Assembly: GCA_009761415.1 (NCBI GenBank)
Contig: QUOL01000004.1
Span: 2,418,001 to 2,482,000, forward strand
Reading direction: 5' to 3'
Length of the DNA: 64,000 nt
DNA from: Sarcomyxa edulis
Lineage: Eukaryota > Basidiomycota > Agaricomycetes > Agaricales > Mycenaceae
The position numbers and the translations under genes were made by a program. The notes beneath the pieces were generated by a model. It was not told where the DNA came from. It did not search any database and saw nothing but the letters and a program-made list of their open reading frames with translations. Shown here in pieces: positions 1 to 64,000 of the stretch; the stretch's first letter is position 1; each line of letters starts with the position of its first letter.

Positions 1-464
1 GTTCAACATTGAAGTTGTACCAGTAGTATGGTTATACTACCAGTAGACCGACATAGGGTTTAGTCAAGACCGTGGAGCCCGAATCCAGGGTGCTTTCGAA
101 GGCGCTGTTGAGTATACTGGCGCTCGATGAGACTCGAAGACAGATCCTGGGATCGTAAGATTTAGTGTGCATAGCCTGACAGGATGAAAGAACTCGCCAT
201 GCTCTCGGATATTTAGAGTCTGGGGTGACTCTGGATGAGCGAATAAGTGGCGCATCCAGCCCCAATTTTCAATCTGACTGTACGTTGTATCCCTTTCCAA
301 ACACCCTAGGACCATCAGAATATTGATAGATAGCGAAGCGATGCACTTCCGAAAGTGAGGTGAACGTGAGATAATATAACAACGGTGAAAAGACTCGTAC
401 GATCCTCTACGTACGAGTGGCCTTGTCCTCGTATTAGGATTGGACGGTGCGATAAGCATCCGCT
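1..464. other. Intergenic, downstream of ORC1
   Basis: This stretch lies 3' of ORC1. Open frames here are short, overlap on both strands and carry no recognisable motif. I see no gene, RNA or repeat in it. Confidence 0.5.
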
Positions 465-3400
465 TCATCCACAAAGAACATTCTTCCATCTCTGACCACC
501 GACTTCGCTCAAGACCCTTTCCACCTCTGTCTGCTCCAGGTTCAGAATAATTCTCCTCTCTCCCTCTGCCTTACGCGAAATGGCAACACCGTCTTCGACT
601 AATATCGCTCGGGAGGCAAGTAACGTGTCTAGGACCATTGATAACTCGCTTGGAGTCGGTCTACGCATAGGGTCCGTAGCCGACGTCAAGACGTTCATGT
701 AGATGATATGTTGATGCTGAACCTGTCAAACCAAGAGAGGGAGAGAGCAATAAATCGTCAATCGAAAAAACGAGTTGGAGAAAAGTAATACAAGCGGGTG
801 CTAACTCACATCTCCCCATTTGATCTGCTCAACACCCTCCCTCTTCACGCACTTCACGAGTGAGGCAAGCATCATTCTTTCGTGAAAGCTACATTCTCTA
901 AGATAGGCCGCGGTTGGACTATTCTGCATCACCTTGATGACCTCCCTCACATCGGCCATGTTCGCTGTCCGTTTATGTTCTTGGACAAGCTCTACGGTCC
1001 GTCTAAAATTCATTTCGAAAGTAAAGAAAAGTAAGGAATGCTGGTCTAGAGACAAGGACTAGAAACGAACCTGCAGATATCTAAAACCCTCCGAGCATCT
1101 CCGCTGATACTGCTGACCTTCATAGCGGCAAACTTGACCCCATCAGGATGTATCACGTCCTTCGTATTCTTCAGTCCTTCTTTTGCGGTGAGAAGTCGTG
1201 CTTGAACGATACTTTCCAGCTGAGGAGTATTGTACGGTTGGAAATTAATTCGGATCATTCCTATCCGTATAAAATGTCGATTCAACGAATATGTAATGAT
1301 AGAAAAGAAAGGTGCTTACCCAAACGGCTCCTTACACGGCCATCCATCACCCGCTCAGGCAGGTCCATTGTGTTTGCCACAGCTAGCACAACCAATTTGC
1401 TTCCGGCGAGCGTGGGCCAATTGAAGAAATTATATACCACGTCTTGTTTAGCTGTGACTAATTGGTCTAGCTCGTCCATGAGCACAACACTGGAAACATA
1501 TTCCGAAGTCAGCAGAACGTCAGCAAAGGGAAATGCAAAAGGCACCAACCACGCATGTCCTCCAGGACCTCTGGCTCCTCCGCCTGAGAAATGTCTGCTA
1601 AGGGCCTTCAAACTTTCCTTCGCCGCGATACGAAGATGGCCTTCCTTCTCCACGTCGTGACCTGAGATACCCTCCCATAAGAGGTTATAGGCAGCTGACG
1701 GTTCAGGAATTCTGAGGCCATTAATCTCGACGAAAGTAAATGGGTTCGTTTCCTACCAGGAAGTTAGAATTATTGGTCATAGTATGAGGGATCAGAGAAC
1801 GACATACTCCTTGCTCAGCCATCCTCTTTAATTCCCTTACAACTGCATGAACAGTTGCTGTCTTCCCTGTCCCAGGGACACCTGATATATCTGCAAAAGT
1901 TCGACGGCAATTATCTGTATGAGCTCGAAATAAACTGTACCAAGACAAACTTACAAATGCATCCACCGCCCCCTTCCTCTAAGACCTCCCCCACGCTTCT
2001 CAAAATTCTTTTATACTCCGCCTCTCTACCCTCCAACACATCCGGCCGGCTGCCTACATGTAAATGGTGCATCGCACGCAACCAAGGATCATCTGGCAAA
2101 TTCGCGTTGGCTACATGACTACCTGGCGTGGGAGGGACGCGGACTATAGCCTTGCGTTTGCGTGGCGTCGTAGGTGTCTGATTACTTTTGGACTGGCGAC
2201 GAAGGAGGGTGGCTTTGGAGTGAGGCGTTGGCTGTGCGAGGGTTCTCTGGGTTCGAGGTCTGCGAGGTGTGGAGGGACCGGCGGTTGGTTTGCGGTGGGT
2301 AGTGGTAGCACTACGTTTTCGTTTGCGGGATTTAGAAGGGGTCTTGGGCTCATCGAAATCGTCGTCGTCTTCATCCTCTGGACTATCTTCATCTTCCTCC
2401 TCTTCTGGTTCATCGTCTGATTCGTCCTCGTCGTCGCTCTCACTCAAAAGCGCAGATTCAACTTCGTCCTCGTCGTCTTCTTCCGATACTTCTTCGATGA
2501 CAGGCAGTTCGTGATCATTCTCGTCGTCATCCTCGTCGTCCAATCTGCGTTTCTTCGAGCCGACTTTCAGTGCCCTCTTCAGTACCTGCGCCGCTTCTTT
2601 CTTGATCTTCTTCATGCCATCGTCTACCACAACATTCCACACGGTTCCGCCATCGTCCCACGTGTCTTCCGCTTCCTCAAGAGCCCTTCTTCGATGGTCC
2701 TCCCATATGAACTCGTAGAAAAGCCCTCTTCGTTGGTCGACGGCTACAGCACAGTAAAAGGATCCTGCCGAGTAACGAGATTGCTTTTTACCTTGTCCTC
2801 GACTACGCCCTTGAACAAGAGTAGATGCAGTTTCAGGCGGCGACGTTTGGCTACTTACTGTACAATGAGATTTGACAGATGAAGGCAAGAGGATGTCATT
2901 CGAGTCTAACGACAAATATATTTCGTTCTGTATAAGACAAGAGTCAGATAACGTGGTTAGTTAGAGCGGAAGTAGACTGACCTCCTTATGGACGCGTTTA
3001 GCGCGTATGCTGGGTAACTCTGTTGGTCGAAGAAACCAACGGACGCGAAGTTTCATGCTCGTTGCTCCATCCTTCACCTTTCCTTTATGATCTTGTGTCT
3101 GCCACATAGCAATGATAACTGCAATGCTGGGAAGCTTCGCATGTGTCTGGATGAAGACCGTGTCTCCCACCTTGAATGTCTCGACAATGCGTTCCCGTTT
3201 CGTGTCTTCCTCGGCGTCAGTTTCACTATCTTCGTCCTCTGCTTCACTGGCTTGTTCTACTTCACGTTCTAGAGCCTCCTTTGCCTCCCTCCTTGCCTTC
3301 CTTGTGTAAGTTTTCAATCCGCGTCGAGCTCGAGTCGGGGTAGTAGGTGGCACTGGGACTGCAACGGGCTTCTCCTTCTTAAGCTGCTTCTTCTTTGGCG

Positions 3401-3677
3401 AGGTTTTGTCTATCTGTCTCTCGAACGCGTCAAAGAACACTGTTTCGAGTGTCGTACCTTCCTCCTCTTCGCTTTCCTGAAATTCATCTCGTTCGTCGGG
3501 AAGCAAATCAATCTCAGGATTGACTTCACGTCTGTGGATGGACTCTCCTGCCCATACATATTTGTCGTCACGTCCTGCGCGTTGTTTGGGAGGTACATCA
3601 GTAAGAAAGGCTTGACCAACGATGGGCTGAAATCGTTTGGAACGGCGAGGTGTGCCTGTCAAGCTGCCAGTGGCCAT
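465..3677 (-). CDS. ORC1: Origin recognition complex subunit 1
   Basis: Largest ORC subunit: it binds replication origins as an AAA+ ATPase and helps load the MCM helicase in the nucleus. The N-terminal exon (3677-2982) carries a BAH domain, seen as VGDTVFIQ followed by a stretch of basic and tryptophan residues. An acidic and basic linker rich in D/E and K/R follows (exon 2927-1955). The Walker A motif, GCIYISGVPGTGKTATV, is formed by splicing 1955 to 1890. Walker B reads VVLMDELDQL near 1480-1510, followed by the sensor-1 region VLAVANTMDLPERV. The winged-helix C-terminus ends with NVLCG at 465. Introns are about 50-65 nt. The family assignment rests on domain order and motifs. It shares a 139 bp divergent promoter with the YPI1-like gene. 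Confidence 0.95.
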
Positions 3678-3816
3678 GAGGAATAGTTGTAAGTATCAAA
3701 ATAATGATTATTTTACGATAATAGTTAGCGGCATCTCCGGCTTGAACTTGCTGCTTGAACACCTTGATTTCGCTCTCTTTCCAGTGGCATCTTTCAGTCA
3801 AAAACACTAGATAACT
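3678..3816. promoter_or_regulatory. Divergent promoter ORC1 / YPI1-like
   Basis: Only 139 bp separate the two start codons, so both 5' UTRs and promoters must lie here. The segment is AT-rich near 3690-3725. I see no clear TATA box. Confidence 0.6.
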
Positions 3817-4404
3817 ATGGCTACACAGTATAGACCCAACACATCAGCACCCGGGGACGGTTCTCGCACTATCATCGTAGAGGATGCACAACCAAGAGAA
3901 GCGGAATCATCTGCAGACGAAGCACCAACGATAGGCACTCTGAGACTCCGTGGTGCGCCACGCAGAGTCCGAAATCGTGTTGCGTGGGGTGAAGATGTGG
4001 TCGATAACGAAGGATGTGGGAAGAAATCTTCAAAGAGTGCGTACAATCTATATTGAAGATATTGGTAATGAGCTCACAACTTCCCAGTATGCTGTATCTA
4101 TCACAAACCAAAGCGATTCGACGAGTCTTCATCGGACGACTCGTCGAGTTCTGATTCTGATTCTGGATCTGACTCTTCATGCGACCATAAGCACGACCAG
4201 AACCATAATGACGATCGAGCCTCACGTCCACATCGCCATCGACCACGGAGCGACGGCGCACAGCCCTCTAGGGGTGGAGAATCGTCCCAGCGAGAGCGTG
4301 ATCGCGGCGCTGGAGTGGTCAACCAGTTGGAAGACGCATCGGAACCAAATGCGTACGAAAGCATACCTGGTTCCAAGAAGGGGAAGAAGAAGGCCGGTGT
4401 GTAG
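3817..4404 (+). CDS. YPI1: Type 1 protein phosphatase inhibitor, YPI1/PPP1R11 family
   Basis: Inhibitor and regulatory subunit of protein phosphatase 1 (Glc7-type). Exon 1 (3817-4036) encodes TLRLRGAPRR, then a divergent RVxW-like PP1 docking patch and the family signature EDVVDNEGCGKKSSK. After a 51-nt intron (4037-4087), exon 2 opens with ICCIYHKPKRFDESS, the highly conserved Cys-Cys/His core of the family. A D/S-rich and His/Arg-rich low-complexity tail ends in GKKKAGV at 4404. The length, about 178 aa, is normal for fungal YPI1. The intron falls inside the conserved KKSSK/ICCIYHKP block, so unspliced reading gives a false 79-aa protein. Confidence 0.93.
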
Positions 4405-5873
4405 TCCAATGCCATCTATATCCTCCCATATCATTCAATAATTTTTTCAGCTTGACACTTGTGTTGTAACTGAATATATGGACCATATGCACAGTAATTG
4501 CCACTTTCACCTATACATGTATTTTTATTCCCCGATTTCCAGTTGCAATTTTCTCAAGAATACCCCACTATGAATATTCCTGCTCAGGCGGTGACTTGAC
4601 TGACGTTGCTACTAATGTCCGCCATCATCTCCGGCGATATCTCCCGGATAAATTCCAATCCTCAGACAGCGCTAGCTCCGCATTTCTGTATGTTTCTGAT
4701 TCCTTATTTCCATTGAGATAAACCTTTGTCTTCGCCCCACAGAATGATGACGCTCGTCCATCCCAAGTTCCCCTTCTCGCGTATGGTTTCTCTCGCATAT
4801 GGAGTGGTCGTCTTGCAATACTCACGACGCACGTTACGTGTAAACTAGGCTACTCAGAACGAAAGTCTAAAAGGCGGTTCTTCACTGTATTTACCCCGGA
4901 AAACGTCCCCTATCACCTATGGGTGTCCTGGAAAGAAACCTGTCTAGCGAGAGACTCTCTGTTTTCCTGCCACTGAAATGAATGGATATCATTCTACATC
5001 TTCCCGTCTTTCTGTTCGATTGGAAACTGTCTACGAAATCTAGGCTTACGGGAGTCCAAATCCTACAAATGCCTATCAGGTTATCTCCGAGTCTCTGCTC
5101 CCCGAGTCTCTGCTCCCGAAACGAGTTATATTCTTTCTTGACGCTGATTAACACGTACCCCCGTCATAATAGACCACATCGTTGATTATGTTGATGAGGG
5201 CTTGTGATACTTGTGGCCTTCGTCTTCCTCGCAGTTGAGGCGATTCGAATCCCTTGCTTCATTCCTTTCATGAACTGAGTATCGGCTGTATCGACTATTG
5301 TGGTCCTCCTTACGCGTTTGTAGAGCCGAGGATACGGACGAATCACGCTAACTGATCTCTTCTCAAATTAGCCAATCACCCGTTTACGGAAGGGAGGTAT
5401 GGTGTGACCTGCTTCCCCCTAGTTCCCTTCGCTCATTTTCTGAAGTGTAGGCTGAGTGTCATTTGTTGAGGACTTTATCCGGAGGATATAGCGGCGTCAT
5501 TCAGGTGTAACTCGTTCGATGGGCCTCGCTCTTCCTCGCTCACGAGTCATAATACTTTCTTGAGACGGGCGTTGTACTCTTTAGGATCCTTCCCTTGGTC
5601 TCTAGTCACCGTCAGTTCTATTTAGGAGCAGAGTCGTCGCGACCGTCGGTGCTATCACCTCCTTCAAGTTGTCCGTATAGAGAAGTACCAGTTCACGATC
5701 CTCACTGACGTTCTTCATTCTTCGTAGGGCAATCACTAACGTCGTGAAGGAGATATTGGCTGGTCGCACATCCCTCCTGCTTAGCTTCTTGATCGACAAT
5801 CGGATAACTGGACGATCCTCGACCGGCGTCACCCAGACCGTCACGGTCACAAGTAGGGTGTTAGTTTCTACCA
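4405..5873. other. Intergenic, no supported gene
   Basis: About 1.5 kb with only short overlapping frames. A 14-bp direct repeat (cgagtctctgctcc) occurs near 5087-5115. Frames at 5600-5880 on both strands are probably shadows of each other. The 5' UTR or an unrecognised first exon of the next gene may lie here. Confidence 0.4.
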
Positions 5874-6876
5874 GTGCCACCGACGTTCACGTCCATCATG
5901 CCCGCCGATATCAAATTCAAAGCCGCCTATACCGAGCCGTTTCTTTCTGTTTCTCCCCCCCTTTCCCCCAACACTACTATCGAAAATGCCGCTCCAATTT
6001 TATCAGCCGCGCTGAACAAGCACTTGAAGGAGACTATCAATATGGACATTCAGATTACCCCTGTCATACGTGAGTGATGTAATTCCTGATTAATATTCAG
6101 ACCTTGATATATTCTTTCCAGCCGAGTTTATGAAGACCCTATCAGTATCGGATCTCAGCGACAGTTGCATGCTGTTTTTGCCAAGTTCGAACTCCTCATC
6201 ATCAGCTTCTACCCCAGTCCAATCGACATTTGGCAGGTTAGACTTGTTAGAGGGAAAGTTTAAGGTCTATGAGGAAGAGTTGAAGGTCACGAAGGGAGGT
6301 CTGAAGGTCACGAAGGAAGATCTGAAGGTCATGAAGGAAGATCTGAAGGTCACGAAGGAAGATCTGAAGGTCACGAAGGAAGTTCTGAAGGTCCATGGGG
6401 AGAAGCTGAAGGTCCTTCAAGAAGGGGTGTGTACTATCCGAGATCTCTCTTCATTCTCTTTGTTACTTGAACTGACCACCTACTACTAGGTGATGGATCC
6501 CCTCTTACTGCGGGCCTTACTGGATAATTGTCGTGGAATCGTAGTCGACTTATTCAAGGCACCCCGGGACCGATATAAAACATCGCATGCAGATTTGCGT
6601 CAGCAGTGGCATGATGTGAGATACACCGCTGACTACATCACTTCGAAACTCACCCCTCGCTTAACGATAGGGGCGGTGAACCTTCTTGTGGGACTCGATG
6701 GAGGCAAGGAAACTCGTTCAAGTGGGAATGAGGCAGCACATCCGCTGGATTGGACGAGGGAGCAGATGGAGGAAGCAATCAGCAACGCCCCAGAGCAAGT
6801 CTACCCAGACTATCGTACTAGTTTGTGGGCCTTACTGGCTTTCGCTCTAAAATATGACGATAGCAAGGCTGTTTGA
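5874..6876 (+). CDS. Hypothetical protein with heptad repeats and a GNEAAH C-terminal motif
   Basis: I do not recognise a named family. Three exons join in frame: 5874-6069, 6122-6426 and 6490-6876 (introns of 52 and 63 nt), giving about 296 aa. A second ATG at 5898 could also be the start. Exon 2 encodes a run of seven-residue units of the type LKVTKED, which would form a highly charged coiled coil or single alpha helix. Exon 3 encodes a helical C-terminal domain with the patch SSGNEAAHPLDWTREQ. This resembles the R/G-N-x-x-A-H motif of HEPN-like and lineage-specific fungal domains, but that is only a suggestion. The protein is cytosolic or nuclear by default: no signal peptide or membrane segment is visible. 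Confidence 0.6.
6247..6412 (+). repeat. 21-bp tandem coding repeat
   Basis: Roughly seven to eight imperfect 21-bp units (core ctgaaggtcacgaaggaaga) encode the LKVTKED heptads. The period is a multiple of three, so copy changes keep frame. Confidence 0.8.
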
Positions 6877-7935
6877 TTCCCTACTTTCACCATTTCGCTC
6901 GTCTTTCTTACTACACACATTGTCACATACTATAATCATTTGTACTTCTCCAAGTCTTCCATCCTGACTGATATGGAAACACCCTGCTGTCCCCGAGCCC
7001 TGTTCGTTAATTTTCAGAAACTAGCCCACTTTTTACCAGATCGTTACAGACGCCAAGACGGGACGTTCGTTTTTGACATTGGTCTGATGGCGTCGCAGTT
7101 CGAACCGTTCGATGACCGCACGCGTAGTAGTGAGTTCTCGATTCAAATTCGCTAGACACAATTCGTCCCCTGAGAGCGTCCAACGACTTTGCCGGAACTC
7201 GAAGTCAGTGGGAGGAAAGTTCGAATCGAGGAGGAATCGCAATCGGGTAGGATGTAGCATCTACAATCCAGATCGATAAATCAGTCATATTGTGGCGTCA
7301 ACGTCGAGGTAGTGGTCTAAGATATAGATCGATGGTGGTGATCAAGTCAGGATGGCTTGTACAAGCCACGCCACGCGTGTAAAGTAGCGTCCATCAGGCT
7401 CGTATCTTCAGCGAAAGAACAAAGAAACATAGATCCATTCAAGAGCCTAGAGAGTAGGATAGTTTCCAGCACAACCCAACTTGCAATCACGATGAAACAC
7501 ATGGTTTTCCATTTGACCGGTAAGGCGGTACGAAGACAATGTTCTCGATAGTCCTATACATCGGCAAGAAAATATGATTATGCCTTGCTGAACAATGATA
7601 TGACATTTGTGCCTAGTAGAACAAGTAATGGTAAGTTTCGACGTTGAAAAAAATATGGAAGAGGGAAAAGCACGAAGATCAGAGATGGAAATGCTTGACA
7701 GCAAGCCGGACGTAAATCAAACGACTTTCCGAGGGTTGCCCATAGAAGGGCAAACGAACCTCCAAAGCGTCATATGGCCCCGGCAAATATCATCACAGGT
7801 ATGATGGAGTAGAGAAAAAAAAACGACGCACCGTAGCATGATTATATTGTATCCTATTATCTTGAACGGCAAGTAAGTATGGTACACAAAGTCCGGGCGC
7901 AATATGGTATCAGATATGAAGGGTGGAATATTCCT
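6877..7935. other. Intergenic, no supported gene
   Basis: About 1.06 kb between two convergent genes. The short frames near 7033-7260 and 7447-7804 overlap on both strands and lack motifs. I see no repeat or RNA gene. Confidence 0.4.
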
Positions 7936-9490
7936 CTACCCGCCATAGTCATCTTCTTCGTCTGTTAGTTCTTCACCTTGCCTGACGCCCCGATGACGTT
8001 CGTAACCATCACGGCGAGCCCAGGAACGGCCGTCTGTGTAAGGTAGTATTCTCAGCGGGAATATGAGGGTATATGGGGGGCTAACGGAGAAATCGAACGG
8101 TCATTGCATTGAAAACGAAGATGGAATGAGTGACACTTACTATCCGTTGGCTCCGATGTTGAAAAATAACTGCAAGTTTTTCCGCTTCCTGTAAACGAGT
8201 ACATGGTCAGCTATAACTGCATATGAAGGAGATGTTGAGACACAAACCCTAGATCGTACGAATTCACAAATGTCTACGCAGAGAACAAATTGGTCGGAGA
8301 CAATATAAGCGAGAAAGGAGAACACGCACCTCTCCTCGCGATTTGGCAAGATTACGATAGACGTCATGATCCTGACCTTCGACGGAGGTTTCTCCAGAAG
8401 CAACGCCCCATAGATGATACGCCAGCATTATTCCAACGGCAAAGCACAGTACGGCTGAGAGGATGTAAGTGATTATATATGATACTATGGGGACATGGTA
8501 AGGCCAAGCAGTCTGGGTCGCGGTGAGATGGTGAAAAGTCGATGAGATAGAGTTGTCTAACCTGGGACGTTACGCCAAGAGCTTCTAGGAGCTGAGTATA
8601 TCCAAGAACAGTTAAACAGAAGGTGGCTATGACAAGATATGCCCTGGATAGTTATCGTTCAATTGAAACAAACAACAATCATATAGAAAAAATCGCAACG
8701 TACATGAAAAGCACAAAATGTCGTTCATTATGAATGCCTACACATTGATTTATCCCTAAGGACGTCGCAATGAGGCTAAGGGATTTGTTGGAAAAAGTTT
8801 TCGCATCGAATGGTACGTACACTAACGCGGGATCAGCAACGGTATAGCAATATACGAAGCAGACTCACTCACTGGACAATGGTGGTCGTATTTGAGCACA
8901 CAGCGGTTACAAATACGGCAGTGATGCGTCCTCTCAGTTATTTACAAGCAATCTTCAATTAGTTCTCTTCTCACCAAAAAAGCCAATATCAGGATGATGA
9001 GACTCACTTCAGGTTTCAATTGCCCGCACCTCTTGCACTTCGTCACAGCAGCTTTGGTGATCTTGATCTCACTTGGAGACGACCATGTCACCCCGCTCGG
9101 TGACGTCTTGTTTGGTAGATCTCTAGGTTTAGCCCAGAGAAAACTACTGCCAGCGACGCGTGGAGGGTCGTCGACGAAGCCTGGTGGTACAGTGCAAACA
9201 TAGTAGTAATGCATGAGAAGATTGAGTGCTATGAGTACGCAAATTGGACCAGAAAGCCATGGAAAGGATAGATTAGGCATGATAACATCGACTGGAAGGA
9301 CCAAAAAAAAACAGTCAAGACCAGACGCGCAGTGAATGGCAGCAGAATGAAACTCACAAAAACATATTGTTCCCATCCCGATGAGAAATATAGCTAACGC
9401 TATGAAATACGGACCAGCAGCGCCCGTTATGCGGTCCCCTAGTCGCTCTAGGGATTTGAAACATCGAAAAACTGCCCTTGAGCAGATCAT
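7936..9490 (-). CDS. DHHC palmitoyltransferase
   Basis: Membrane protein S-acyltransferase that transfers palmitate to cysteines of target proteins in endomembranes. The start at 9490 sits in a CACC-ATG context and reads MICSRAVFRCFKSLERLGDR. Two hydrophobic segments follow, then the Cys-rich domain spread over several exons: KCKRCGQLKPE, then RTHHCRICNRCV and KYDHHCP with the catalytic Asp-His-His-Cys. WINQCVGIHNERHF comes next, then two more hydrophobic helices. The C-terminal part contains GETSVEGQDHDVY (the TTxE-like motif) and a short exon for FVNSYDLG. The protein ends ELTDEEDDYGG at 7936. There are about nine introns. The Trp codon after DHHCP can only be rebuilt by splicing in a single T at 8821 (see findings). 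Four membrane spans are typical of the family. Confidence 0.92.
8821..8821 (-). other. Putative 1-nt micro-exon in the DHHC gene
   Basis: The upstream exon ends CCA at 8873 followed by gtgagt. The downstream exon starts GG-ATA-AAT at 8755 after cttag. A single T at 8821 is flanked by an acceptor (gcgttag, intron 8822-8872, 51 nt) and a donor (gtacgt, intron 8756-8820, 65 nt). It completes TGG for the invariant Trp. Treating both introns as one gives CCA-GGA-TAA, an immediate stop. Confidence 0.65.
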
Positions 9491-9681
9491 GGTGGGGCAC
9501 AAGTTGCAAACTGCGGTGGCTGTGCTCACCACGACGATACATAAAAACCCATATAACAAAATACAGTTCCATACTATCGAGATATATATAATGCCGAGTG
9601 CGACTCCTAACAAGTCGAAACTCGTACAAACTAGAAGAGGAGATAAATCGAAGAGGGAAAGAAGAAGGAAAAATAAAATCG

Positions 9682-11757
9682 TCAACGCTCCCTCGCAGGA
9701 GTGTTTCCTCGTCTCGGCGTGCCAGGCATTTTCCGAGACGGAGTCGGTGGGACCCCAGTCAAACGTCTCTCAGTGATTCCACTTTCTTCTACCCTGTGGA
9801 CCTCCCTGGCGGCTCGCCTAGCCGCATCTCCCATCATCGCCTTTGGTCTTTCACTGTCGACCCATGCAAGAGCTCTCAGGATCTCTTCCGGATCCATCAC
9901 GTCAACTCTGCCCGCCTTCGACAAGAGATGCTGGCCTGCCGAACCTCCGGGTATCGAAAGCGCACCATTCGATCTCGTTGCGAGATTGAGGGATAGAAGT
10001 GCGAACCGGTGGCTTAGAGAATCCTCCACGACTTCTGTCGTTCGCATCGCGGCGTTGACAGATGTGTGGAGTTGGTCGAGGTCGAATTCTAAACTCTGAA
10101 GCCGTCGCTTCAACTCCTGCTCCCTTTCCGTTTGAGTTTGTGGGAAAGCGTCAGCAATTGGTTCCCGTTTCTTGTCTATCCGAGCTTTTGCGGCTTTGGC
10201 ATACGCGTCGTAGAAAAAATCGACCTCTTTCCACGCTTCCGACTCGGATTTGGCACTGGTGATTGTAAACCAAACAATCAGTTGCAGCGCACAGTATAGC
10301 ACTCGTAACGAACGGACCGTTCAATTTGTTCGCCGTAGATGATCTCCCATTGGCGGTTCTTGACGTTCTGGGCATTCTCCTTCTGTGTCCTTACTCTGTC
10401 CAGACCATCTAGGACACCACCATCTCGATGGTAGGGAGAAATGTCAATTCGTTTCTCGGCCATCCTTCTCAATGTATCGTCGTATATGTTCTTGAGGATA
10501 ACGATTTGTTGGGCAGATGCTGGTGGAAGAGGTCGCGGTGGGTCTTTCGAGGAGGAACTAGGTTTGGAGGTAGTGTTAGATGCAGAGCGGGATGCTGACC
10601 ATATTAAGAGTTGCCGGAGGCGCTCGACTTCGGGTAGATCGACGTCAATATGTTTGAAAAAGCTGCTATCCGAGACAGCACTGTGGGGCTGAGCTGTTCA
10701 AAAGATCTAGTGTCAGTCCAGGCTACCAAACGGATTCTCAGCCAATAATCGCATCTTCATAAACAGTGCATTCGTATAGAAATATACACGAGCTAGCGTT
10801 CGACCGGAACGAATGAGGGAGTGAGAAAAGAACGCACAGATAACGCCTGTGGCTTCGAATTGACCACTTATTCGTTTTCCTCTAGAGCCTATGGAGCTCC
10901 TTCGTCTGTGCCCAGATCCATCGCCACGCTCTGCACTTCTCCCACTTCTTTCGGATTCTTCAGGTGGAAGGGGTGGTCCAGTAGAGTAACCCTCGCGCAT
11001 GAGCTTGTTTCTCGCGATCTGTGGAGATTCTTGATTTGATATCGGGAGGATCAACGACGTATCTGGATCGACGGCGGCAACAGAGGATGGAGGTTTTGAT
11101 TTAGGCCGTGATTTGGGTCGTGCACTCGAGGCGGGGGGCGTTTGACGCGCCGATGCCTGATTGCGATGGTTGATGTATGGAATATCGAGCGCGGTGGTGT
11201 TGCTAGTGCTCATATTGTGACGAGATCGCCGCCGTAGGTCTTCCGCTTCATCCTGCATTTGACGGACATCTTCGTCGACTTCTGGGTCGGAGCGGGTCGT
11301 TATCGTAGGGCCAACGTTGTATACTCGTTCGCGAGGTTTGGATTTGGGTGGAGGGGCGTCCGAGTCTGGTTCGGCTCTGAATTTCTTGGTGGGTGGCTTG
11401 GATGGGCCCGCTGTTGGTCGTGAGAATGGATTCGTACTTGCATGTTCGTCTTGTACGGTATCAGGAGCGCGTACGATCCGCAGGCCACCGGGTTGTTCTT
11501 CACCATGATCTATATATGAAAAAAGATCAATAACACCGTCATTCCGTACTGATACACGAACGTTTTCTCTTATTTGACGCGACGCCTTTACTCTATTCAC
11601 AAACGTCAATTCTCATTCATAGTTTCGATTTCTAGCAAGCACTTACTTCTTTCCTTCCTCTCTTGGCCGCTGCGAGCAACGGATTGAAGTCGGCTTTTCG
11701 TTTGGCGTTGGGTTGAGTTTGCGAGGGGATCATTGTGCTCGTCAAGGGTGCATTCAT
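9682..11757 (-). CDS. DSN1: Kinetochore MIS12-complex subunit Mis13/Dsn1
   Basis: Subunit of the MIS12/MIND complex, which links centromeric chromatin to the outer kinetochore. Exon 1 (11757-11647) encodes MNAPLTSTMIPSQTQ and a basic patch. Exon 2 is a disordered Pro/Ser/Arg-rich region ending RRRSSIGSRGKRISGQFE, the basic RRxS-type site targeted by Aurora B in this family. Exon 3 opens SQPHSAVSDSSFFKHIDV and continues PEVERLRQLLIWSAS, the signature of the Mis13/Dsn1 domain. A helical C-terminal half with MDPEEILRALAWVDSERP closes the protein, and a Pro/Arg tail ends at 9682. The family call rests on these motifs. It is transcribed toward the DHHC gene on the same strand, with 191 bp between the stop and the next start. 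Confidence 0.9.
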
Positions 11758-12067
11758 ACAAAGGTTTCGCGAGGAAGAATAAAAACGAAAGTAGGATGGC
11801 TGCTCGTCGCGAGCTCACCGAGCCAGACGATGAGAGTGTGGTCGGAGTCGAAAAGCAGATGTTCCCACGGTGTGGCCTAAGTGAGGAAGGACGGGCGGAT
11901 ATAACACGCACAACCAATCTCATGTGGCCGCGTACCGCCTCACACCTAAGTCGCGAACGACCACTGAACACTCAAACGCATCGACACTCATAGTGCTTTT
12001 TTCTCAATACAATTAGTGATGATCTACTAGTATTGGTTAATTTGGTACATCCTTCCTTACCTTTCCC
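11758..12067. other. DSN1 upstream region
   Basis: This is the promoter and 5' UTR side of DSN1, up to the palindrome array. No other gene is visible. Confidence 0.4.
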
Positions 12068-13376
12068 ATGGTTCCTCAGCACCGTCAGAAAGAGAATAAT
12101 TGACGGTCTTCCAGCACCGTCGGTCTATGAAGCCAGTCAATCAGTCAGTTCTATAGAACCGTGCTCAATGGCATTCCTGTCTTTCCTCTTCTCACGGTTT
12201 CCCAGAACCGTACCTATAGGTTTCGAGTACGTCGGTTCCCCAGGACCGTCACCTTCGAGAATACTGACGTGGTTCCTCAGAACCGCGTTCAACGAAATTA
12301 TCTTCCATGGTTTACCAGCACCGTAGGTACGTTTTTTCAAGCACGTCGGTTCCCCAAAACCGTCTATGTGGAGAATTACTGACGTGGTTCCGCAGAACCG
12401 CGTTCAACGAAAATCTCTCCCATGGTTCCTCAGAACCACGTCCAGCAAAATGTCTTCGACGGTTTGCCAGCACCGTATCTACTTTCAAGTATGTCGGTTC
12501 CCCCAAACCGTCCAGTTGGAAAATTACTGACGTGGTTCCTCAGAACCGCATTCAACGAAATTATCTTCCATGGTTTCCCAGCACCGTACCTACTTTCTTT
12601 CGTGTAAGCCGGTTCCCCAACACCGTCCATTTGGAAAGTTACTGATGTGGTTCCTCAGAACCGCGTCCAACGAAATTCTCTCTCATGGTTCCTCAGAACC
12701 ACGTCCAGCAAAATGTCTTCTATGGTTTGCCAGCACCGTACCTACTTTCAAGTATGTCGGTTCCCCCAAACCGTCACCTTCGAGAATACTGACGTGGTTC
12801 CTCAGAACCGCGTTCAACGAAATTATCTTCCATGGTTTCCCAGCACCGTAGGTACGTTTTTTCAAGTGCGTCGGTTCCCCAAAACCGTCTATGTGGAGAA
12901 TTACTGACGTGGTTCCGCAGAACCGCGTCCAGCAAAATGTCTCTCCGATGGTTTACCAGCACCGTAGGCACATTTATTTATTTATGTCGTCCAGGTGGAA
13001 GATTACTGACGTGGATCCCCAGCACCGCGTCCAACGAAATTATCTTCCATGGTTCCTCGGAACCACGTCCAGCAAAACCTCTTCGATGGTTTGCCAGCAC
13101 CGTACCTATAGTTCTCAAGTAGGTCGGTTCCCCAAAGCCGTCCAGTTGGCAAATTACTGACGTGGTTCCTCAGAACCGCGTCCAACGAAATTCTCTCTCA
13201 CGGTTTCCCAGCACCGTACCTATTTTTTTCGAGTACGTCGGTTCCCCTAAACCGTCTATCTGATAGGTTACTGACGTGGTCCCTCAGAACCGCGTCCAGC
13301 AAAATGTCTCTCCGATGGTTTACCAGCACCGTACCTCCTGAAGACCTTGATATGGTTTCCCGAAACCGCGGCAACC
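12068..13376. repeat. Regularly spaced palindromic repeat array
   Basis: About 33 copies of a 14-16 bp imperfect palindrome (type ggttcctcagaaccg or cggttccccaaaaccg) recur every 34-39 bp for 1.3 kb. Three sub-types usually follow the same order: A is ggttcctcagaaccg with cgttcaacgaaat after it, B is ggtttnccagcaccgta, and C is cggttcccc-aaaccgtc ending in ctgacgt. They form a higher-order repeat of about 114 bp. Each arm pair (GGTTC/GAACC) could fold as a small hairpin. Frames on both strands stay open by chance of the period, and I see no coding signal. The first units (12068-12195) are the most degraded. Confidence 0.9.
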
Positions 13377-13504
13377 GAACATTCCTCTGCGGCGGTCCCC
13401 TTGCGCTGTCCATAGATCTTGGGCATACTTATCCTGCGCCGAATGTCTACTTTCTTGGAGACTCTTAGGATGATATTCGAAGCTATTGTACATGAGATAT
13501 TCCT

Positions 13505-16500
13505 CTATTTATCAATATTAGTCATTCGGCGTATTTTCCTCCTATTCCACACACATAGAAAGACCTTGGTATAGAGGATTGCCCTTTCCTGTGCCATATA
13601 ACTGATTGATTTCCGTATGCGGCTAATTCCTCCATTTCCGCATTCTGCCGCACTCGAGTTAATGTGTTGTAATCGAGGGTCGACGTCAGAATAGCTCGTA
13701 AGAAATGCTGCCGGAGCACATTTTGTATGCCCTTTGGCATGAAAGCCATCTATGACAAATAGTGTATCGGCAAAGTAGTCCGGCTCCCGAATCATGCAGT
13801 ATGGTCCTAATGCACAGGCAAAATCGTAGATAATTCGCTTTGGAGGTGATGGCCATCGGGTGAAGATCGCGGAGAACACATCGTTTCTTCCCTCTCCACG
13901 CGGGATGCAGTGAAAGCCATAGCATATGCTATGTGTACACCATGCACACATAATGCCACCAGTGAGCCGCTGCTCTCCATATTGAGCATAGTATTTTCCG
14001 CACTTATCACCTCTTTTTCCACCCGGCGGTTCGTTTCGCAGGTCATACTTGAGCCCAGGATATTTTGGGCGGTGACGAATTTGAGGCATACTATAGCAAC
14101 ATCCCGTCTATACGTACGCATAGGATTGAGCATTTGCCATTCTAGGGACTCGATATATAGCGGAACTGACCTTCTGCCAATCACCTTCTTGTATGTCCAG
14201 ATGCTGCGTTTCTGTAGAATGCACGGTGATTTTCTTCAATACGCGGACGCCCCTGTCATGTAGGAAGATGCAGACACCACGGAGGGTCTCTGGGTAAGCG
14301 CTCTGATTATCATGAACCACCGTATTCTCATATTTTAAAACGTCGTACAGAGTCGGAATCCTCACTAGCATGGAGGCGTTTTTTCTGGTCGGATTACGGT
14401 TGAATTTGTCGAGGTCACCGAGGGCGGGTCGTATTGCAAGCTGTAGGATGGATTCATCGGCAGCCATCTTCCCACAAAGTATCATTGTTCAGTAGCAGAG
14501 TGCGTAATTGGGCTTCGTACCTGAGTAAAGAAACGCCTATACGGGGCAGGAACCTCCTGCCGCCTTGCCAGAGCTTCATGCCCATAGAACTCCTCAAAAA
14601 GTGTTGCGACGTGTACATTTATCTTCGCCAACTCTTCAGTGGTTTCGGGGATTGCTTTGATACGGCCCAGCAAGTCTGCTGCTGCTTTCGCAGTCAGAGT
14701 TGTTTTTGAACTCGCCGGCGCTGACCTGGGAGCCTCGTCATCTGTGTCTATATCCACTTCTTCCTGTTCCTTGAGCTTCTCGATCTCCTTGATTTCATGA
14801 GGTTGTAGAATCAAGGACCGGCCAACGACTACCTTGCGCAGAAGCTTTCGAGCAACTCCATGCGCACGTATCATGGGTGAATCAAGGATTTGTTGACGCG
14901 ACACATAGCAACTAGATCGGGCCGGTGCAGTGATATCTGATATCGTTGGAGGGCGGAGAGATGGTAGGAGGTGCTTTCGACTAAACGCAAGCGTAACACC
15001 GTCCCAGATTGTATCTTCAGGCGTAGGACCACATTTTGAACATTGCATATCATTCTCGAAGGCCTGAAGTCGCACGTAGGAGAACCACACCGATCGAAAG
15101 ACTTGTTCGGATACAAAAGGGAGGACCGAGTGCCGAGTCTGATACCTTCGGGATACTACTGATACCCAAGCGGTGAACGGTGTTTCTGACGAGGTGTAGG
15201 CACTTGTATATTCGTCCAGGAGCTCATGAGTGAACAAATGCCGGTTGTTGAAGTTAAACACTCCTAGTTCGCGGCAGTCTGGTCCAACAAATCGACGACG
15301 AGTGGTAGGACAGCTTCGGCATGCCTGGAGTTCTATCCGCCTCTCGTAGGTTTCCGTCAGTCCGAACACAGTACATACTTTTTCTTCTGCTCCCTTGTCC
15401 GACACATATCCTGCCCCACAGATGCATGCAGACTGAGCAGCTAAATTCAACACGGTCGGGGCCATCTCATGGAATGGCAGCGGCTCGGGGTACAAATACC
15501 GATCATTGGGAAGAGATACCCATGTTGGAGGACGGATCGGAAGGTGGGATACTGATTCACCATCCTTTGCTGCTTGTCGTACCCGTAGGGCTGGAAGCAA
15601 GAAATGTTAATGGTTGAAGAGAGATAATCTTCTTTTACTTTACCTGGCATCTGTTCTGTTGTGATAGTCTCGGCACTAAGATCGTCTACGGCGTGTGGGT
15701 TTGCATGGAGAACCTGCTGTAGATGGTTCCTCGCTAGTTTAACGTGCGGGCAGTGCCCCAGAAAATCTTTCGAACATGTCCAGATGCCTTCCCCGGTGTC
15801 CTTTCCTTGATGGCGAACGAAGGCCCGCCCTTTTGCCCCACGCTGGCCTGGTGACGGAACTGAGAAATCTTCTATGAAAACGCCGTCATCGAGGCTTTCC
15901 CGGGAGAACATGACAGTCGAAGAGTCCACTGTCATACATATATTGGTCATGTAAATGGATTTCCATGATCTTCTAGCAACAAACACTTACACTTGTTGAA
16001 AATCTCGTCCTCGGGAAATCTCTCTGTGCCGTACTGTGCCAGGAACTGTCGATGAACACAGTCATCTGCCGGCCAAGGGCATAGACATACAACGGCGTCT
16101 ATGTCTCCTATCTTGGTCCATTGAATATGATACCAGACATTCTGTAGAACAGTGTAAGCACGTTTTGCTAGTTTCGAATCAGAACATTCCTACCGTCGAT
16201 GAGTTGCTTCGAGCATCCCATCCATGGACCACAAAAAACTCAGGCGAGATTTGTATGAACTCTGTCGCTCCAGCAAGAACAGCATCCGTGTACAATTCGT
16301 AGTTTGGGATCTGATGTGGAATAAATTGCCTCTGAGGAATCGCGGTATGTACGGTGTCTAGGGGCGCGTCAACGTCAACGTCCATTCCAGTGTCCCAGTC
16401 GATATCAAGATTATTGAGGGTTAGATTTGGATGAGGAGGCTTTTTATTAGCATTTGAGGCACGATGAACAGGTATGTCTTTTGGTGTTCTTAGTTTCTTT

Positions 16501-16718
16501 CGCGGTGTAGCGGGCGTCTGTTTTGGTTTTTTCGCAAGTTTGATACGGGGCGATTTCAAAGGAGGAACATATTTGTACCCTTGGAATATTGTGCTAGGAT
16601 CTGGGGGAGCAGGTGGAATGATCAAAGGGGAGTCCTCCATGAGGCAGGTTGGCCGCAGGGAGACGACTTGATGAGGCTCTCGTGATCTGGCGCGTCTCGC
16701 TGCAGACGCGTCTAGCAA
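13505..16718 (-). CDS. KDZ-like transposase with CxC4-type cysteine cluster
   Basis: Large multi-exon protein related to the Kyakuja-Dileera-Zisupton transposase superfamily of basidiomycetes. The N-terminal exon (16718 to about 16180) is basic and Pro-rich and includes NYELYTDAVLAGATEFIQIS. The middle (15600-14482) contains cysteine pairs (CICGAGY, QACRSCP, MQCSKCGPTPEDTIWDGV) matching the KDZ-associated CxC4-like cluster as I remember it. The C-terminal part (14108-13505) has GGIMCAWCTHSICYGFHC, then IIYDFACALG, FVIDGFHAKGHTKC and INSSAAECGNGG. These are placed like the D, D and E of the catalytic core. Residues look intact, so it may be functional. It could also be a domesticated host gene. 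No terminal repeats were recognised beyond the neighbouring palindrome array. Exon joins are approximate. Confidence 0.7.
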
Positions 16719-16982
16719 AGTACTACATAGGTTGCCAATATTGCTCTGCTACGAATGACTCTTAAGTCTGCATTGTGGACTGGTTAACGTCTCCTGCTAT
16801 TTGGTGCCTCATTGTTTATTGGGTGCGCCGGAGTTCGACACTCGCTCGTTCCAATTTTTCTCGTCTTGTTTTTACCCTCGTGACGTTTCTTCGAGCTTTT
16901 ACCTCCACGACCTTCGAAGTTTTGAAGTCTACTCTTCACTTCGAATTCTAATTTTTCACATCACTTTGAATTGCTTCGCTTT

Positions 16983-19022
16983 CTACTCTAGCAGAGATAC
17001 TTCCTCCCCATCTTCGAGGTCTTTAAGAGCTGCCAGAATGATCTCCAACTCCTTCTCCAGCATCGCTTTCTGTTGCTGTTCGGCAGTTCGGTTCTCCCAG
17101 TAAAGATCATTGACAGTTAATCCGGTGGCTCTCTTGAAGGCCTGAACGACAAACGATCGTGTTCTAGGATCCATGCACTGTTCCTTCCATCCCTCCGTCA
17201 TCCCCGTCTTGGTCGAAGTGATAGTCCACGTTTTCCAAAAAAAGAAATCCGTGAGGACCTCCTCCTCGTCGCAACCACAATTCATCATCCCATCGGCAGG
17301 AATCTGTGGAGATAGTAATCTGGGACCAGGTACGCCAGTCACCATATATTCTCCCATCTTTTCACCGTCGTTTTCGCCGTCCATTGGATGTTCCTTCTTT
17401 GTTATCCCCTGGTGATAGCGACACATCGTGTTGCCCTTACCGGTTGTCAGGCAATGCATCGCAGTCTTTCGATTTGTAGTGGCCCCCTCGATAACAAAAT
17501 TTTGCACCGTTCGGATGCGATTCCTGATTGCCAGGGGAATCGGTACGAGTCTCTTCTCCTTTTGAGAACGAAGAAACTCCATTAACGCGTGCCTCCCTGC
17601 GACTACAGTACAATCAGCAACACAAAAATGCACGGTAATGCGTGCAGACTCACTCCTTCTCTCAATCTTCTGAGGCTCGGTAAGATCAAGCCATTTTTGA
17701 TACCCTAGTGATCATTGCTCTCGGTGAGCGCTCGTCTGATAGTTCAACTCGAATAGCTAACCTGATGGTCCTCTAGAACGCTTTGCCCTGGGTTCCTCAT
17801 CTAAGTCTTCCTCATCCTCTGAAATGACCTCTGACCGGCCGCGCTTAGCCTTGTCCTCATCGCCGACGATATTCCCGTCCTTCACGGCCTTCTTCGACTT
17901 ATCTGCTTTCTTTGCCTTCTTTCTCGCTTCCGTCTCCTTATCGTTCTTCGCCAGCCTCGCGTCGTCCGCCGCTTTCACTGCTGCGGCATCCTTCGCGTCG
18001 TTCGCAGCCTTCAAAACCGCAGCATCCTCCGCTTCCTTCGCCATCCTCGCGTCGTCCGCCGCTTTCACTGCTGCGGCATCCTTCGCGTCGTTCGCAGCCT
18101 TCAAAACCGCAGCATCCTCCGCTTCCTCCGCTATCCTCGCGTCGTCCGCCGCTTTCACTGCTGCGGCATCCTTCGCGTCGTTCGCAGCCTTCAAAACTGC
18201 AGCATCCTCCGCTTCCTTCGCCATCCTCGCGTCGTCCGCCGCTTTCACTGCTGCGGCATCCTTCGCGTCGTTCGCAGCCTTCAAAACCGCAGCATCCTCC
18301 GCTTCCTTCGCCATCCTCGCGTCGTCCGCGGCCTTCACTGCTGCGGCATCCTTCGCGTCGTTCGCAGCCTTCAAAACCGCAGCATCCTCCGCTTCCTTCG
18401 CCATCCTCGCGTCGTCCGCCGCTTTCACTGCTGCTGCTTCCTTCGCGTCGTTCGCAGCCTTCAAAATTGCAGCATCCTCCGCTTCCTTCGCCGTCCTCGC
18501 GTCGTCCGCCGCCTTCACTGCTGCTGCTTCCCTTCCCTCGTTCTCTGCCTTCAAAACCGCAGCATCCTCCGCTTCCTTCGCCATCCTCGCGTCGTCCGCC
18601 GCCTTCACTGCTGCTGCTTCCTTCGCGTCGTTTGCTGCCTGCTCCACTGGTGCCTCTGGCTGCGTCTCGGGATCCTTCTCAAGGGAACTAAGCATTTGGC
18701 GAAATTCGGGGGACAATAATTGTATCTGTGCTGAGAGTGCATCCTCCGCTGTATCGATTTCATTTTTAAAGCTTAAGCCTCTTGCCTGTCCTCCGTATTA
18801 GATACAAAGTAGTTTCCAGAAAGGTAGGTGCGTACCTCTAGCTCCTCCCGGCTTATGCGCCGAGGCTAACCGTAGCACAACTGCCAACTTTGCCTTCAAT
18901 TTCTCGACATCTGCCTTTTGTTGGTCTATGCTGTACTTGATGGCGCTGATTTTTTCTGGTACAATTTGGTCAGCTCTTAGTTGGGTCAGAACCCGGATCT
19001 GTCTAACCTTTAGCTGTTTCAT
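16983..19022 (-). CDS. Hypothetical coiled-coil protein with seven and a half 30-aa repeats
   Basis: No named family recognised. The N-terminal exon (19022 to about 18840) gives a helical segment (IKYSIDQQKADVEKLKAKL). The main exon (to 17760) carries seven full and one partial copy of an Ala/Lys/Asp-rich 30-residue unit (AAVKAADDARMAKEAEDAAV then LKAANDAKD). This is predicted as a long charged helix. A Lys-rich and acidic segment follows, with the basic patch EPRAKRSRGPSG. The last exons encode a 200-residue C-terminal domain with NCGCDEEEVLTDFFFWKTW and GWKEQCMDPRTRSFVVQAFK, ending at 16983. The mix of basic tracts and helices could suit a nuclear or chromatin protein, but that is conjecture. 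Confidence 0.65.
17935..18640 (-). repeat. 90-bp tandem coding repeat
   Basis: Seven full and one partial near-identical 90-bp units run from about 18640 down to 17935. Central copies are almost identical, pointing to recent unequal exchange or slippage. The opposite strand stays open for 325 codons only because of this period. Confidence 0.9.
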
Positions 19023-19418
19023 TTAGTTCAACTAGATTGTTGTTCGGTCTCCCCAGTCAGATTTTGACTTATCCGCTGAGCTTGTGCACTCACCCATTTT
19101 TTGGGTCACAATAAAGTTGGCTGAGTGCGAGCGCTCAAGTGAGATACGCAAGTAAAGGAGGTGTGGAAGTTTTTTTGTCGGTGGTTTACGCCGTGTTCCA
19201 GATCTGGTAGCGCCACTCCGGCGTGGACCAACACGGTTCCACAGAACTTACCATATCTGGACGTTTTGAGCAATTGAGCCGTTCGAGGCCGTTCGTTCTC
19301 CTACACAGCTCGGCCCACGACGGCCGTAAAGGGTAAACTCTAAACTCTTATCTTTTATCGATCAAGCGCATCTATCATTTAAAACTTCGACTGGCCTCCC
19401 GCTCTATCTCTCCCCACC
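19023..19418. other. Divergent intergenic region
   Basis: This is the promoter region between two divergent genes. It contains GC-rich repeated words (ccgttcgaggccgttcg near 19279-19296). No gene is visible. Confidence 0.4.
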
Positions 19419-20494
19419 ATGGCTGAGCTCAACACACACAACGAGGGCTCAGAGAATTCCACTGCCGCCTCCTTGTCTGCTTTGACCACCATCCTCTCCC
19501 GACTTTTATTGACAATCGAAGGTATTGTGGGCGCCTTCACCTCATACTTGGTTCATGCTCACCCCTACTATTTAGAACGGTTACCACCTCCTCCTGCCAC
19601 AAGCTCCACGCTCCCTGCACCTGAAGATGCTGCAGCACCTTCTAGTGAAGCCGCGCCTCAAGGTGAACAGCTATATCATTCTGTTCTATCGCATCCTGAG
19701 ATTTTTCAGCTGTAACCGCGTCCGTCGCAGTGGAAACTTCTACTAGTGGGACTCTCCCTGCCATTGGGACCGTGTCGTCTGCTGTGCCCATCTCAGCGAC
19801 CCCTATTCGTGAGTAGTCAGATTGATCATAGTATCCATAGCTAACTAGATGCTTTAGAAGTCCCAACCGCTGCTGCGCCAGTTCCTGCGACCGAGTCGAG
19901 CACCGTAGACTTTGCCGCTGCTACTACGCTTCCTGCTCCCCTCCTCGGTGATTAAGATTTCTTCATGTTTACCCTTGATATATCTCACCGCGTGTCATGT
20001 ATCTTGCCAGTGACCCGCGCTTTGCCTCCCCCCATCACTCCGAGCGAACTTGCGGCCCTCGTTGAACTTCGGCCCAATCCTCCCGGGGCGAAATGGTACA
20101 TTGTTTCTGCCGGAACGGAGCCCGGAATTTATTCCAATTCGTAAGTACAGGCACAATCTCTCTTTTGTACGATTGAAGTCTGAACAAGTTTCTAGCTTCG
20201 AAACCCATACCCAGGTCAATGGGATTTCTGGATCGAGTTCCCGAAAGGTTGGAACGCGGGAAGCAGCGTTGAATGAATATACGCAAGCTTATAATAGCGG
20301 TAACGTCTTTCGTAGATAGTCAAGTTTTCTAGAGCTTTCAAACATTCGATGTCTGCGATTGTCTAGGTGATGCAATGTATATTGAGATACCGTCTGCTAA
20401 CTACAAACCCATCTTATCTCGACGTGCCCGAAGCTCACGTCTGAACTCTCGAAAACCATCACGAGTCTCTCGTGGATCTGAGCATCTTGGTTGA
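19419..20494 (+). CDS. RNase H1 N-terminal (viroplasmin-like) domain protein
   Basis: The start MAELNTHNEGSEN is followed by a hydrophobic helix and a long Ala/Pro/Thr/Ser-rich linker spliced from short exons (introns begin near 19661, 19810 and 19946). Then comes a domain reading PPGAKWYIVSAGTEPGIYSN, spliced (intron from 20141) to FETHTQVNGISGSSSRKVGT and an EAALNEYTQAYNSG end. This matches the PF01693-type fold (RNase H1 N-terminus/viroplasmin), which binds RNA-DNA hybrids or dsRNA in RNase H1. A final spliced exon encodes a Ser/Arg-rich tail (RRARSSRLNSRKPSRVSRGS), ending at 20494. There is no RNase H catalytic domain, so this is a stand-alone binding module, a common arrangement in Agaricomycetes. 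Its role is unknown. Confidence 0.75.
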
Positions 20495-20633
20495 GTCTTT
20501 CTCCAAGCCTTGTAGCTCACCTCCATATCCCAAGCATCCATCCCTTTGCCGGGATCGTTGAGGCCCGAGTTTAGCCTCGGACCTTCGAACGTACGTTCAC
20601 AATGGCCCGGCGGTCTAAGGATGACATCAATGG

Positions 20634-21473
20634 TCAGTTGTAAAATTCAGATACAATAGGTGCTTCCTCGTACACGCGAAAATGAGCAAAAGTATCGGGT
20701 ACAACGGGTGGTTCAGGGCCTGAGTAATCATGAAGACTCAGAAATGAATCGTCTGACTCTACTGCGAATTCGTCAAGCCTGTAAAATTTTAGTTCGTCTA
20801 GAAAGTCAATGATAAAAATATATGCTCACCTTCTAGGGGCGTCGCTATAAAGTGCAAGCCATCCGTCCGTGTCCTGAGGTTCACAGGACGGTGAACGGTC
20901 GGCAGCTTTGGAATCTGGGGCAAGCGGGGTCGATTTATTCTTAACCTCTATCGGACATCTATCTTCTTTGCGTCGAATTTCTTTGTGCACTCGCTTCTGC
21001 TCCCAGGATTTGTACAGCCTCTTGGGAAGCTCGAGTTGATTGATCTGGCGCTGGCGTAGCAAGCGTGTGACCTCAAGAGGTTTCGTCGACTTTGGAGTTT
21101 CGAAAAGAGCATGCTGCGTCCTCGCGGGAGGTTGCTGCGTCAAAATTGGTGAGTCGGCAAGATGCTTCACCGCCTTTGGGGAGTTGCGAGCGAGCTGCGG
21201 CACTTGTGGAGATCTACAGAGACGCTGCACCGTCTCTGAACTCGGAGACTTGCGCAGCGGTGAAGGCTGCGTCACCTTGAGAGAATTGCGAAGTCCCTTC
21301 TTCGTGTCTGGGGAGCAGTGAAGAGGCTGCGTAGCCTTGGGAGATGTGTAGAGACGCTCGATAGTCTCAGGAGGCACGCGTGGAGATGACTTTCCTGCTT
21401 TTGTACGTTGGCGTACTAATCGTCCCTTGGGAGATTGGTTCGGTGAATTTTTGGTCTTGGAACGGTCCTGCAT
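20634..21473 (-). CDS. Hypothetical SP-repeat basic protein
   Basis: No named family recognised. The first exon (21473-20836) encodes a very basic chain with about a dozen Ser-Pro sites in loosely repeated units (LYTSPKATQPLHCSPDTKK, LCRSPQVPQLARNSPKAV), then a helical Lys/Arg segment (LPKRLYKSWEQKRVHKEIRR). A short spliced exon adds an acidic tail with SDDSFLSLHDYSGPEPP, and the stop is at 20634. Repeated SP(K/x) sites suggest a substrate of proline-directed kinases. The start at 21473 is the first ATG of the frame, and upstream exons cannot be excluded. Confidence 0.55.
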
Positions 21474-22540
21474 TGCTGTTGATAGTTTTTGTAGTTTCCT
21501 CTTCCTGGAATCGTTTGACTAAAATTGAGCTCCTGTCTCCTGACTCCTGAGGACCAATCGGACTTACATTGCCATTCGAACTCGAGCTTTGTCCCTGAGC
21601 AACTCACGATTTCTGAAAATATAAGATTACTCCCATGAAGCAAGAGTTATCAGCTCGGTGCTTACTTGGCATCGTATTTGGCACACGCAAGACGATGAGC
21701 CTCCCTTTTTTGAGTGGCAGCTTTGGACATGAAGGTAATACTAGACGATCGAACTTGAAGTCGTGTGGAGCCCGTGGAGTTAGACCTAACCCTACTTTGT
21801 GCGCGAGACTCTATATTATATTTCCCCAGCTCACGTAACAACGATTATGATTCAAGGGCTTACTAGAGACGTTCGCGGGTGATACGCAATGGCCAGCCAC
21901 GGTTGGAGGGTCAATTGGGCAAGTCGAGTTGCACATATCTGGAACATATTGTTCAAACCCTCCTGCAGCCCTCAATTCAGCATGCGTCGCAGATGCACAC
22001 AAGTAATGGTTACCTTCAGTACAACTTCCTGAAGTACTCCTGCCATTCACACCAATTTTACTCGAGGAACGGTCGAAGTCAAGATGAAAATTGGACGATT
22101 CCATATATCTGGAACTATTGCTACAGTTAAGAAATACGCATGACACCTTCACAAAAGTGACCTTATATGAGGTTGAGAGTAAACAATATCTTGAAAAAGT
22201 TGATTACTGACCAGTGTCTGGAACATTACCGAGTCTGAGGCCAGTTGGTTCTGACTCTCCAGTAGGCGCGACTTCTTACCTGACGCTGTTTCTGAACTAT
22301 CGTGAACTTGCAACCACTACCTAACATCAAGTGCAGGACTTCCAGGGGCCCTCCGAGGTAGTATTGGGATAAAATATCAAGACTCCAGTTACTCTTACGT
22401 TCTTCTATGCAGATACGAGGTAGATATGTAGTTCGGTATGTTTTTGGTGTCCCGAAGTGTGGCTGATAAAGTGTCCGATAAACACACATAAATAGCATAT
22501 TTTTGAACGTCTTTGGCGAACAATTCACCGTTCGGCCTCA
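21474..22540. other. Low-coding region with decayed promoter copy
   Basis: About 1.07 kb. Frames at 21811-22152 (-) and 21879-22130 (+) mirror each other. The minus frame is Cys-rich, but I cannot support it as a gene. From about 22280 onward the DNA resembles the promoter of the gene at 22883. Confidence 0.35.
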
Positions 22541-22595
22541 CCAATGCCCCATAGATACGCTACGGAGAACCACAGAAAGGCTCGAGGCCAGATAG
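22541..22595 (+). pseudogene. First exon remnant of a basic-helix gene
   Basis: ATG at 22541 starts MPHRYATENHRKARGQIG, a diverged copy of the first exon at 22883 (MPKKYDTEEARRAARLL). The preceding ~250 bp is also duplicated, including the 17-bp identical stretch ggtgtcccgaagtgtgg (22450-22466 and 22800-22816) and an aaatag run before the start. After the exon the frame is lost, so this looks like a broken tandem duplicate. Confidence 0.6.
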
Positions 22596-22882
22596 GTAAT
22601 AAAATTACTACGTGCAGTATGTTACTTCTTACCTTGCGCCCATCTGAGGATCCGAAGACCTGTATTCAAAAGCTGACAACAAGTGGTAGAAACTCCCGGG
22701 GCTCTCAGAGGCAGTAATAGTATACGTCAACAACTCTGAAATAGTTTCTACGCCCATCTAAGCAGATGTTAGGTAGATATGCACTTCGGTATGTTCTCGG
22801 TGTCCCGAAGTGTGGCTGATAAACACTTATAAATAGCTTTTTTTCACGTCTTTGCTGAACAAACCACGGTCCCGCCCTGACT

Positions 22883-23453
22883 ATGCCCAAAAAATACGAT
22901 ACTGAGGAAGCTAGGAGGGCTGCGCGCTTGTTGTCCAAGGGTCGTTACTACATGCGGTACGTTTTTGTGCACTATTATGATGTCTTGACCGTGTAACAAT
23001 ATGATATATAGTAATCGAATGTCAGAACAAGAGAAAAGTCGCGAACGTTGGAGAAGGCGCACACGCCCTCCGTATACGCATGTGCGTAGCATCCTTGTTC
23101 ACGATGAACGGCCCTGTGGCTAATTTTCCAACTCTTAGAAGAATAAACTACTTTTCGATCGGCTCAAGAGTATATGGGAGGAGACCATTACTTTTTATGG
23201 CGGGGGCGAAAATGAGTGGTTGGCCATGGATTTTCGCGCGAAATCAATCATCGGCCTCCTAGAACCCATTGTGGTGATCGAGGACATCGAGGAGTCGTGC
23301 CACAGCGCTCTGGAGGCAGCATATCTCGCCAAAGAGATTATTGACAAGTTCCGCATCGACGCCTCGGGTGCAGATGAAGAGGGGAAAGACCGCCTGATAC
23401 TTGGCGGTGTGATGAGGACTGCGGCGCTAGGAGTAGATGTGCTAGACTCCTAA
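22883..23453 (+). CDS. Small basic-helix protein, 3' end replaced by LTR
   Basis: Three exons join in frame: 22883-22956, 23012-23081 and 23139-23453. The N-terminus is a basic helix (KKYDTEEARRAARLLSKGRY, then EQEKSRERWRRRTRP), as in short fungal proteins of the ARRxxRxxxKRYYxxN type, perhaps DNA-binding. The C-terminal half is helical (SIIGLLEPIVVIEDIEESCH, LEAAYLAKEIIDKFRIDA). The frame crosses into the left LTR at 23408, so the last 14 residues (MRTAALGVDVLDS after a Val) are LTR-encoded and the native C-terminus is missing. Confidence 0.6.
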
Positions 23454-25042
23454 CTATAGTTCGCCTCTAGGGGGTAAGGTGACGTTTTCTCGGAGGGGAT
23501 TTTACGTAGCGAGAAATCCTAATGCCCAATGACTTGTGTTTGGATAATGTGTCCGTAAAAACGGTGGTGAGGTGGGTATGAGATGATAAGGTGTAAGGTA
23601 AGCTTCGGACTTGTAGGTTCGTTCTCGGTAGACCGTTTAGAGGCTTCGGACAGCTATAGGCTCGTTCTTGGAAAACCTTCGAAGGCCTCGGACAGCTTTC
23701 GGAGAGCTGATCGATGTTTTGGACGGCTTATAAAACGTCTTTGGAGAGCTATCGAGGGCTTCGGACAGCTCTTGAACTGATTTCGGAGAGCTTCGAGGGT
23801 TTCGGACAGCTCTGGACTGATTTCGGAGAGCTTCCTTTGTTCCGGGAGTGGTACTGCCGACTGAATCAAGTCCTTTTTCTCTTGTTTTGACCGACTCCTG
23901 TAATCGTTCCTTGTCTCGGTTTCAGAAGTATGAGAAAGAGATAGAATTCCTATAGAGAGTGACTGGGTAGTTGGTCGATTCGGGTATGTTCCTCTGGTTC
24001 TCGTCCACACTGGTTCTATCTACCGTTCTCCATGTCCTATCCTACTTTATATATGAATTCCTTCCCTGTCCTTGCCTAATTCTTCACCCCGAGTGCCATC
24101 CCAAGGTCCCCGAGATCTCCAATGATGAAACAGATCCGGTATTGGTTTTGATGTGTCTGAACCTCGCTCAGTGTGAAAGGTTAGGGCCTGAGGTGTTTTC
24201 TGAAAGCGTTGCAAGGTGAATTTGTGAAGGGATGAAACATGTCCGAGTGAGCAGGATGATGGGGAGCTTCCGATAGATTTTTCCAAGATGCGACGGCCAA
24301 AGTTGTCCGAGAAGAGTGAATTTGATGTGGGTTGCTAGGCGGAGACCTGTAGTGTCTTTGTTAGCGGGCGATACCTCGCTTACAAGTGCTGTATCATGTG
24401 ATAAACACAGAGGGAAGAATATTCCGTAGCACCACTTGGTCAGGGTGAACGGAAGCCTTAACGAGGCGTCCAGATGCATGGAAAGGTGTGAATTGAGATC
24501 GCAATGTAAAGGGAATATGTCCGATTTGATAGGAAGAACAGCTCAGGGCAGCAAGCATCACGTTGGCGGTATGTCGACTGGTGGCAATGTTTTGTCGGTG
24601 AAGTATCTCTCGATGAGGTCTTCTAGAGGTGAAAGGGAACCTGCTGAAACGATTTGGGATCTGTCCGAAGGATCTAGGGGGCTGCGGAGAGGTGATCGAG
24701 TACATTGGGCCTTCGGTCAGGTGAAACGACGATAGGGAATTGGGTTCTGGCGGTAGATTTCCTTCGGAGAAGTTGTTCGTGTGTGATTTCAAGTATTCCG
24801 AAACGTTCTGAGACGTGACCGAAGGCGGGTTAGCATTTCGTGAGTGGATGAAGAGGCTGCTTTCGGGGAGGAACCGTCAAGTAGTGGGTACTTGGTGTCT
24901 TTCAGTGTCCGGTCATTCGAAAAGTAAGTTGTTTGTGGTAATATCACCAGTATCTCTGTAGTTAGCTATGTCTGGGGAGTCGCATAAGAGTAGGTTGTTG
25001 TATAGTTGTCGATTCCTTGGCTTGGATGCTGGCATCCTCACA
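23408..25042 (+). repeat. Left long terminal direct repeat (1635 bp)
   Basis: Starts TGTGATGAGG and ends ATCCTCACA, so the ends form TGTGA/TCACA inverted tips with TG...CA, as in LTRs. It matches 33278-34913 along its whole length by eye; the one difference I noticed is cttgg versus ctgggg near the 3' end. Between about 23640 and 23835 it contains tandem words of the type ttcggacagct and tttcggagagct. Short frames occur in it but none looks coding. Confidence 0.9.
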
Positions 25043-25065
25043 CTTCCTCCTAACTTTTAAATATC

Positions 25066-25079
25066 GACCGTCCCCGGTC
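25066..25079. promoter_or_regulatory. CCG-N4-CGG inverted repeat
   Basis: GACCG-TCCC-CGGTC lies just inside the left LTR, upstream of the first internal gene. The inverted CCG/CGG half-sites resemble Zn2Cys6 protein targets. Binding is inference. Confidence 0.3.
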
Positions 25080-25149
25080 GATCATCCGGAGGGCAAACAC
25101 AACAACGTGTCCGTGACCGAAACAGGGCAAGGACGACCGGCCAAGGACC

Positions 25150-25156
25150 TATAAAT
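25150..25156 (+). promoter_or_regulatory. TATA box, internal paralog 1
   Basis: tataaat lies 52 bp upstream of the ATG at 25202. Equivalent boxes precede the other four paralogs: tataaa 26201, tataaag 27837, tataaag 28520 and tataaac 29330. Confidence 0.6.
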
Positions 25157-25201
25157 TCCAAGGTTAAGACAGCCAGAGCTTTCCTGAAAGCAACAAGACA
25201 A

Positions 25202-25984
25202 ATGGATCCCATAGCAAAAGAACTCTTCTTTACGCGCTGCCTCGATCTAGACGGGATAGATGGCGATATTACAATGGCGACTTTCCTCGGATACCTGCGT
25301 AACAATATCCGTCCCATGGTTCACCTAGTCGTCAGCTGCATTTTTCAGGATGCTGTGGCGGACGTTCTCCTTCCGGAGTTCTCAAGTCACGGTGTATACA
25401 CGCTGAGGAAGCACGTTAAAATCTTGTGCCAGCACATGGTGAGTGCGTGTGTGCCTTTCAGGGGGTCTGTGCTAATTGCGAAGGTTAAGGTATTCATGCT
25501 CAGACTTAGATGGGTACTGAAGGGGAGGTGCATGGACGATACCACGGAGCCGTTTCCCAAGGAAGCAGTGACCGCCGTTTACCAGGTGCAGCGGTGCGTC
25601 CACGTCGTAGGGTTTTCCGGGGATCAGGACGAGGACGAGGCACATAAGATCGACGTTATCTTGTACTTCATAGAAGAATATGCCCGCCGATCGACATTCG
25701 GCGTCGCTTTCGATTACATCGAGGCGGACCCGCGTGGTCGGTTCCATGCACATGCCGTGTTGAAGAAGCATCCATACAGCGGTCCCAGGGTACATCGAGA
25801 TGGTACGATTAGTACGGACAGGGGCAACAGCCTCGAGGGGGAAGAAAATCCGGCTAACAACGAAGACGAAGGCATATCCGTCATAAGTATTGCAACGGAC
25901 GACGAGGACGAAGAAATGGAGGTGGCCGAGGTAGAAAGGGCCTTGTCCGGTAAGAATTCTGACACTTTAGCGGTGCGGCAATGA
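25202..25984 (+). CDS. Element-internal paralog 1, unknown function
   Basis: No known family recognised. First of five related genes in tandem. The N-terminal part (MDPIAKELFFTRCLDLDG) leads to motif 1, FLGYLRNNIRPMVHLV. Motif 2 begins PFPKEAVTAVYQVQ and includes VVGFSGDQDEDEAHKID. Motif 3 (FGVAFDYIEADPRGRFHAHA) is shared with paralog 5. A 45-nt in-frame stretch after CACATG (gtgagt...gcgaag) is probably an intron, in the same place as in the paralogs. The C-terminus is acidic (ATDDEDEEMEVAEVE). There is no signal peptide. Roughly 245-260 aa. Confidence 0.65.
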   Translation: MDPIAKELFFTRCLDLDGIDGDITMATFLGYLRNNIRPMVHLVVSCIFQDAVADVLLPEFSSHGVYTLRKHVKILCQHMVSACVPFRGSVLIAKVKVFMLRLRWVLKGRCMDDTTEPFPKEAVTAVYQVQRCVHVVGFSGDQDEDEAHKIDVILYFIEEYARRSTFGVAFDYIEADPRGRFHAHAVLKKHPYSGPRVHRDGTISTDRGNSLEGEENPANNEDEGISVISIATDDEDEEMEVAEVERALSGKNSDTLAVRQ

Positions 25985-26235
25985 GCTGATCGGAGAGGTA
26001 CAGTCCAGCCACTCGCGAGCTTGGCAACACACGGGGCATTTCGCCTGCATTTGGAGACGTTATCCGAAGAGGAGAGGAACGGTTTGATTGGCGGGGCGGC
26101 GATTATCGAACAGGGACTAAACAATTTGTCGGGGGCATGAGGCGGCAAGAAGAGGGAAGGGTTCGGAGAGGTGATCGAGGGCATGCAGTCATCATGTACA
26201 TATAAACGACGAGTCCTTTCGTGTTGAAAATCGAA

Positions 26236-26822
26236 ATGCCTGCCCGCAGTATGCAAATGGCTTGCGAGAGACTCTGCGACTACTTCATGACGCTGAACGT
26301 CCCGTCCTTTATTCGACCCGTCTTCTATCCGCACGAGGGCTTCGATGGATTCTTCCGCAAACGCCTTCGTATGATGTTCGGTGTCATCCAGGCGACGCTT
26401 CCCCATAGGGTGACAGCATTTCCCGATGACACCGATAGCGTTATCGGGCAGTATACGCTGTCGAGACGGCTTATGCGGTTTTTCGTCGAGAACGTTGTAC
26501 GGGCTTCCACCGTTTTTCAGCGGGGCAACGCAGAGATACTAAAAAAAATCCTTCTGCGCAGGAACTCATCGTTGCATACCGTCAGCGGGCCAGGACCGAT
26601 GCCAACGCCGCCGAATTTAAAATTCCTTCAGAGGTATCCCGTATGATGGAGTTCAGTCTTATCGTTTATGACAAGGTCGGATTTCATGGGGACTGGGCCC
26701 TCAGCAGCGTCGGTCAGAGGAGGGAAATGCTTCAGTCACTAAAAGATGAGGCCGACGTTAACGCTTCATTGACTGGCGGGGCAAAGGAGTATCCCGAATT
26801 TGAGGACCTGGTGTTCTGGTAA
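26236..26822 (+). CDS. Element-internal paralog 2, unknown function
   Basis: Second member of the array. Exon 1 from ATG 26236 (MPARSMQMACERLCDYFM) has motif 1 as FDGFFRKRLRMMFGVI. An intron of about 40 nt begins near 26492 (gtacgg) after FFVENV. Exon 2 reads KKNPSAQELIVAYRQRARTD, then motif 2 as IPSEVSRMMEFSLIVYDKVG followed by FHGDW, and ends YPEFEDLVFW at 26822. An unspliced frame instead runs to 26646, so the join decides the protein. Motif 2 is clear only after splicing, which supports the model. Confidence 0.6.
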
Positions 26823-27885
26823 GCAGGCGCCGTCGGTCTCGTTCTTTGGGCCCCTCAGAGGGATACTAATAGTCGGAAATTTGCATTTCAGAACGCACGC
26901 GTAGCGGGGAGGCTTTCCTGGATGTGACCGAGGGGGTTTTTGTCGTCGTTGGTACTTTAATGGGTAAACACTCCTTTCGCGTGCCGTGTTCAGAGATCTT
27001 GTAGTTTATGGAATGCACTGTCAGTCCGGAGGGCAACAACGGTCTCGGGCAGCCTCCCAACCTCCTTTACAAAGGGTATCGATGTCCGATGATTCCACCC
27101 GCTGTGCGCAGACATTTGAATCGCGGACAGTTCGTAACTCCGTCAGCGGCTCTTGATGAGAGGAAAGTTCAGAGGGGAGGCGAGTGAGATGAGAACGGAG
27201 AGAGGTTATCAATGCTTTCAGAGCTTTTCTCCTTTACAATTTCGCTATATCGCTCAGTGGCCTGGTCATCATTTCGTTCTTCCGTAGCCTCGCCGTTATA
27301 CGATGTCAGGATGATCTTCTCGTCCCGTTCAATAACTCGGCCGGCGCAAGATGCTGTTCTCTTCTTCAAGATGATGCAGTTGCATTTCTACAGCGCTCAA
27401 AGCCGACAGCCGTCAAGCGCCAGTGGCTTCATGAAGTCATGGCCGTTTAGATCGAGGTGGCTTGCGTCCTGATCGTCGTTGTTCTTACGGCGCAGTTGAG
27501 ACTGTGCGTGTTAATACGTGTGCGGGTGATGTGACCGCGATCTTGCGAAATCTTTGCGAAGGAACGAGACACGGCGAAGAGTATCAGGTGAGGCAAGGAC
27601 CTGCGACAATAGTCGAAAAGATGGTCCCAGGGTAGCGGCACGACGTGGCGGCCAGCTCGTGTTCTTTTGCATGTGGCATTTGCAACCGTTCCGTGGGCAT
27701 TTATACCGAAGTACAGGCATTTTTTACTGCTTCTGATAAGGCATGGTCCGGAAAATCCAACGGTTAACAGTTGCCGCACAGAGTCCGTTCGGACACCTCT
27801 TATCGGTCCGAGACGTCAGTCCTAAGTCCGATGAGGTATAAAGAACGCCAGCTGGCGCAGGGTAGCCATCGATATTCCGGCCAAA
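26823..27885. other. Intergenic gap between paralogs 2 and 3
   Basis: About 1.06 kb without a clear gene. Frames on the minus strand (27169-27369, 27447-27779) lack motifs. A perfect GTCCG-TT-CGGAC palindrome lies at 27783-27794, and more tccg words precede the TATA box at 27837. Confidence 0.45.
27783..27794. promoter_or_regulatory. CCG-N2-CGG palindrome upstream of paralog 3
   Basis: GTCCGTTCGGAC is a perfect 12-bp palindrome 43 bp before the TATA box. It resembles a Zn2Cys6 inverted half-site. Its role is inferred only. Confidence 0.35.
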
Positions 27886-28481
27886 ATGTCGCATGTCGTT
27901 AGTTCATCGTTTACTCAAGCTCTCCGAGACGAGTTTTTGTCGTATGCTCATCCTCCTGAAGTTCTTGCCGGGGATTTCGCTCCTACCGAGGGCTTTACAA
28001 ATTTCCTTCGGTTCCGCCTCCGCCCTATGATGGAGATCGTCGAGCGGGGGTACGCGGCTTATCTTATAACGAGTTCCCCGAGAGACACCGTTGAACCAAT
28101 CATATGGAGCGAGACGAAGGGCTGGTTCCGCATCGTGTTGGATCATTTGGTAGGCGTCCGTGGTTCACTCGGTGAGCTTCGGAGTGTTAACCTTACGTCT
28201 TCTAGGATGCCATTCTACGGTTTAGGGATAGGGTGACGGCAATTGGCCGAGGAGACGAGGCCGTGGTTCCGTCAGAAGCGTTGCGCCTCGCAAGCATGGT
28301 GCAGCTATTCCTTATCCATCACGGAGTTGAGCTCGGGTACGATGAAGATGTACTTGTGAAGAGGAAGGATTTAACGAAGGAGTTCCTTTGGTCTATCGTC
28401 CCTGTAATGCACCGAGAGGCAGTTGCCGTGGAATTTCCGGAGTTCGTGATACGGTTGGCAGGGGAGGGTACGGGCAAGTAG
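27886..28481 (+). CDS. Element-internal paralog 3, unknown function
   Basis: Third member. Exon 1 (27886 to about 28147) encodes MSHVVSSSFTQALRDEFLSY, then motif 1 as FTNFLRFRLRPMMEIVERGY. An intron (gtaggcgtcc...tcttctag) ends at 28204. Exon 2 opens DAILRFRDRVTAIGRGDEAV and carries motif 2 as VPSEALRLASMVQLFLIHHG with VELGYDEDV next, then KRKDLTKEFLWSIVP and EFPEFVIRLAGEGTGK. About 180 aa. It aligns over its whole length with paralog 2, including the PEF near the C-terminus. Confidence 0.65.
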
Positions 28482-28566
28482 AAGGGGTGTCCGATAGCTG
28501 AATAGCGCGATATTTTTAGTATAAAGAGGGTGAATCAATTCCTCCGTACAGGTCACCGCAGAGCCC

Positions 28567-29285
28567 ATGAAAATTATGGAACCCCTACACCAAGTCCTTT
28601 TGAACACTCTTGCCCAAGAGGCAGCAACGTTCGATATCCTTGATCGTGACGGAATGATTCACTATCTCAGGTGCCTCCTGCGCCCCGCTGTCGGCCTCGT
28701 TGCCGATTTTATATTCCGTGAACTCGGGCCCGATGGCTACTTCGTAGCTTTAACTGGTCGCGAGAGGGTTCCCTACTACTGCAATGCGCAAATCGTGTTG
28801 CTCCTCGCGGTACGTTGGTCTAAACTCGACCCTTAGCGATCTCATTGTTTAACGGGTTTTCACTTGATCGGTAACAGGTCCATTTCCACAGCCAGTGGCA
28901 GGAGCTGAACAAGCAGGACAGGCGTTTATACATGATTCCGTCCGAGATGAATAGAACGATTAGCCATTTGCGCTTGATTTGTCGGGCTGTCCGAATTCAG
29001 CCAGCAAGCCCCATTCATTGGGAGGTCGAAGCCGTCCGAGCTCTTACCGAGCTTAGCATACGCGCCCTGGCAGCTTACGCGTCGGCTGAAGATGCCTTCG
29101 ATTGCCCGGAGTACGAGAAGCCCGGGGATGCCGCGTTGGAAAGCGCGATGACCAGATCGATCCGTCTCGATCTCCTCGAAAGGGTCGTGCCTAAGCGCGT
29201 TGTCGTAGTCGAGGGGGAGTCCGAAGGTGCAGGATATAGCGACGCGGAGGACTGGCCAGGGTCGGAGGAGGAAACGACGGAGTAA
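28567..29285 (+). CDS. Element-internal paralog 4, unknown function
   Basis: Fourth member. The first exon (MKIMEPLHQVLLNTLAQEAA) has motif 1 as MIHYLRCLLRPAVGLVADFI. The intron gtacgttgg...ggtaacag ends at 28878. The second exon begins VHFHSQWQELNKQDRRLYM, followed by motif 2 as IPSEMNRTISHLRLICRAVR, and ends in an acidic tail (GYSDAEDWPGSEEETTE) at 29285. The unspliced reading stops 8 codons into the intron. About 215 aa. A TATA box stands at 28520. Confidence 0.62.
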
Positions 29286-29386
29286 AGTAACGCTCCCAGA
29301 ATCATATGCCACTTATTGTAGTCTGCATATATAAACCTCCCCGAATCGTTTGCTCTGATCCTTAAGTCAGTAAAGTTCCATCAACG

Positions 29387-30322
29387 ATGTCCTTTATTCT
29401 CCGTTTGTCTGCAAATCGCTTTCCCGAAAATCCCCAGGATCCCGACCTCGAGAATGAGAGGTCTCCGACCACCATCTGGTCTCGGTCAATTCGTAGCCTC
29501 CTAGGCATCGTTCATCTCTCCGTTAATGGAAGGTGTCCGACGGACGTTCCTCTCGAGGAAAGGCTCTGGGTCAGGACCCTCCTCACCCGGATCGTCAATT
29601 ACGTAGTAAGCGGCTCGCTTGTTTTTCCTTCATCGTTCCTCTTTCAACATCGTCCGTCCAGCATCAAGCTATGAAGCTCCGAGCCTCCGAAGCCATTAAA
29701 TCAGGTTCTTGGGATACCATTCCAATTCCCGCTCAAGCCACCACTACCGTCGCCATGCTCGAGTTCTTTCTGAAGAACTTTGGTTTCGAGGGGGACTACG
29801 TTGCGGTCAACGTTAGGAACGTTGGGTATCTTTTATCGTCGGTGAAGAGCGAGATGGTTGCCCAGGCGCGTTTTACTTATTTCTTGGTTCTCATCCTTCG
29901 TTGATTTATTTCTTTTCGTCCTTTTCTAGGTCGGATACGTCGGAACCGCCCTGGATTTCGATGGATTCGAGTCGTCCGATGCGTACAACGGGTACGGCGT
30001 GCTTCCCGAAATGAAGCAGCAGCAAGTCAATGACCTGCTCAGATCGCGGGCGGCTTTCGTTCCCAATCCTATTCTTCCTGCTCCTCAATATCCTCTTGTC
30101 CCCTTCGTCGCGAGGTTTCCCGTGAAAGAGGGCTTTGAAGAGGTCCGTCTTCATGGAGACGTTCCCGATCCTCGTCTCGGAGGCCTCCACCAAGTTCATT
30201 TCGGCCCTGGAACTTTCGGACAGGTAGATCCTCGGAACGCTGCGACGCGTGGGAGAGGTCGCGGAGGGGCAAGGGCTAATCGTCGAGGAGCTGGAGCGGT
30301 ACCTGATACTACCATTCTGTAG
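29387..30322 (+). CDS. Element-internal paralog 5, unknown function
   Basis: Fifth member, three exons: 29387-29605, 29662-29865 and 29930-30322. Motif 1 is TIWSRSIRSLLGIVHLSV. Motif 2 reads IPAQATTTVAMLEFFLKNFG then FEGDYVAVNVRN. Motif 3 in exon 3 is YVGTALDFDGFESSDAYNGY, as in paralog 1. The tail is Pro-rich, then RGRGRGGARANRRGAGA, an RGG-like segment that could bind nucleic acid. The second intron appears to be GC-AG (CCCAG|gcgcgt...cttttctag), because no GT donor restores the frame. About 271 aa. Confidence 0.62.
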
Positions 30323-31140
30323 ACCGTCCGATGAGTTTCCGATTCCTTGTTTCTGTAAAATAAATGCCTGATAACAGGCGCATAATTCGTTCATAATTTT
30401 GCATAGTGTGAGACCCAGCGTCTCGGTCTCCTCGTAAATCTGTAAAACGTTGTGAGTTGCATACTTTTAATCATATCAGCGCATAATTGGGTTCGGTCTG
30501 CGTCAGTAGATCCGCTGGCCAGCCAGATCTACCGTCTCCGAACCCCGCATAGTCGTTTTCTTCCAATTTCTTTCGATCGTTTGTCGTCCGTGGTCTTTTC
30601 GCAGTATTTCGTCACTGTGTACAGGAAAGCCGTCGCTCTCTATCCGTTATGGGTTTATGACTCCCATGGCGCAAACTTGTCCGTTTCGTGCTTGCTTTAA
30701 TCGTTCGTTCTTCTTATTGACTTCCTGGGTACCGTTTAACCCTTAATTTTTTTTACGTTCGATGACTTCCGTTATTTCATTTCCAGTCGTGCTTATTTGC
30801 CTGGATATGCTTGCTCCGATGACTCTTATCTCCTTGCTTGTCATTCTCCGGTCTCGATTTTCTTCGTCCTTCGATGTGATCGAGCTCGATCTCCTTTAGG
30901 CTGTCCGATCCTTCGGTTACAAGTGGATGTTTGGCATCGGCCTCCCCTTTGTTTGGTACCGCCGCGAGATGCGAAGCGCGATTAGATCAACACGTGCCTG
31001 GAGATACCCGAAACGAGATCGCCGAGGTATGGAATCACTTTCGAACTTTATCGATCAAATCTCTCTCGCCCTCTGCCCACCGTCTTCCAGCATCTGACGC
31101 GCCTCGATCACCTCTCCCATAACTCTCCAGGACCACTCCA
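30323..31140. other. Upstream region of the Zn2Cys6 element gene
   Basis: About 0.8 kb, T/C-rich, with no coding motif. It probably holds the promoter and 5' UTR of the next gene. A sixth diverged paralog is not evident. Confidence 0.4.
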
Positions 31141-32900
31141 ATGGCTCTTCCTTCGTCAACGTCTTTAGCCGCCCCCGACTTCACGTTCTCCGAGGCGTTC
31201 AATCTGGCACTATCCGGTGGTCTTCCTACAACAACGGTCCCAGCACAGGTCATGGCCTCAATGAAATCGTCGCGAGGAATTCCCGGTACTGAGTATGGTT
31301 TGGTCGAGGAGCTCCGACCGACAACCGCTAGAAGTCGCGAGGAGCTCCATTCAGTTTGTGTGGCATTCCTGCACATTGGGTGGACGCCCCCTTTTCCTCC
31401 AGCTTTTGATGAATTCCCTACATTGGATGACGATATTATCGGCTTCGTACGTCAACTCGTCGTTGTCCCCGACTTCTTTCTAGAGGCCCTTGAGTACAAC
31501 CTTCCTCCTCGTCGCACTCCCCTCTTCCTTCCCGTGAAGGAAGAGACTCCTGCTCCTTGGTACGGTAGCTTCGAGAAGATACTGGGAACGTCCGAGTTTC
31601 CCGACTTATCCGAGGACGAGATCGACGAGCTTGGTAAGTCAGTTTTTCGTTTTCTCGTTCTCCATTTACTGACTCCGATCCATTCTTTTTTAGCCGGAGA
31701 CACCGATTCTGGTCCTAGCGGCAACGCTGTAGTTCACGCGACAAACCCACCCCTAGCGACCACCAGTACCTCGTTTGTTGTCAATCCCGAGAGTTCGGAA
31801 GGAGACGCTCCGCTCCCCGATATGAGAGTCAGGCATACTCGGGGAGTTAAACGCGCAAGGGAGGAGTCTGATACGGACGCCGTTCGTCCTCGTATCGTAG
31901 TTCTTCCTCCCTCAGCGACTCGCGCGGTTCCCATCAAGAAGCCCCCCGGTATCTCTTCGAAAAGAGCAGGTCGTATCTTGAAGGCTCAACAGCCATACCT
32001 TATTCGTCACCTGGCACGTTTTTCTTTTCCGCTCTTCCTTCTAGTACTAAAAACCCATTTTATAGGACTGGCGTTGCAGCAGATGCATCAAGCACAACGT
32101 CACTTGTAACGGGCATCGTAGTCATGCCTGCGACAGATGTTTCGCTCGGAGAACCGGCTGCGACATTCACGAGGACGAAGGCCTTCTCGATCTCTCTCGC
32201 GCCATCGAACTGGGGGAAATTGTTATTGCCCCAAAAAAAATCGCTCCCGTGCCCGAGACTTCCAGCAGTCTTCCCGGTCCTTCGGATATCAGCGGGCAGC
32301 GGGAAATGCCAACGAGGGATAAAGGAAAGGGAAAGGCTCGCGAGGTTTCACCGACCGTTGTCGAGGAGTCCCGATTCGCGCCTTTAAAAATTCGTGGTGC
32401 GTTTTCTATTTTACTTTTTAAAGATCGCGTTCTTTTTGAGTTTACCGCTTTTTCCCTTATCTGTAGTGCCCAGGCTTGTTGGTGGTCGCCATCCTGCAGA
32501 GCCAGCATCCAGTGGTGCCTTGTCCGAGGTTCCAATTTCTTTCGGCGAGATGCGCATGCCCGAAACCCGTAGGACTGCCCCTCAACAAGAACCCACGAAT
32601 CGGTCCGAGGTTTTCGATGGTACGGGTATCGTTGAGCCATCCGGCACCCCCAGACCCTCCTCGATTAATCCCTCGTTCGTTTCCCGGAGTCAACGGGTCG
32701 CAGGTCGTCGAGAAAAATGGAAGTCAGTGGTTGACGGATTGAAGGTTGGGATACTTGACGGTGCTGCTGGCGTCGAGGTTTTTGGTAAGCTGGCCCCCGT
32801 TATCCGTGATCAATTGTCGGGCGTTATCGATGCCGCCATTTTGCAAGTTGAAGATCAATACGGGTTTATTTTTGAGGAGGAGCAAGCCGACTCCACGTAA
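31141..32900 (+). CDS. Element-internal protein with central Zn2Cys6-type cluster
   Basis: Four exons: 31141-31633, 31694-32013, 32066-32396 and 32467-32900, about 525 aa. The N-terminal half is Pro/Glu-rich (FLHIGWTPPFPPAFDEFPTL). A basic segment follows (RHTRGVKRAREES, KRAGRILKAQQPYLIRHL). Exon 3 opens with the zinc cluster RCSRCIKHNVTC, seven residues, then CDRCFARRTGC. This fits C-x2-C-x6-C-x7-C-x2-C-x6-C exactly. The rest is disordered, ending in a helical piece (IRDQLSGVIDAAILQVEDQY). The intron before exon 3 has a GC donor (CACCTG|gcacgt...tttatag). The protein may bind DNA at CGG half-sites, or be a structural Zn protein of the element. Function is unproven. Confidence 0.65.
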
Positions 32901-33277
32901 ATAGTTGTTCGGTTCGGAAGTAATATTTTCGTTTCCTATGTAATATTATAAGAGAATAATCCACGATTTGTTTCTTTATTTTTGGACTCCGAGAGACGTA
33001 TATCTTGTTCTAATATAGTCGTTGGGAGCGGCCTTTTTGTGGATAGGGTTGAGAAGTAATTCTTTTATGCGTGATGTCTACGTTTGGAAGGAAACGTCTG
33101 GAATGGAAATCAATCGAGATTTTATTGACGATATATCCGATAGTAACGATGATTCGGACGGAGCGATTCCTTTGGGGGGGGGGGGTCGTTTTTCGGATAA
33201 TGGATGGATAATTGCGGCGTTCGGAAAGCCTGTGAAGAGGATTGTTTTAGTCCAAAACCCTCGCGGTGGGCTCCAGT
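32901..33277. other. 3' internal end of the element
   Basis: AT-rich 3' UTR-like stretch with an 11-13 nt G run at about 33174-33186, 90 bp before the right LTR. No polypurine tract directly abuts the LTR. Confidence 0.4.
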
Positions 33278-34913
33278 TGTGATGAGGACTGCGGCGCTAG
33301 GAGTAGATGTGCTAGACTCCTAACTATAGTTCGCCTCTAGGGGGTAAGGTGACGTTTTCTCGGAGGGGATTTTACGTAGCGAGAAATCCTAATGCCCAAT
33401 GACTTGTGTTTGGATAATGTGTCCGTAAAAACGGTGGTGAGGTGGGTATGAGATGATAAGGTGTAAGGTAAGCTTCGGACTTGTAGGTTCGTTCTCGGTA
33501 GACCGTTTAGAGGCTTCGGACAGCTATAGGCTCGTTCTTGGAAAACCTTCGAAGGCCTCGGACAGCTTTCGGAGAGCTGATCGATGTTTTGGACGGCTTA
33601 TAAAACGTCTTTGGAGAGCTATCGAGGGCTTCGGACAGCTCTTGAACTGATTTCGGAGAGCTTCGAGGGTTTCGGACAGCTCTGGACTGATTTCGGAGAG
33701 CTTCCTTTGTTCCGGGAGTGGTACTGCCGACTGAATCAAGTCCTTTTTCTCTTGTTTTGACCGACTCCTGTAATCGTTCCTTGTCTCGGTTTCAGAAGTA
33801 TGAGAAAGAGATAGAATTCCTATAGAGAGTGACTGGGTAGTTGGTCGATTCGGGTATGTTCCTCTGGTTCTCGTCCACACTGGTTCTATCTACCGTTCTC
33901 CATGTCCTATCCTACTTTATATATGAATTCCTTCCCTGTCCTTGCCTAATTCTTCACCCCGAGTGCCATCCCAAGGTCCCCGAGATCTCCAATGATGAAA
34001 CAGATCCGGTATTGGTTTTGATGTGTCTGAACCTCGCTCAGTGTGAAAGGTTAGGGCCTGAGGTGTTTTCTGAAAGCGTTGCAAGGTGAATTTGTGAAGG
34101 GATGAAACATGTCCGAGTGAGCAGGATGATGGGGAGCTTCCGATAGATTTTTCCAAGATGCGACGGCCAAAGTTGTCCGAGAAGAGTGAATTTGATGTGG
34201 GTTGCTAGGCGGAGACCTGTAGTGTCTTTGTTAGCGGGCGATACCTCGCTTACAAGTGCTGTATCATGTGATAAACACAGAGGGAAGAATATTCCGTAGC
34301 ACCACTTGGTCAGGGTGAACGGAAGCCTTAACGAGGCGTCCAGATGCATGGAAAGGTGTGAATTGAGATCGCAATGTAAAGGGAATATGTCCGATTTGAT
34401 AGGAAGAACAGCTCAGGGCAGCAAGCATCACGTTGGCGGTATGTCGACTGGTGGCAATGTTTTGTCGGTGAAGTATCTCTCGATGAGGTCTTCTAGAGGT
34501 GAAAGGGAACCTGCTGAAACGATTTGGGATCTGTCCGAAGGATCTAGGGGGCTGCGGAGAGGTGATCGAGTACATTGGGCCTTCGGTCAGGTGAAACGAC
34601 GATAGGGAATTGGGTTCTGGCGGTAGATTTCCTTCGGAGAAGTTGTTCGTGTGTGATTTCAAGTATTCCGAAACGTTCTGAGACGTGACCGAAGGCGGGT
34701 TAGCATTTCGTGAGTGGATGAAGAGGCTGCTTTCGGGGAGGAACCGTCAAGTAGTGGGTACTTGGTGTCTTTCAGTGTCCGGTCATTCGAAAAGTAAGTT
34801 GTTTGTGGTAATATCACCAGTATCTCTGTAGTTAGCTATGTCTGGGGAGTCGCATAAGAGTAGGTTGTTGTATAGTTGTCGATTCCTTGGCTGGGGATGC
34901 TGGCATCCTCACA
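33278..34913 (+). repeat. Right long terminal direct repeat (1636 bp)
   Basis: Direct copy of 23408-25042. It ends ...CCTCACA at 34913 and is followed directly by gcgctagaactcgagg, which belongs to the alpha-kinase gene of transposon copy A (equivalent to 51389 in copy B). The near-identity of the two LTRs implies recent insertion or recent gene conversion. Confidence 0.9.
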
Positions 34914-35570
34914 GCGCTAGAACTCGAGGTTGAGGGGGGAAGTATGGCTCGTGTATGACCAGGCAGAGCGACAGACGGTAGCACCAAGCTTGAGACACGA
35001 CTGTGATTTCCGCTTCCTGGAGCTATATAGTGATGAGGTCCAAAAGAACGACTAGGTAGTGGCGGCGGCGGCATTAGAGAGGCGTCGTGACGACCAACAG
35101 CCTGGATTGGATTTGAAGGTACTGTATCATGCAATCTGTCAATACAAAATATGAAGTATGAGCACATTTACCTACATCCACGTTGTGCGAGTATATTTTG
35201 GCGGTATATGGAATTTTTATCGATGATAGGCCGTTTGACTAGAGCCTGTGAGTCTGGGATATCGTTGTAGCGTGCTATAGTATGGCTTGTCTCAGTCTTA
35301 AGGAGAGCTTAGAAAAGGGAACGCACACTCACCGTTGTTGCGGTGGTCGGATTGTTGATCCAAGTCAGGCCGCCTTCGAGTTGTTTGTTTGCTGCGATAG
35401 TAGTGGTAGCATCTATCGCAAACGTCTCGTCCGTCCTCTCCTGGAACATTACTGTGCAAGTGGTGGAGTTTGGTACCAGGAGGATAAAACTTTTGCTCGC
35501 ACTGGTCTCGCCCGCAAATCACATCTTGGTCTGAGACAACTTTTGGAGTGAAATCAGCAGAGTACGACAT
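34914..35570 (-). pseudogene. Alpha-kinase 5' fragment (copy A)
   Basis: Carries the N-terminal Cys exon (MSYSADFTPKVVSDQDVICG) and following exons, identical to copy B apart from a Val for Ala change in SRVSSLVLPSV. It stops at 34914 where the LTR begins, so the kinase domain is absent. It cannot encode an active kinase. Confidence 0.88.
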
Positions 35571-35789
35571 GAGTGAGACTCGGGCCTCAGGATAACTTGC
35601 CAGGAGAGACACAGAATCTGATTCACGAAAGAATATTTGTAGTCGGCGTATCGGCAGCCTAGTAGAAAAAAAAACTTAGTTCTAGATGACGAGGCAAGGT
35701 CGAACAGATTTATGTAACGGTCACCTTGGTATCCCACTTGTACAAGCAACGTTACTACTAGATGTAGACAAAAAATGAAACAAGTGTTT

Positions 35790-37610
35790 CTAATCTGAAA
35801 AATCGGCATACTCCCTCAGATCCATATCGTCCGGCTCTAGCTCCCCTTCGCTACCTTGGTCCAGAGGTGGTGGATTTTCTAGACCACCCATATAGATGTA
35901 ACCGTGATTGCCTAGTACATTATCACCATTCCGAAGCTCGCGTAAGCCGTCGAGCAGAAGAACATCCTCGTCCTCAATATCTGGGGCTGCGATGGCAGAA
36001 ACGAGATCGGGATCACGAGGAAGAGCATGGAAAGCGTCCAAGAGGCTGGAGTATATGTGCCAGAAATTCTTCGATGAGATCACAGGAGACCCGAGATTGG
36101 AATACAGCATATGTGCCTGCACTTCAAAGGCAACTGGAACGAGGCGGAAGACGGGGTCAGTTGTTGGAGCCCACTTCTGTTCCATTTCGTCGAATAACTC
36201 GGAAGGCACAATGACCTGCGCGTGGATAAGCATGTCAATCATATTCACTGAGACGGTAGCAAAACTTCTAACCTTGAAGTCTTTTGAATTGTATAGGTGG
36301 GGTTTCGCGTAGATGAGATCAGGGATACCAGATGGAAGAATCTTGTTTTTATCCGCGCGGCGAGGGCTGGAATTGAAGCGCTGCATCCAGGCATCAAGTT
36401 CGGCTTGTAGCCATGGGATTGCAAGATACCGGAAAACAAGTCTAGTAGAACGAGGAGATAATAAGCCTGGGCCATGATACGAGAACATAGACTGCGTACT
36501 TTTCTAGTGGGTTGTCATAATCGTATAGACCACGATTGACACCGTCATCCAGAATGTTTTCGAACCCCGGAGTGAATTGCCAACGCAGCTGGGACCATGC
36601 AGCTTCCGGTTTGACGTTGTTTTTTGACCGACACCACCGATGTTGACGTGTACCAGACAGCGACGGGTCCAGACGATGACGAATTTCGGTGTGCATATTG
36701 GCTAAAACATTGTTTTCCGAGCCCGGGTCACTTTGCGAGACAAGTGGGACACCTGTGGAAATGCAATTGAGTACCGACATCAAAATAAACGAATAAAACA
36801 ATCTTACCGCCAGCCTTACGACCAGCCTCAGCGTAATAGCTCGCGATGAGTCGCGGATTCCTGTTTGTCCACCAGATCTTTAACCATGCGATTCGTCCGC
36901 AGAACGGGTCAAGACCCAGATGCAGACGAAGTCCAAATCTTTTCCACTTGTCATGCTGGTCGACAGTCAGAATGTCCATGACTCCCGCAGCCCAAAACCT
37001 CTTCCTCTTAAAGCGCCGTCCTTTGCGATATTTGACGGCCTCGGGTTCGGTCAATTTGAGATATTCCGCGACTATTTTCCTGTCGATGTACACATTTAGA
37101 GACAATGATTTTTCGAGTTGGGAGGGAAAGAAATACTACATACTCTGGGACTTTCATCGAGTAATCTTGACGAAGAGTTGTGACCATTTGCCGGGCGCCC
37201 ATGGAGGGAAAACGATCACGTATCTCTGCGATGAAAGGTGCAATGGAATAGAAGGTCTGCTTCTGTTGTCTCGTGCCTTTCAGACCCCATTGAGTTCGAA
37301 GGCGCTTTAACGAACTGACACTGTAAATTGGCAGCAATTGGTCAACCACCTCTACTCAGGCCAGCACCTCAGATGCGATAGCGAGAACTCGCCTGAGGCC
37401 ATACTTCGATTGATCTGATCGAAATGATCCTTGGTATGTTGCACTATTTCAGGATCTGTCAGACCGAGTCTCCAGTAGTAAAAAATCGTGTCCTTGATGT
37501 CGTCGTCTGGAGCTGATCAAGGTTGACTCCCGTGAGTTGTGCTGACTGCTCGTTCAGAAAGAAAGTCAAGATCACGCACGACGAGGCTTATGTTGGTTTC
37601 CACGGGCCAT
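35790..37610 (-). CDS. Integrase-core transposase (copy A)
   Basis: Same gene as 48693-50513 on the other strand, with the same exon layout. It differs from copy B by a visible Arg to Trp change (SQLRWQFTPG) caused by C to T at a CpG (36582). All frames are open, so it could still be expressed although its element has lost one end. Domain details are given under copy B. Confidence 0.85.
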
Positions 37611-37857
37611 ACTGGATACAGATGACCCGCAGAGGAGGATAGATTCAGTGGTAGATAATGCCTTTCCTTACGAACTGTGGAGAGGAATAGTTGAAAACGT
37701 GTATTGTGGGTGGGACTTTCAGGGTGTCTCACTTGAAGAACTCGACTTAGAGAATCAGAAAGTATAATTGATAGAGTTTTCGGGGTCTCTGTTGTTTTGC
37801 CGCGTCGGCATCCTCAAAACGATCGAAAAACCAAGCTGGTCTTTCCCTGTTGCCATA

Positions 37858-40429
37858 CAGCCGATCTTCGAGTTACGAGCCTCACTTACTGACCTGTATC
37901 TCTTTTGTAGATGTTACTGTCAACTATGAATCAGGGACCACTCCCACATTGACCGCATCCCCGTATCTAAAGTCGAAACTAGAAATTTGCTACCGCACCA
38001 TGCCATACACGCACGAAGATGGTCGTCTGCGGCCGGATCTGCGACTTGGGAACAGCGATGCAGCTGTACGAAAGGTCGCATCCGTTGTGGCCTGGTTTGA
38101 AGGCATGGCGGGGCTGGCCAGGACGTAAGAAACGCGGCTCGACAATCTTGCAATTGTTGGTACACCTATCTGCATCCTATCGTTCCTACTGCCAGTTCTT
38201 CACTTCACGATGGTATCAAGTTTTGGAAGGCCTCCCTCGAGCTCATCGACCCCTCTACTACCATTGAAAACGAAACCACGAGTCCTACGGCTCTCTTCTG
38301 CACGATCTATTCCCCCAACGTCCCGTATGTATCCGAAACTACCCTCAAGCCTCGTGTCCTCGTCGAATAAACATGTCTTGTGGGTCGCTCAGAAAATGCA
38401 AACCTTGGATCAAGCCCCTGTATTATGCCCCGACATGTGACCACCGAGACATCTCAACAACAATGACCTTCGAGTAGTAGCCGATCAAAGAAATGTGCGA
38501 AAGGTCTCTCAAATTTGCCGGTACCACGTCTGTCTCGTGTTCGATGGCAAGAACCGCAAGGCAGATATAGACAACATGCCAATGCGCTGGATCGAGCTCA
38601 AGCTCTGACAGTGTATCGTAATTTTGTTTTGGCTATTGTTCTGAGGGTCGTACTTCTAAGTACAAGAGAAAGAGATCTGATGTATAGCTTGATTTATGGG
38701 TTTCCCCTATCACAAGCATGTACGTAGCGTCGTGAATGCAAGACGCACTCATGCATGTCCGCCAATCCCTGCGCTCTCGTCGCCTAGACACGGGTGCTTT
38801 TTCTTTCAGTCCGAACAGAACTGTGCAAAGCTGAGAATAGATCCAGTCATTTATCTGTTTCGAGCCGTTGGTTCCTAGTTGGAGGTATTGAAGACATCTG
38901 GAAGGCACGAGGGTTGTTGCTCGGATATGTTTTGATGATTACTGCGTGCTTGATTGGATGTTATGGTCGGCGTGGAAAAACGCATGAGCTGGAGAGAAGA
39001 ACCACAAAAAGCACCGAACACCGATTTGCTTCCGAGATAAGTACTCGAGTCCCAGAATCCCAAGTCGAGACTGGAGAGAAATGGATATATGACGGTAGTC
39101 GGTGAAAAGGCCGAGCAGCGATGTTCAAGTTCCGCTGGTCGAACATAGGGTGACTCCGTCGTCCTGTGAAATTCCAAAGAAAACTCGCACGTACTTTCCG
39201 TGCATTGATAAGATTCAGCATATGCATCAACGCCAGCTCGGGGAGAAGGCAGGCAATAATGCGAATTTAAAAAAAAAGCAAGGCACGCGTGGGTATGGGC
39301 GCTTCGTAAATGATGATTGGAACTACACGAGGTCGAGGAGAGTGGTTCTTCAGCGATTGAGATTCCCGAGAGTGCTCTGATATCATTAATGCGTTTTTGT
39401 TCCATTTTTATTTGAAAACAAAGGAAGGACTGACTGACCGCATCTGTCTTGTTGCATGTCCGTGTTGAACACGAGGAAGCATAGCCTTCGACCACAATAA
39501 AGATGAACATGGTCACAAAATCCTTGCACATTTTCTCCCTTCTCCCTTCGCAGTCGACCATGACATCTCCACAAATTGTCGAAGATCTTCCCAAAAAATG
39601 CACCAGAAAGACGCCGAAACAGCTTTCCCTAACACCTAGGGCAATCCAGAAGAGAGGATATAGAGGCAACCTCCGGGGACACCTGGTGGAGACGAGGAAT
39701 ATACTGATAGATCAAGACAGAAGAAGGCTCTTCAAGCCACGAAGGGACTGGAAAGACTCGTTAGAGGGATTAGCGGTAGAAGGTGAGCTTCATCATCTGC
39801 CTCGGAGTTGTGGCGTGATGACAAAGGTCGAAACGCGCAGGCAATGGCCGCATGAGGGTGTTGGGAGATCAAGCCATCGAGCAGAAAGGGCCGAGGACGG
39901 AGTTGGTTTCGGTGCTCAGAGCACTGAAGCTCGAGGTCACGGATGCGGATGATTCTGTAGTCGTCATGCAGGCAGGTGAGGCGGATGATTTTTTTTTGAG
40001 GCACTGATTGATACGTACCGTTTATGAAGCAACAATGTTCTTGAAGTCGTTGGTAGCACCCAGGACATCAGGATCGACCCCCAACGTCGAAGAAACAGGT
40101 CAGATGGCGCGTGAGTACCTTGAGATTCGAATCCTGCATCCGGAAAAGGCTACTGATCTCATCGACCAGTAGAAAAGAGCGTCGACAATGACGACGGACG
40201 AGGGCATGGCGAGGAACGCGACCGTCATGGCCTCGTAGGGACGACCCAGACCCCAAGTAAGTTTCGATAAGTCCTGTCCAAGAACCGTAGATTAACACCG
40301 CTTTCGATATAGATCCGAGCTACATGCAGGGCTTGGGGAACACTACCACTCCCCTTCCATGGGGCCCCCCGCGTAAGTTGTCCATGACGAAATAGACAGA
40401 CAACAATTGCTGACCTATATAAACCCGCA
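37858..40429. other. Region with little recognisable coding
   Basis: About 2.6 kb. An open stretch at 38161-38370 (+) ending FCTIYSPNVPYVSETTLKPR could be the last exon of a gene broken by the transposon, but I cannot name it. Long mirrored frames at 38875-39669 (-) and 39102-39380 or 39503-39952 (+) have no motif. No RNA gene was recognised. Confidence 0.35.
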
Positions 40430-41199
40430 GAGACAGGCCCTATTCGCAGTGTGGGACGGACGAAGGTGGGGCAATGTTCCCAGAACGGCGACGGCAACCT
40501 ATCGACTCGATATTCACCGTATGGAGTTGTGGAGAGGCGCTCTCGGAAGAATGGTGTGGAGCATGGTACGTGATCCTTCCTTATCAAAGTACAGGTCAAT
40601 AATCTTCAAGTTTTACAGGATCAGGACTGCAATCCAACGATTCGCAGTCCTACGGATATGGCGTCGTAGACTCGCACTCGAGCTATGTCGCACCACACTA
40701 CCATACTAGTGAGGTGGTAGTACCATATCCATCCTCTATGTCGTCATCGTCGGCGACCTCCTCTTATCACGCACCCCATTACACCAGCGGGGCAACGGAG
40801 CCTCACCTGTCCTATGGTCTTTTGTCGCCGTCGTCGTCTTCAACCTCGTCGTATACGGAGCCACATCATTCGACATACTATCAGACAGGATCAACCCCGG
40901 TTTTCTCTTCAATAGAGAGAGCGGGGGTTTCTTCGCAAATGGGAGTTGACACCTATAGTCAACAGTACCCGGGCTATGCCCAAAAACAAACCACAGTGTA
41001 CCAAGGGAGCCATCCCTACTCGATGAATCGAGTGAACTGGGACCCGAGGATTACTAGCGGTCTGCCTTATGGGCAACATCCTAGTACTATCCGAGGGGAA
41101 GAGAATGCAGGCCGAATCGGAGAGAGGACGAACCTGGACATTCTCGGTACAGTAACTTATGAGAACGGCATATTTTATGTTGACGAGCCTTCTGTTTGA
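40430..41199 (+). CDS. Hypothetical Ser/Tyr-rich protein, 5' end uncertain
   Basis: The last exon (about 40620-41199) encodes a Ser/Tyr/His/Pro-rich chain (DSHSSYVAPHYHTSEVVVPY, SSSSTSSYTEPHHSTYYQTG), ending GTVTYENGIFYVDEPSV. A frame-keeping intron (gtacgtgatcc...gttttacag) joins it to an upstream exon with RSVGRTKVGQCSQNGDGNLS. The true start was not found. No family recognised; the composition suggests a disordered protein. Confidence 0.4.
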
Positions 41200-43859
41200 T
41201 ACTTGTGTTATTTCTTTCGATTTGCTCAACAGTGTAAAATAGGTCTTACATGTCTCGGATATGATGTTTGTACTCCTTGGAATCACATATATATTTGACG
41301 ACTGGAGTCATCGTTATCGAAGTAGAGATCATACATTGGTTCTATCACATATCAACAGACTATTAGTGCGCAGGAATACGCCTGTGCCGAACGACGAACC
41401 TAAAACCGGGGTGTTTAGTAGTAGTTCGAGCATACACTGCATACCGAGACACGTACTTAATCTGTGAGTGGTGACGATGAAACTCGCAAGGGATTCTGGC
41501 AGGAAGCGAGAAGGGAGTAAATGTGGACCAAGATCGAGAGAGACAGTAGTCCATCATGTTCAGAGAGTAGTTCGTCGTGTCGAGGATCCCGAGTAGGAAG
41601 ATCGTCCAGAGATCCGGCCATCGATGAGAGTCTCGAATGTAGAGACTCTGATACGCACGACATTAGCGATTGACGTATGACTAGAAGACATGGCCTATAA
41701 CATCTAGTAGACGAGATCGATAAATGTGGACTAGACAATGTATCGTCAGAGGGTGTACTTGCAACACAAGACATACTGGATCTCTGGGATAGCTAAGATC
41801 GAGTCATCATGGTTCGTCCTTGTAGCTACGGGGAGTGTTTTCGAGATAAGTGCAGATAAATGGGAACCATATTCCAATACAAGGCTGCGAAAGAATATGT
41901 CAACACGCTGTCAGGCACGAAGGAAGAAGATTGTCAGTTATAAATGACCAGCGGTCTCGACGACTCTACTTTCAAGTCTACTCGGTAGATATAGCCTATA
42001 GCTAGCGGTAACGATGCCTTACGAGTAGGTCCCCCAATCTTACGACGATGGCACGAAGGTAGGCATCGCGACTCGAGGGCAGGGAAGAGCAAAATACATC
42101 GGACGGGTAATGGCTCACCTTGATTACACGGCTTTATCCTAAAAATATGAATGTGTTTCCCGACATACCTGACACCCCGCTTGTACGATGGGCATGTTGA
42201 GAACACAGGGTCAGCAAGTCAGACGCACCATAGCGCATCCTACTAAAAAAACCCTCTAGAAAGAGATCGTGCAATCAAGTCTAGTTACCACGAGCACTGA
42301 ATCCACGCTTGTCAAGTTGCAACGAGCTGTTCAATCTTCTGAACTTGAGATGAATGAGAAGAGAGGTGAGTGAGCCCGAGAAATCGAGCAACGTTTAGCG
42401 TGAAAAAGTCGTAGCACTGCCACCCGCCCTTGAACTTTGTCTTGACGTCGACAGGCTCAGATCATATATGATTCTACTTCAAGCTGGTATGTCGCAGCCC
42501 GTACATCTAACCTGAAATTCAGCTTCAAAGCCTCGATGACTGCTGAAAACATCCAGTGATTGCGGAGTTACAACCGTAGGAGGCCAGTGAAATTGACAAT
42601 CATACTCGACCTGCGTTGCTTTTACATCACACCAGAGACTCGAAATTGGACCAAAATCGATTGTGCCCCTTCACGGATCGAATTATCCCACCGACTGATC
42701 ACGAATCCATCGAGAATCTCCAGCTGATCGCGAAAGAAGAAACGAATACCAAGGATGCGGACCGTATTCTTGGTAATGCACAGTTCATGGCCATTATCGA
42801 AAGGTTTCACTGTCTTGCGATCTGAAAGTTCGAAAAATCTCGTCAAACGTGCTAGCAGAATAGTCTTATCGCCCATCCGACGCATCCTCCAGCAATAATC
42901 AGGGAATTTTTCCATCGTTCGACCTCGATTCCTACCAGGGCGATTCCGGATGGCCGAACTGACCTCAGCGCTCTCCGCTTTACTTTCATAGATCTGCTCC
43001 ACCTAGACGCAGAAAATTGCGCACCGATACCCCAACACCCCGGAGACGCGCAGATATTAGATCTCACGACTTTTTTGATTGCTGGTATTCGCCTCCATTG
43101 TCAAAGACATGGATGAACAGAGTGCAGGCACCTCTTACGACATCTTCATACCAACGCCCTGAAAAACTGTTCGATGTAGATGCTATTATCAGGCGAACGG
43201 AGTGCTACAGTCATGTCTTCGCTCACAGCAGTATGTCCCAACCACGCAAAACTTTTGAACAAATATCGAAGGAGATTTGAATCTTACTCTGGAAGGAGTC
43301 AACCGATAAGCAAGACAGACTTCTGGAATGCAGTAAATGGCGTTTTGTCTCGTCACATTCAAATACCCGGTGTGGTCCGTTTGTGGACAATGTTTGCACC
43401 GATTATCTTGCGTATTCCTTCTGTCTGTCTTTCCTTTTGAAAGTCATCTGCTGGTGTGTCGACGCAGCTTGAATCTCGGATCTGCGATTTTATACAATGA
43501 TTATCCGAAGTTCATGGCAAGTCTTAACGGCAAAATTGAAGTAGTGCTTGTGAGTTCATTCTTCCCTCCCATAACATTCCGCTAGGCAATCTCATTCTCT
43601 GTTTATAGGTAGATCTGACCTTGTGCGTATCAAGGATCACAAAGCATCTCCGGTAAATATCCCTGTCGAGTCTTGCCGGCCCGTCGATTCCTGTATTTTC
43701 TCCTCCCAATAGACTACTGTTCAGGTGAACAGAACAGAATTCCTCGGTTGTTCAACTATTTTTCCGTTGAATGACGATTGTCTCACTTCTATTGGGTCTC
43801 TCAAAGATATAAAATCCATCGAGTTGACTCTCCACGAGATATTTTCTGCAGCAAGAACA
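41200..43859. other. Gene-poor region upstream of the AA9 gene
   Basis: About 2.7 kb with short frames on both strands (for example 42622-43002 minus, 43017-43440 plus), none with a motif. The right end holds the AA9 promoter with gatataaaatcc at 43804-43815. Confidence 0.4.
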
Positions 43860-45087
43860 ATGTTTAAACTTTCTTTTACCCTCGCTGCTGTCTTATTTAG
43901 TGGCTTCTCCCGAGTCCGCGGACATGGCTATGTCCAAGAAATCGTCTCTGGATCCACCGTGTACACCGGATACCTCCCTTACTCAGATCCTTATTACAGC
44001 CCTCCTCCCGAACGAATCGTTCGTCCTATTCCAGGCAATGGTACGCCATATATGATCGTATGCATTACATCTCAATCGACGTTCTGTCTTACCTTCTCGC
44101 ATAGGCCCCGTGACAGACCTATCTTTGATTGAGTGAGGTTCATATTCATGATTCTACGACTGAGACTAACCAAAGCATACTTCTGCAGCGTGCAATGCAA
44201 CGGATATTCTGATGGCGGGGTCATCGGTAGCTCCCCTGCCCCGCTTTACGCCACCAACGTTCCTGCCGGTTCCCAATTGGCATTGAACTGGACTACTTGG
44301 CCCGCCTCACATGTAGTGAGTAATTGATTTGGCCCCCTTTCACGAATAATTCTCAAGTCTACGGTCCAGGGACCTATGATCACATACATGGCACGCGCCC
44401 CCTCGGACATCACACAGTGGGTCCCTGGTACATCGTAAGCTTCCATACGGACATTTGTGTACCCTCCATTCAGAAGCCTTCTAGGGCAGTATGGTTCAAA
44501 GTCGCCGAAGAAGGGAAGACGGCTGACGGCCTTTGGGCTGCTACGGACCTTCTTACGGCCACCGATAGTATCTATACGTTCACTATTCCAAAGAATCTCG
44601 AACCCGGGCAATACATTGTCAGACATGAAATGTAGGTCGTGGAATACTGTCACCTGGTTCCATATCTAACAAGGACCGTCATTTCTCACGGACAGAATTG
44701 CACTGCACAGTGGTACGTATCCACTACAGATGAAATAAATGTCGGGTGCCTGAAAAGTTGCGGCGTCTATCGCATATACAGCTTTTGCTTACCCTGGCGC
44801 GCAAGTTTATCCTTCTTGCATTCAAGTCGAAGTGACCGGTTCCGGGACTGCATTCCCTACTTCCTTCGTTTCGTTCCCCGGGGCGTACACTGCTGCAACG
44901 CCTGGAATAGTATTCGACGTATACACGGGTAAGGATTCTCTCTCCGAGATCATACATTCAGCCGACTCATGACACATTTAGACCCGAGCTTGTCCTATCC
45001 TATTCCAGGTCCTCCCGTGTAAGCCTTCCTAGTCACTTGCATCCAGATAACTACTCATGCATTGTTTACAGCTGGACCGGTCAATAA
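43860..45087 (+). CDS. AA9 lytic polysaccharide monooxygenase
   Basis: Secreted copper enzyme that oxidatively cleaves cellulose or related glucans. The signal peptide MFKLSFTLAAVLFSGFSRVRG is followed by mature His1 in HGYVQEIVSGSTVYTGYLPY, giving the first half of the histidine brace. After splicing it reads NGPVTDLSLIDVQCNGYSDG, then APLYATNVPAGSQLALNWTT, MITYMARAPSDITQWVPGTS and AVWFKVAEEGKTADGLWAAT. The second active-site region is GQYIVRHEIIALHSAFAYPG, followed by AQVYPSCIQVEVTGSG with the axial Tyr. About 240 aa, no CBM1. Seven introns of about 50-65 nt; the gtaagc...ttctag join after VPGT and the gtaggt join after RHE are needed for the motifs. A TATA-like box lies about 50 bp upstream. 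Marks a plant-biomass degrader. Confidence 0.93.
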
Positions 45088-45240
45088 ATAGCGTTCCTCA
45101 GAACTGTATAGGCTAGTTTTCCGACTGAATATGATTGAACTGGCATGGATCAAGGAGATTGCTAGGCGCTTATATTGAGAAGAAAGAAAAAATATTGGTA
45201 CAAATAGTCAAACCGACGGAATTGAACGTCCTTTCCCCGA

Positions 45241-46487
45241 CTACAATTTCGATGTCACCTCTGGATTGATAGCCCAAGGACCTTTATCGTCTTCGACGTT
45301 CTTCAGCAGTCCTCCACTGATTTCTCCGGTATACTTGGTTTCCCTCATCCAACTCTCCAGAGTATGGCCCGTAGGGTGAACCGACCTAATCCATTGCAAA
45401 TCCCTCTCCAAGATATCGTCTCTGAACATCCTCCAAAACGCTGAAAAGTTCTGCCTTGTGGTGGTCGACCCATCATTAACCTTTCCACGCTCATTCGCAA
45501 CGGGAGCGTCAGAGCCAGTGAAGTTCTCAAACCACTCATCCAAAGACTGCCTGACGAAGACGGCAGGCTTACCAGTGACCTTCGTGAAGGTTTCGACGAG
45601 TCTCTCCCAACCGACGACGTCACTGGCGACTTCGAGGTCTTTAGCAGACGTTTCCGCACGGTGATCAAACGTGTAACGGGCCCAGAAGCCAAGATCTGAA
45701 AGAGCGATCATGGGGACATGACCATCGCCAATTGGGGAGGCGAACACAAAGGTTCCGTCTTTGCGTTTATGAAGAGGACCAAGCGTATACTTACAAACAA
45801 TATTCAGTCAAGAGGCTAGAAACCGAGCGGTGTAGATGCACTTACGATGTTGAGCATGTCCATGTAAGGACCGGTGGTGACAACGCTCCATGACAAAGTA
45901 TTGTCACCCACGATGGATTCTTGAGCTTTGAGGAAGTCTGCGACGCGTCCTTTGCCATCGTAGTGACCAGCACTATAATCAGGACTCCATCCTCCTTTCT
46001 AGAAGGGTAGCCACAGTCACATAAAAAATAGAGAGATAAGCAGACGGTCACGAGAACACACCTTCGTAGCGTAATCTAAATTGCTCCAAACATAGTGTCT
46101 AACGGAAGGAGTACGTTTCGCAATCTCGAAGATTTTGAATCCAGCGTAGAGTTCCTTTTGCTCTCCGACGGTGAATCCATCCGTGTTGACCCATGCGCCG
46201 TAAACGCCCTTAAAGGCCTCAGCGACAGACGAGAAGTCGTCGAAAGCCCCTGAGGACAACACTGATTAGAAAGTAGTCGGGCACTATTCAGGGTACGTAC
46301 CCTTGACACACTCGACCCCTTTGGCCGTAAGCTGCAAGGCGCGTTTACTGGATGGATCGCGGGTGAGTGCACGTATCGCGTATGGGGAGGGCGTGCCGTC
46401 TTGACCGGGAGAAAGGAGGGCATCAATGACAGCCAATCCTTGAGCTCCAGTGGCGCCAATGACGAGAATGAGTTTCTGAGAAGACAT
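45241..46487 (-). CDS. NmrA-like NAD(P)-binding protein 1
   Basis: Atypical short-chain dehydrogenase of the NmrA/HSCARG group, thought to sense or bind NAD(P) rather than catalyse. The start MSSQKLILVIGATGAQGLAV shows the GxxGxxG nucleotide-binding loop. Later exons encode VAEAFKGVYGAWVNTDGFTV, then TPSVRHYVWSNLDYATK, GHYDGKGRVADFLKAQ and SWSVVTTGPYMDML. The last exon encodes FVFASPIGDGHVPMIALSDL and ends PEVTSKL at 45241. Four to five introns. It is the downstream member of a head-to-tail pair with the gene at 46929, with the same intron positions. Confidence 0.9.
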
Positions 46488-46928
46488 TGTGCAGAATGGT
46501 GGATGTTCGAGTATGTATAATCTTTGAAGTGGGGTGTCGAAGAAGGGATTGTCGATGCACTCTTTATATTGTATCTGGGAGGCCAGTGGAACTTACTTGG
46601 CATTGTAACTTCGAACTGGATGTATAATGAGAGTCGGCTCAGGTGTCCTTGCCCGAAGGAAATGACCGAGCACATACTTTGGTGGATGCAAATATAGGAG
46701 AGGATGAGAAGGCACTCGGTGATAGACCGATGCTCGTTCTGCGGCTCTATGCTCGGTTTAGGTAGATTGTATGTGCTCAATGATACAAACCGACGTCACC
46801 ACGTCTATAGAAGACTCTTATAACCACATAGACCGCACAAAGACATGCCAAGGTTATATATCTATAGACAAAATCAGGTCAATTCGAGTTCAAACACAAA
46901 GTAAAGACATGCAACAACTTCTACAATC

Positions 46929-48155
46929 CTACAACTTCGACATCCTTTCGCGATTAGGTGAAAATGAACCTTTCCCATCCTCAATATTCTTTAACAAGCC
47001 ACGGATAATCTTTCCAGTATACCCCGTCTCTCTCATCCAGCTCTCGAGCGTATGTCCGCCAGGATTCACGCGCCTGATCCATTCCATATCCCTGGAAATA
47101 ATATCATCTCTCCACTGCCTCCAGAACCCCGAAAAGTTCTGCCTCGAGGTCGTAGAGCCATCGTCCACCTTTCCCCTTTCATTGGCAACAGGGACATCTA
47201 CACCATCGAAGTTGTCCCACCACTCGTCTAAAGACTGCCTCAAGAAAACAGCCGGCTGACCTGTGACCTTTATGAATGTCTGAACCAGGTAATCCCATCC
47301 GACGATATCACTAGCGACTTCGAGATCTTTAGCCGAGGTCTCTGCACGGTGGTCGAACGTGTAACGAGCCCAGAATCCAAGATCTGAAAGTGCTATCATA
47401 GGTATGTGGCCGTCGCCAATCGGAGACGCAAAAACGAACGTCCCGTCTTGGCGTTTGTTGAGTGGGCCAAACATAGGCTGTGACGAGTTAGTTTCTTGGG
47501 AATCGACAAGAGTGATGAGGACTTACGATGTTCAACATATCCATGTAAGGTCCAGTTGTGACTGAAGTCCAAGACAGGTCGTTCTCGGTAACATTAGATG
47601 GTTGAGCTTTCAGATATTCCGCAACGCGTCCTTTGCCGTCGTAGTGCCCGACATTGTAGTCCGCGTTCCACCCTCCTTTCTGAAGAACAATGAGTCAATT
47701 TACTGTCTATCAACGAACACACACACCTTGGTGGAATAATCGAGATTGCTCCAAACGTAATGCCTCACGGAAGGAGTGCGCTTTGCGATCTCAAAGATCT
47801 TCAGTCCAGCGTATATCTCCTTTTGCTCTCCCACAGTGAATCCATCTGTATTAACCCAAGCTCCGTACACTCCCTGAAACGCAATCTCGACAGACGAAAG
47901 GTCGTCGAAAGAGCCTTCATCGACAGTGATTCAGTGAAGCAAATGTATATTCGTAATAAACCTCTCACCTTGGACACACTCTACTCCTCTGGACGTCAGT
48001 TCTCTCGCACGAGTACTGGATGGATCGCGAGTCAGTGCACGTATAGCATAGGGAGATGGCGTCCCATCAGGGCTCGAGGCGAGTAGAGCGTTGATGACGG
48101 CGACGCCCTGCGCTCCTGTGGCGCCGACTACAAGGATAAGCTTCTTCGAAGACAT
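46929..48155 (-). CDS. NmrA-like NAD(P)-binding protein 2
   Basis: Tandem paralog of the preceding gene on the same strand, 441 bp apart. The start MSSKKLILVVGATGAQGVAV carries the GxxGxxG loop. Shared blocks include FQGVYGAWVNTDGFTVGEQK, YVWSNLDYSTK and FVFASPIGDGHIPMIALSDL. The C-terminus is RERMSKL. Frames are intact and intron positions match. Amino-acid differences are scattered, so this is an older duplication than the transposon copies around it. Confidence 0.9.
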
Positions 48156-48440
48156 GTCGATTTCTGTCTATAAGAGTGTATGATACCTGTATTTATATCT
48201 AAACGAAACAGGTTAGAGTTCTATGCAATCTCGGGCATGTTTGCCGTCTGACAGTCGCCCGAGGTGCACCCGAGCCCTTTGACTCAGCGAAGCAGACACT
48301 ATACAGGGCGCAAGAATGATCATTGCGCGTACTAATAGCTATACCAATATTGGAGGTTCGAAGGTTTTGGAGGTTTCCAAAGTGCGGCAGGATGGTGTAA
48401 GATGGGAGCCAAGGGGGTCCCACAAAAAAAATTAAGGATA
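48156..48440. other. NmrA-2 promoter to transposon boundary
   Basis: Contains the NmrA-2 upstream region. At 48401-48431 it contains gggagccaagggggtcccac followed by an A run, which reappears in inverted orientation at about 57650-57680 and marks a short dispersed repeat. Confidence 0.5.
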
Positions 48441-48445
48441 TCCCG
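48441..48445. other. Left target-site duplication TCCCG
   Basis: tcccg directly precedes the left terminus of copy B. The same five bases (56314-56318) follow its right terminus. Confidence 0.55.
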
Positions 48446-48526
48446 TATGGCAACAGGGAAAGACCAGCTTGGTTTTTCGATCGTTTTGAGGATGCCGACG
48501 CGGCAAAACAACAGAGACCCCGAAAA
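48446..48526 (+). repeat. Left terminal inverted repeat, copy B
   Basis: Reads TATGGCAACAGGGAAAGACC, then agcttggtttttcgatcg, then a GCCGACGCGGCAA word and GAGACCCCGAAAAC. Identical to the end of copy A and about 80% identical to the right terminus at 56230-56313. Confidence 0.8.
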
Positions 48527-48692
48527 CTCTATCAATTATACTTTCTGATTCTCTAAGTCGAGTTCTTCAAGTGAGACACCCTGAAAGTCCCACCCACAAT
48601 ACACGTTTTCAACTATTCCTCTCCACAGTTCGTAAGGAAAGGCATTATCTACCACTGAATCTATCCTCCTCTGCGGGTCATCTGTATCCAGT

Positions 48693-50513
48693 ATGGCCCG
48701 TGGAAACCAACATAAGCCTCGTCGTGCGTGATCTTGACTTTCTTTCTGAACGAGCAGTCAGCACAACTCACGGGAGTCAACCTTGATCAGCTCCAGACGA
48801 CGACATCAAGGACACGATTTTTTACTACTGGAGACTCGGTCTGACAGATCCTGAAATAGTGCAACATACCAAGGATCATTTCGATCAGATCAATCGAAGT
48901 ATGGCCTCAGGCGAGTTCTCGCTATCGCATCTGAGGTGCTGGCCTGAGTAGAGGTGGTTGACCAATTGCTGCCAATTTACAGTGTCAGTTCGTTAAAGCG
49001 CCTTCGAACTCAATGGGGTCTGAAAGGCACGAGACAACAGAAGCAGACCTTCTATTCCATTGCACCTTTCATCGCAGAGATACGTGATCGTTTTCCCTCC
49101 ATGGGCGCCCGGCAAATGGTCACAACTCTTCGTCAAGATTACTCGATGAAAGTCCCAGAGTATGTAGTATTTCTTTCCCTCCCAACTCGAAAAATCATTG
49201 TCTCTAAATGTGTACATCGACAGGAAAATAGTCGCGGAATATCTCAAATTGACCGAACCCGAGGCCGTCAAATATCGCAAAGGACGGCGCTTTAAGAGGA
49301 AGAGGTTTTGGGCTGCGGGAGTCATGGACATTCTGACTGTCGACCAGCATGACAAGTGGAAAAGATTTGGACTTCGTCTGCATCTGGGTCTTGACCCGTT
49401 CTGCGGACGAATCGCATGGTTAAAGATCTGGTGGACAAACAGGAATCCGCGACTCATCGCGAGCTATTACGCTGAGGCTGGTCGTAAGGCTGGCGGTAAG
49501 ATTGTTTTATTCGTTTATTTTGATGTCGGTACTCAATTGCATTTCCACAGGTGTCCCACTTGTCTCGCAAAGTGACCCGGGCTCGGAAAACAATGTTTTA
49601 GCCAATATGCACACCGAAATTCGTCATCGTCTGGACCCGTCGCTGTCTGGTACACGTCAACATCGGTGGTGTCGGTCAAAAAACAACGTCAAACCGGAAG
49701 CTGCATGGTCCCAGCTGCGTCGGCAATTCACTCCGGGGTTCGAAAACATTCTGGATGACGGTGTCAATCGTGGTCTATACGATTATGACAACCCACTAGA
49801 AAAGTACGCAGTCTATGTTCTCGTATCATGGCCCAGGCTTATTATCTCCTCGTTCTACTAGACTTGTTTTCCGGTATCTTGCAATCCCATGGCTACAAGC
49901 CGAACTTGATGCCTGGATGCAGCGCTTCAATTCCAGCCCTCGCCGCGCGGATAAAAACAAGATTCTTCCATCTGGTATCCCTGATCTCATCTACGCGAAA
50001 CCCCACCTATACAATTCAAAAGACTTCAAGGTTAGAAGTTTTGCTACCGTCTCAGTGAATATGATTGACATGCTTATCCACGCGCAGGTCATTGTGCCTT
50101 CCGAGTTATTCGACGAAATGGAACAGAAGTGGGCTCCAACAACTGACCCCGTCTTCCGCCTCGTTCCAGTTGCCTTTGAAGTGCAGGCACATATGCTGTA
50201 TTCCAATCTCGGGTCTCCTGTGATCTCATCGAAGAATTTCTGGCACATATACTCCAGCCTCTTGGACGCTTTCCATGCTCTTCCTCGTGATCCCGATCTC
50301 GTTTCTGCCATCGCAGCCCCAGATATTGAGGACGAGGATGTTCTTCTGCTCGACGGCTTACGCGAGCTTCGGAATGGTGATAATGTACTAGGCAATCACG
50401 GTTACATCTATATGGGTGGTCTAGAAAATCCACCACCTCTGGACCAAGGTAGCGAAGGGGAGCTAGAGCCGGACGATATGGATCTGAGGGAGTATGCCGA
50501 TTTTTCAGATTAG
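48693..50513 (+). CDS. Integrase-core (DDE) transposase (copy B)
   Basis: Retroviral-integrase-like (rve) catalytic protein of a basidiomycete-typical family. Start ATG 48693 (MARGNQHKPR) splices to DDDIKDTIFYYWRLGLTDPE and on to VSSLKRLRTQWGLKGTRQQ, an HTH-like N-terminal region. The next exon carries KRFWAAGVMDILTVDQHDKW (first Asp), LGLDPFCGRIAWLKIWWTN and NPRLIASYYAEAGRKAGG. After an intron comes VPLVSQSDPGSENNVLANMH (second Asp); the likely Glu is in NNVKPEAAWSQL, about 40 residues on. The remaining exon has FRYLAIPWLQAELDAWMQRF and ends in an acidic tail at 50513. All three acidic residues are present, so it may be active. No RT is associated, so this is a DNA transposon. Confidence 0.88.
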
Positions 50514-50732
50514 AAACACTTGTTTCATTTTTTGTCTACATCTAGTAGTAACGTTGCTTGTACAAGTGGGATACCAAGGTGACCGTTACATAAATCTGTT
50601 CGACCTTGCCTCGTCATCTAGAACTAAGTTTTTTTTTCTACTAGGCTGCCGATACGCCGACTACAAATATTCTTTCGTGAATCAGATTCTGTGTCTCTCC
50701 TGGCAAGTTATCCTGAGGCCCGAGTCTCACTC

Positions 50733-53482
50733 ATGTCGTACTCTGCTGATTTCACTCCAAAAGTTGTCTCAGACCAAGATGTGATTTGCGGGCGAGACCA
50801 GTGCGAGCAAAAGTTTTATCCTCCTGGTACCAAACTCCACCACTTGCACAGTAATGTTCCAGGAGAGGACGGACGAGACGTTTGCGATAGATGCTACCAC
50901 TACTATCGCAGCAAACAAACAACTCGAAGGCGGCCTGACTTGGATCAACAATCCGACCACCGCAACAACGGTGAGTGTGCGTTCCCTTTTCTAAGCTCTC
51001 CTTAAGACTGAGACAAGCCATACTATAGCACGCTACAACGATATCCCAGACTCACAGGCTCTAGTCAAACGGCCTATCATCGATAAAAATTCCATATACC
51101 GCCAAAATATACTCGCACAACGTGGATGTAGGTAAATGTGCTCATACTTCATATTTTGTATTGACAGATTGCATGATACAGTACCTTCAAATCCAATCCA
51201 GGCTGTTGGTCGTCACGACGCCTCTCTAATGCCGCCGCCGCCACTACCTAGTCGTTCTTTTGGACCTCATCACTATATAGCTCCAGGAAGCGGAAATCAC
51301 AGTCGTGTCTCAAGCTTGGCGCTACCGTCTGTCGCTCTGCCTGGTCATACACGAGCCATACTTCCCCCCTCAACCTCGAGTTCTAGCGCGAATGCGCAAG
51401 GGTACACACTGAATCATGTGTCTTATGAGAGCATGCGCGATCACTATGCTCGTTACGCTTATGCCGGTCACGCTGGTCAAGTTGTGGTCGTCCAGATTCA
51501 GATTGTCCATATGCCGGAAGGAAAAACCAAAGGAGCTCTCATAGGTGTACGTCCGAGTCGGCCTCAATTTGTTTCATTGACTTACCCAAAATTTCTTCTA
51601 GGACTTGCTGGAAGCCGAGGACAATATCCCTGTTCATATTGGAGCTCGTGAGCTGAAAAGCATCTTATTTGCTAAAATCCTACCAAAATGGACGCTCTAC
51701 ACAAATGGCTTCCCCCTCTCTATCGACGACGTCATCATGCGAACAAAGGATTGGGTCAAGATTGAGCCGAAGAATCCAGATGTGGACGCAATTTCGAAGG
51801 AGTTCTTCAAACCATCGAAAAAAAAGGGTCTTGCATTGGAGTTCAAATCGGGCCGCACTCTCGTACTCTTCCATATCCCCAACGATCTGTATAATCGATG
51901 GCTGGATGGCAAACAAGTTGAGGTACGTAGACCGCGACTACATTATGTATACTACGAGACAAATAATGGATTTTACAGTCCGAATTAGCAATGGATGATG
52001 CGCACAACCGCTCCATAGGACAACGAGGACGCAAGCGAATGCATATCGAGGTTTGTTTCTTTTCTTTCCTTGTCCATACTTCGCTCAAAAATGCATTCCG
52101 TAGACTGCTGGTGGTACTAGCAGATCAAATCAAGGCTCTCTGTCAGAGGTCTCACCGCCTTCGACTCCACCACCAAAGCGAGGACGAAATACTTCTCCTG
52201 GGGTGACTCCACGTTCGGAGATGCCGCTAGACAGCCCACCTTCTCCCGATAAATCCAGCATTATGCGTGCGCTCAGGACTCAGGAGGCCCCTTCCAAGGC
52301 TGCTGTTCGGACACTATGTAGGTCTTTGGTCGATCGTCTATATTCTGACGGTCTAAAGTATTCCAATCTTCTAGTTGATGTCAAGTCGATCGATGTCCTT
52401 GCATATCCAGTAAAACACCAAACTTTCGCGAACCTCATTCATGCTTCTGCAGGATCAGATCGTGACAACAGGAACCTTGATGATCCACATGATATCAAGC
52501 TTCGACTCTCTACTGCTGAACCGGAGAAGGCAGGTGGTTTCAAGATCGCCATATTTGGAACCACCAACACCCCGCTCCTGGGAAGCAGCACTAGCGTCAT
52601 TGCGAAGCAGACCTTCTATCAGAAAAAGAAGGCAGTCGAGACTGGCAATGGTAAAATCAAGATATTCTTCCAAAATATTCCGTACGACGGGACAAGACAA
52701 GCGCTTGATCTTACTACAGAGGTTAATTGTCTTGTATGGGCCCGTGCCCTTCTCGACATGGTTTATCAATTCATCGATAGACAGATCAAGGAACGGGGTA
52801 GTCCTCCATTCGCAATACCTAGGATGCGATATGTAGAGGCGGCATTAGCAGTCGAGCAAAGCGCAGACAAACGGGTCTTTCTGCTTGAGGAGGTCATCCA
52901 TGCGGGGACAGAAGGAATGTTTCGGAAGTATCTCAACAATGTATCAGCTGTCCCCGCACCCCAGGACAAAGAATCTGACGCTGATCGTGCCGAGTTTTTG
53001 GCCTTTACGCAGCACGTGCAATACATCAGGACCAAAAAAATGGCATTCGTTTCGGACTATCAAGGTGTGTGCTTGAGCTTATGGCAGATTTGCAGCTATA
53101 ACGAAGTGATATCACAGGTGGCAATACTCTTCTCACCGACCCGCAGATCATGACGGACAGGTGAGTATTCTCTCTATATAGGATTGCCGTTCTTGATCGC
53201 TCAAGCTGCTATCGAAGTCAACTAGGGTTGATTTTTGCCAATGGAAATGTCCCTGCGGGCTATCGCAGTTTTGAACGGGACCATGTCTGTAACAGATATT
53301 GCCGATATTTCGAACTTCCCACAAACTACGCTGAAGGAGATGGTGACAAAGGTTCCAATTCACCATCTACGATCAACGGCAGGGAGCTTGGTTCAAGGGT
53401 TTCACCCCTACCTTCGAAAGCCCGTAGCGACGTTGATTCTACGTCAGACATGTCAATATCTGCCTCTAAACACACTGCGTAG
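50733..53482 (+). CDS. Alpha-type protein kinase carried by transposon
   Basis: Atypical Ser/Thr kinase of the MHCK/eEF2K family. The start MSYSADFTPKVVSDQDVICG leads into an N-terminal Cys module (CGRDQCEQKFYPPG, then DVCDRCYHYYRSK) typical of Agaricomycete alpha-kinases. A Pro/Ser-rich linker and a helical domain follow. The catalytic part includes FGTTNTPLLGSSTSVIAKQT (nucleotide-binding side), AFVSDYQGGNTLLTDPQIMT after splicing, and GLIFANGNVPAGYRSFERDH. The zinc-binding HVCNRYCRYFELP follows. A Ser-rich tail ends at 53482. About ten introns; the donor gtaaat near 51132 restores the frame. Key residues of the kinase core appear intact. Truncated sister at 34914-35570. Confidence 0.85.
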
Positions 53483-54029
53483 GCCGCATAGAACTGACCT
53501 CAACCCTGCAACTGGCTTTTTTTCTTGTATCACGCACTCGACACCGACAGTCATTTCCATTCCCTTGACTTCTCTCCAACTTTAAACCTTCCTTCGTCAA
53601 CCACTCCTTTTGATTTATGATTTAGTATTAGCCCTTTCAATTTTTTCGCGTCACCATCCTTTCGCCTTCCGAATACTTACCCTGTATATGCTTGGCAGAA
53701 GTTTGTTTTACTTTCTATGCATCCGTTTTAATTAGCAATGCGTTGTTTTTTGCCTCTGAAAGCCTTCGTACAGATCTGCAAATGAAAAACTTGATATTTG
53801 CAGGGTACGAATATCTCTTCATCACACCAATTCTCGGAAGGAGCACATTTCCTTTTTAAAACCCGTAATACAACATTATGATGCATTGCGACAGACAAAT
53901 GCAATGATGATGAGGATGTTGAGAATGAAGGTTAGAATGCGATCCATGAGTCTCAAGTCTGAGCACATGCATGGTCTTGCTCAAGCCACTGACAATGCCG
54001 ATTTTTTGGACGAAGGTGTGCCATTGGCC
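53483..54029. other. 3' regions of alpha-kinase and PCF11 fragment
   Basis: AT-rich convergent 3' UTR space with no gene. The frame at 53886-54137 (+) is a shadow of low-complexity Met-rich sequence. Confidence 0.4.
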
Positions 54030-55721
54030 TCACCAGCCAACATAATCACGGTCGTCTACCTTACGTTTAGTCCCAACAGTGAGTTCTTGTGGTGGAGTCT
54101 GCGATTTGTCAGGAGTGGGTGTCAACGACTGCCTTAGTTCGGACTTTAGCGTTGATGAGGAAGGTGTACTTTTGGGCGGTGTCAAGCGAGAAGCCTCAGG
54201 AGTACCAGAGCGACTTCGAGGAGCCAGTTCAGTTCGTAAACGGGCAGCAAGACTGTTTGTCGACGCCACAGCCTCTGCATGACAAGTCGCATGATATACC
54301 TGGATGCCAGTCAGTAAGACGAAGATAGATCATCGCAGAGATAAAAAAAAGAACGTACCCGATCATCCTTCATCACTGCGTTCTTCCACACCCAGTCTTC
54401 GTCATCCTCAAGGAATTCCGACTTGAAGCTCTCTTTGCAGATCGGACATGAAATGGGTTTCGCCTCATCACCAGGAGGCACTACCACATATAGTGCTCGT
54501 AGCTCAGCATCACGCTTAGCGATCTCCGCAGCAGCAGCAGCTTTCGCATTCATAGGGCGAGATCCACCAGCACGGCCTTTGCCCTTAACATCCACAGATA
54601 TGTCATGTATCCAGTCCTGAACAATAGAGATACAACATGAGACAACGATCGAATGAAAACCGAACGCGATAGACGTACCTCCAATCCCGTGAACCAACTT
54701 CTACTATGCCCTCGTCCGATGTTCTGATTAGCCTTACGGTTCTGTCTAAAGTGCATGTCTAGGTGGTCCTCCATCTTTTTCTTGCCGACTGAGGTATCAG
54801 CAAAGCGAATACCGCATTGCTTACATTGCGCAGCGAGCTGATCGTACAAAAATTTGACGACTTGAGGTTGTTTCCTAATCGACGCGTCAGAATGCAGGGA
54901 GTACAAAGGAAAGGCAGACGCACTTGGTGATATCAGCGCTTGTCAGTTTGATCTTGTGGGCCAGAATGGACTTGCGATACGCTCTGGACGATTCTCGTTC
55001 GAGATCCATAGGCTCGGGCTTGAAGTCTTCTTCTTTCGATGTAGCGCCTGCACCTGTGGGGGTGCCATTTGCCGATACGACGCCGGCTTTCATCAGGGTA
55101 GACAACAGATTCGCGATGTTATTGGCGAGAGGAGCAGAGGGACCCGGCACAGGTGTGGAAGAAGAGGCGACAGGAGGTAGGGGACCCAATTCTATCTTGA
55201 CTCCTTCGTTTTTGATACCGTTCGAGGCCGGATAACTGTAGGACGAGGGTGGTGGATACGATGGTTGCATGGGATTGAGATAATGCGGTTGATGCGATGG
55301 CCAATGAGGAGCCGGCGCGGGTGGTAGTTGTGGGGGTGGTGGAGGCGGAGGGGCAGTTCGGACCAAGGATCTAAGTTGATTGAGAATTTGTAAAAGCTCT
55401 TCAGATGAGACGGCGCCCGATTCGACGACTTTTCGCAACTGTATAGAGGTATTGGAAACATATTGGGAAACACAAGCGATTGCGACGCACCTGTTGCAAG
55501 ACGTTGATGTGATTTTGGGATGTTGAGTCATAAGGATTAGCTTGAACGGCTCGTTCTTTCTGTCCGAGTGTAAATTCCAGTTCGCTCAAAACTTGGGCTT
55601 TGGTGATTTGTCCGCCAGTATGGGATCTTGTACTAGACTAGACGCAAGTCATACGACAAAATGAATCGGAGAAATGAGGCTATACCACGCACGTTTTTGT
55701 TCGAGCTATCTCCCTATACAT
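54030..55721 (-). CDS. PCF11: PCF11-like cleavage factor lacking the CID
   Basis: Homolog of the C-terminal two thirds of Pcf11, a subunit of the mRNA 3'-end cleavage factor IA. Start ATG 55721 (MYREIARTKT) splices in frame to RSHTGGQITKAQVLSELEFT and NPYDSTSQNHINVLQQ. A region with ESGAVSSEELLQILNQLRSL and a polyproline follows. The first zinc finger is seen in LAAQCKQCGIRFADTSVGKK and EDHLDMHFRQNRKANQNIGR, followed by GHSRSWFTGLE. The second is in ISCPICKESFKSEFLEDDED with WVWKNAVMKDDR and VYHATCHAEAVA, ending DYVGW at 54030. The N-terminal CTD-interacting domain is not in the 0.6 kb upstream, which ends at the transposon terminus. It is probably a captured, 5'-truncated copy; a separate complete PCF11 would be expected elsewhere. 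Confidence 0.8.
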
Positions 55722-56229
55722 CACGGTCGATAGCGACTTGAACTCGAACACCGAAAAGCTCCCAGTCGGACTGTTACACTTGCTGAGGGTGTTCTGGATC
55801 AATTGGTAATACTAAGTCTCAAGTAAGAATGAGTTAACGAAATCGCTGAATTGCCGAGCATAGGGATCGTAGACATTGTTCGATATAGCATTCAAAGCTG
55901 GCGACTTCATCCAAAATGGTAAGACAATATAATTGAAGGTAGCGGATTGTATAACGTACATTCTGGTTCAAGCCACCTCCACATGCACCATGCTCGATAG
56001 CGTCTTGAGCTGGAACGCCGAAAAACTCCCGTCCGAGTCCAATGGAGGATCTATCATTGTGTTAGGTCGGTAAGTGGTATTTCTCAAGAGAAGAGCATCC
56101 GTTGCAAGCTCCAGAATAAGAGGAGGGTAAACTTAATGTATCCTCAGACAATAACGATATCCTGACCATGCATCAGCAGATAACAGAGTCGACGTTTTGA
56201 TAGATGGTTGTCGAATATAGAAAACAAAA
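55722..56229. other. Subterminal region with a duplicated segment
   Basis: Two diverged ~90-bp copies lie at about 55715-55775 and 55985-56045, sharing tcgatagcg, ccgaaaa and ctccc blocks. Read on the minus strand they give GSFSVFEFKSLSTV and GSFSAFQLKTLSSM in the same frame. They could be duplicated exons or subterminal repeats of the transposon. Confidence 0.4.
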
Positions 56230-56313
56230 AGTACTCGGGGTCTCTATCGACTTGCCGCGTCGGCAATCCCGAAATGGTCGAAAAACCGAGCTGGTCTTTC
56301 CCTGTTGCCATAG
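56230..56313 (-). repeat. Right terminal inverted repeat, copy B
   Basis: Read inward on the minus strand it starts CTATGGCAACAGGGAAAGAC and keeps GCCGACGCGGCAA and GAGACCCCGA words at the same spacing as the left end. It is followed by tcccg (56314-56318). Confidence 0.7.
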
Positions 56314-57966
56314 TCCCGTCGGATTTTTTTTTAGCAGCCAAATCCTGGGACTAACTAACTTACACGTGACATATTGCCTTATATAGATGCGGCCCGGTCA
56401 TCCGGTGCCACCCATGAAATGTTGTCAATACCACCGAGCTCGAGAGTACTGAACATATACACATTTTGTTATATATATCCAACACCAGCTACTCACAATG
56501 TTCAGCCATCTGTATATACTCCACCCCAACCTGCGTCCTTCAATATTTCTGGCCTCGTTTGTCTTCTCGGATACTGTACTGACATGTTTCACAAGTCCAC
56601 TCGTTGACAACGTATTCGAGATGAACATAAATATCCAGGTGGTACTGAAGGCACAGATAGTCAGAGCATATCTCCTGAGAAGCAAAGGGGAACACACCTA
56701 TTGTGTTTTGCATCCGCGCACACCTACGGTAGAACGCTCATTGGGAGAGACAACATGATTGCCACACGAGCATTCGGATATACTTCCTGTGTCTCGAGTG
56801 CGACGATTACGGCCAGATAGAGTCTTCAGAGCATCCACTGTGAAATGGTTAGGGTGCACGCGTCACGGCGAGGGGCAATGGCTCGGCCAATTGTTCATTC
56901 GAGAGCTCGGGTGAGACTTGGAGGAGTCTGGAAGTGATTGAATCATCGGTGATGTCTCGACATTTGATCGAAATACTCACCGGGTCTGAAATTTCGCCTT
57001 CTCCAACGATGCCAGCATTGGCAGGGTTCAGACTGAGGTCCACACCGGTATCCGAGTCTGAGTCTCTATCGATCACATTGAGTCTATGTTTCTAGTGGAT
57101 TGCCATTCAATCGCCATTGCTTATTAGAGCTGATTGAGAGCTTGGTGATGTCATGCACTAGTAGTTCAGGCTCAGCATCAAGCCCAAGTCAAGACTGCAA
57201 CTTACCAGAGTTTTTTTCCACCCGAATCGCTCACCGTTGAATCTGAGTCAGAATCACTGGTGTGGTGCTCGCCGAATGCAGTTTTGATGGCATGTTCGGA
57301 CTCGGATGAATTATCATTCACGTCTTCGTCATGTGTTGCTCTGTCCAAGCCTTCCAAATTAGTGATAGCAAGACTGTACAGTGCACTGTAGATGAGAGAC
57401 GAGTGTCGAGTTTACTGTAACGTCAATCGCGTGACTGCCAGCTTGGGTAACTCAACTCGGCAGTCTCGGCTCCACCACAAAAAAAGACCTGGATAATTCA
57501 AGTGTATATGGCAAGTCTATGGACCCGTCTTGGACTCATTTTGACCTCAATATGCCTCAAATAGCCTGTGAATTACTACAAAAAAATTACCTTCCGAAAA
57601 AAATTTAGCGGCCTGACGGCCGGACTAACTAACCCACGTGATATGGCATATTTTTTTTCTGGGACCCCCTTGATGGGAGCCTGCCAACCTGCACAGCTCG
57701 GGAATTGCCGTGACTGTCGTATCTGTGATTCGTCTGGATCAAGTTCGAGAAAGCACAGAAATCTACCGCGATCACACGAGATTCGAGAGAGGAGGATTAA
57801 TTCTAGGTACTAAGTAATCTATGTCTAAGAGCACACGATCTCGACCAATCTTGGTCCAATGACTTCAAAGAGCCGCATAAGCATCCTGAATCTGCGATAA
57901 TTGATAACCTACCAGTGTCAAGTGAGTAGACTCCACAATAATAATTGAACATGAGCCATCAGTATT
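56314..57966. other. Non-coding region with short dispersed repeats
   Basis: About 1.65 kb. Two related ~55-bp segments (56331-56385 and 57602-57660) share ggactaactaac, cacgtga and an AT-rich end. The second continues into gggacccccttgatgggagc, which recurs inverted at 48401. Acidic frames at about 56950-57060 and 57240-57340 (-), with DSDSDTGVDLSLNPANAGIV and SEHAIKTAFGEHHTSDSDSD, may be exons of a small gene that I could not complete. Confidence 0.4.
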
Positions 57967-60077
57967 TCACTCACGCATTAGAGGACAACTAGCCAAAAAT
58001 AGGGACATAGCCGTCAAACCGCGCTCGAAAGCCGAGACCAGATTCCGCTCTCCATCCAGAGGTACGTCTTGAGCCCAAGCTGGTCGCAGAGACCTTAGAA
58101 GAGATATCTCATCTATGAACACCTGAGTTGCCGATACCCATATCGTCTGCGAGGAAACAAGGAAGGCCATTTTATGTGAGATTTATCCATATGAAGGGAG
58201 AGAGAGGGTGACTTACACCCATGATCGGATTCAAATGCGCGAAATCACGAAGCGTGATGGCAGCGATGATTCCTACGATGGTTTGTGCCGCCGAAACTCG
58301 TTTCTGCCTAGAGGTCGGGTTGGACTGTGAAAAGATGGCGTGGAGCTCAATCATGGCGGCGTTGGTGATGCTATGGGCAACGAGGAGCGTGCGGGCCATG
58401 CTTGGCGTCGCGTGTGCGAGTTGGTTTGGAGGGAGCAGAGTGTTCTTGAATGTGTCGAGGACAGCATTCAGAGATACGAAGGATGCGTTGAAGGCGCTAG
58501 ATTCTTGCTGCGACATATCTGACCATGAAGTTCGTAAGTAAAAAGACACAATCAAATTCGAGGAGACTCACTGATTTTCCATCCCCTCGAGAGGTCGTAA
58601 ACACGTTGCCATATGATGGAAGCTTTGGCGTGCATGGCCATGGTAGACATCCTCGCATCTGCATTGTCAGGAGTATTGCTCAAGAATCTCTCAATAGTGT
58701 AACTATTGCGAAAGTCCGGAGGCAAACGACCCTGGCAATGAAGGTGAGACCGATTGAAACGACAGCTGATAGACCACGTACCTGTGCATAATCTCGAACC
58801 TCCAGAGGCCACGGAGTATCGATTTGCGCACCAGGTACATCGGTCGGATAAGCAACATTAGGTGGCGCACCCAACGCTACGGCCCAAGACTGGTCTAGAA
58901 TGAACACAGCCCAACACGCTCTGATTCTCTCTCCTTCTTCGACGCTATCCTGTGGAGGGCTCAATGCTGACCTCACGGAAGTGGCTGGACGATCAGTGCG
59001 GATTTTGTTGAGCGCACCACTGACGCTTATGGAAATGGCAGCGCTGACGTGGTATTTACCTTCCAAGAATCGTCCGCAAGAAAAGAAATAATGAGCGAGG
59101 AGGACTTCAGATTGAAGGGCGTGCATAATCTTGTGCGGGTGGCTGCTGTTTGAGAGAGCGGTGGCCGTTTCGTGTAAGGCTCGTGAGAGGAGTATCTGCT
59201 CGTGAGATTGAGAAGAATTGAGACCAGAGAGACGTGTTCCGATGAGGTATACAACAATGAGGAGAGCCACGTCTGGACGAGAAGGGTGGCTTATGGGAGC
59301 ATTACGGAGAGCTGCGATCCGAAAACGAGACGGATCGAGGAAGAAACCAAACTCGGAGGAATAGACTAGGAAGGTGTCCACTCTATTTTGACCGTGTCAG
59401 ATAAAGTCATAGGATTTTTAGAACGCGTACTTACAAGTTCTGCGCGTAGTTCGAAGGAGGTTCTCCGGATGTCCACCACGAGCTCTGCGACGGAGAGTTT
59501 GAAAGACTGTCATTGAGCCCATGACCCTTAGAGACTTAGTTGTATAAGATTCGTCAGTCAACAAAGAGACCTGGAGAAAGGATTCGAGCTGACGAAACGT
59601 GCACATACCTCGACGGTGGTGAGAAGTTGCACTAGCTTGTGAATTAGACTCAGTATACGGGTCATGCAGCTGAATCGAAGACACAGGCTGATCTGGATGC
59701 TCCAATTCGTAGATACGCGCCTCGACGCGGGAAATATCCTCTTCGAGGACCTGGATCCTGGAACGTCCTTGCCCGGACATGTATTCACAGTCTTCGGGTC
59801 TGTTAGCAGCAAAGCATTTCCCGCAAGTGGGACGAACACCGTCGCACCTCTTGCAAAAATGAAAGAGACAGTGAGCAAAAGCAACAGAGAAGACTCAGAC
59901 ATAGCAATTGGCCGACTTACCATCTTTCGACGCCTGAAAACATCATAATTCAATGTGCGTGTCAGATATTGAACATGAGGAATTCATTTCTGTTCATGCT
60001 CACCTGCAATTTGTACAAGCGCGTCCTCGTCGAAGGTTTGTCGGCGGCGCGCTAGAAGATGGGCTCTCGGAGGACAT
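57967..60077 (-). CDS. Zn2Cys6 fungal transcription factor
   Basis: DNA-binding regulator with a binuclear zinc cluster and a fungal-specific factor domain. Start ATG 60077 (MSSESPSSSAPPTNLRRGRA) leads to CTNC-R, then a 13-nt exon (59921-59933) encoding RRKM. The next exon gives RCDGVRPTCGKCFAANRPED then CEY. The six cysteines fit C-x2-C-x6-C-x5-12-C-x2-C-x6-9-C. A helical linker (RIQVLEEDISRVEARIYELE) can dimerise. The middle domain includes ALRNAPISHPSRPDVALLIV, HYFFSCGRFLEGKYHVSAAI and GERIRACWAVFILDQSWAVA, typical of PF04082. The 3' end is uncertain: the frame stops at 57967, but a further exon ending IQDAYAAL near 57850-57880 is possible. Targets unknown. Confidence 0.85.
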
Positions 60078-61814
60078 GAGTATGCACAGTTCTCTTCTGA
60101 ATGAGCTGAGTTATTCTGTAATGTGTTATGGCCATTCTCAGACGACGGAACTATCTTATATACTCATTTTCTGCGAGTCACATTTCTTGTTGGAATAAAA
60201 GCCATTAATCCTTCAAGCCTCGGTTTCGGTCTACAGCGGGGATCCAGAGGGCTGAGACGGACTTGTTTGCGGTGCGATTCCGATGTCGATGAATGCAATG
60301 ATAGCTTTCGAACTCTTTGAATGTCGTGACATGGTGGTCAGCAAGCAAGAGCACTTTCGGTCTTGAGCTTGTCGCCGAAGTCGATTGTTTCCCACGATCT
60401 GGGCTGAATTATTTTTTGATTTTCCGACTCTTGCTCCCAACGTGCTCCTTCGAATTGACGTTCGGCGCTCACTGGTCTCAATTGTTCTGATATGATTAGG
60501 CAGTGCGTATTTATGTATCAAATTTCCAGTCCTGCTTAGAACGATACAACGTGCCAACTTCTCAAAAGACATTTTCAGGACTCTTTCGGCTTATCGTCCA
60601 TCGTTGATGCGCGGTGCTATCCATAGACCGACCATTATGCGACGCGTCACGTCCAAAATCGCGTTGACTTTTGCGCTCTCTTCGCAGCCATAACGCTACC
60701 TTACTGTGATTTGTGCCCAAATCATCCGTTCGTCGGACTCCCCAGGAGTTGCCGTTGTCCTCGCGGCGCGCAGCCCGAACTACCTCACCCTCCGGCATCA
60801 CTTTTTGATGCACTGGCAGTGCAACATCCTGACCGGGTACGATTTTGAGTATATACTTCGTTCCCTGGTTGACTCATAACCGAAAACAAGGCCTGTGAGT
60901 CCTCGTGTGTCGGAGACAGACCATTCGTTCGTTCTCTGGAGATCAATTCGTGTGGGTCTTCTCAACAGAAAGACTCAGACTACATCACGAGAAGTTCTCC
61001 TCCACTATTTGCTTTGGCTTCTTACAACTCACGTATCGCCCATCGTATCTGGATTGGGATGACAAGAATCTCGCTGAGTACCCACGCTGAAACCTACGAG
61101 TCATGCCTCTGAACTGGTGTATGTTCCCCGATTGCTCAGTCCGGATCCCCGTTCAAACGTTGTACTGTTGACTCTGTGCGCCTGCATTGGCACATACTAT
61201 ATTCGGCACCCCGGGTCTCAACAACCTTGCACAAGTTGCCGCAACCCGTCGGGCGTTTTGATCAATTATTTGGTTCGGGCGCTCCTGCCAAACTCCCCCG
61301 CCTGGCCTTGATAATTCCGGCATCAAGAATGAGCAAGGTGTAATACATAGGCTTATTGCTGTTCAAGGCCCCATCAGTGTCTATATACATTCTATCCCCC
61401 TGAAATTCCTTTGCAGTTTGTATGCACTCAGTACTAGTGCCATCATGACCATATCAGACCGACGCAACAAGCAGTCCTGTGTGCTTGATGCGTACTGATA
61501 CTCAAGGAAGGCAGCGGCCCAAAGGCGTAAGAGGAGTTAAGAAGACATATGCCTTTCGAGAGCAGTGTCTCATCAGTCTACATCGCCGACAAAGAACAGA
61601 TCCTTGAAAAGGGCATATGTATATGAATCTGGACATTGATGAACGAGAGTGTTTGAGGTACTTGGTACTAGGATCTTGTGATGGTACAATCTACAATGTG
61701 AGTCAGGCAAGTAAAGGGGGAAAACAAATTTTGTGCTGAGTTCAACGGCAAGGAAAAGGTGTGTATAGTAGCCTTCGACGTGTCCGTATTGAGGCCACTG
61801 CATTTTTTACGGAC
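60078..61814. other. Intergenic, no supported gene
   Basis: About 1.7 kb. The minus frames at 60231-60572 and 60562-60813 overlap plus frames and lack motifs. The TF promoter lies at the left and the MYND 3' end at the right. No RNA gene was recognised. Confidence 0.4.
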
Positions 61815-63694
61815 TCATGCACGCTCGCACTCGATCTTATGACCTGCTTTCCAGTCTCTGCGCGAAAGTCAGCAAAGTATCGACACACAATATAGCCTTC
61901 GAAGCACTCACTCGCGTTGGCATTCCTTTCCGCAATACCAAACCGAGGAACACCGCCTACACACATGCCTGAGTTTCTTCTCAACATCTTCCCCTCCTAT
62001 CTTCCCTCGCTTCAAACACCGTGCATTGCCACACTGCTTCTCCTGTCTCCACTTGACTCGTAACCCCTGCTCGGTGATATTTAAAGCGTGCGCTAAGGCA
62101 TCCCATATCTTCAAGGCTTCCGAAGTAGGTTCCGGATCGGTTGTTGGATTATACGTCGGGAATTCTGACTTGATATGGTCCAAAAGGACTCCACGAGCAA
62201 AACAATATAGCCTTTCGACGCCTGCTCGAGTGAGCCGGATCAAAGTCGGTATGAATCGTTTATAGCAAGTGCAGGTCCCTGGACATGCAGAGACTTGTAT
62301 TTGCGTCGTGAGGTGTGTAAAGAAAATATGCCAATGCCCTAGACACATGTGCAAGATAATTGAGTGAGACGGATATCTTAGTGAGAGAGTAGAGTCGCAC
62401 TAGTTTTTAACTTCTCATCGAAGATGAGGCCCCTCACAGCGATATCGAGCATAGAAGAATGTTCGAGCATATATATCATACCCTCCACATGCTGCGGAGC
62501 TAATATTGGCCTAAACAGAAGAGACATCAGACGTCGAAGATCAAACAAAACTTTGAGTGCTCATACCAGATGGTGAGCAAGGTAGCTCTTATAACATGTA
62601 TCGTTCTAACGGTCGTTCCTTCTTTCAACTGACGGACTACCGCCGTCGAGAGCTCAACGCAGATATTCGAAGAGACCAGAACCTTGGAAAACGGTGTTAC
62701 ATCGGTAGGAAGGGACGTCAAATATCCATCAGGTACGCCGGAAAAATGATGCAGAGCGAATAATTCACTGTAGAGATTGTCATCAATCAAGGTAGGCGAT
62801 GAGAGAAGCCGCTGGGATTGGCGAACTATGACGTCGAGAGAGACTGCCTTGATGGCTAGTTCGACGGTCGGTTCATGACCGGGGGCTGAAAAGAGAAGGT
62901 GCATTGTACGAAACGTATCTCCACGCAATACTGGGTCCGTAGACATGTTTGCCCAACAATGCGTGGCCAGCGCGACGATGGCCTTATTGCGCCGAAATCT
63001 ACTCGAAGTTCGAGATCAACTTCTTCGGGCAGATCGAGGTAGACACTTACTGAGGTCTGAGATCCAGTGCATAAGAACAGGATCGGATGAGTTGAGTGAC
63101 GAGAGAGCGCTTGAAATCAGCCCCTGGTGTGGCTGGCAAGAGGTCGTTGAGGTCGAACCAAATGATATCGAAAATTTCTCTCCAAGCGGCTCGAAGCTCT
63201 GTCAGACACGCAGGCGTTGGACACTCAGACTCTGGAGTTGGCTCCAATGTCTCTTTCTTGACAAGTATGGGTTCAAGATAATGAATGATACCCTGCACAG
63301 GAAGCTCCCAGTGGCAGGGTGGAACGAAGTATGGGTCGTCAGAAATTTCAAATAGAGGCATGTTGATGTTTCTCCCGTTGAGTATGTGTTGGATGTATAG
63401 CGTCAGAGATGTTACCGCAGGCCTAGTGCCAGGACTATCATGATGGATATCACAATGGCGCAGACGTGAATCGGCAGGGGTCGAGCACATAATAGCATGG
63501 AAAAGGGCAGCATGTTCGTTTGACAACGCACTAGTGTTTCCATCGGAGGATGTGGGACTCGAATATCGAGACGAAACGGCTGCAAAGACTTCCTCGGTAG
63601 CACCGAAAGGATCTTGCTTGACGCGTTCCAGGTAAGTAGTGGCCAAAGGGCTTTGACACGCGGGGCACGAGGGGCGTTCGCAAGGAGGATACAT
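61815..63694 (-). CDS. MYND-type zinc-finger protein
   Basis: Long helical protein with a C-terminal MYND finger, a class strongly expanded in Agaricomycetes. Start ATG 63694 (MYPPCERPSCPACQSPLATT) is in frame with AAWREIFDIIWFDLNDLLPA. Splicing at about 63055 gives AIVALATHCWANMSTDPVLR, then AIKAVSLDVIVRQSQRLLSS and DGYLTSLPTDVTPFSKVLVS. The next join gives PILAPQHVEGMIYMLEHSSM. The last exons encode CGNARCLKRGKIGGEDVEKK, then HVCRRCSSVWYCGKECQRED and WKAGHKIECERA, ending at 61815. The Cys/His spacing fits MYND, which binds proline-rich peptides in other proteins. Upstream coding exons past 63694 cannot be excluded. Confidence 0.8.
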
Positions 63695-64000
63695 GGCAAG
63701 AGGTCCTTTATCGTCGACAGGCGAAGAATAGAGAAGTAGTAATCAAGTACAAGCGGTGGTCGACTCGTAATATATGCAGTCTGCGAGAGCGTTGAGAAGT
63801 GGGAAGTTTGAACGAGAGAAATAAGTAATTAGAGCGTACTTATAGATCCAGGCTACTTTGCTTGAACAAGAAAGCGTCCGAAGGCTTGAACAACGACGAA
63901 CTTGTGCAATTGTACGGCGCAATCATGGCGGTGGCATGCCAGTGAGCGTCGAAGAAGCTGTAAAACTTTTTAGCGCCACCTTGATAATTTGCTACAAATC
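63695..64000. other. Upstream region of the MYND gene
   Basis: Contains the promoter side of the MYND gene up to the window edge. No other gene is visible. Confidence 0.35.

Follow-up and report, generated by a model that had tools for sequence, protein, structure and literature searches.

A gag-pol-less Ty3-type LTR retrotransposon copy carrying antisense accessory genes in Sarcomyxa edulis

The window, a stretch of 64,000 nucleotides from contig QUOL01000004.1 of the basidiomycete Sarcomyxa edulis, contains between 23408 and 34913 what we take, with a probability of roughly 0.88 for anatomy and non-autonomous status together, to be a Ty3-type LTR retrotransposon copy that is non-autonomous and carries an accessory module antisense to the element. 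The module consists of an array of five paralogous genes, g1 to g5, and a gene for a Zn2Cys6 protein. The family is so classified because near-complete gag-pol is found in the genome at 12 loci, of which 11 also have the array, whole or in part, on the same contig and in antisense orientation; at the twelfth (C17) the contig ends before the array position. A locus with the same LTR and pol that lacks the array genes, which the sequence-only reading had named as the case that would speak against it, was thus not seen at these 12 loci.

That reading had described near-identical TG...CA repeats around six co-oriented genes without pol, five of them related and the sixth coding for a Zn2Cys6 protein, and on each of these points it was borne out. 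The direct repeats (23408..25042 and 33278..34913) read TGTGATGAGG...CATCCTCACA and are 99.9% identical, the differences being one mismatch and one gap. A primer-binding site (PBS), TGGAGCCCACCGCGAGGG (33258..33275, minus strand), lies 2 nt inside the right repeat, and a polypurine tract (PPT), AGGAGGAAG (25043..25051, minus strand), adjoins the left one. From these signals the retroviral strand is read as minus, with the right repeat as 5' LTR and the left as 3' LTR, and therefore the six plus-strand genes are antisense to the element. The PBS is the complement of the final 15 nt of tRNA-Lys plus CCA; the matching tRNA 3' end occurs at 6 genomic sites (0 for the reversed control), and each of the three that were read is a tRNA-Lys gene, the anticodon being CTT in two of them and TTT in the third. 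The edge between PPT and 3' LTR recurs in another copy, C34c. The 4-mers flanking the window copy, GCGG (23404..23407) and GCGC (34914..34917), both fit NCGN but are unequal, so that a matching target-site duplication is absent. The right flank has a counterpart at 51389 whose continuation differs from the left flank of the window copy, and the inequality fits a recombination between two insertions. In the genome search no match to the gag-pol of the family was listed in the window copy (C34:2441408-2452913), which retains LTRs, PBS, PPT and the six antisense genes and is therefore a non-autonomous derivative. A plasmid collection queried with 23408-31400 gave zero matches.

The full copies, of about 17 kb, are organized in the order 5' LTR, PBS (tRNA-Lys), gag with protease, pol (reverse transcriptase, RNase H, integrase), antisense Zn2Cys6 gene, antisense g5 to g1, PPT and 3' LTR, the accessory module being located between pol and the 3' LTR. 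For example, in copy C36 Pfam recognizes an aspartic protease in the gag frame, and RT_RNaseH and Integrase_H2C2 in pol (RVT_1 is not listed for this pol), and its reverse transcriptase, RNase H and integrase stretches, in that order, match PDB chains of Ty3, of other reverse transcriptases and of PFV, the top match being Ty3 Gag-Pol (E 5.9e-34). Copy C40a has reading frames of the same layout. TG...CA LTRs, a tRNA-matching PBS, a PPT, a target duplication and the gene order gag, protease, reverse transcriptase, RNase H and integrase are all found in the family, as in Ty3/Gypsy elements (Metaviridae); the target duplications here are of 4 bp with the pattern NCGN.

Loci with the five-gene array number at least 26 full-length and at least 4 partial ones. 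Fourteen near-complete copies, including that in the window, are short: all 14 have module and array without gag-pol, and in one (C8) 149 bp from the beginning of gag survive beside the LTR. Mapping the repeat and its flanks across the genome, as had been proposed, revealed LTR copies at 90-98% identity and 4-bp NCGN duplications in 8/8 other complete copies read (an interval between two neighbouring copies, being no element, was excluded from this count). LTR pairs are free of mismatches in six of nine copies, and the family is recently active. The proposal of an undescribed class of cargo-bearing, non-autonomous elements holds for the window copy as far as cargo and lack of autonomy are concerned; a new pol-less class is rejected because full gag-pol copies carry the same module between the same LTRs. 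Mobilization in trans is the natural reading of this copy, since the other short copies share its LTRs, are flanked by target duplications of 4 bp and have LTR pairs that are identical or nearly so. The suggested selfish cluster, however, belongs to an autonomous retrotransposon as its accessory module and is no hijacker.

The array genes all have two exons except g5, which has three: g1 (25202..25984; exons 25202-25438 and 25484-25984; 245 aa), g2 (26236..26822; exons 26236-26493 and 26562-26822; 172 aa), g3 (27886..28481; exons 27886-28149 and 28206-28481; 179 aa), g4 (28567..29285; exons 28567-28809 and 28878-29285; 216 aa) and g5 (29387..30322; exons 29387-29605, 29662-29856 and 29930-30322; 268 aa, with an RGG-rich tail). 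They are diverged paralogs: of the 10 pairs, 7 have z values of 3.4-14 relative to shuffled sequences and three give no signal, and all five genes have a phase-0 intron at a corresponding place in the alignment. Five of the six genes have a TATAWA match at most 70 nt from the ATG, against a background of 3-4% (the test was picked after inspection of the sequence). These plus-strand boxes lie at 25150..25155 (g1), 26201..26206 (g2), 27837..27842 (g3), 28520..28525 (g4) and, as two overlapping matches, 29328..29335 (g5), and from them the array genes would be transcribed. Pfam gave no significant family for g1 to g5, g4 having a single sub-threshold match (E 0.11), and only five database relatives of these proteins were found. 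Searches with g4 and with the Zn2Cys6 protein, at thresholds of E 1 and E 10 across the two, returned none. No similarity to gag was found (z −1.0 to 0.6 for g1 to g4; z 2.2 for g5), and the structures predicted for g1 and for a g2 relative, with mean pLDDT of 43 and 50, were too poor to give a fold.

The array proteins are constrained. In seven copies pN/pS of g1 to g5 is 0.02-0.16 without internal stops (C34c, whose array is identical to that of C34a, and C2 omitted), as compared with 0.04 for gag and 0.05 for pol in one pair, all values being uncorrected proportions; 98 of 127 variable coding sites of the array module are third positions (p 6e-24; C2 omitted). The substitution pattern thus indicates constraint at the protein level comparable to that on gag-pol, and the module genes have been largely preserved by natural selection. 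There are broken genes, such as g4 with a stop at C25:2928-3185 and g2 at C12:2616147-2616726. A sister family, whose pol is 72-76% identical to that of the window's family, has counterparts of all five array genes, collinear at the 8/8 loci found and with pol opposite the array on the same contig at each of them, the array proteins of the two families sharing 27-55% of their amino acids.

The Zn2Cys6 gene (31141..32900, plus strand) has at least four exons, at about 31141-31633, 31694-32000, 32066-32395 and 32467-32900, the boundary between exons 2 and 3 being uncertain. The window protein has the cluster CX2CX6CX7CX2CX6C, and the GAL4-type pattern CX2CX6CX5-12CX2CX6-8C is present in 9/9 copies searched, although Pfam Zn_clus scores 14.1 bits, under its cut-off of 21. 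A homologue is present in gag-pol copies; none was found in the sister family by genome search. When C36 and C40a are compared in 250-base steps, the difference is 0.4-6.0% in the array, 0.8-2.8% in gag and 1.2-9.2% in pol, declining toward gag, as against 12-33% over about 2 kb in the Zn2Cys6 region. Among five short copies 329 of the 542 variable sites are third positions, from which purifying selection on the gene in these copies is concluded; its synonymous difference is about 0.45, that of the array genes 0.04-0.06. Three full copies (C36, C13 and C11:661148) have a match that shifts frame and has stops between the zinc cluster and the C-terminal part, and in C1 the match has one stop, which may reflect a break or an unmodelled intron. 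The motif TCGGA, abundant in the LTR, has a density of 7.0 per kb in the element versus 2.1 per kb. As a binding site of the Zn2Cys6 protein it was dropped, because at 6.3 per kb it is about as frequent in gag-pol coding DNA (0.5 per kb beside gag-pol in C36) and is therefore poor evidence.

What the short copies are can be seen in two ways. They could be a separate lineage, parasites of the full element marked by their own Zn2Cys6 allele, and not the products of occasional deletions; we give this about even odds. The single organization of all 14, each with the array, speaks for it, as does a zinc cluster that belongs to a constrained gene and shares only 43-48% identity with the cluster of a gag-pol copy. 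It should be noted, however, that arrays of short and full copies differ by about 2%, that the array of short C34c equals that of pol-deleted C34a and that the array of short C40b differs by 0.06% from that of full C40a, which implies that modules are exchanged; and C8 retains a remnant of gag. Such a lineage would modify the explanation given here and not replace it. An artefact of assembly or annotation, for which the unequal 4-mers GCGG and GCGC could be cited, is negligibly probable in view of at least 26 full-length array copies at separate places, of intact target duplications in all eight others read and of the recombination that the mismatch fits.

The origin and use of the array allow further readings. 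Anti-silencing factors exist for some plant DNA transposons, and the accessory proteins might likewise counter silencing by the host. Constraint within the family combined with wide divergence from the sister family could fit an arms race, but homology and fold lend no support and pN/pS within the family is low rather than raised; the idea is rather unlikely. Much more so is a host gene cluster recently captured by an LTR element, with passengers of no use to it. Introns and own TATA boxes are indeed as in host genes, and cellular gene capture is discussed as one source of extra ORFs (PMC7264820, in the part available). Yet outside the two element families the genome search found one weak match to g1 (E 0.085), the gene order is the same in the sister family at 27-55% amino acid identity, and the constraint resembles that on gag-pol and is not relaxed.

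Several known systems come close to the element described here. LARDs also have LTRs, PBS and PPT and lack gag-pol, like the window copy, but they are described as non-coding, whereas the window copy holds six open, constrained genes. Boty-like elements reportedly have one additional antisense gene (brtn), according to the title of a 2011 paper by Zhao et al. As far as the accessible parts of the sources go, LTR retrotransposons have long been known to carry additional genes in antisense, their roles still to be determined, and antisense ORFs occur in the plant Gypsy elements Retand, Grande and RIRE2, as here between pol and the 3' LTR (PMC7264820). In that set of 104 antisense ORFs TRP28 is present in nearly every cluster; here, Pfam found no TRP28 (PF04195) in g1 to g5 or in that portion of the Zn2Cys6 protein which was searched. 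The host here is a fungus, the genes are six and spliced, and five of them are a tandem paralog family; introns find no mention in the available text on plant antisense ORFs (PMC7264820; PMC11963269). The Boty-like elements of Botrytis (PMC8365987) are likewise fungal LTR retrotransposons with an antisense gene, but in the available text no array or Zn2Cys6 gene was found for them. Additional, captured ORFs are also known in LTR retrotransposons of bdelloid rotifers, another host group (PMC5408684, in part). A spliced six-gene antisense module was not found in the literature at hand, nor was any fungal or multi-gene antisense case beyond brtn (PMC7264820, PMC6431247, PMC8365987 and PMC11963269 included, as far as available).

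For the non-autonomous Ty3-type copy and its module, the following is envisaged. The window copy and similar short copies would move using gag-pol from full copies. Introns on the opposite strand stay in the genomic RNA, so that antisense placement would allow spliced genes to ride along with a retroelement. The array genes probably serve regulation for the element, be it of expression, of copy number or of silencing by the host, and the Zn2Cys6 protein would bind DNA; this is the weakest step, at about an even chance. Repressor alleles of temperate phages are divergent and under frequency-dependent selection. By analogy, the Zn2Cys6 gene could be a locus of immunity or self-recognition, with old divergent alleles kept by such selection and the remainder of the element homogenized by recombination, which we regard as doubtful. 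The divergence peak, the high synonymous difference, the purifying selection in short copies and the separate allele class of the pol-less form are consistent with such a locus; the stops that interrupt the aligned frame in several full copies and a zinc cluster scarcely variable among short ones are contrary to it.

S. edulis thus offers a compact fungal genome in which antisense genes of retrotransposons are numerous, spliced, TATA-driven as judged by sequence, strongly constrained and common to two element families, and in which young full and gag-pol-less copies coexist, both carrying these genes. An element of this kind, when read on the wrong strand, conceals its nature. With these features of the genome the role of antisense genes for a retrotransposon becomes testable, and the peak of divergence over the Zn2Cys6 gene suggests where to look.

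The element at 23408–34913 (the window copy) is bounded by near-identical repeats with TG...CA termini (left LTR 23408–25042, right LTR 33278–34913), which differ by one mismatch and one gap and enclose six co-oriented genes, all on the plus strand, as the sequence-only reading had described. That five of these genes (g1–g5) are a paralogous array is borne out by shuffle tests, which join them in one family: seven of the ten pairs reach z ≥ 3.4, and the pairs g1–g2, g2–g4 and g4–g5 show no significant link on their own. The splice models of g1–g5 give open, in-frame reading frames, each with a phase-0 intron after residue 73–88, all falling in one region of the alignment. The sixth gene is a Zn2Cys6 gene (31141–32900, plus strand); the N-terminal part of its protein, which was included in the shuffle tests, matched none of the five. 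On the plus strand of 25043–30322 the motif TATAWA occurs solely upstream of the five start codons, 35–59 nt before them, as predicted promoters; no TATAWA lies within 70 nt of the start of the Zn2Cys6 gene. At a local background of 4%, five of six genes would have the motif by chance with a probability of about 6e-7, although TATAWA was selected once the sequence had been inspected.

Two bases inward from the right LTR edge lies the complement of a tRNA 3' end, 18 nt long, and a purine tract adjoins the left LTR. These signals orient the element on the minus strand, which makes the six genes antisense to it. When the tRNA part together with a T-loop pattern was searched for in the whole genome, six exact sites were found versus none for the reversed pattern, and the three sites that were read are all intron-bearing tRNA-Lys genes (anticodon CTT in two, TTT in one).

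Mapping the LTR across the genome gave 71 matching pieces, and the array search 26 full-length and 4 partial loci; these counts are lower bounds, one further partial array (C25:295–4371) having appeared in protein searches with g2–g5 (C-numbers denote contigs of the genome, suffix letters the copies on them). Two full copies, C36 (17,253 bases) and C40a (17,513 bases), encode gag and pol on the strand opposite the array: gag is a frame of 878 aa, and pol, 1280 or 1270 aa long, overlaps it in another frame. The gag of C36 includes an aspartic protease (Pfam) and, by reading of the sequence, a CCHC knuckle; its pol includes an RNase H domain and an integrase zinc-binding domain, RVT_1 not being among its Pfam matches, and in the PDB it matches Ty3 Gag-Pol (E 5.9e-34) as well as a foamy-virus integrase. 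Near-complete gag-pol is present at 12 loci, and coordinate comparison places an array on the same contig and the opposite strand at 11 of them (partial at C25:6713, about 9 kb away at C12 and C13); the twelfth, C17, is at a contig start and has the Zn2Cys6 gene. The earlier idea of an array in an element without pol thus holds for the window copy and the other short copies, but not for the family, whose gag-pol copies carry the array.

Sister elements match this gag-pol at 72–76% over long stretches. Protein searches found g1–g5 collinear and on one strand at eight sister loci (C2, C4, C9, C12, two on C16, C23, C34), all eight with sister pol on the same contig and the other strand; at C5 only g5 was found in searches with each gene. 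Pol and g5 are about 4.8 kb apart at C9, C12, both C16 loci, C23 and C5, and farther apart at C2, C4 and C34. Identity is roughly 27–55%, and the matches break close to the corresponding intron positions; the poorest matches are those of g3 (E 3e-4 to 0.04), whose assignment leans on position. Given this collinearity opposite sister pol, the accessory array is an inherited component of the Ty3-type lineage. Searches of the public protein set yielded only five relatives, with 77–97% identity to g1, g2 or g5 in the aligned portion.

Of the 16 loci at which the window's Zn2Cys6 segment occurs, 14 are near-complete, and each of these has the array alongside. Only one of these 14, C8, was found to contain gag-pol DNA: 149 bp from the beginning of gag, which is what descent from a full copy would predict. 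Target duplications are intact in five short copies besides the window copy (C34c, C6a, C6b, C2 and C40b), whose LTR pairs have 0, 0, 0, 1 and 2 substitutions; overall, six of nine copies have LTR pairs without mismatch, the window copy having one (plus the gap). In the eight complete copies outside the window every 4-bp target duplication is NCGN, which suggests integration at CpG-centred sites. The window copy has unequal 4-mers, GCGG left and GCGC right. Its right flank is the start of a 2945-bp stretch repeated inverted at 48445–51389, where the sequence beyond GCGC differs from the window copy's left flank. Recombination between two insertions is the simplest reading of the unequal target site.

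Eight aligned arrays have 127 variable coding and 96 non-coding sites; third codon positions account for 98 of the 127 (p 6e-24), and length differences are located in introns or between genes. For g1–g5 in seven copies pN/pS is 0.06, 0.02, 0.08, 0.16 and 0.10, with no internal stops; for one pair, gag gives 0.04 and pol 0.05. Damaged arrays occur among other copies (a g4 stop at C25, a broken g2 at C12:2616147–2616726). The arrays of C34a (pol-deleted) and C34c (short) are identical and those of C40a (full) and C40b (short) differ by 0.06%, so short and full forms exchange sequence.

Both forms have the Zn2Cys6 gene, the full-copy type at about 17 loci and the short type at 16. Five of six short copies compared share an identical zinc cluster, from which those of C34a, C40a and C36 clearly differ; the four exons are all open and under constraint in five short copies. 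Among the full-copy type, eight loci equal C40a at 100% over the exon used, and C36, C13, C11:661148 and C1 have stops or a frame change in it. When C36 is compared with C40a, divergence rises to a sharp peak at this gene. Selection for diversity is put forward for this peak as a hypothesis and not as a result, because old alleles that had persisted neutrally next to a homogenised array would give a similar picture. One short copy has within its Zn2Cys6 gene a 13.8-kb insertion carrying several frames (C40:1104553–1118335). C11 has a rearranged junction, where a partial Zn2Cys6 segment of the short type (668580–669929; 99% identity to that of the window) meets an oppositely oriented LTR (669929–671560).

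Other repeats and genes were also seen. The 2945-bp inverted repeat (34914–37858 and 48445–51389) is 99.9% identical; its inner 78 bp recur at 56235–56312 and, in the form of paired inverted ends, on C37, C39 and C2. The stretch 48445–56312, with an alpha-kinase-like frame (52104–53150, plus strand), looks like a DNA-transposon-type unit, for which no clear target duplication was found, and 34914–37858 like a second copy cut exactly at the edge of the LTR element. Elsewhere in the window are a 90-bp tandem repeat of 7.7 copies with several open frames (17946–18640), an imperfect 115/148-bp repeat array (12187–13336), a KDZ transposase-associated CxC4 cysteine cluster (14485–15606, minus strand) and an NmrA-like tandem gene pair (45325–46246 and 47013–47911; DNA about 73% identical). 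A Fungal_trans domain in the gene content marks the host as fungal, and the KDZ-associated cluster may point to an agaricomycete. Nested in one array copy (C2:1489001–1499000) is a 12.3-kb insertion, another Ty3-type element, which has a chromodomain and a single frame of great length (2708 aa); 878 aa of its separate 898-aa frame were scanned and gave no Pfam match.

Passages in PMC7264820, PMC11963269 and PMC8365987 establish antisense genes between pol and the 3' LTR for plants and give at least one antisense-gene case for a fungus. The apparent novelty of the present case lies in its extent: five tandem paralogs and a zinc-cluster gene, every one of them with introns, carried by a young Ty3-type family in a fungus.
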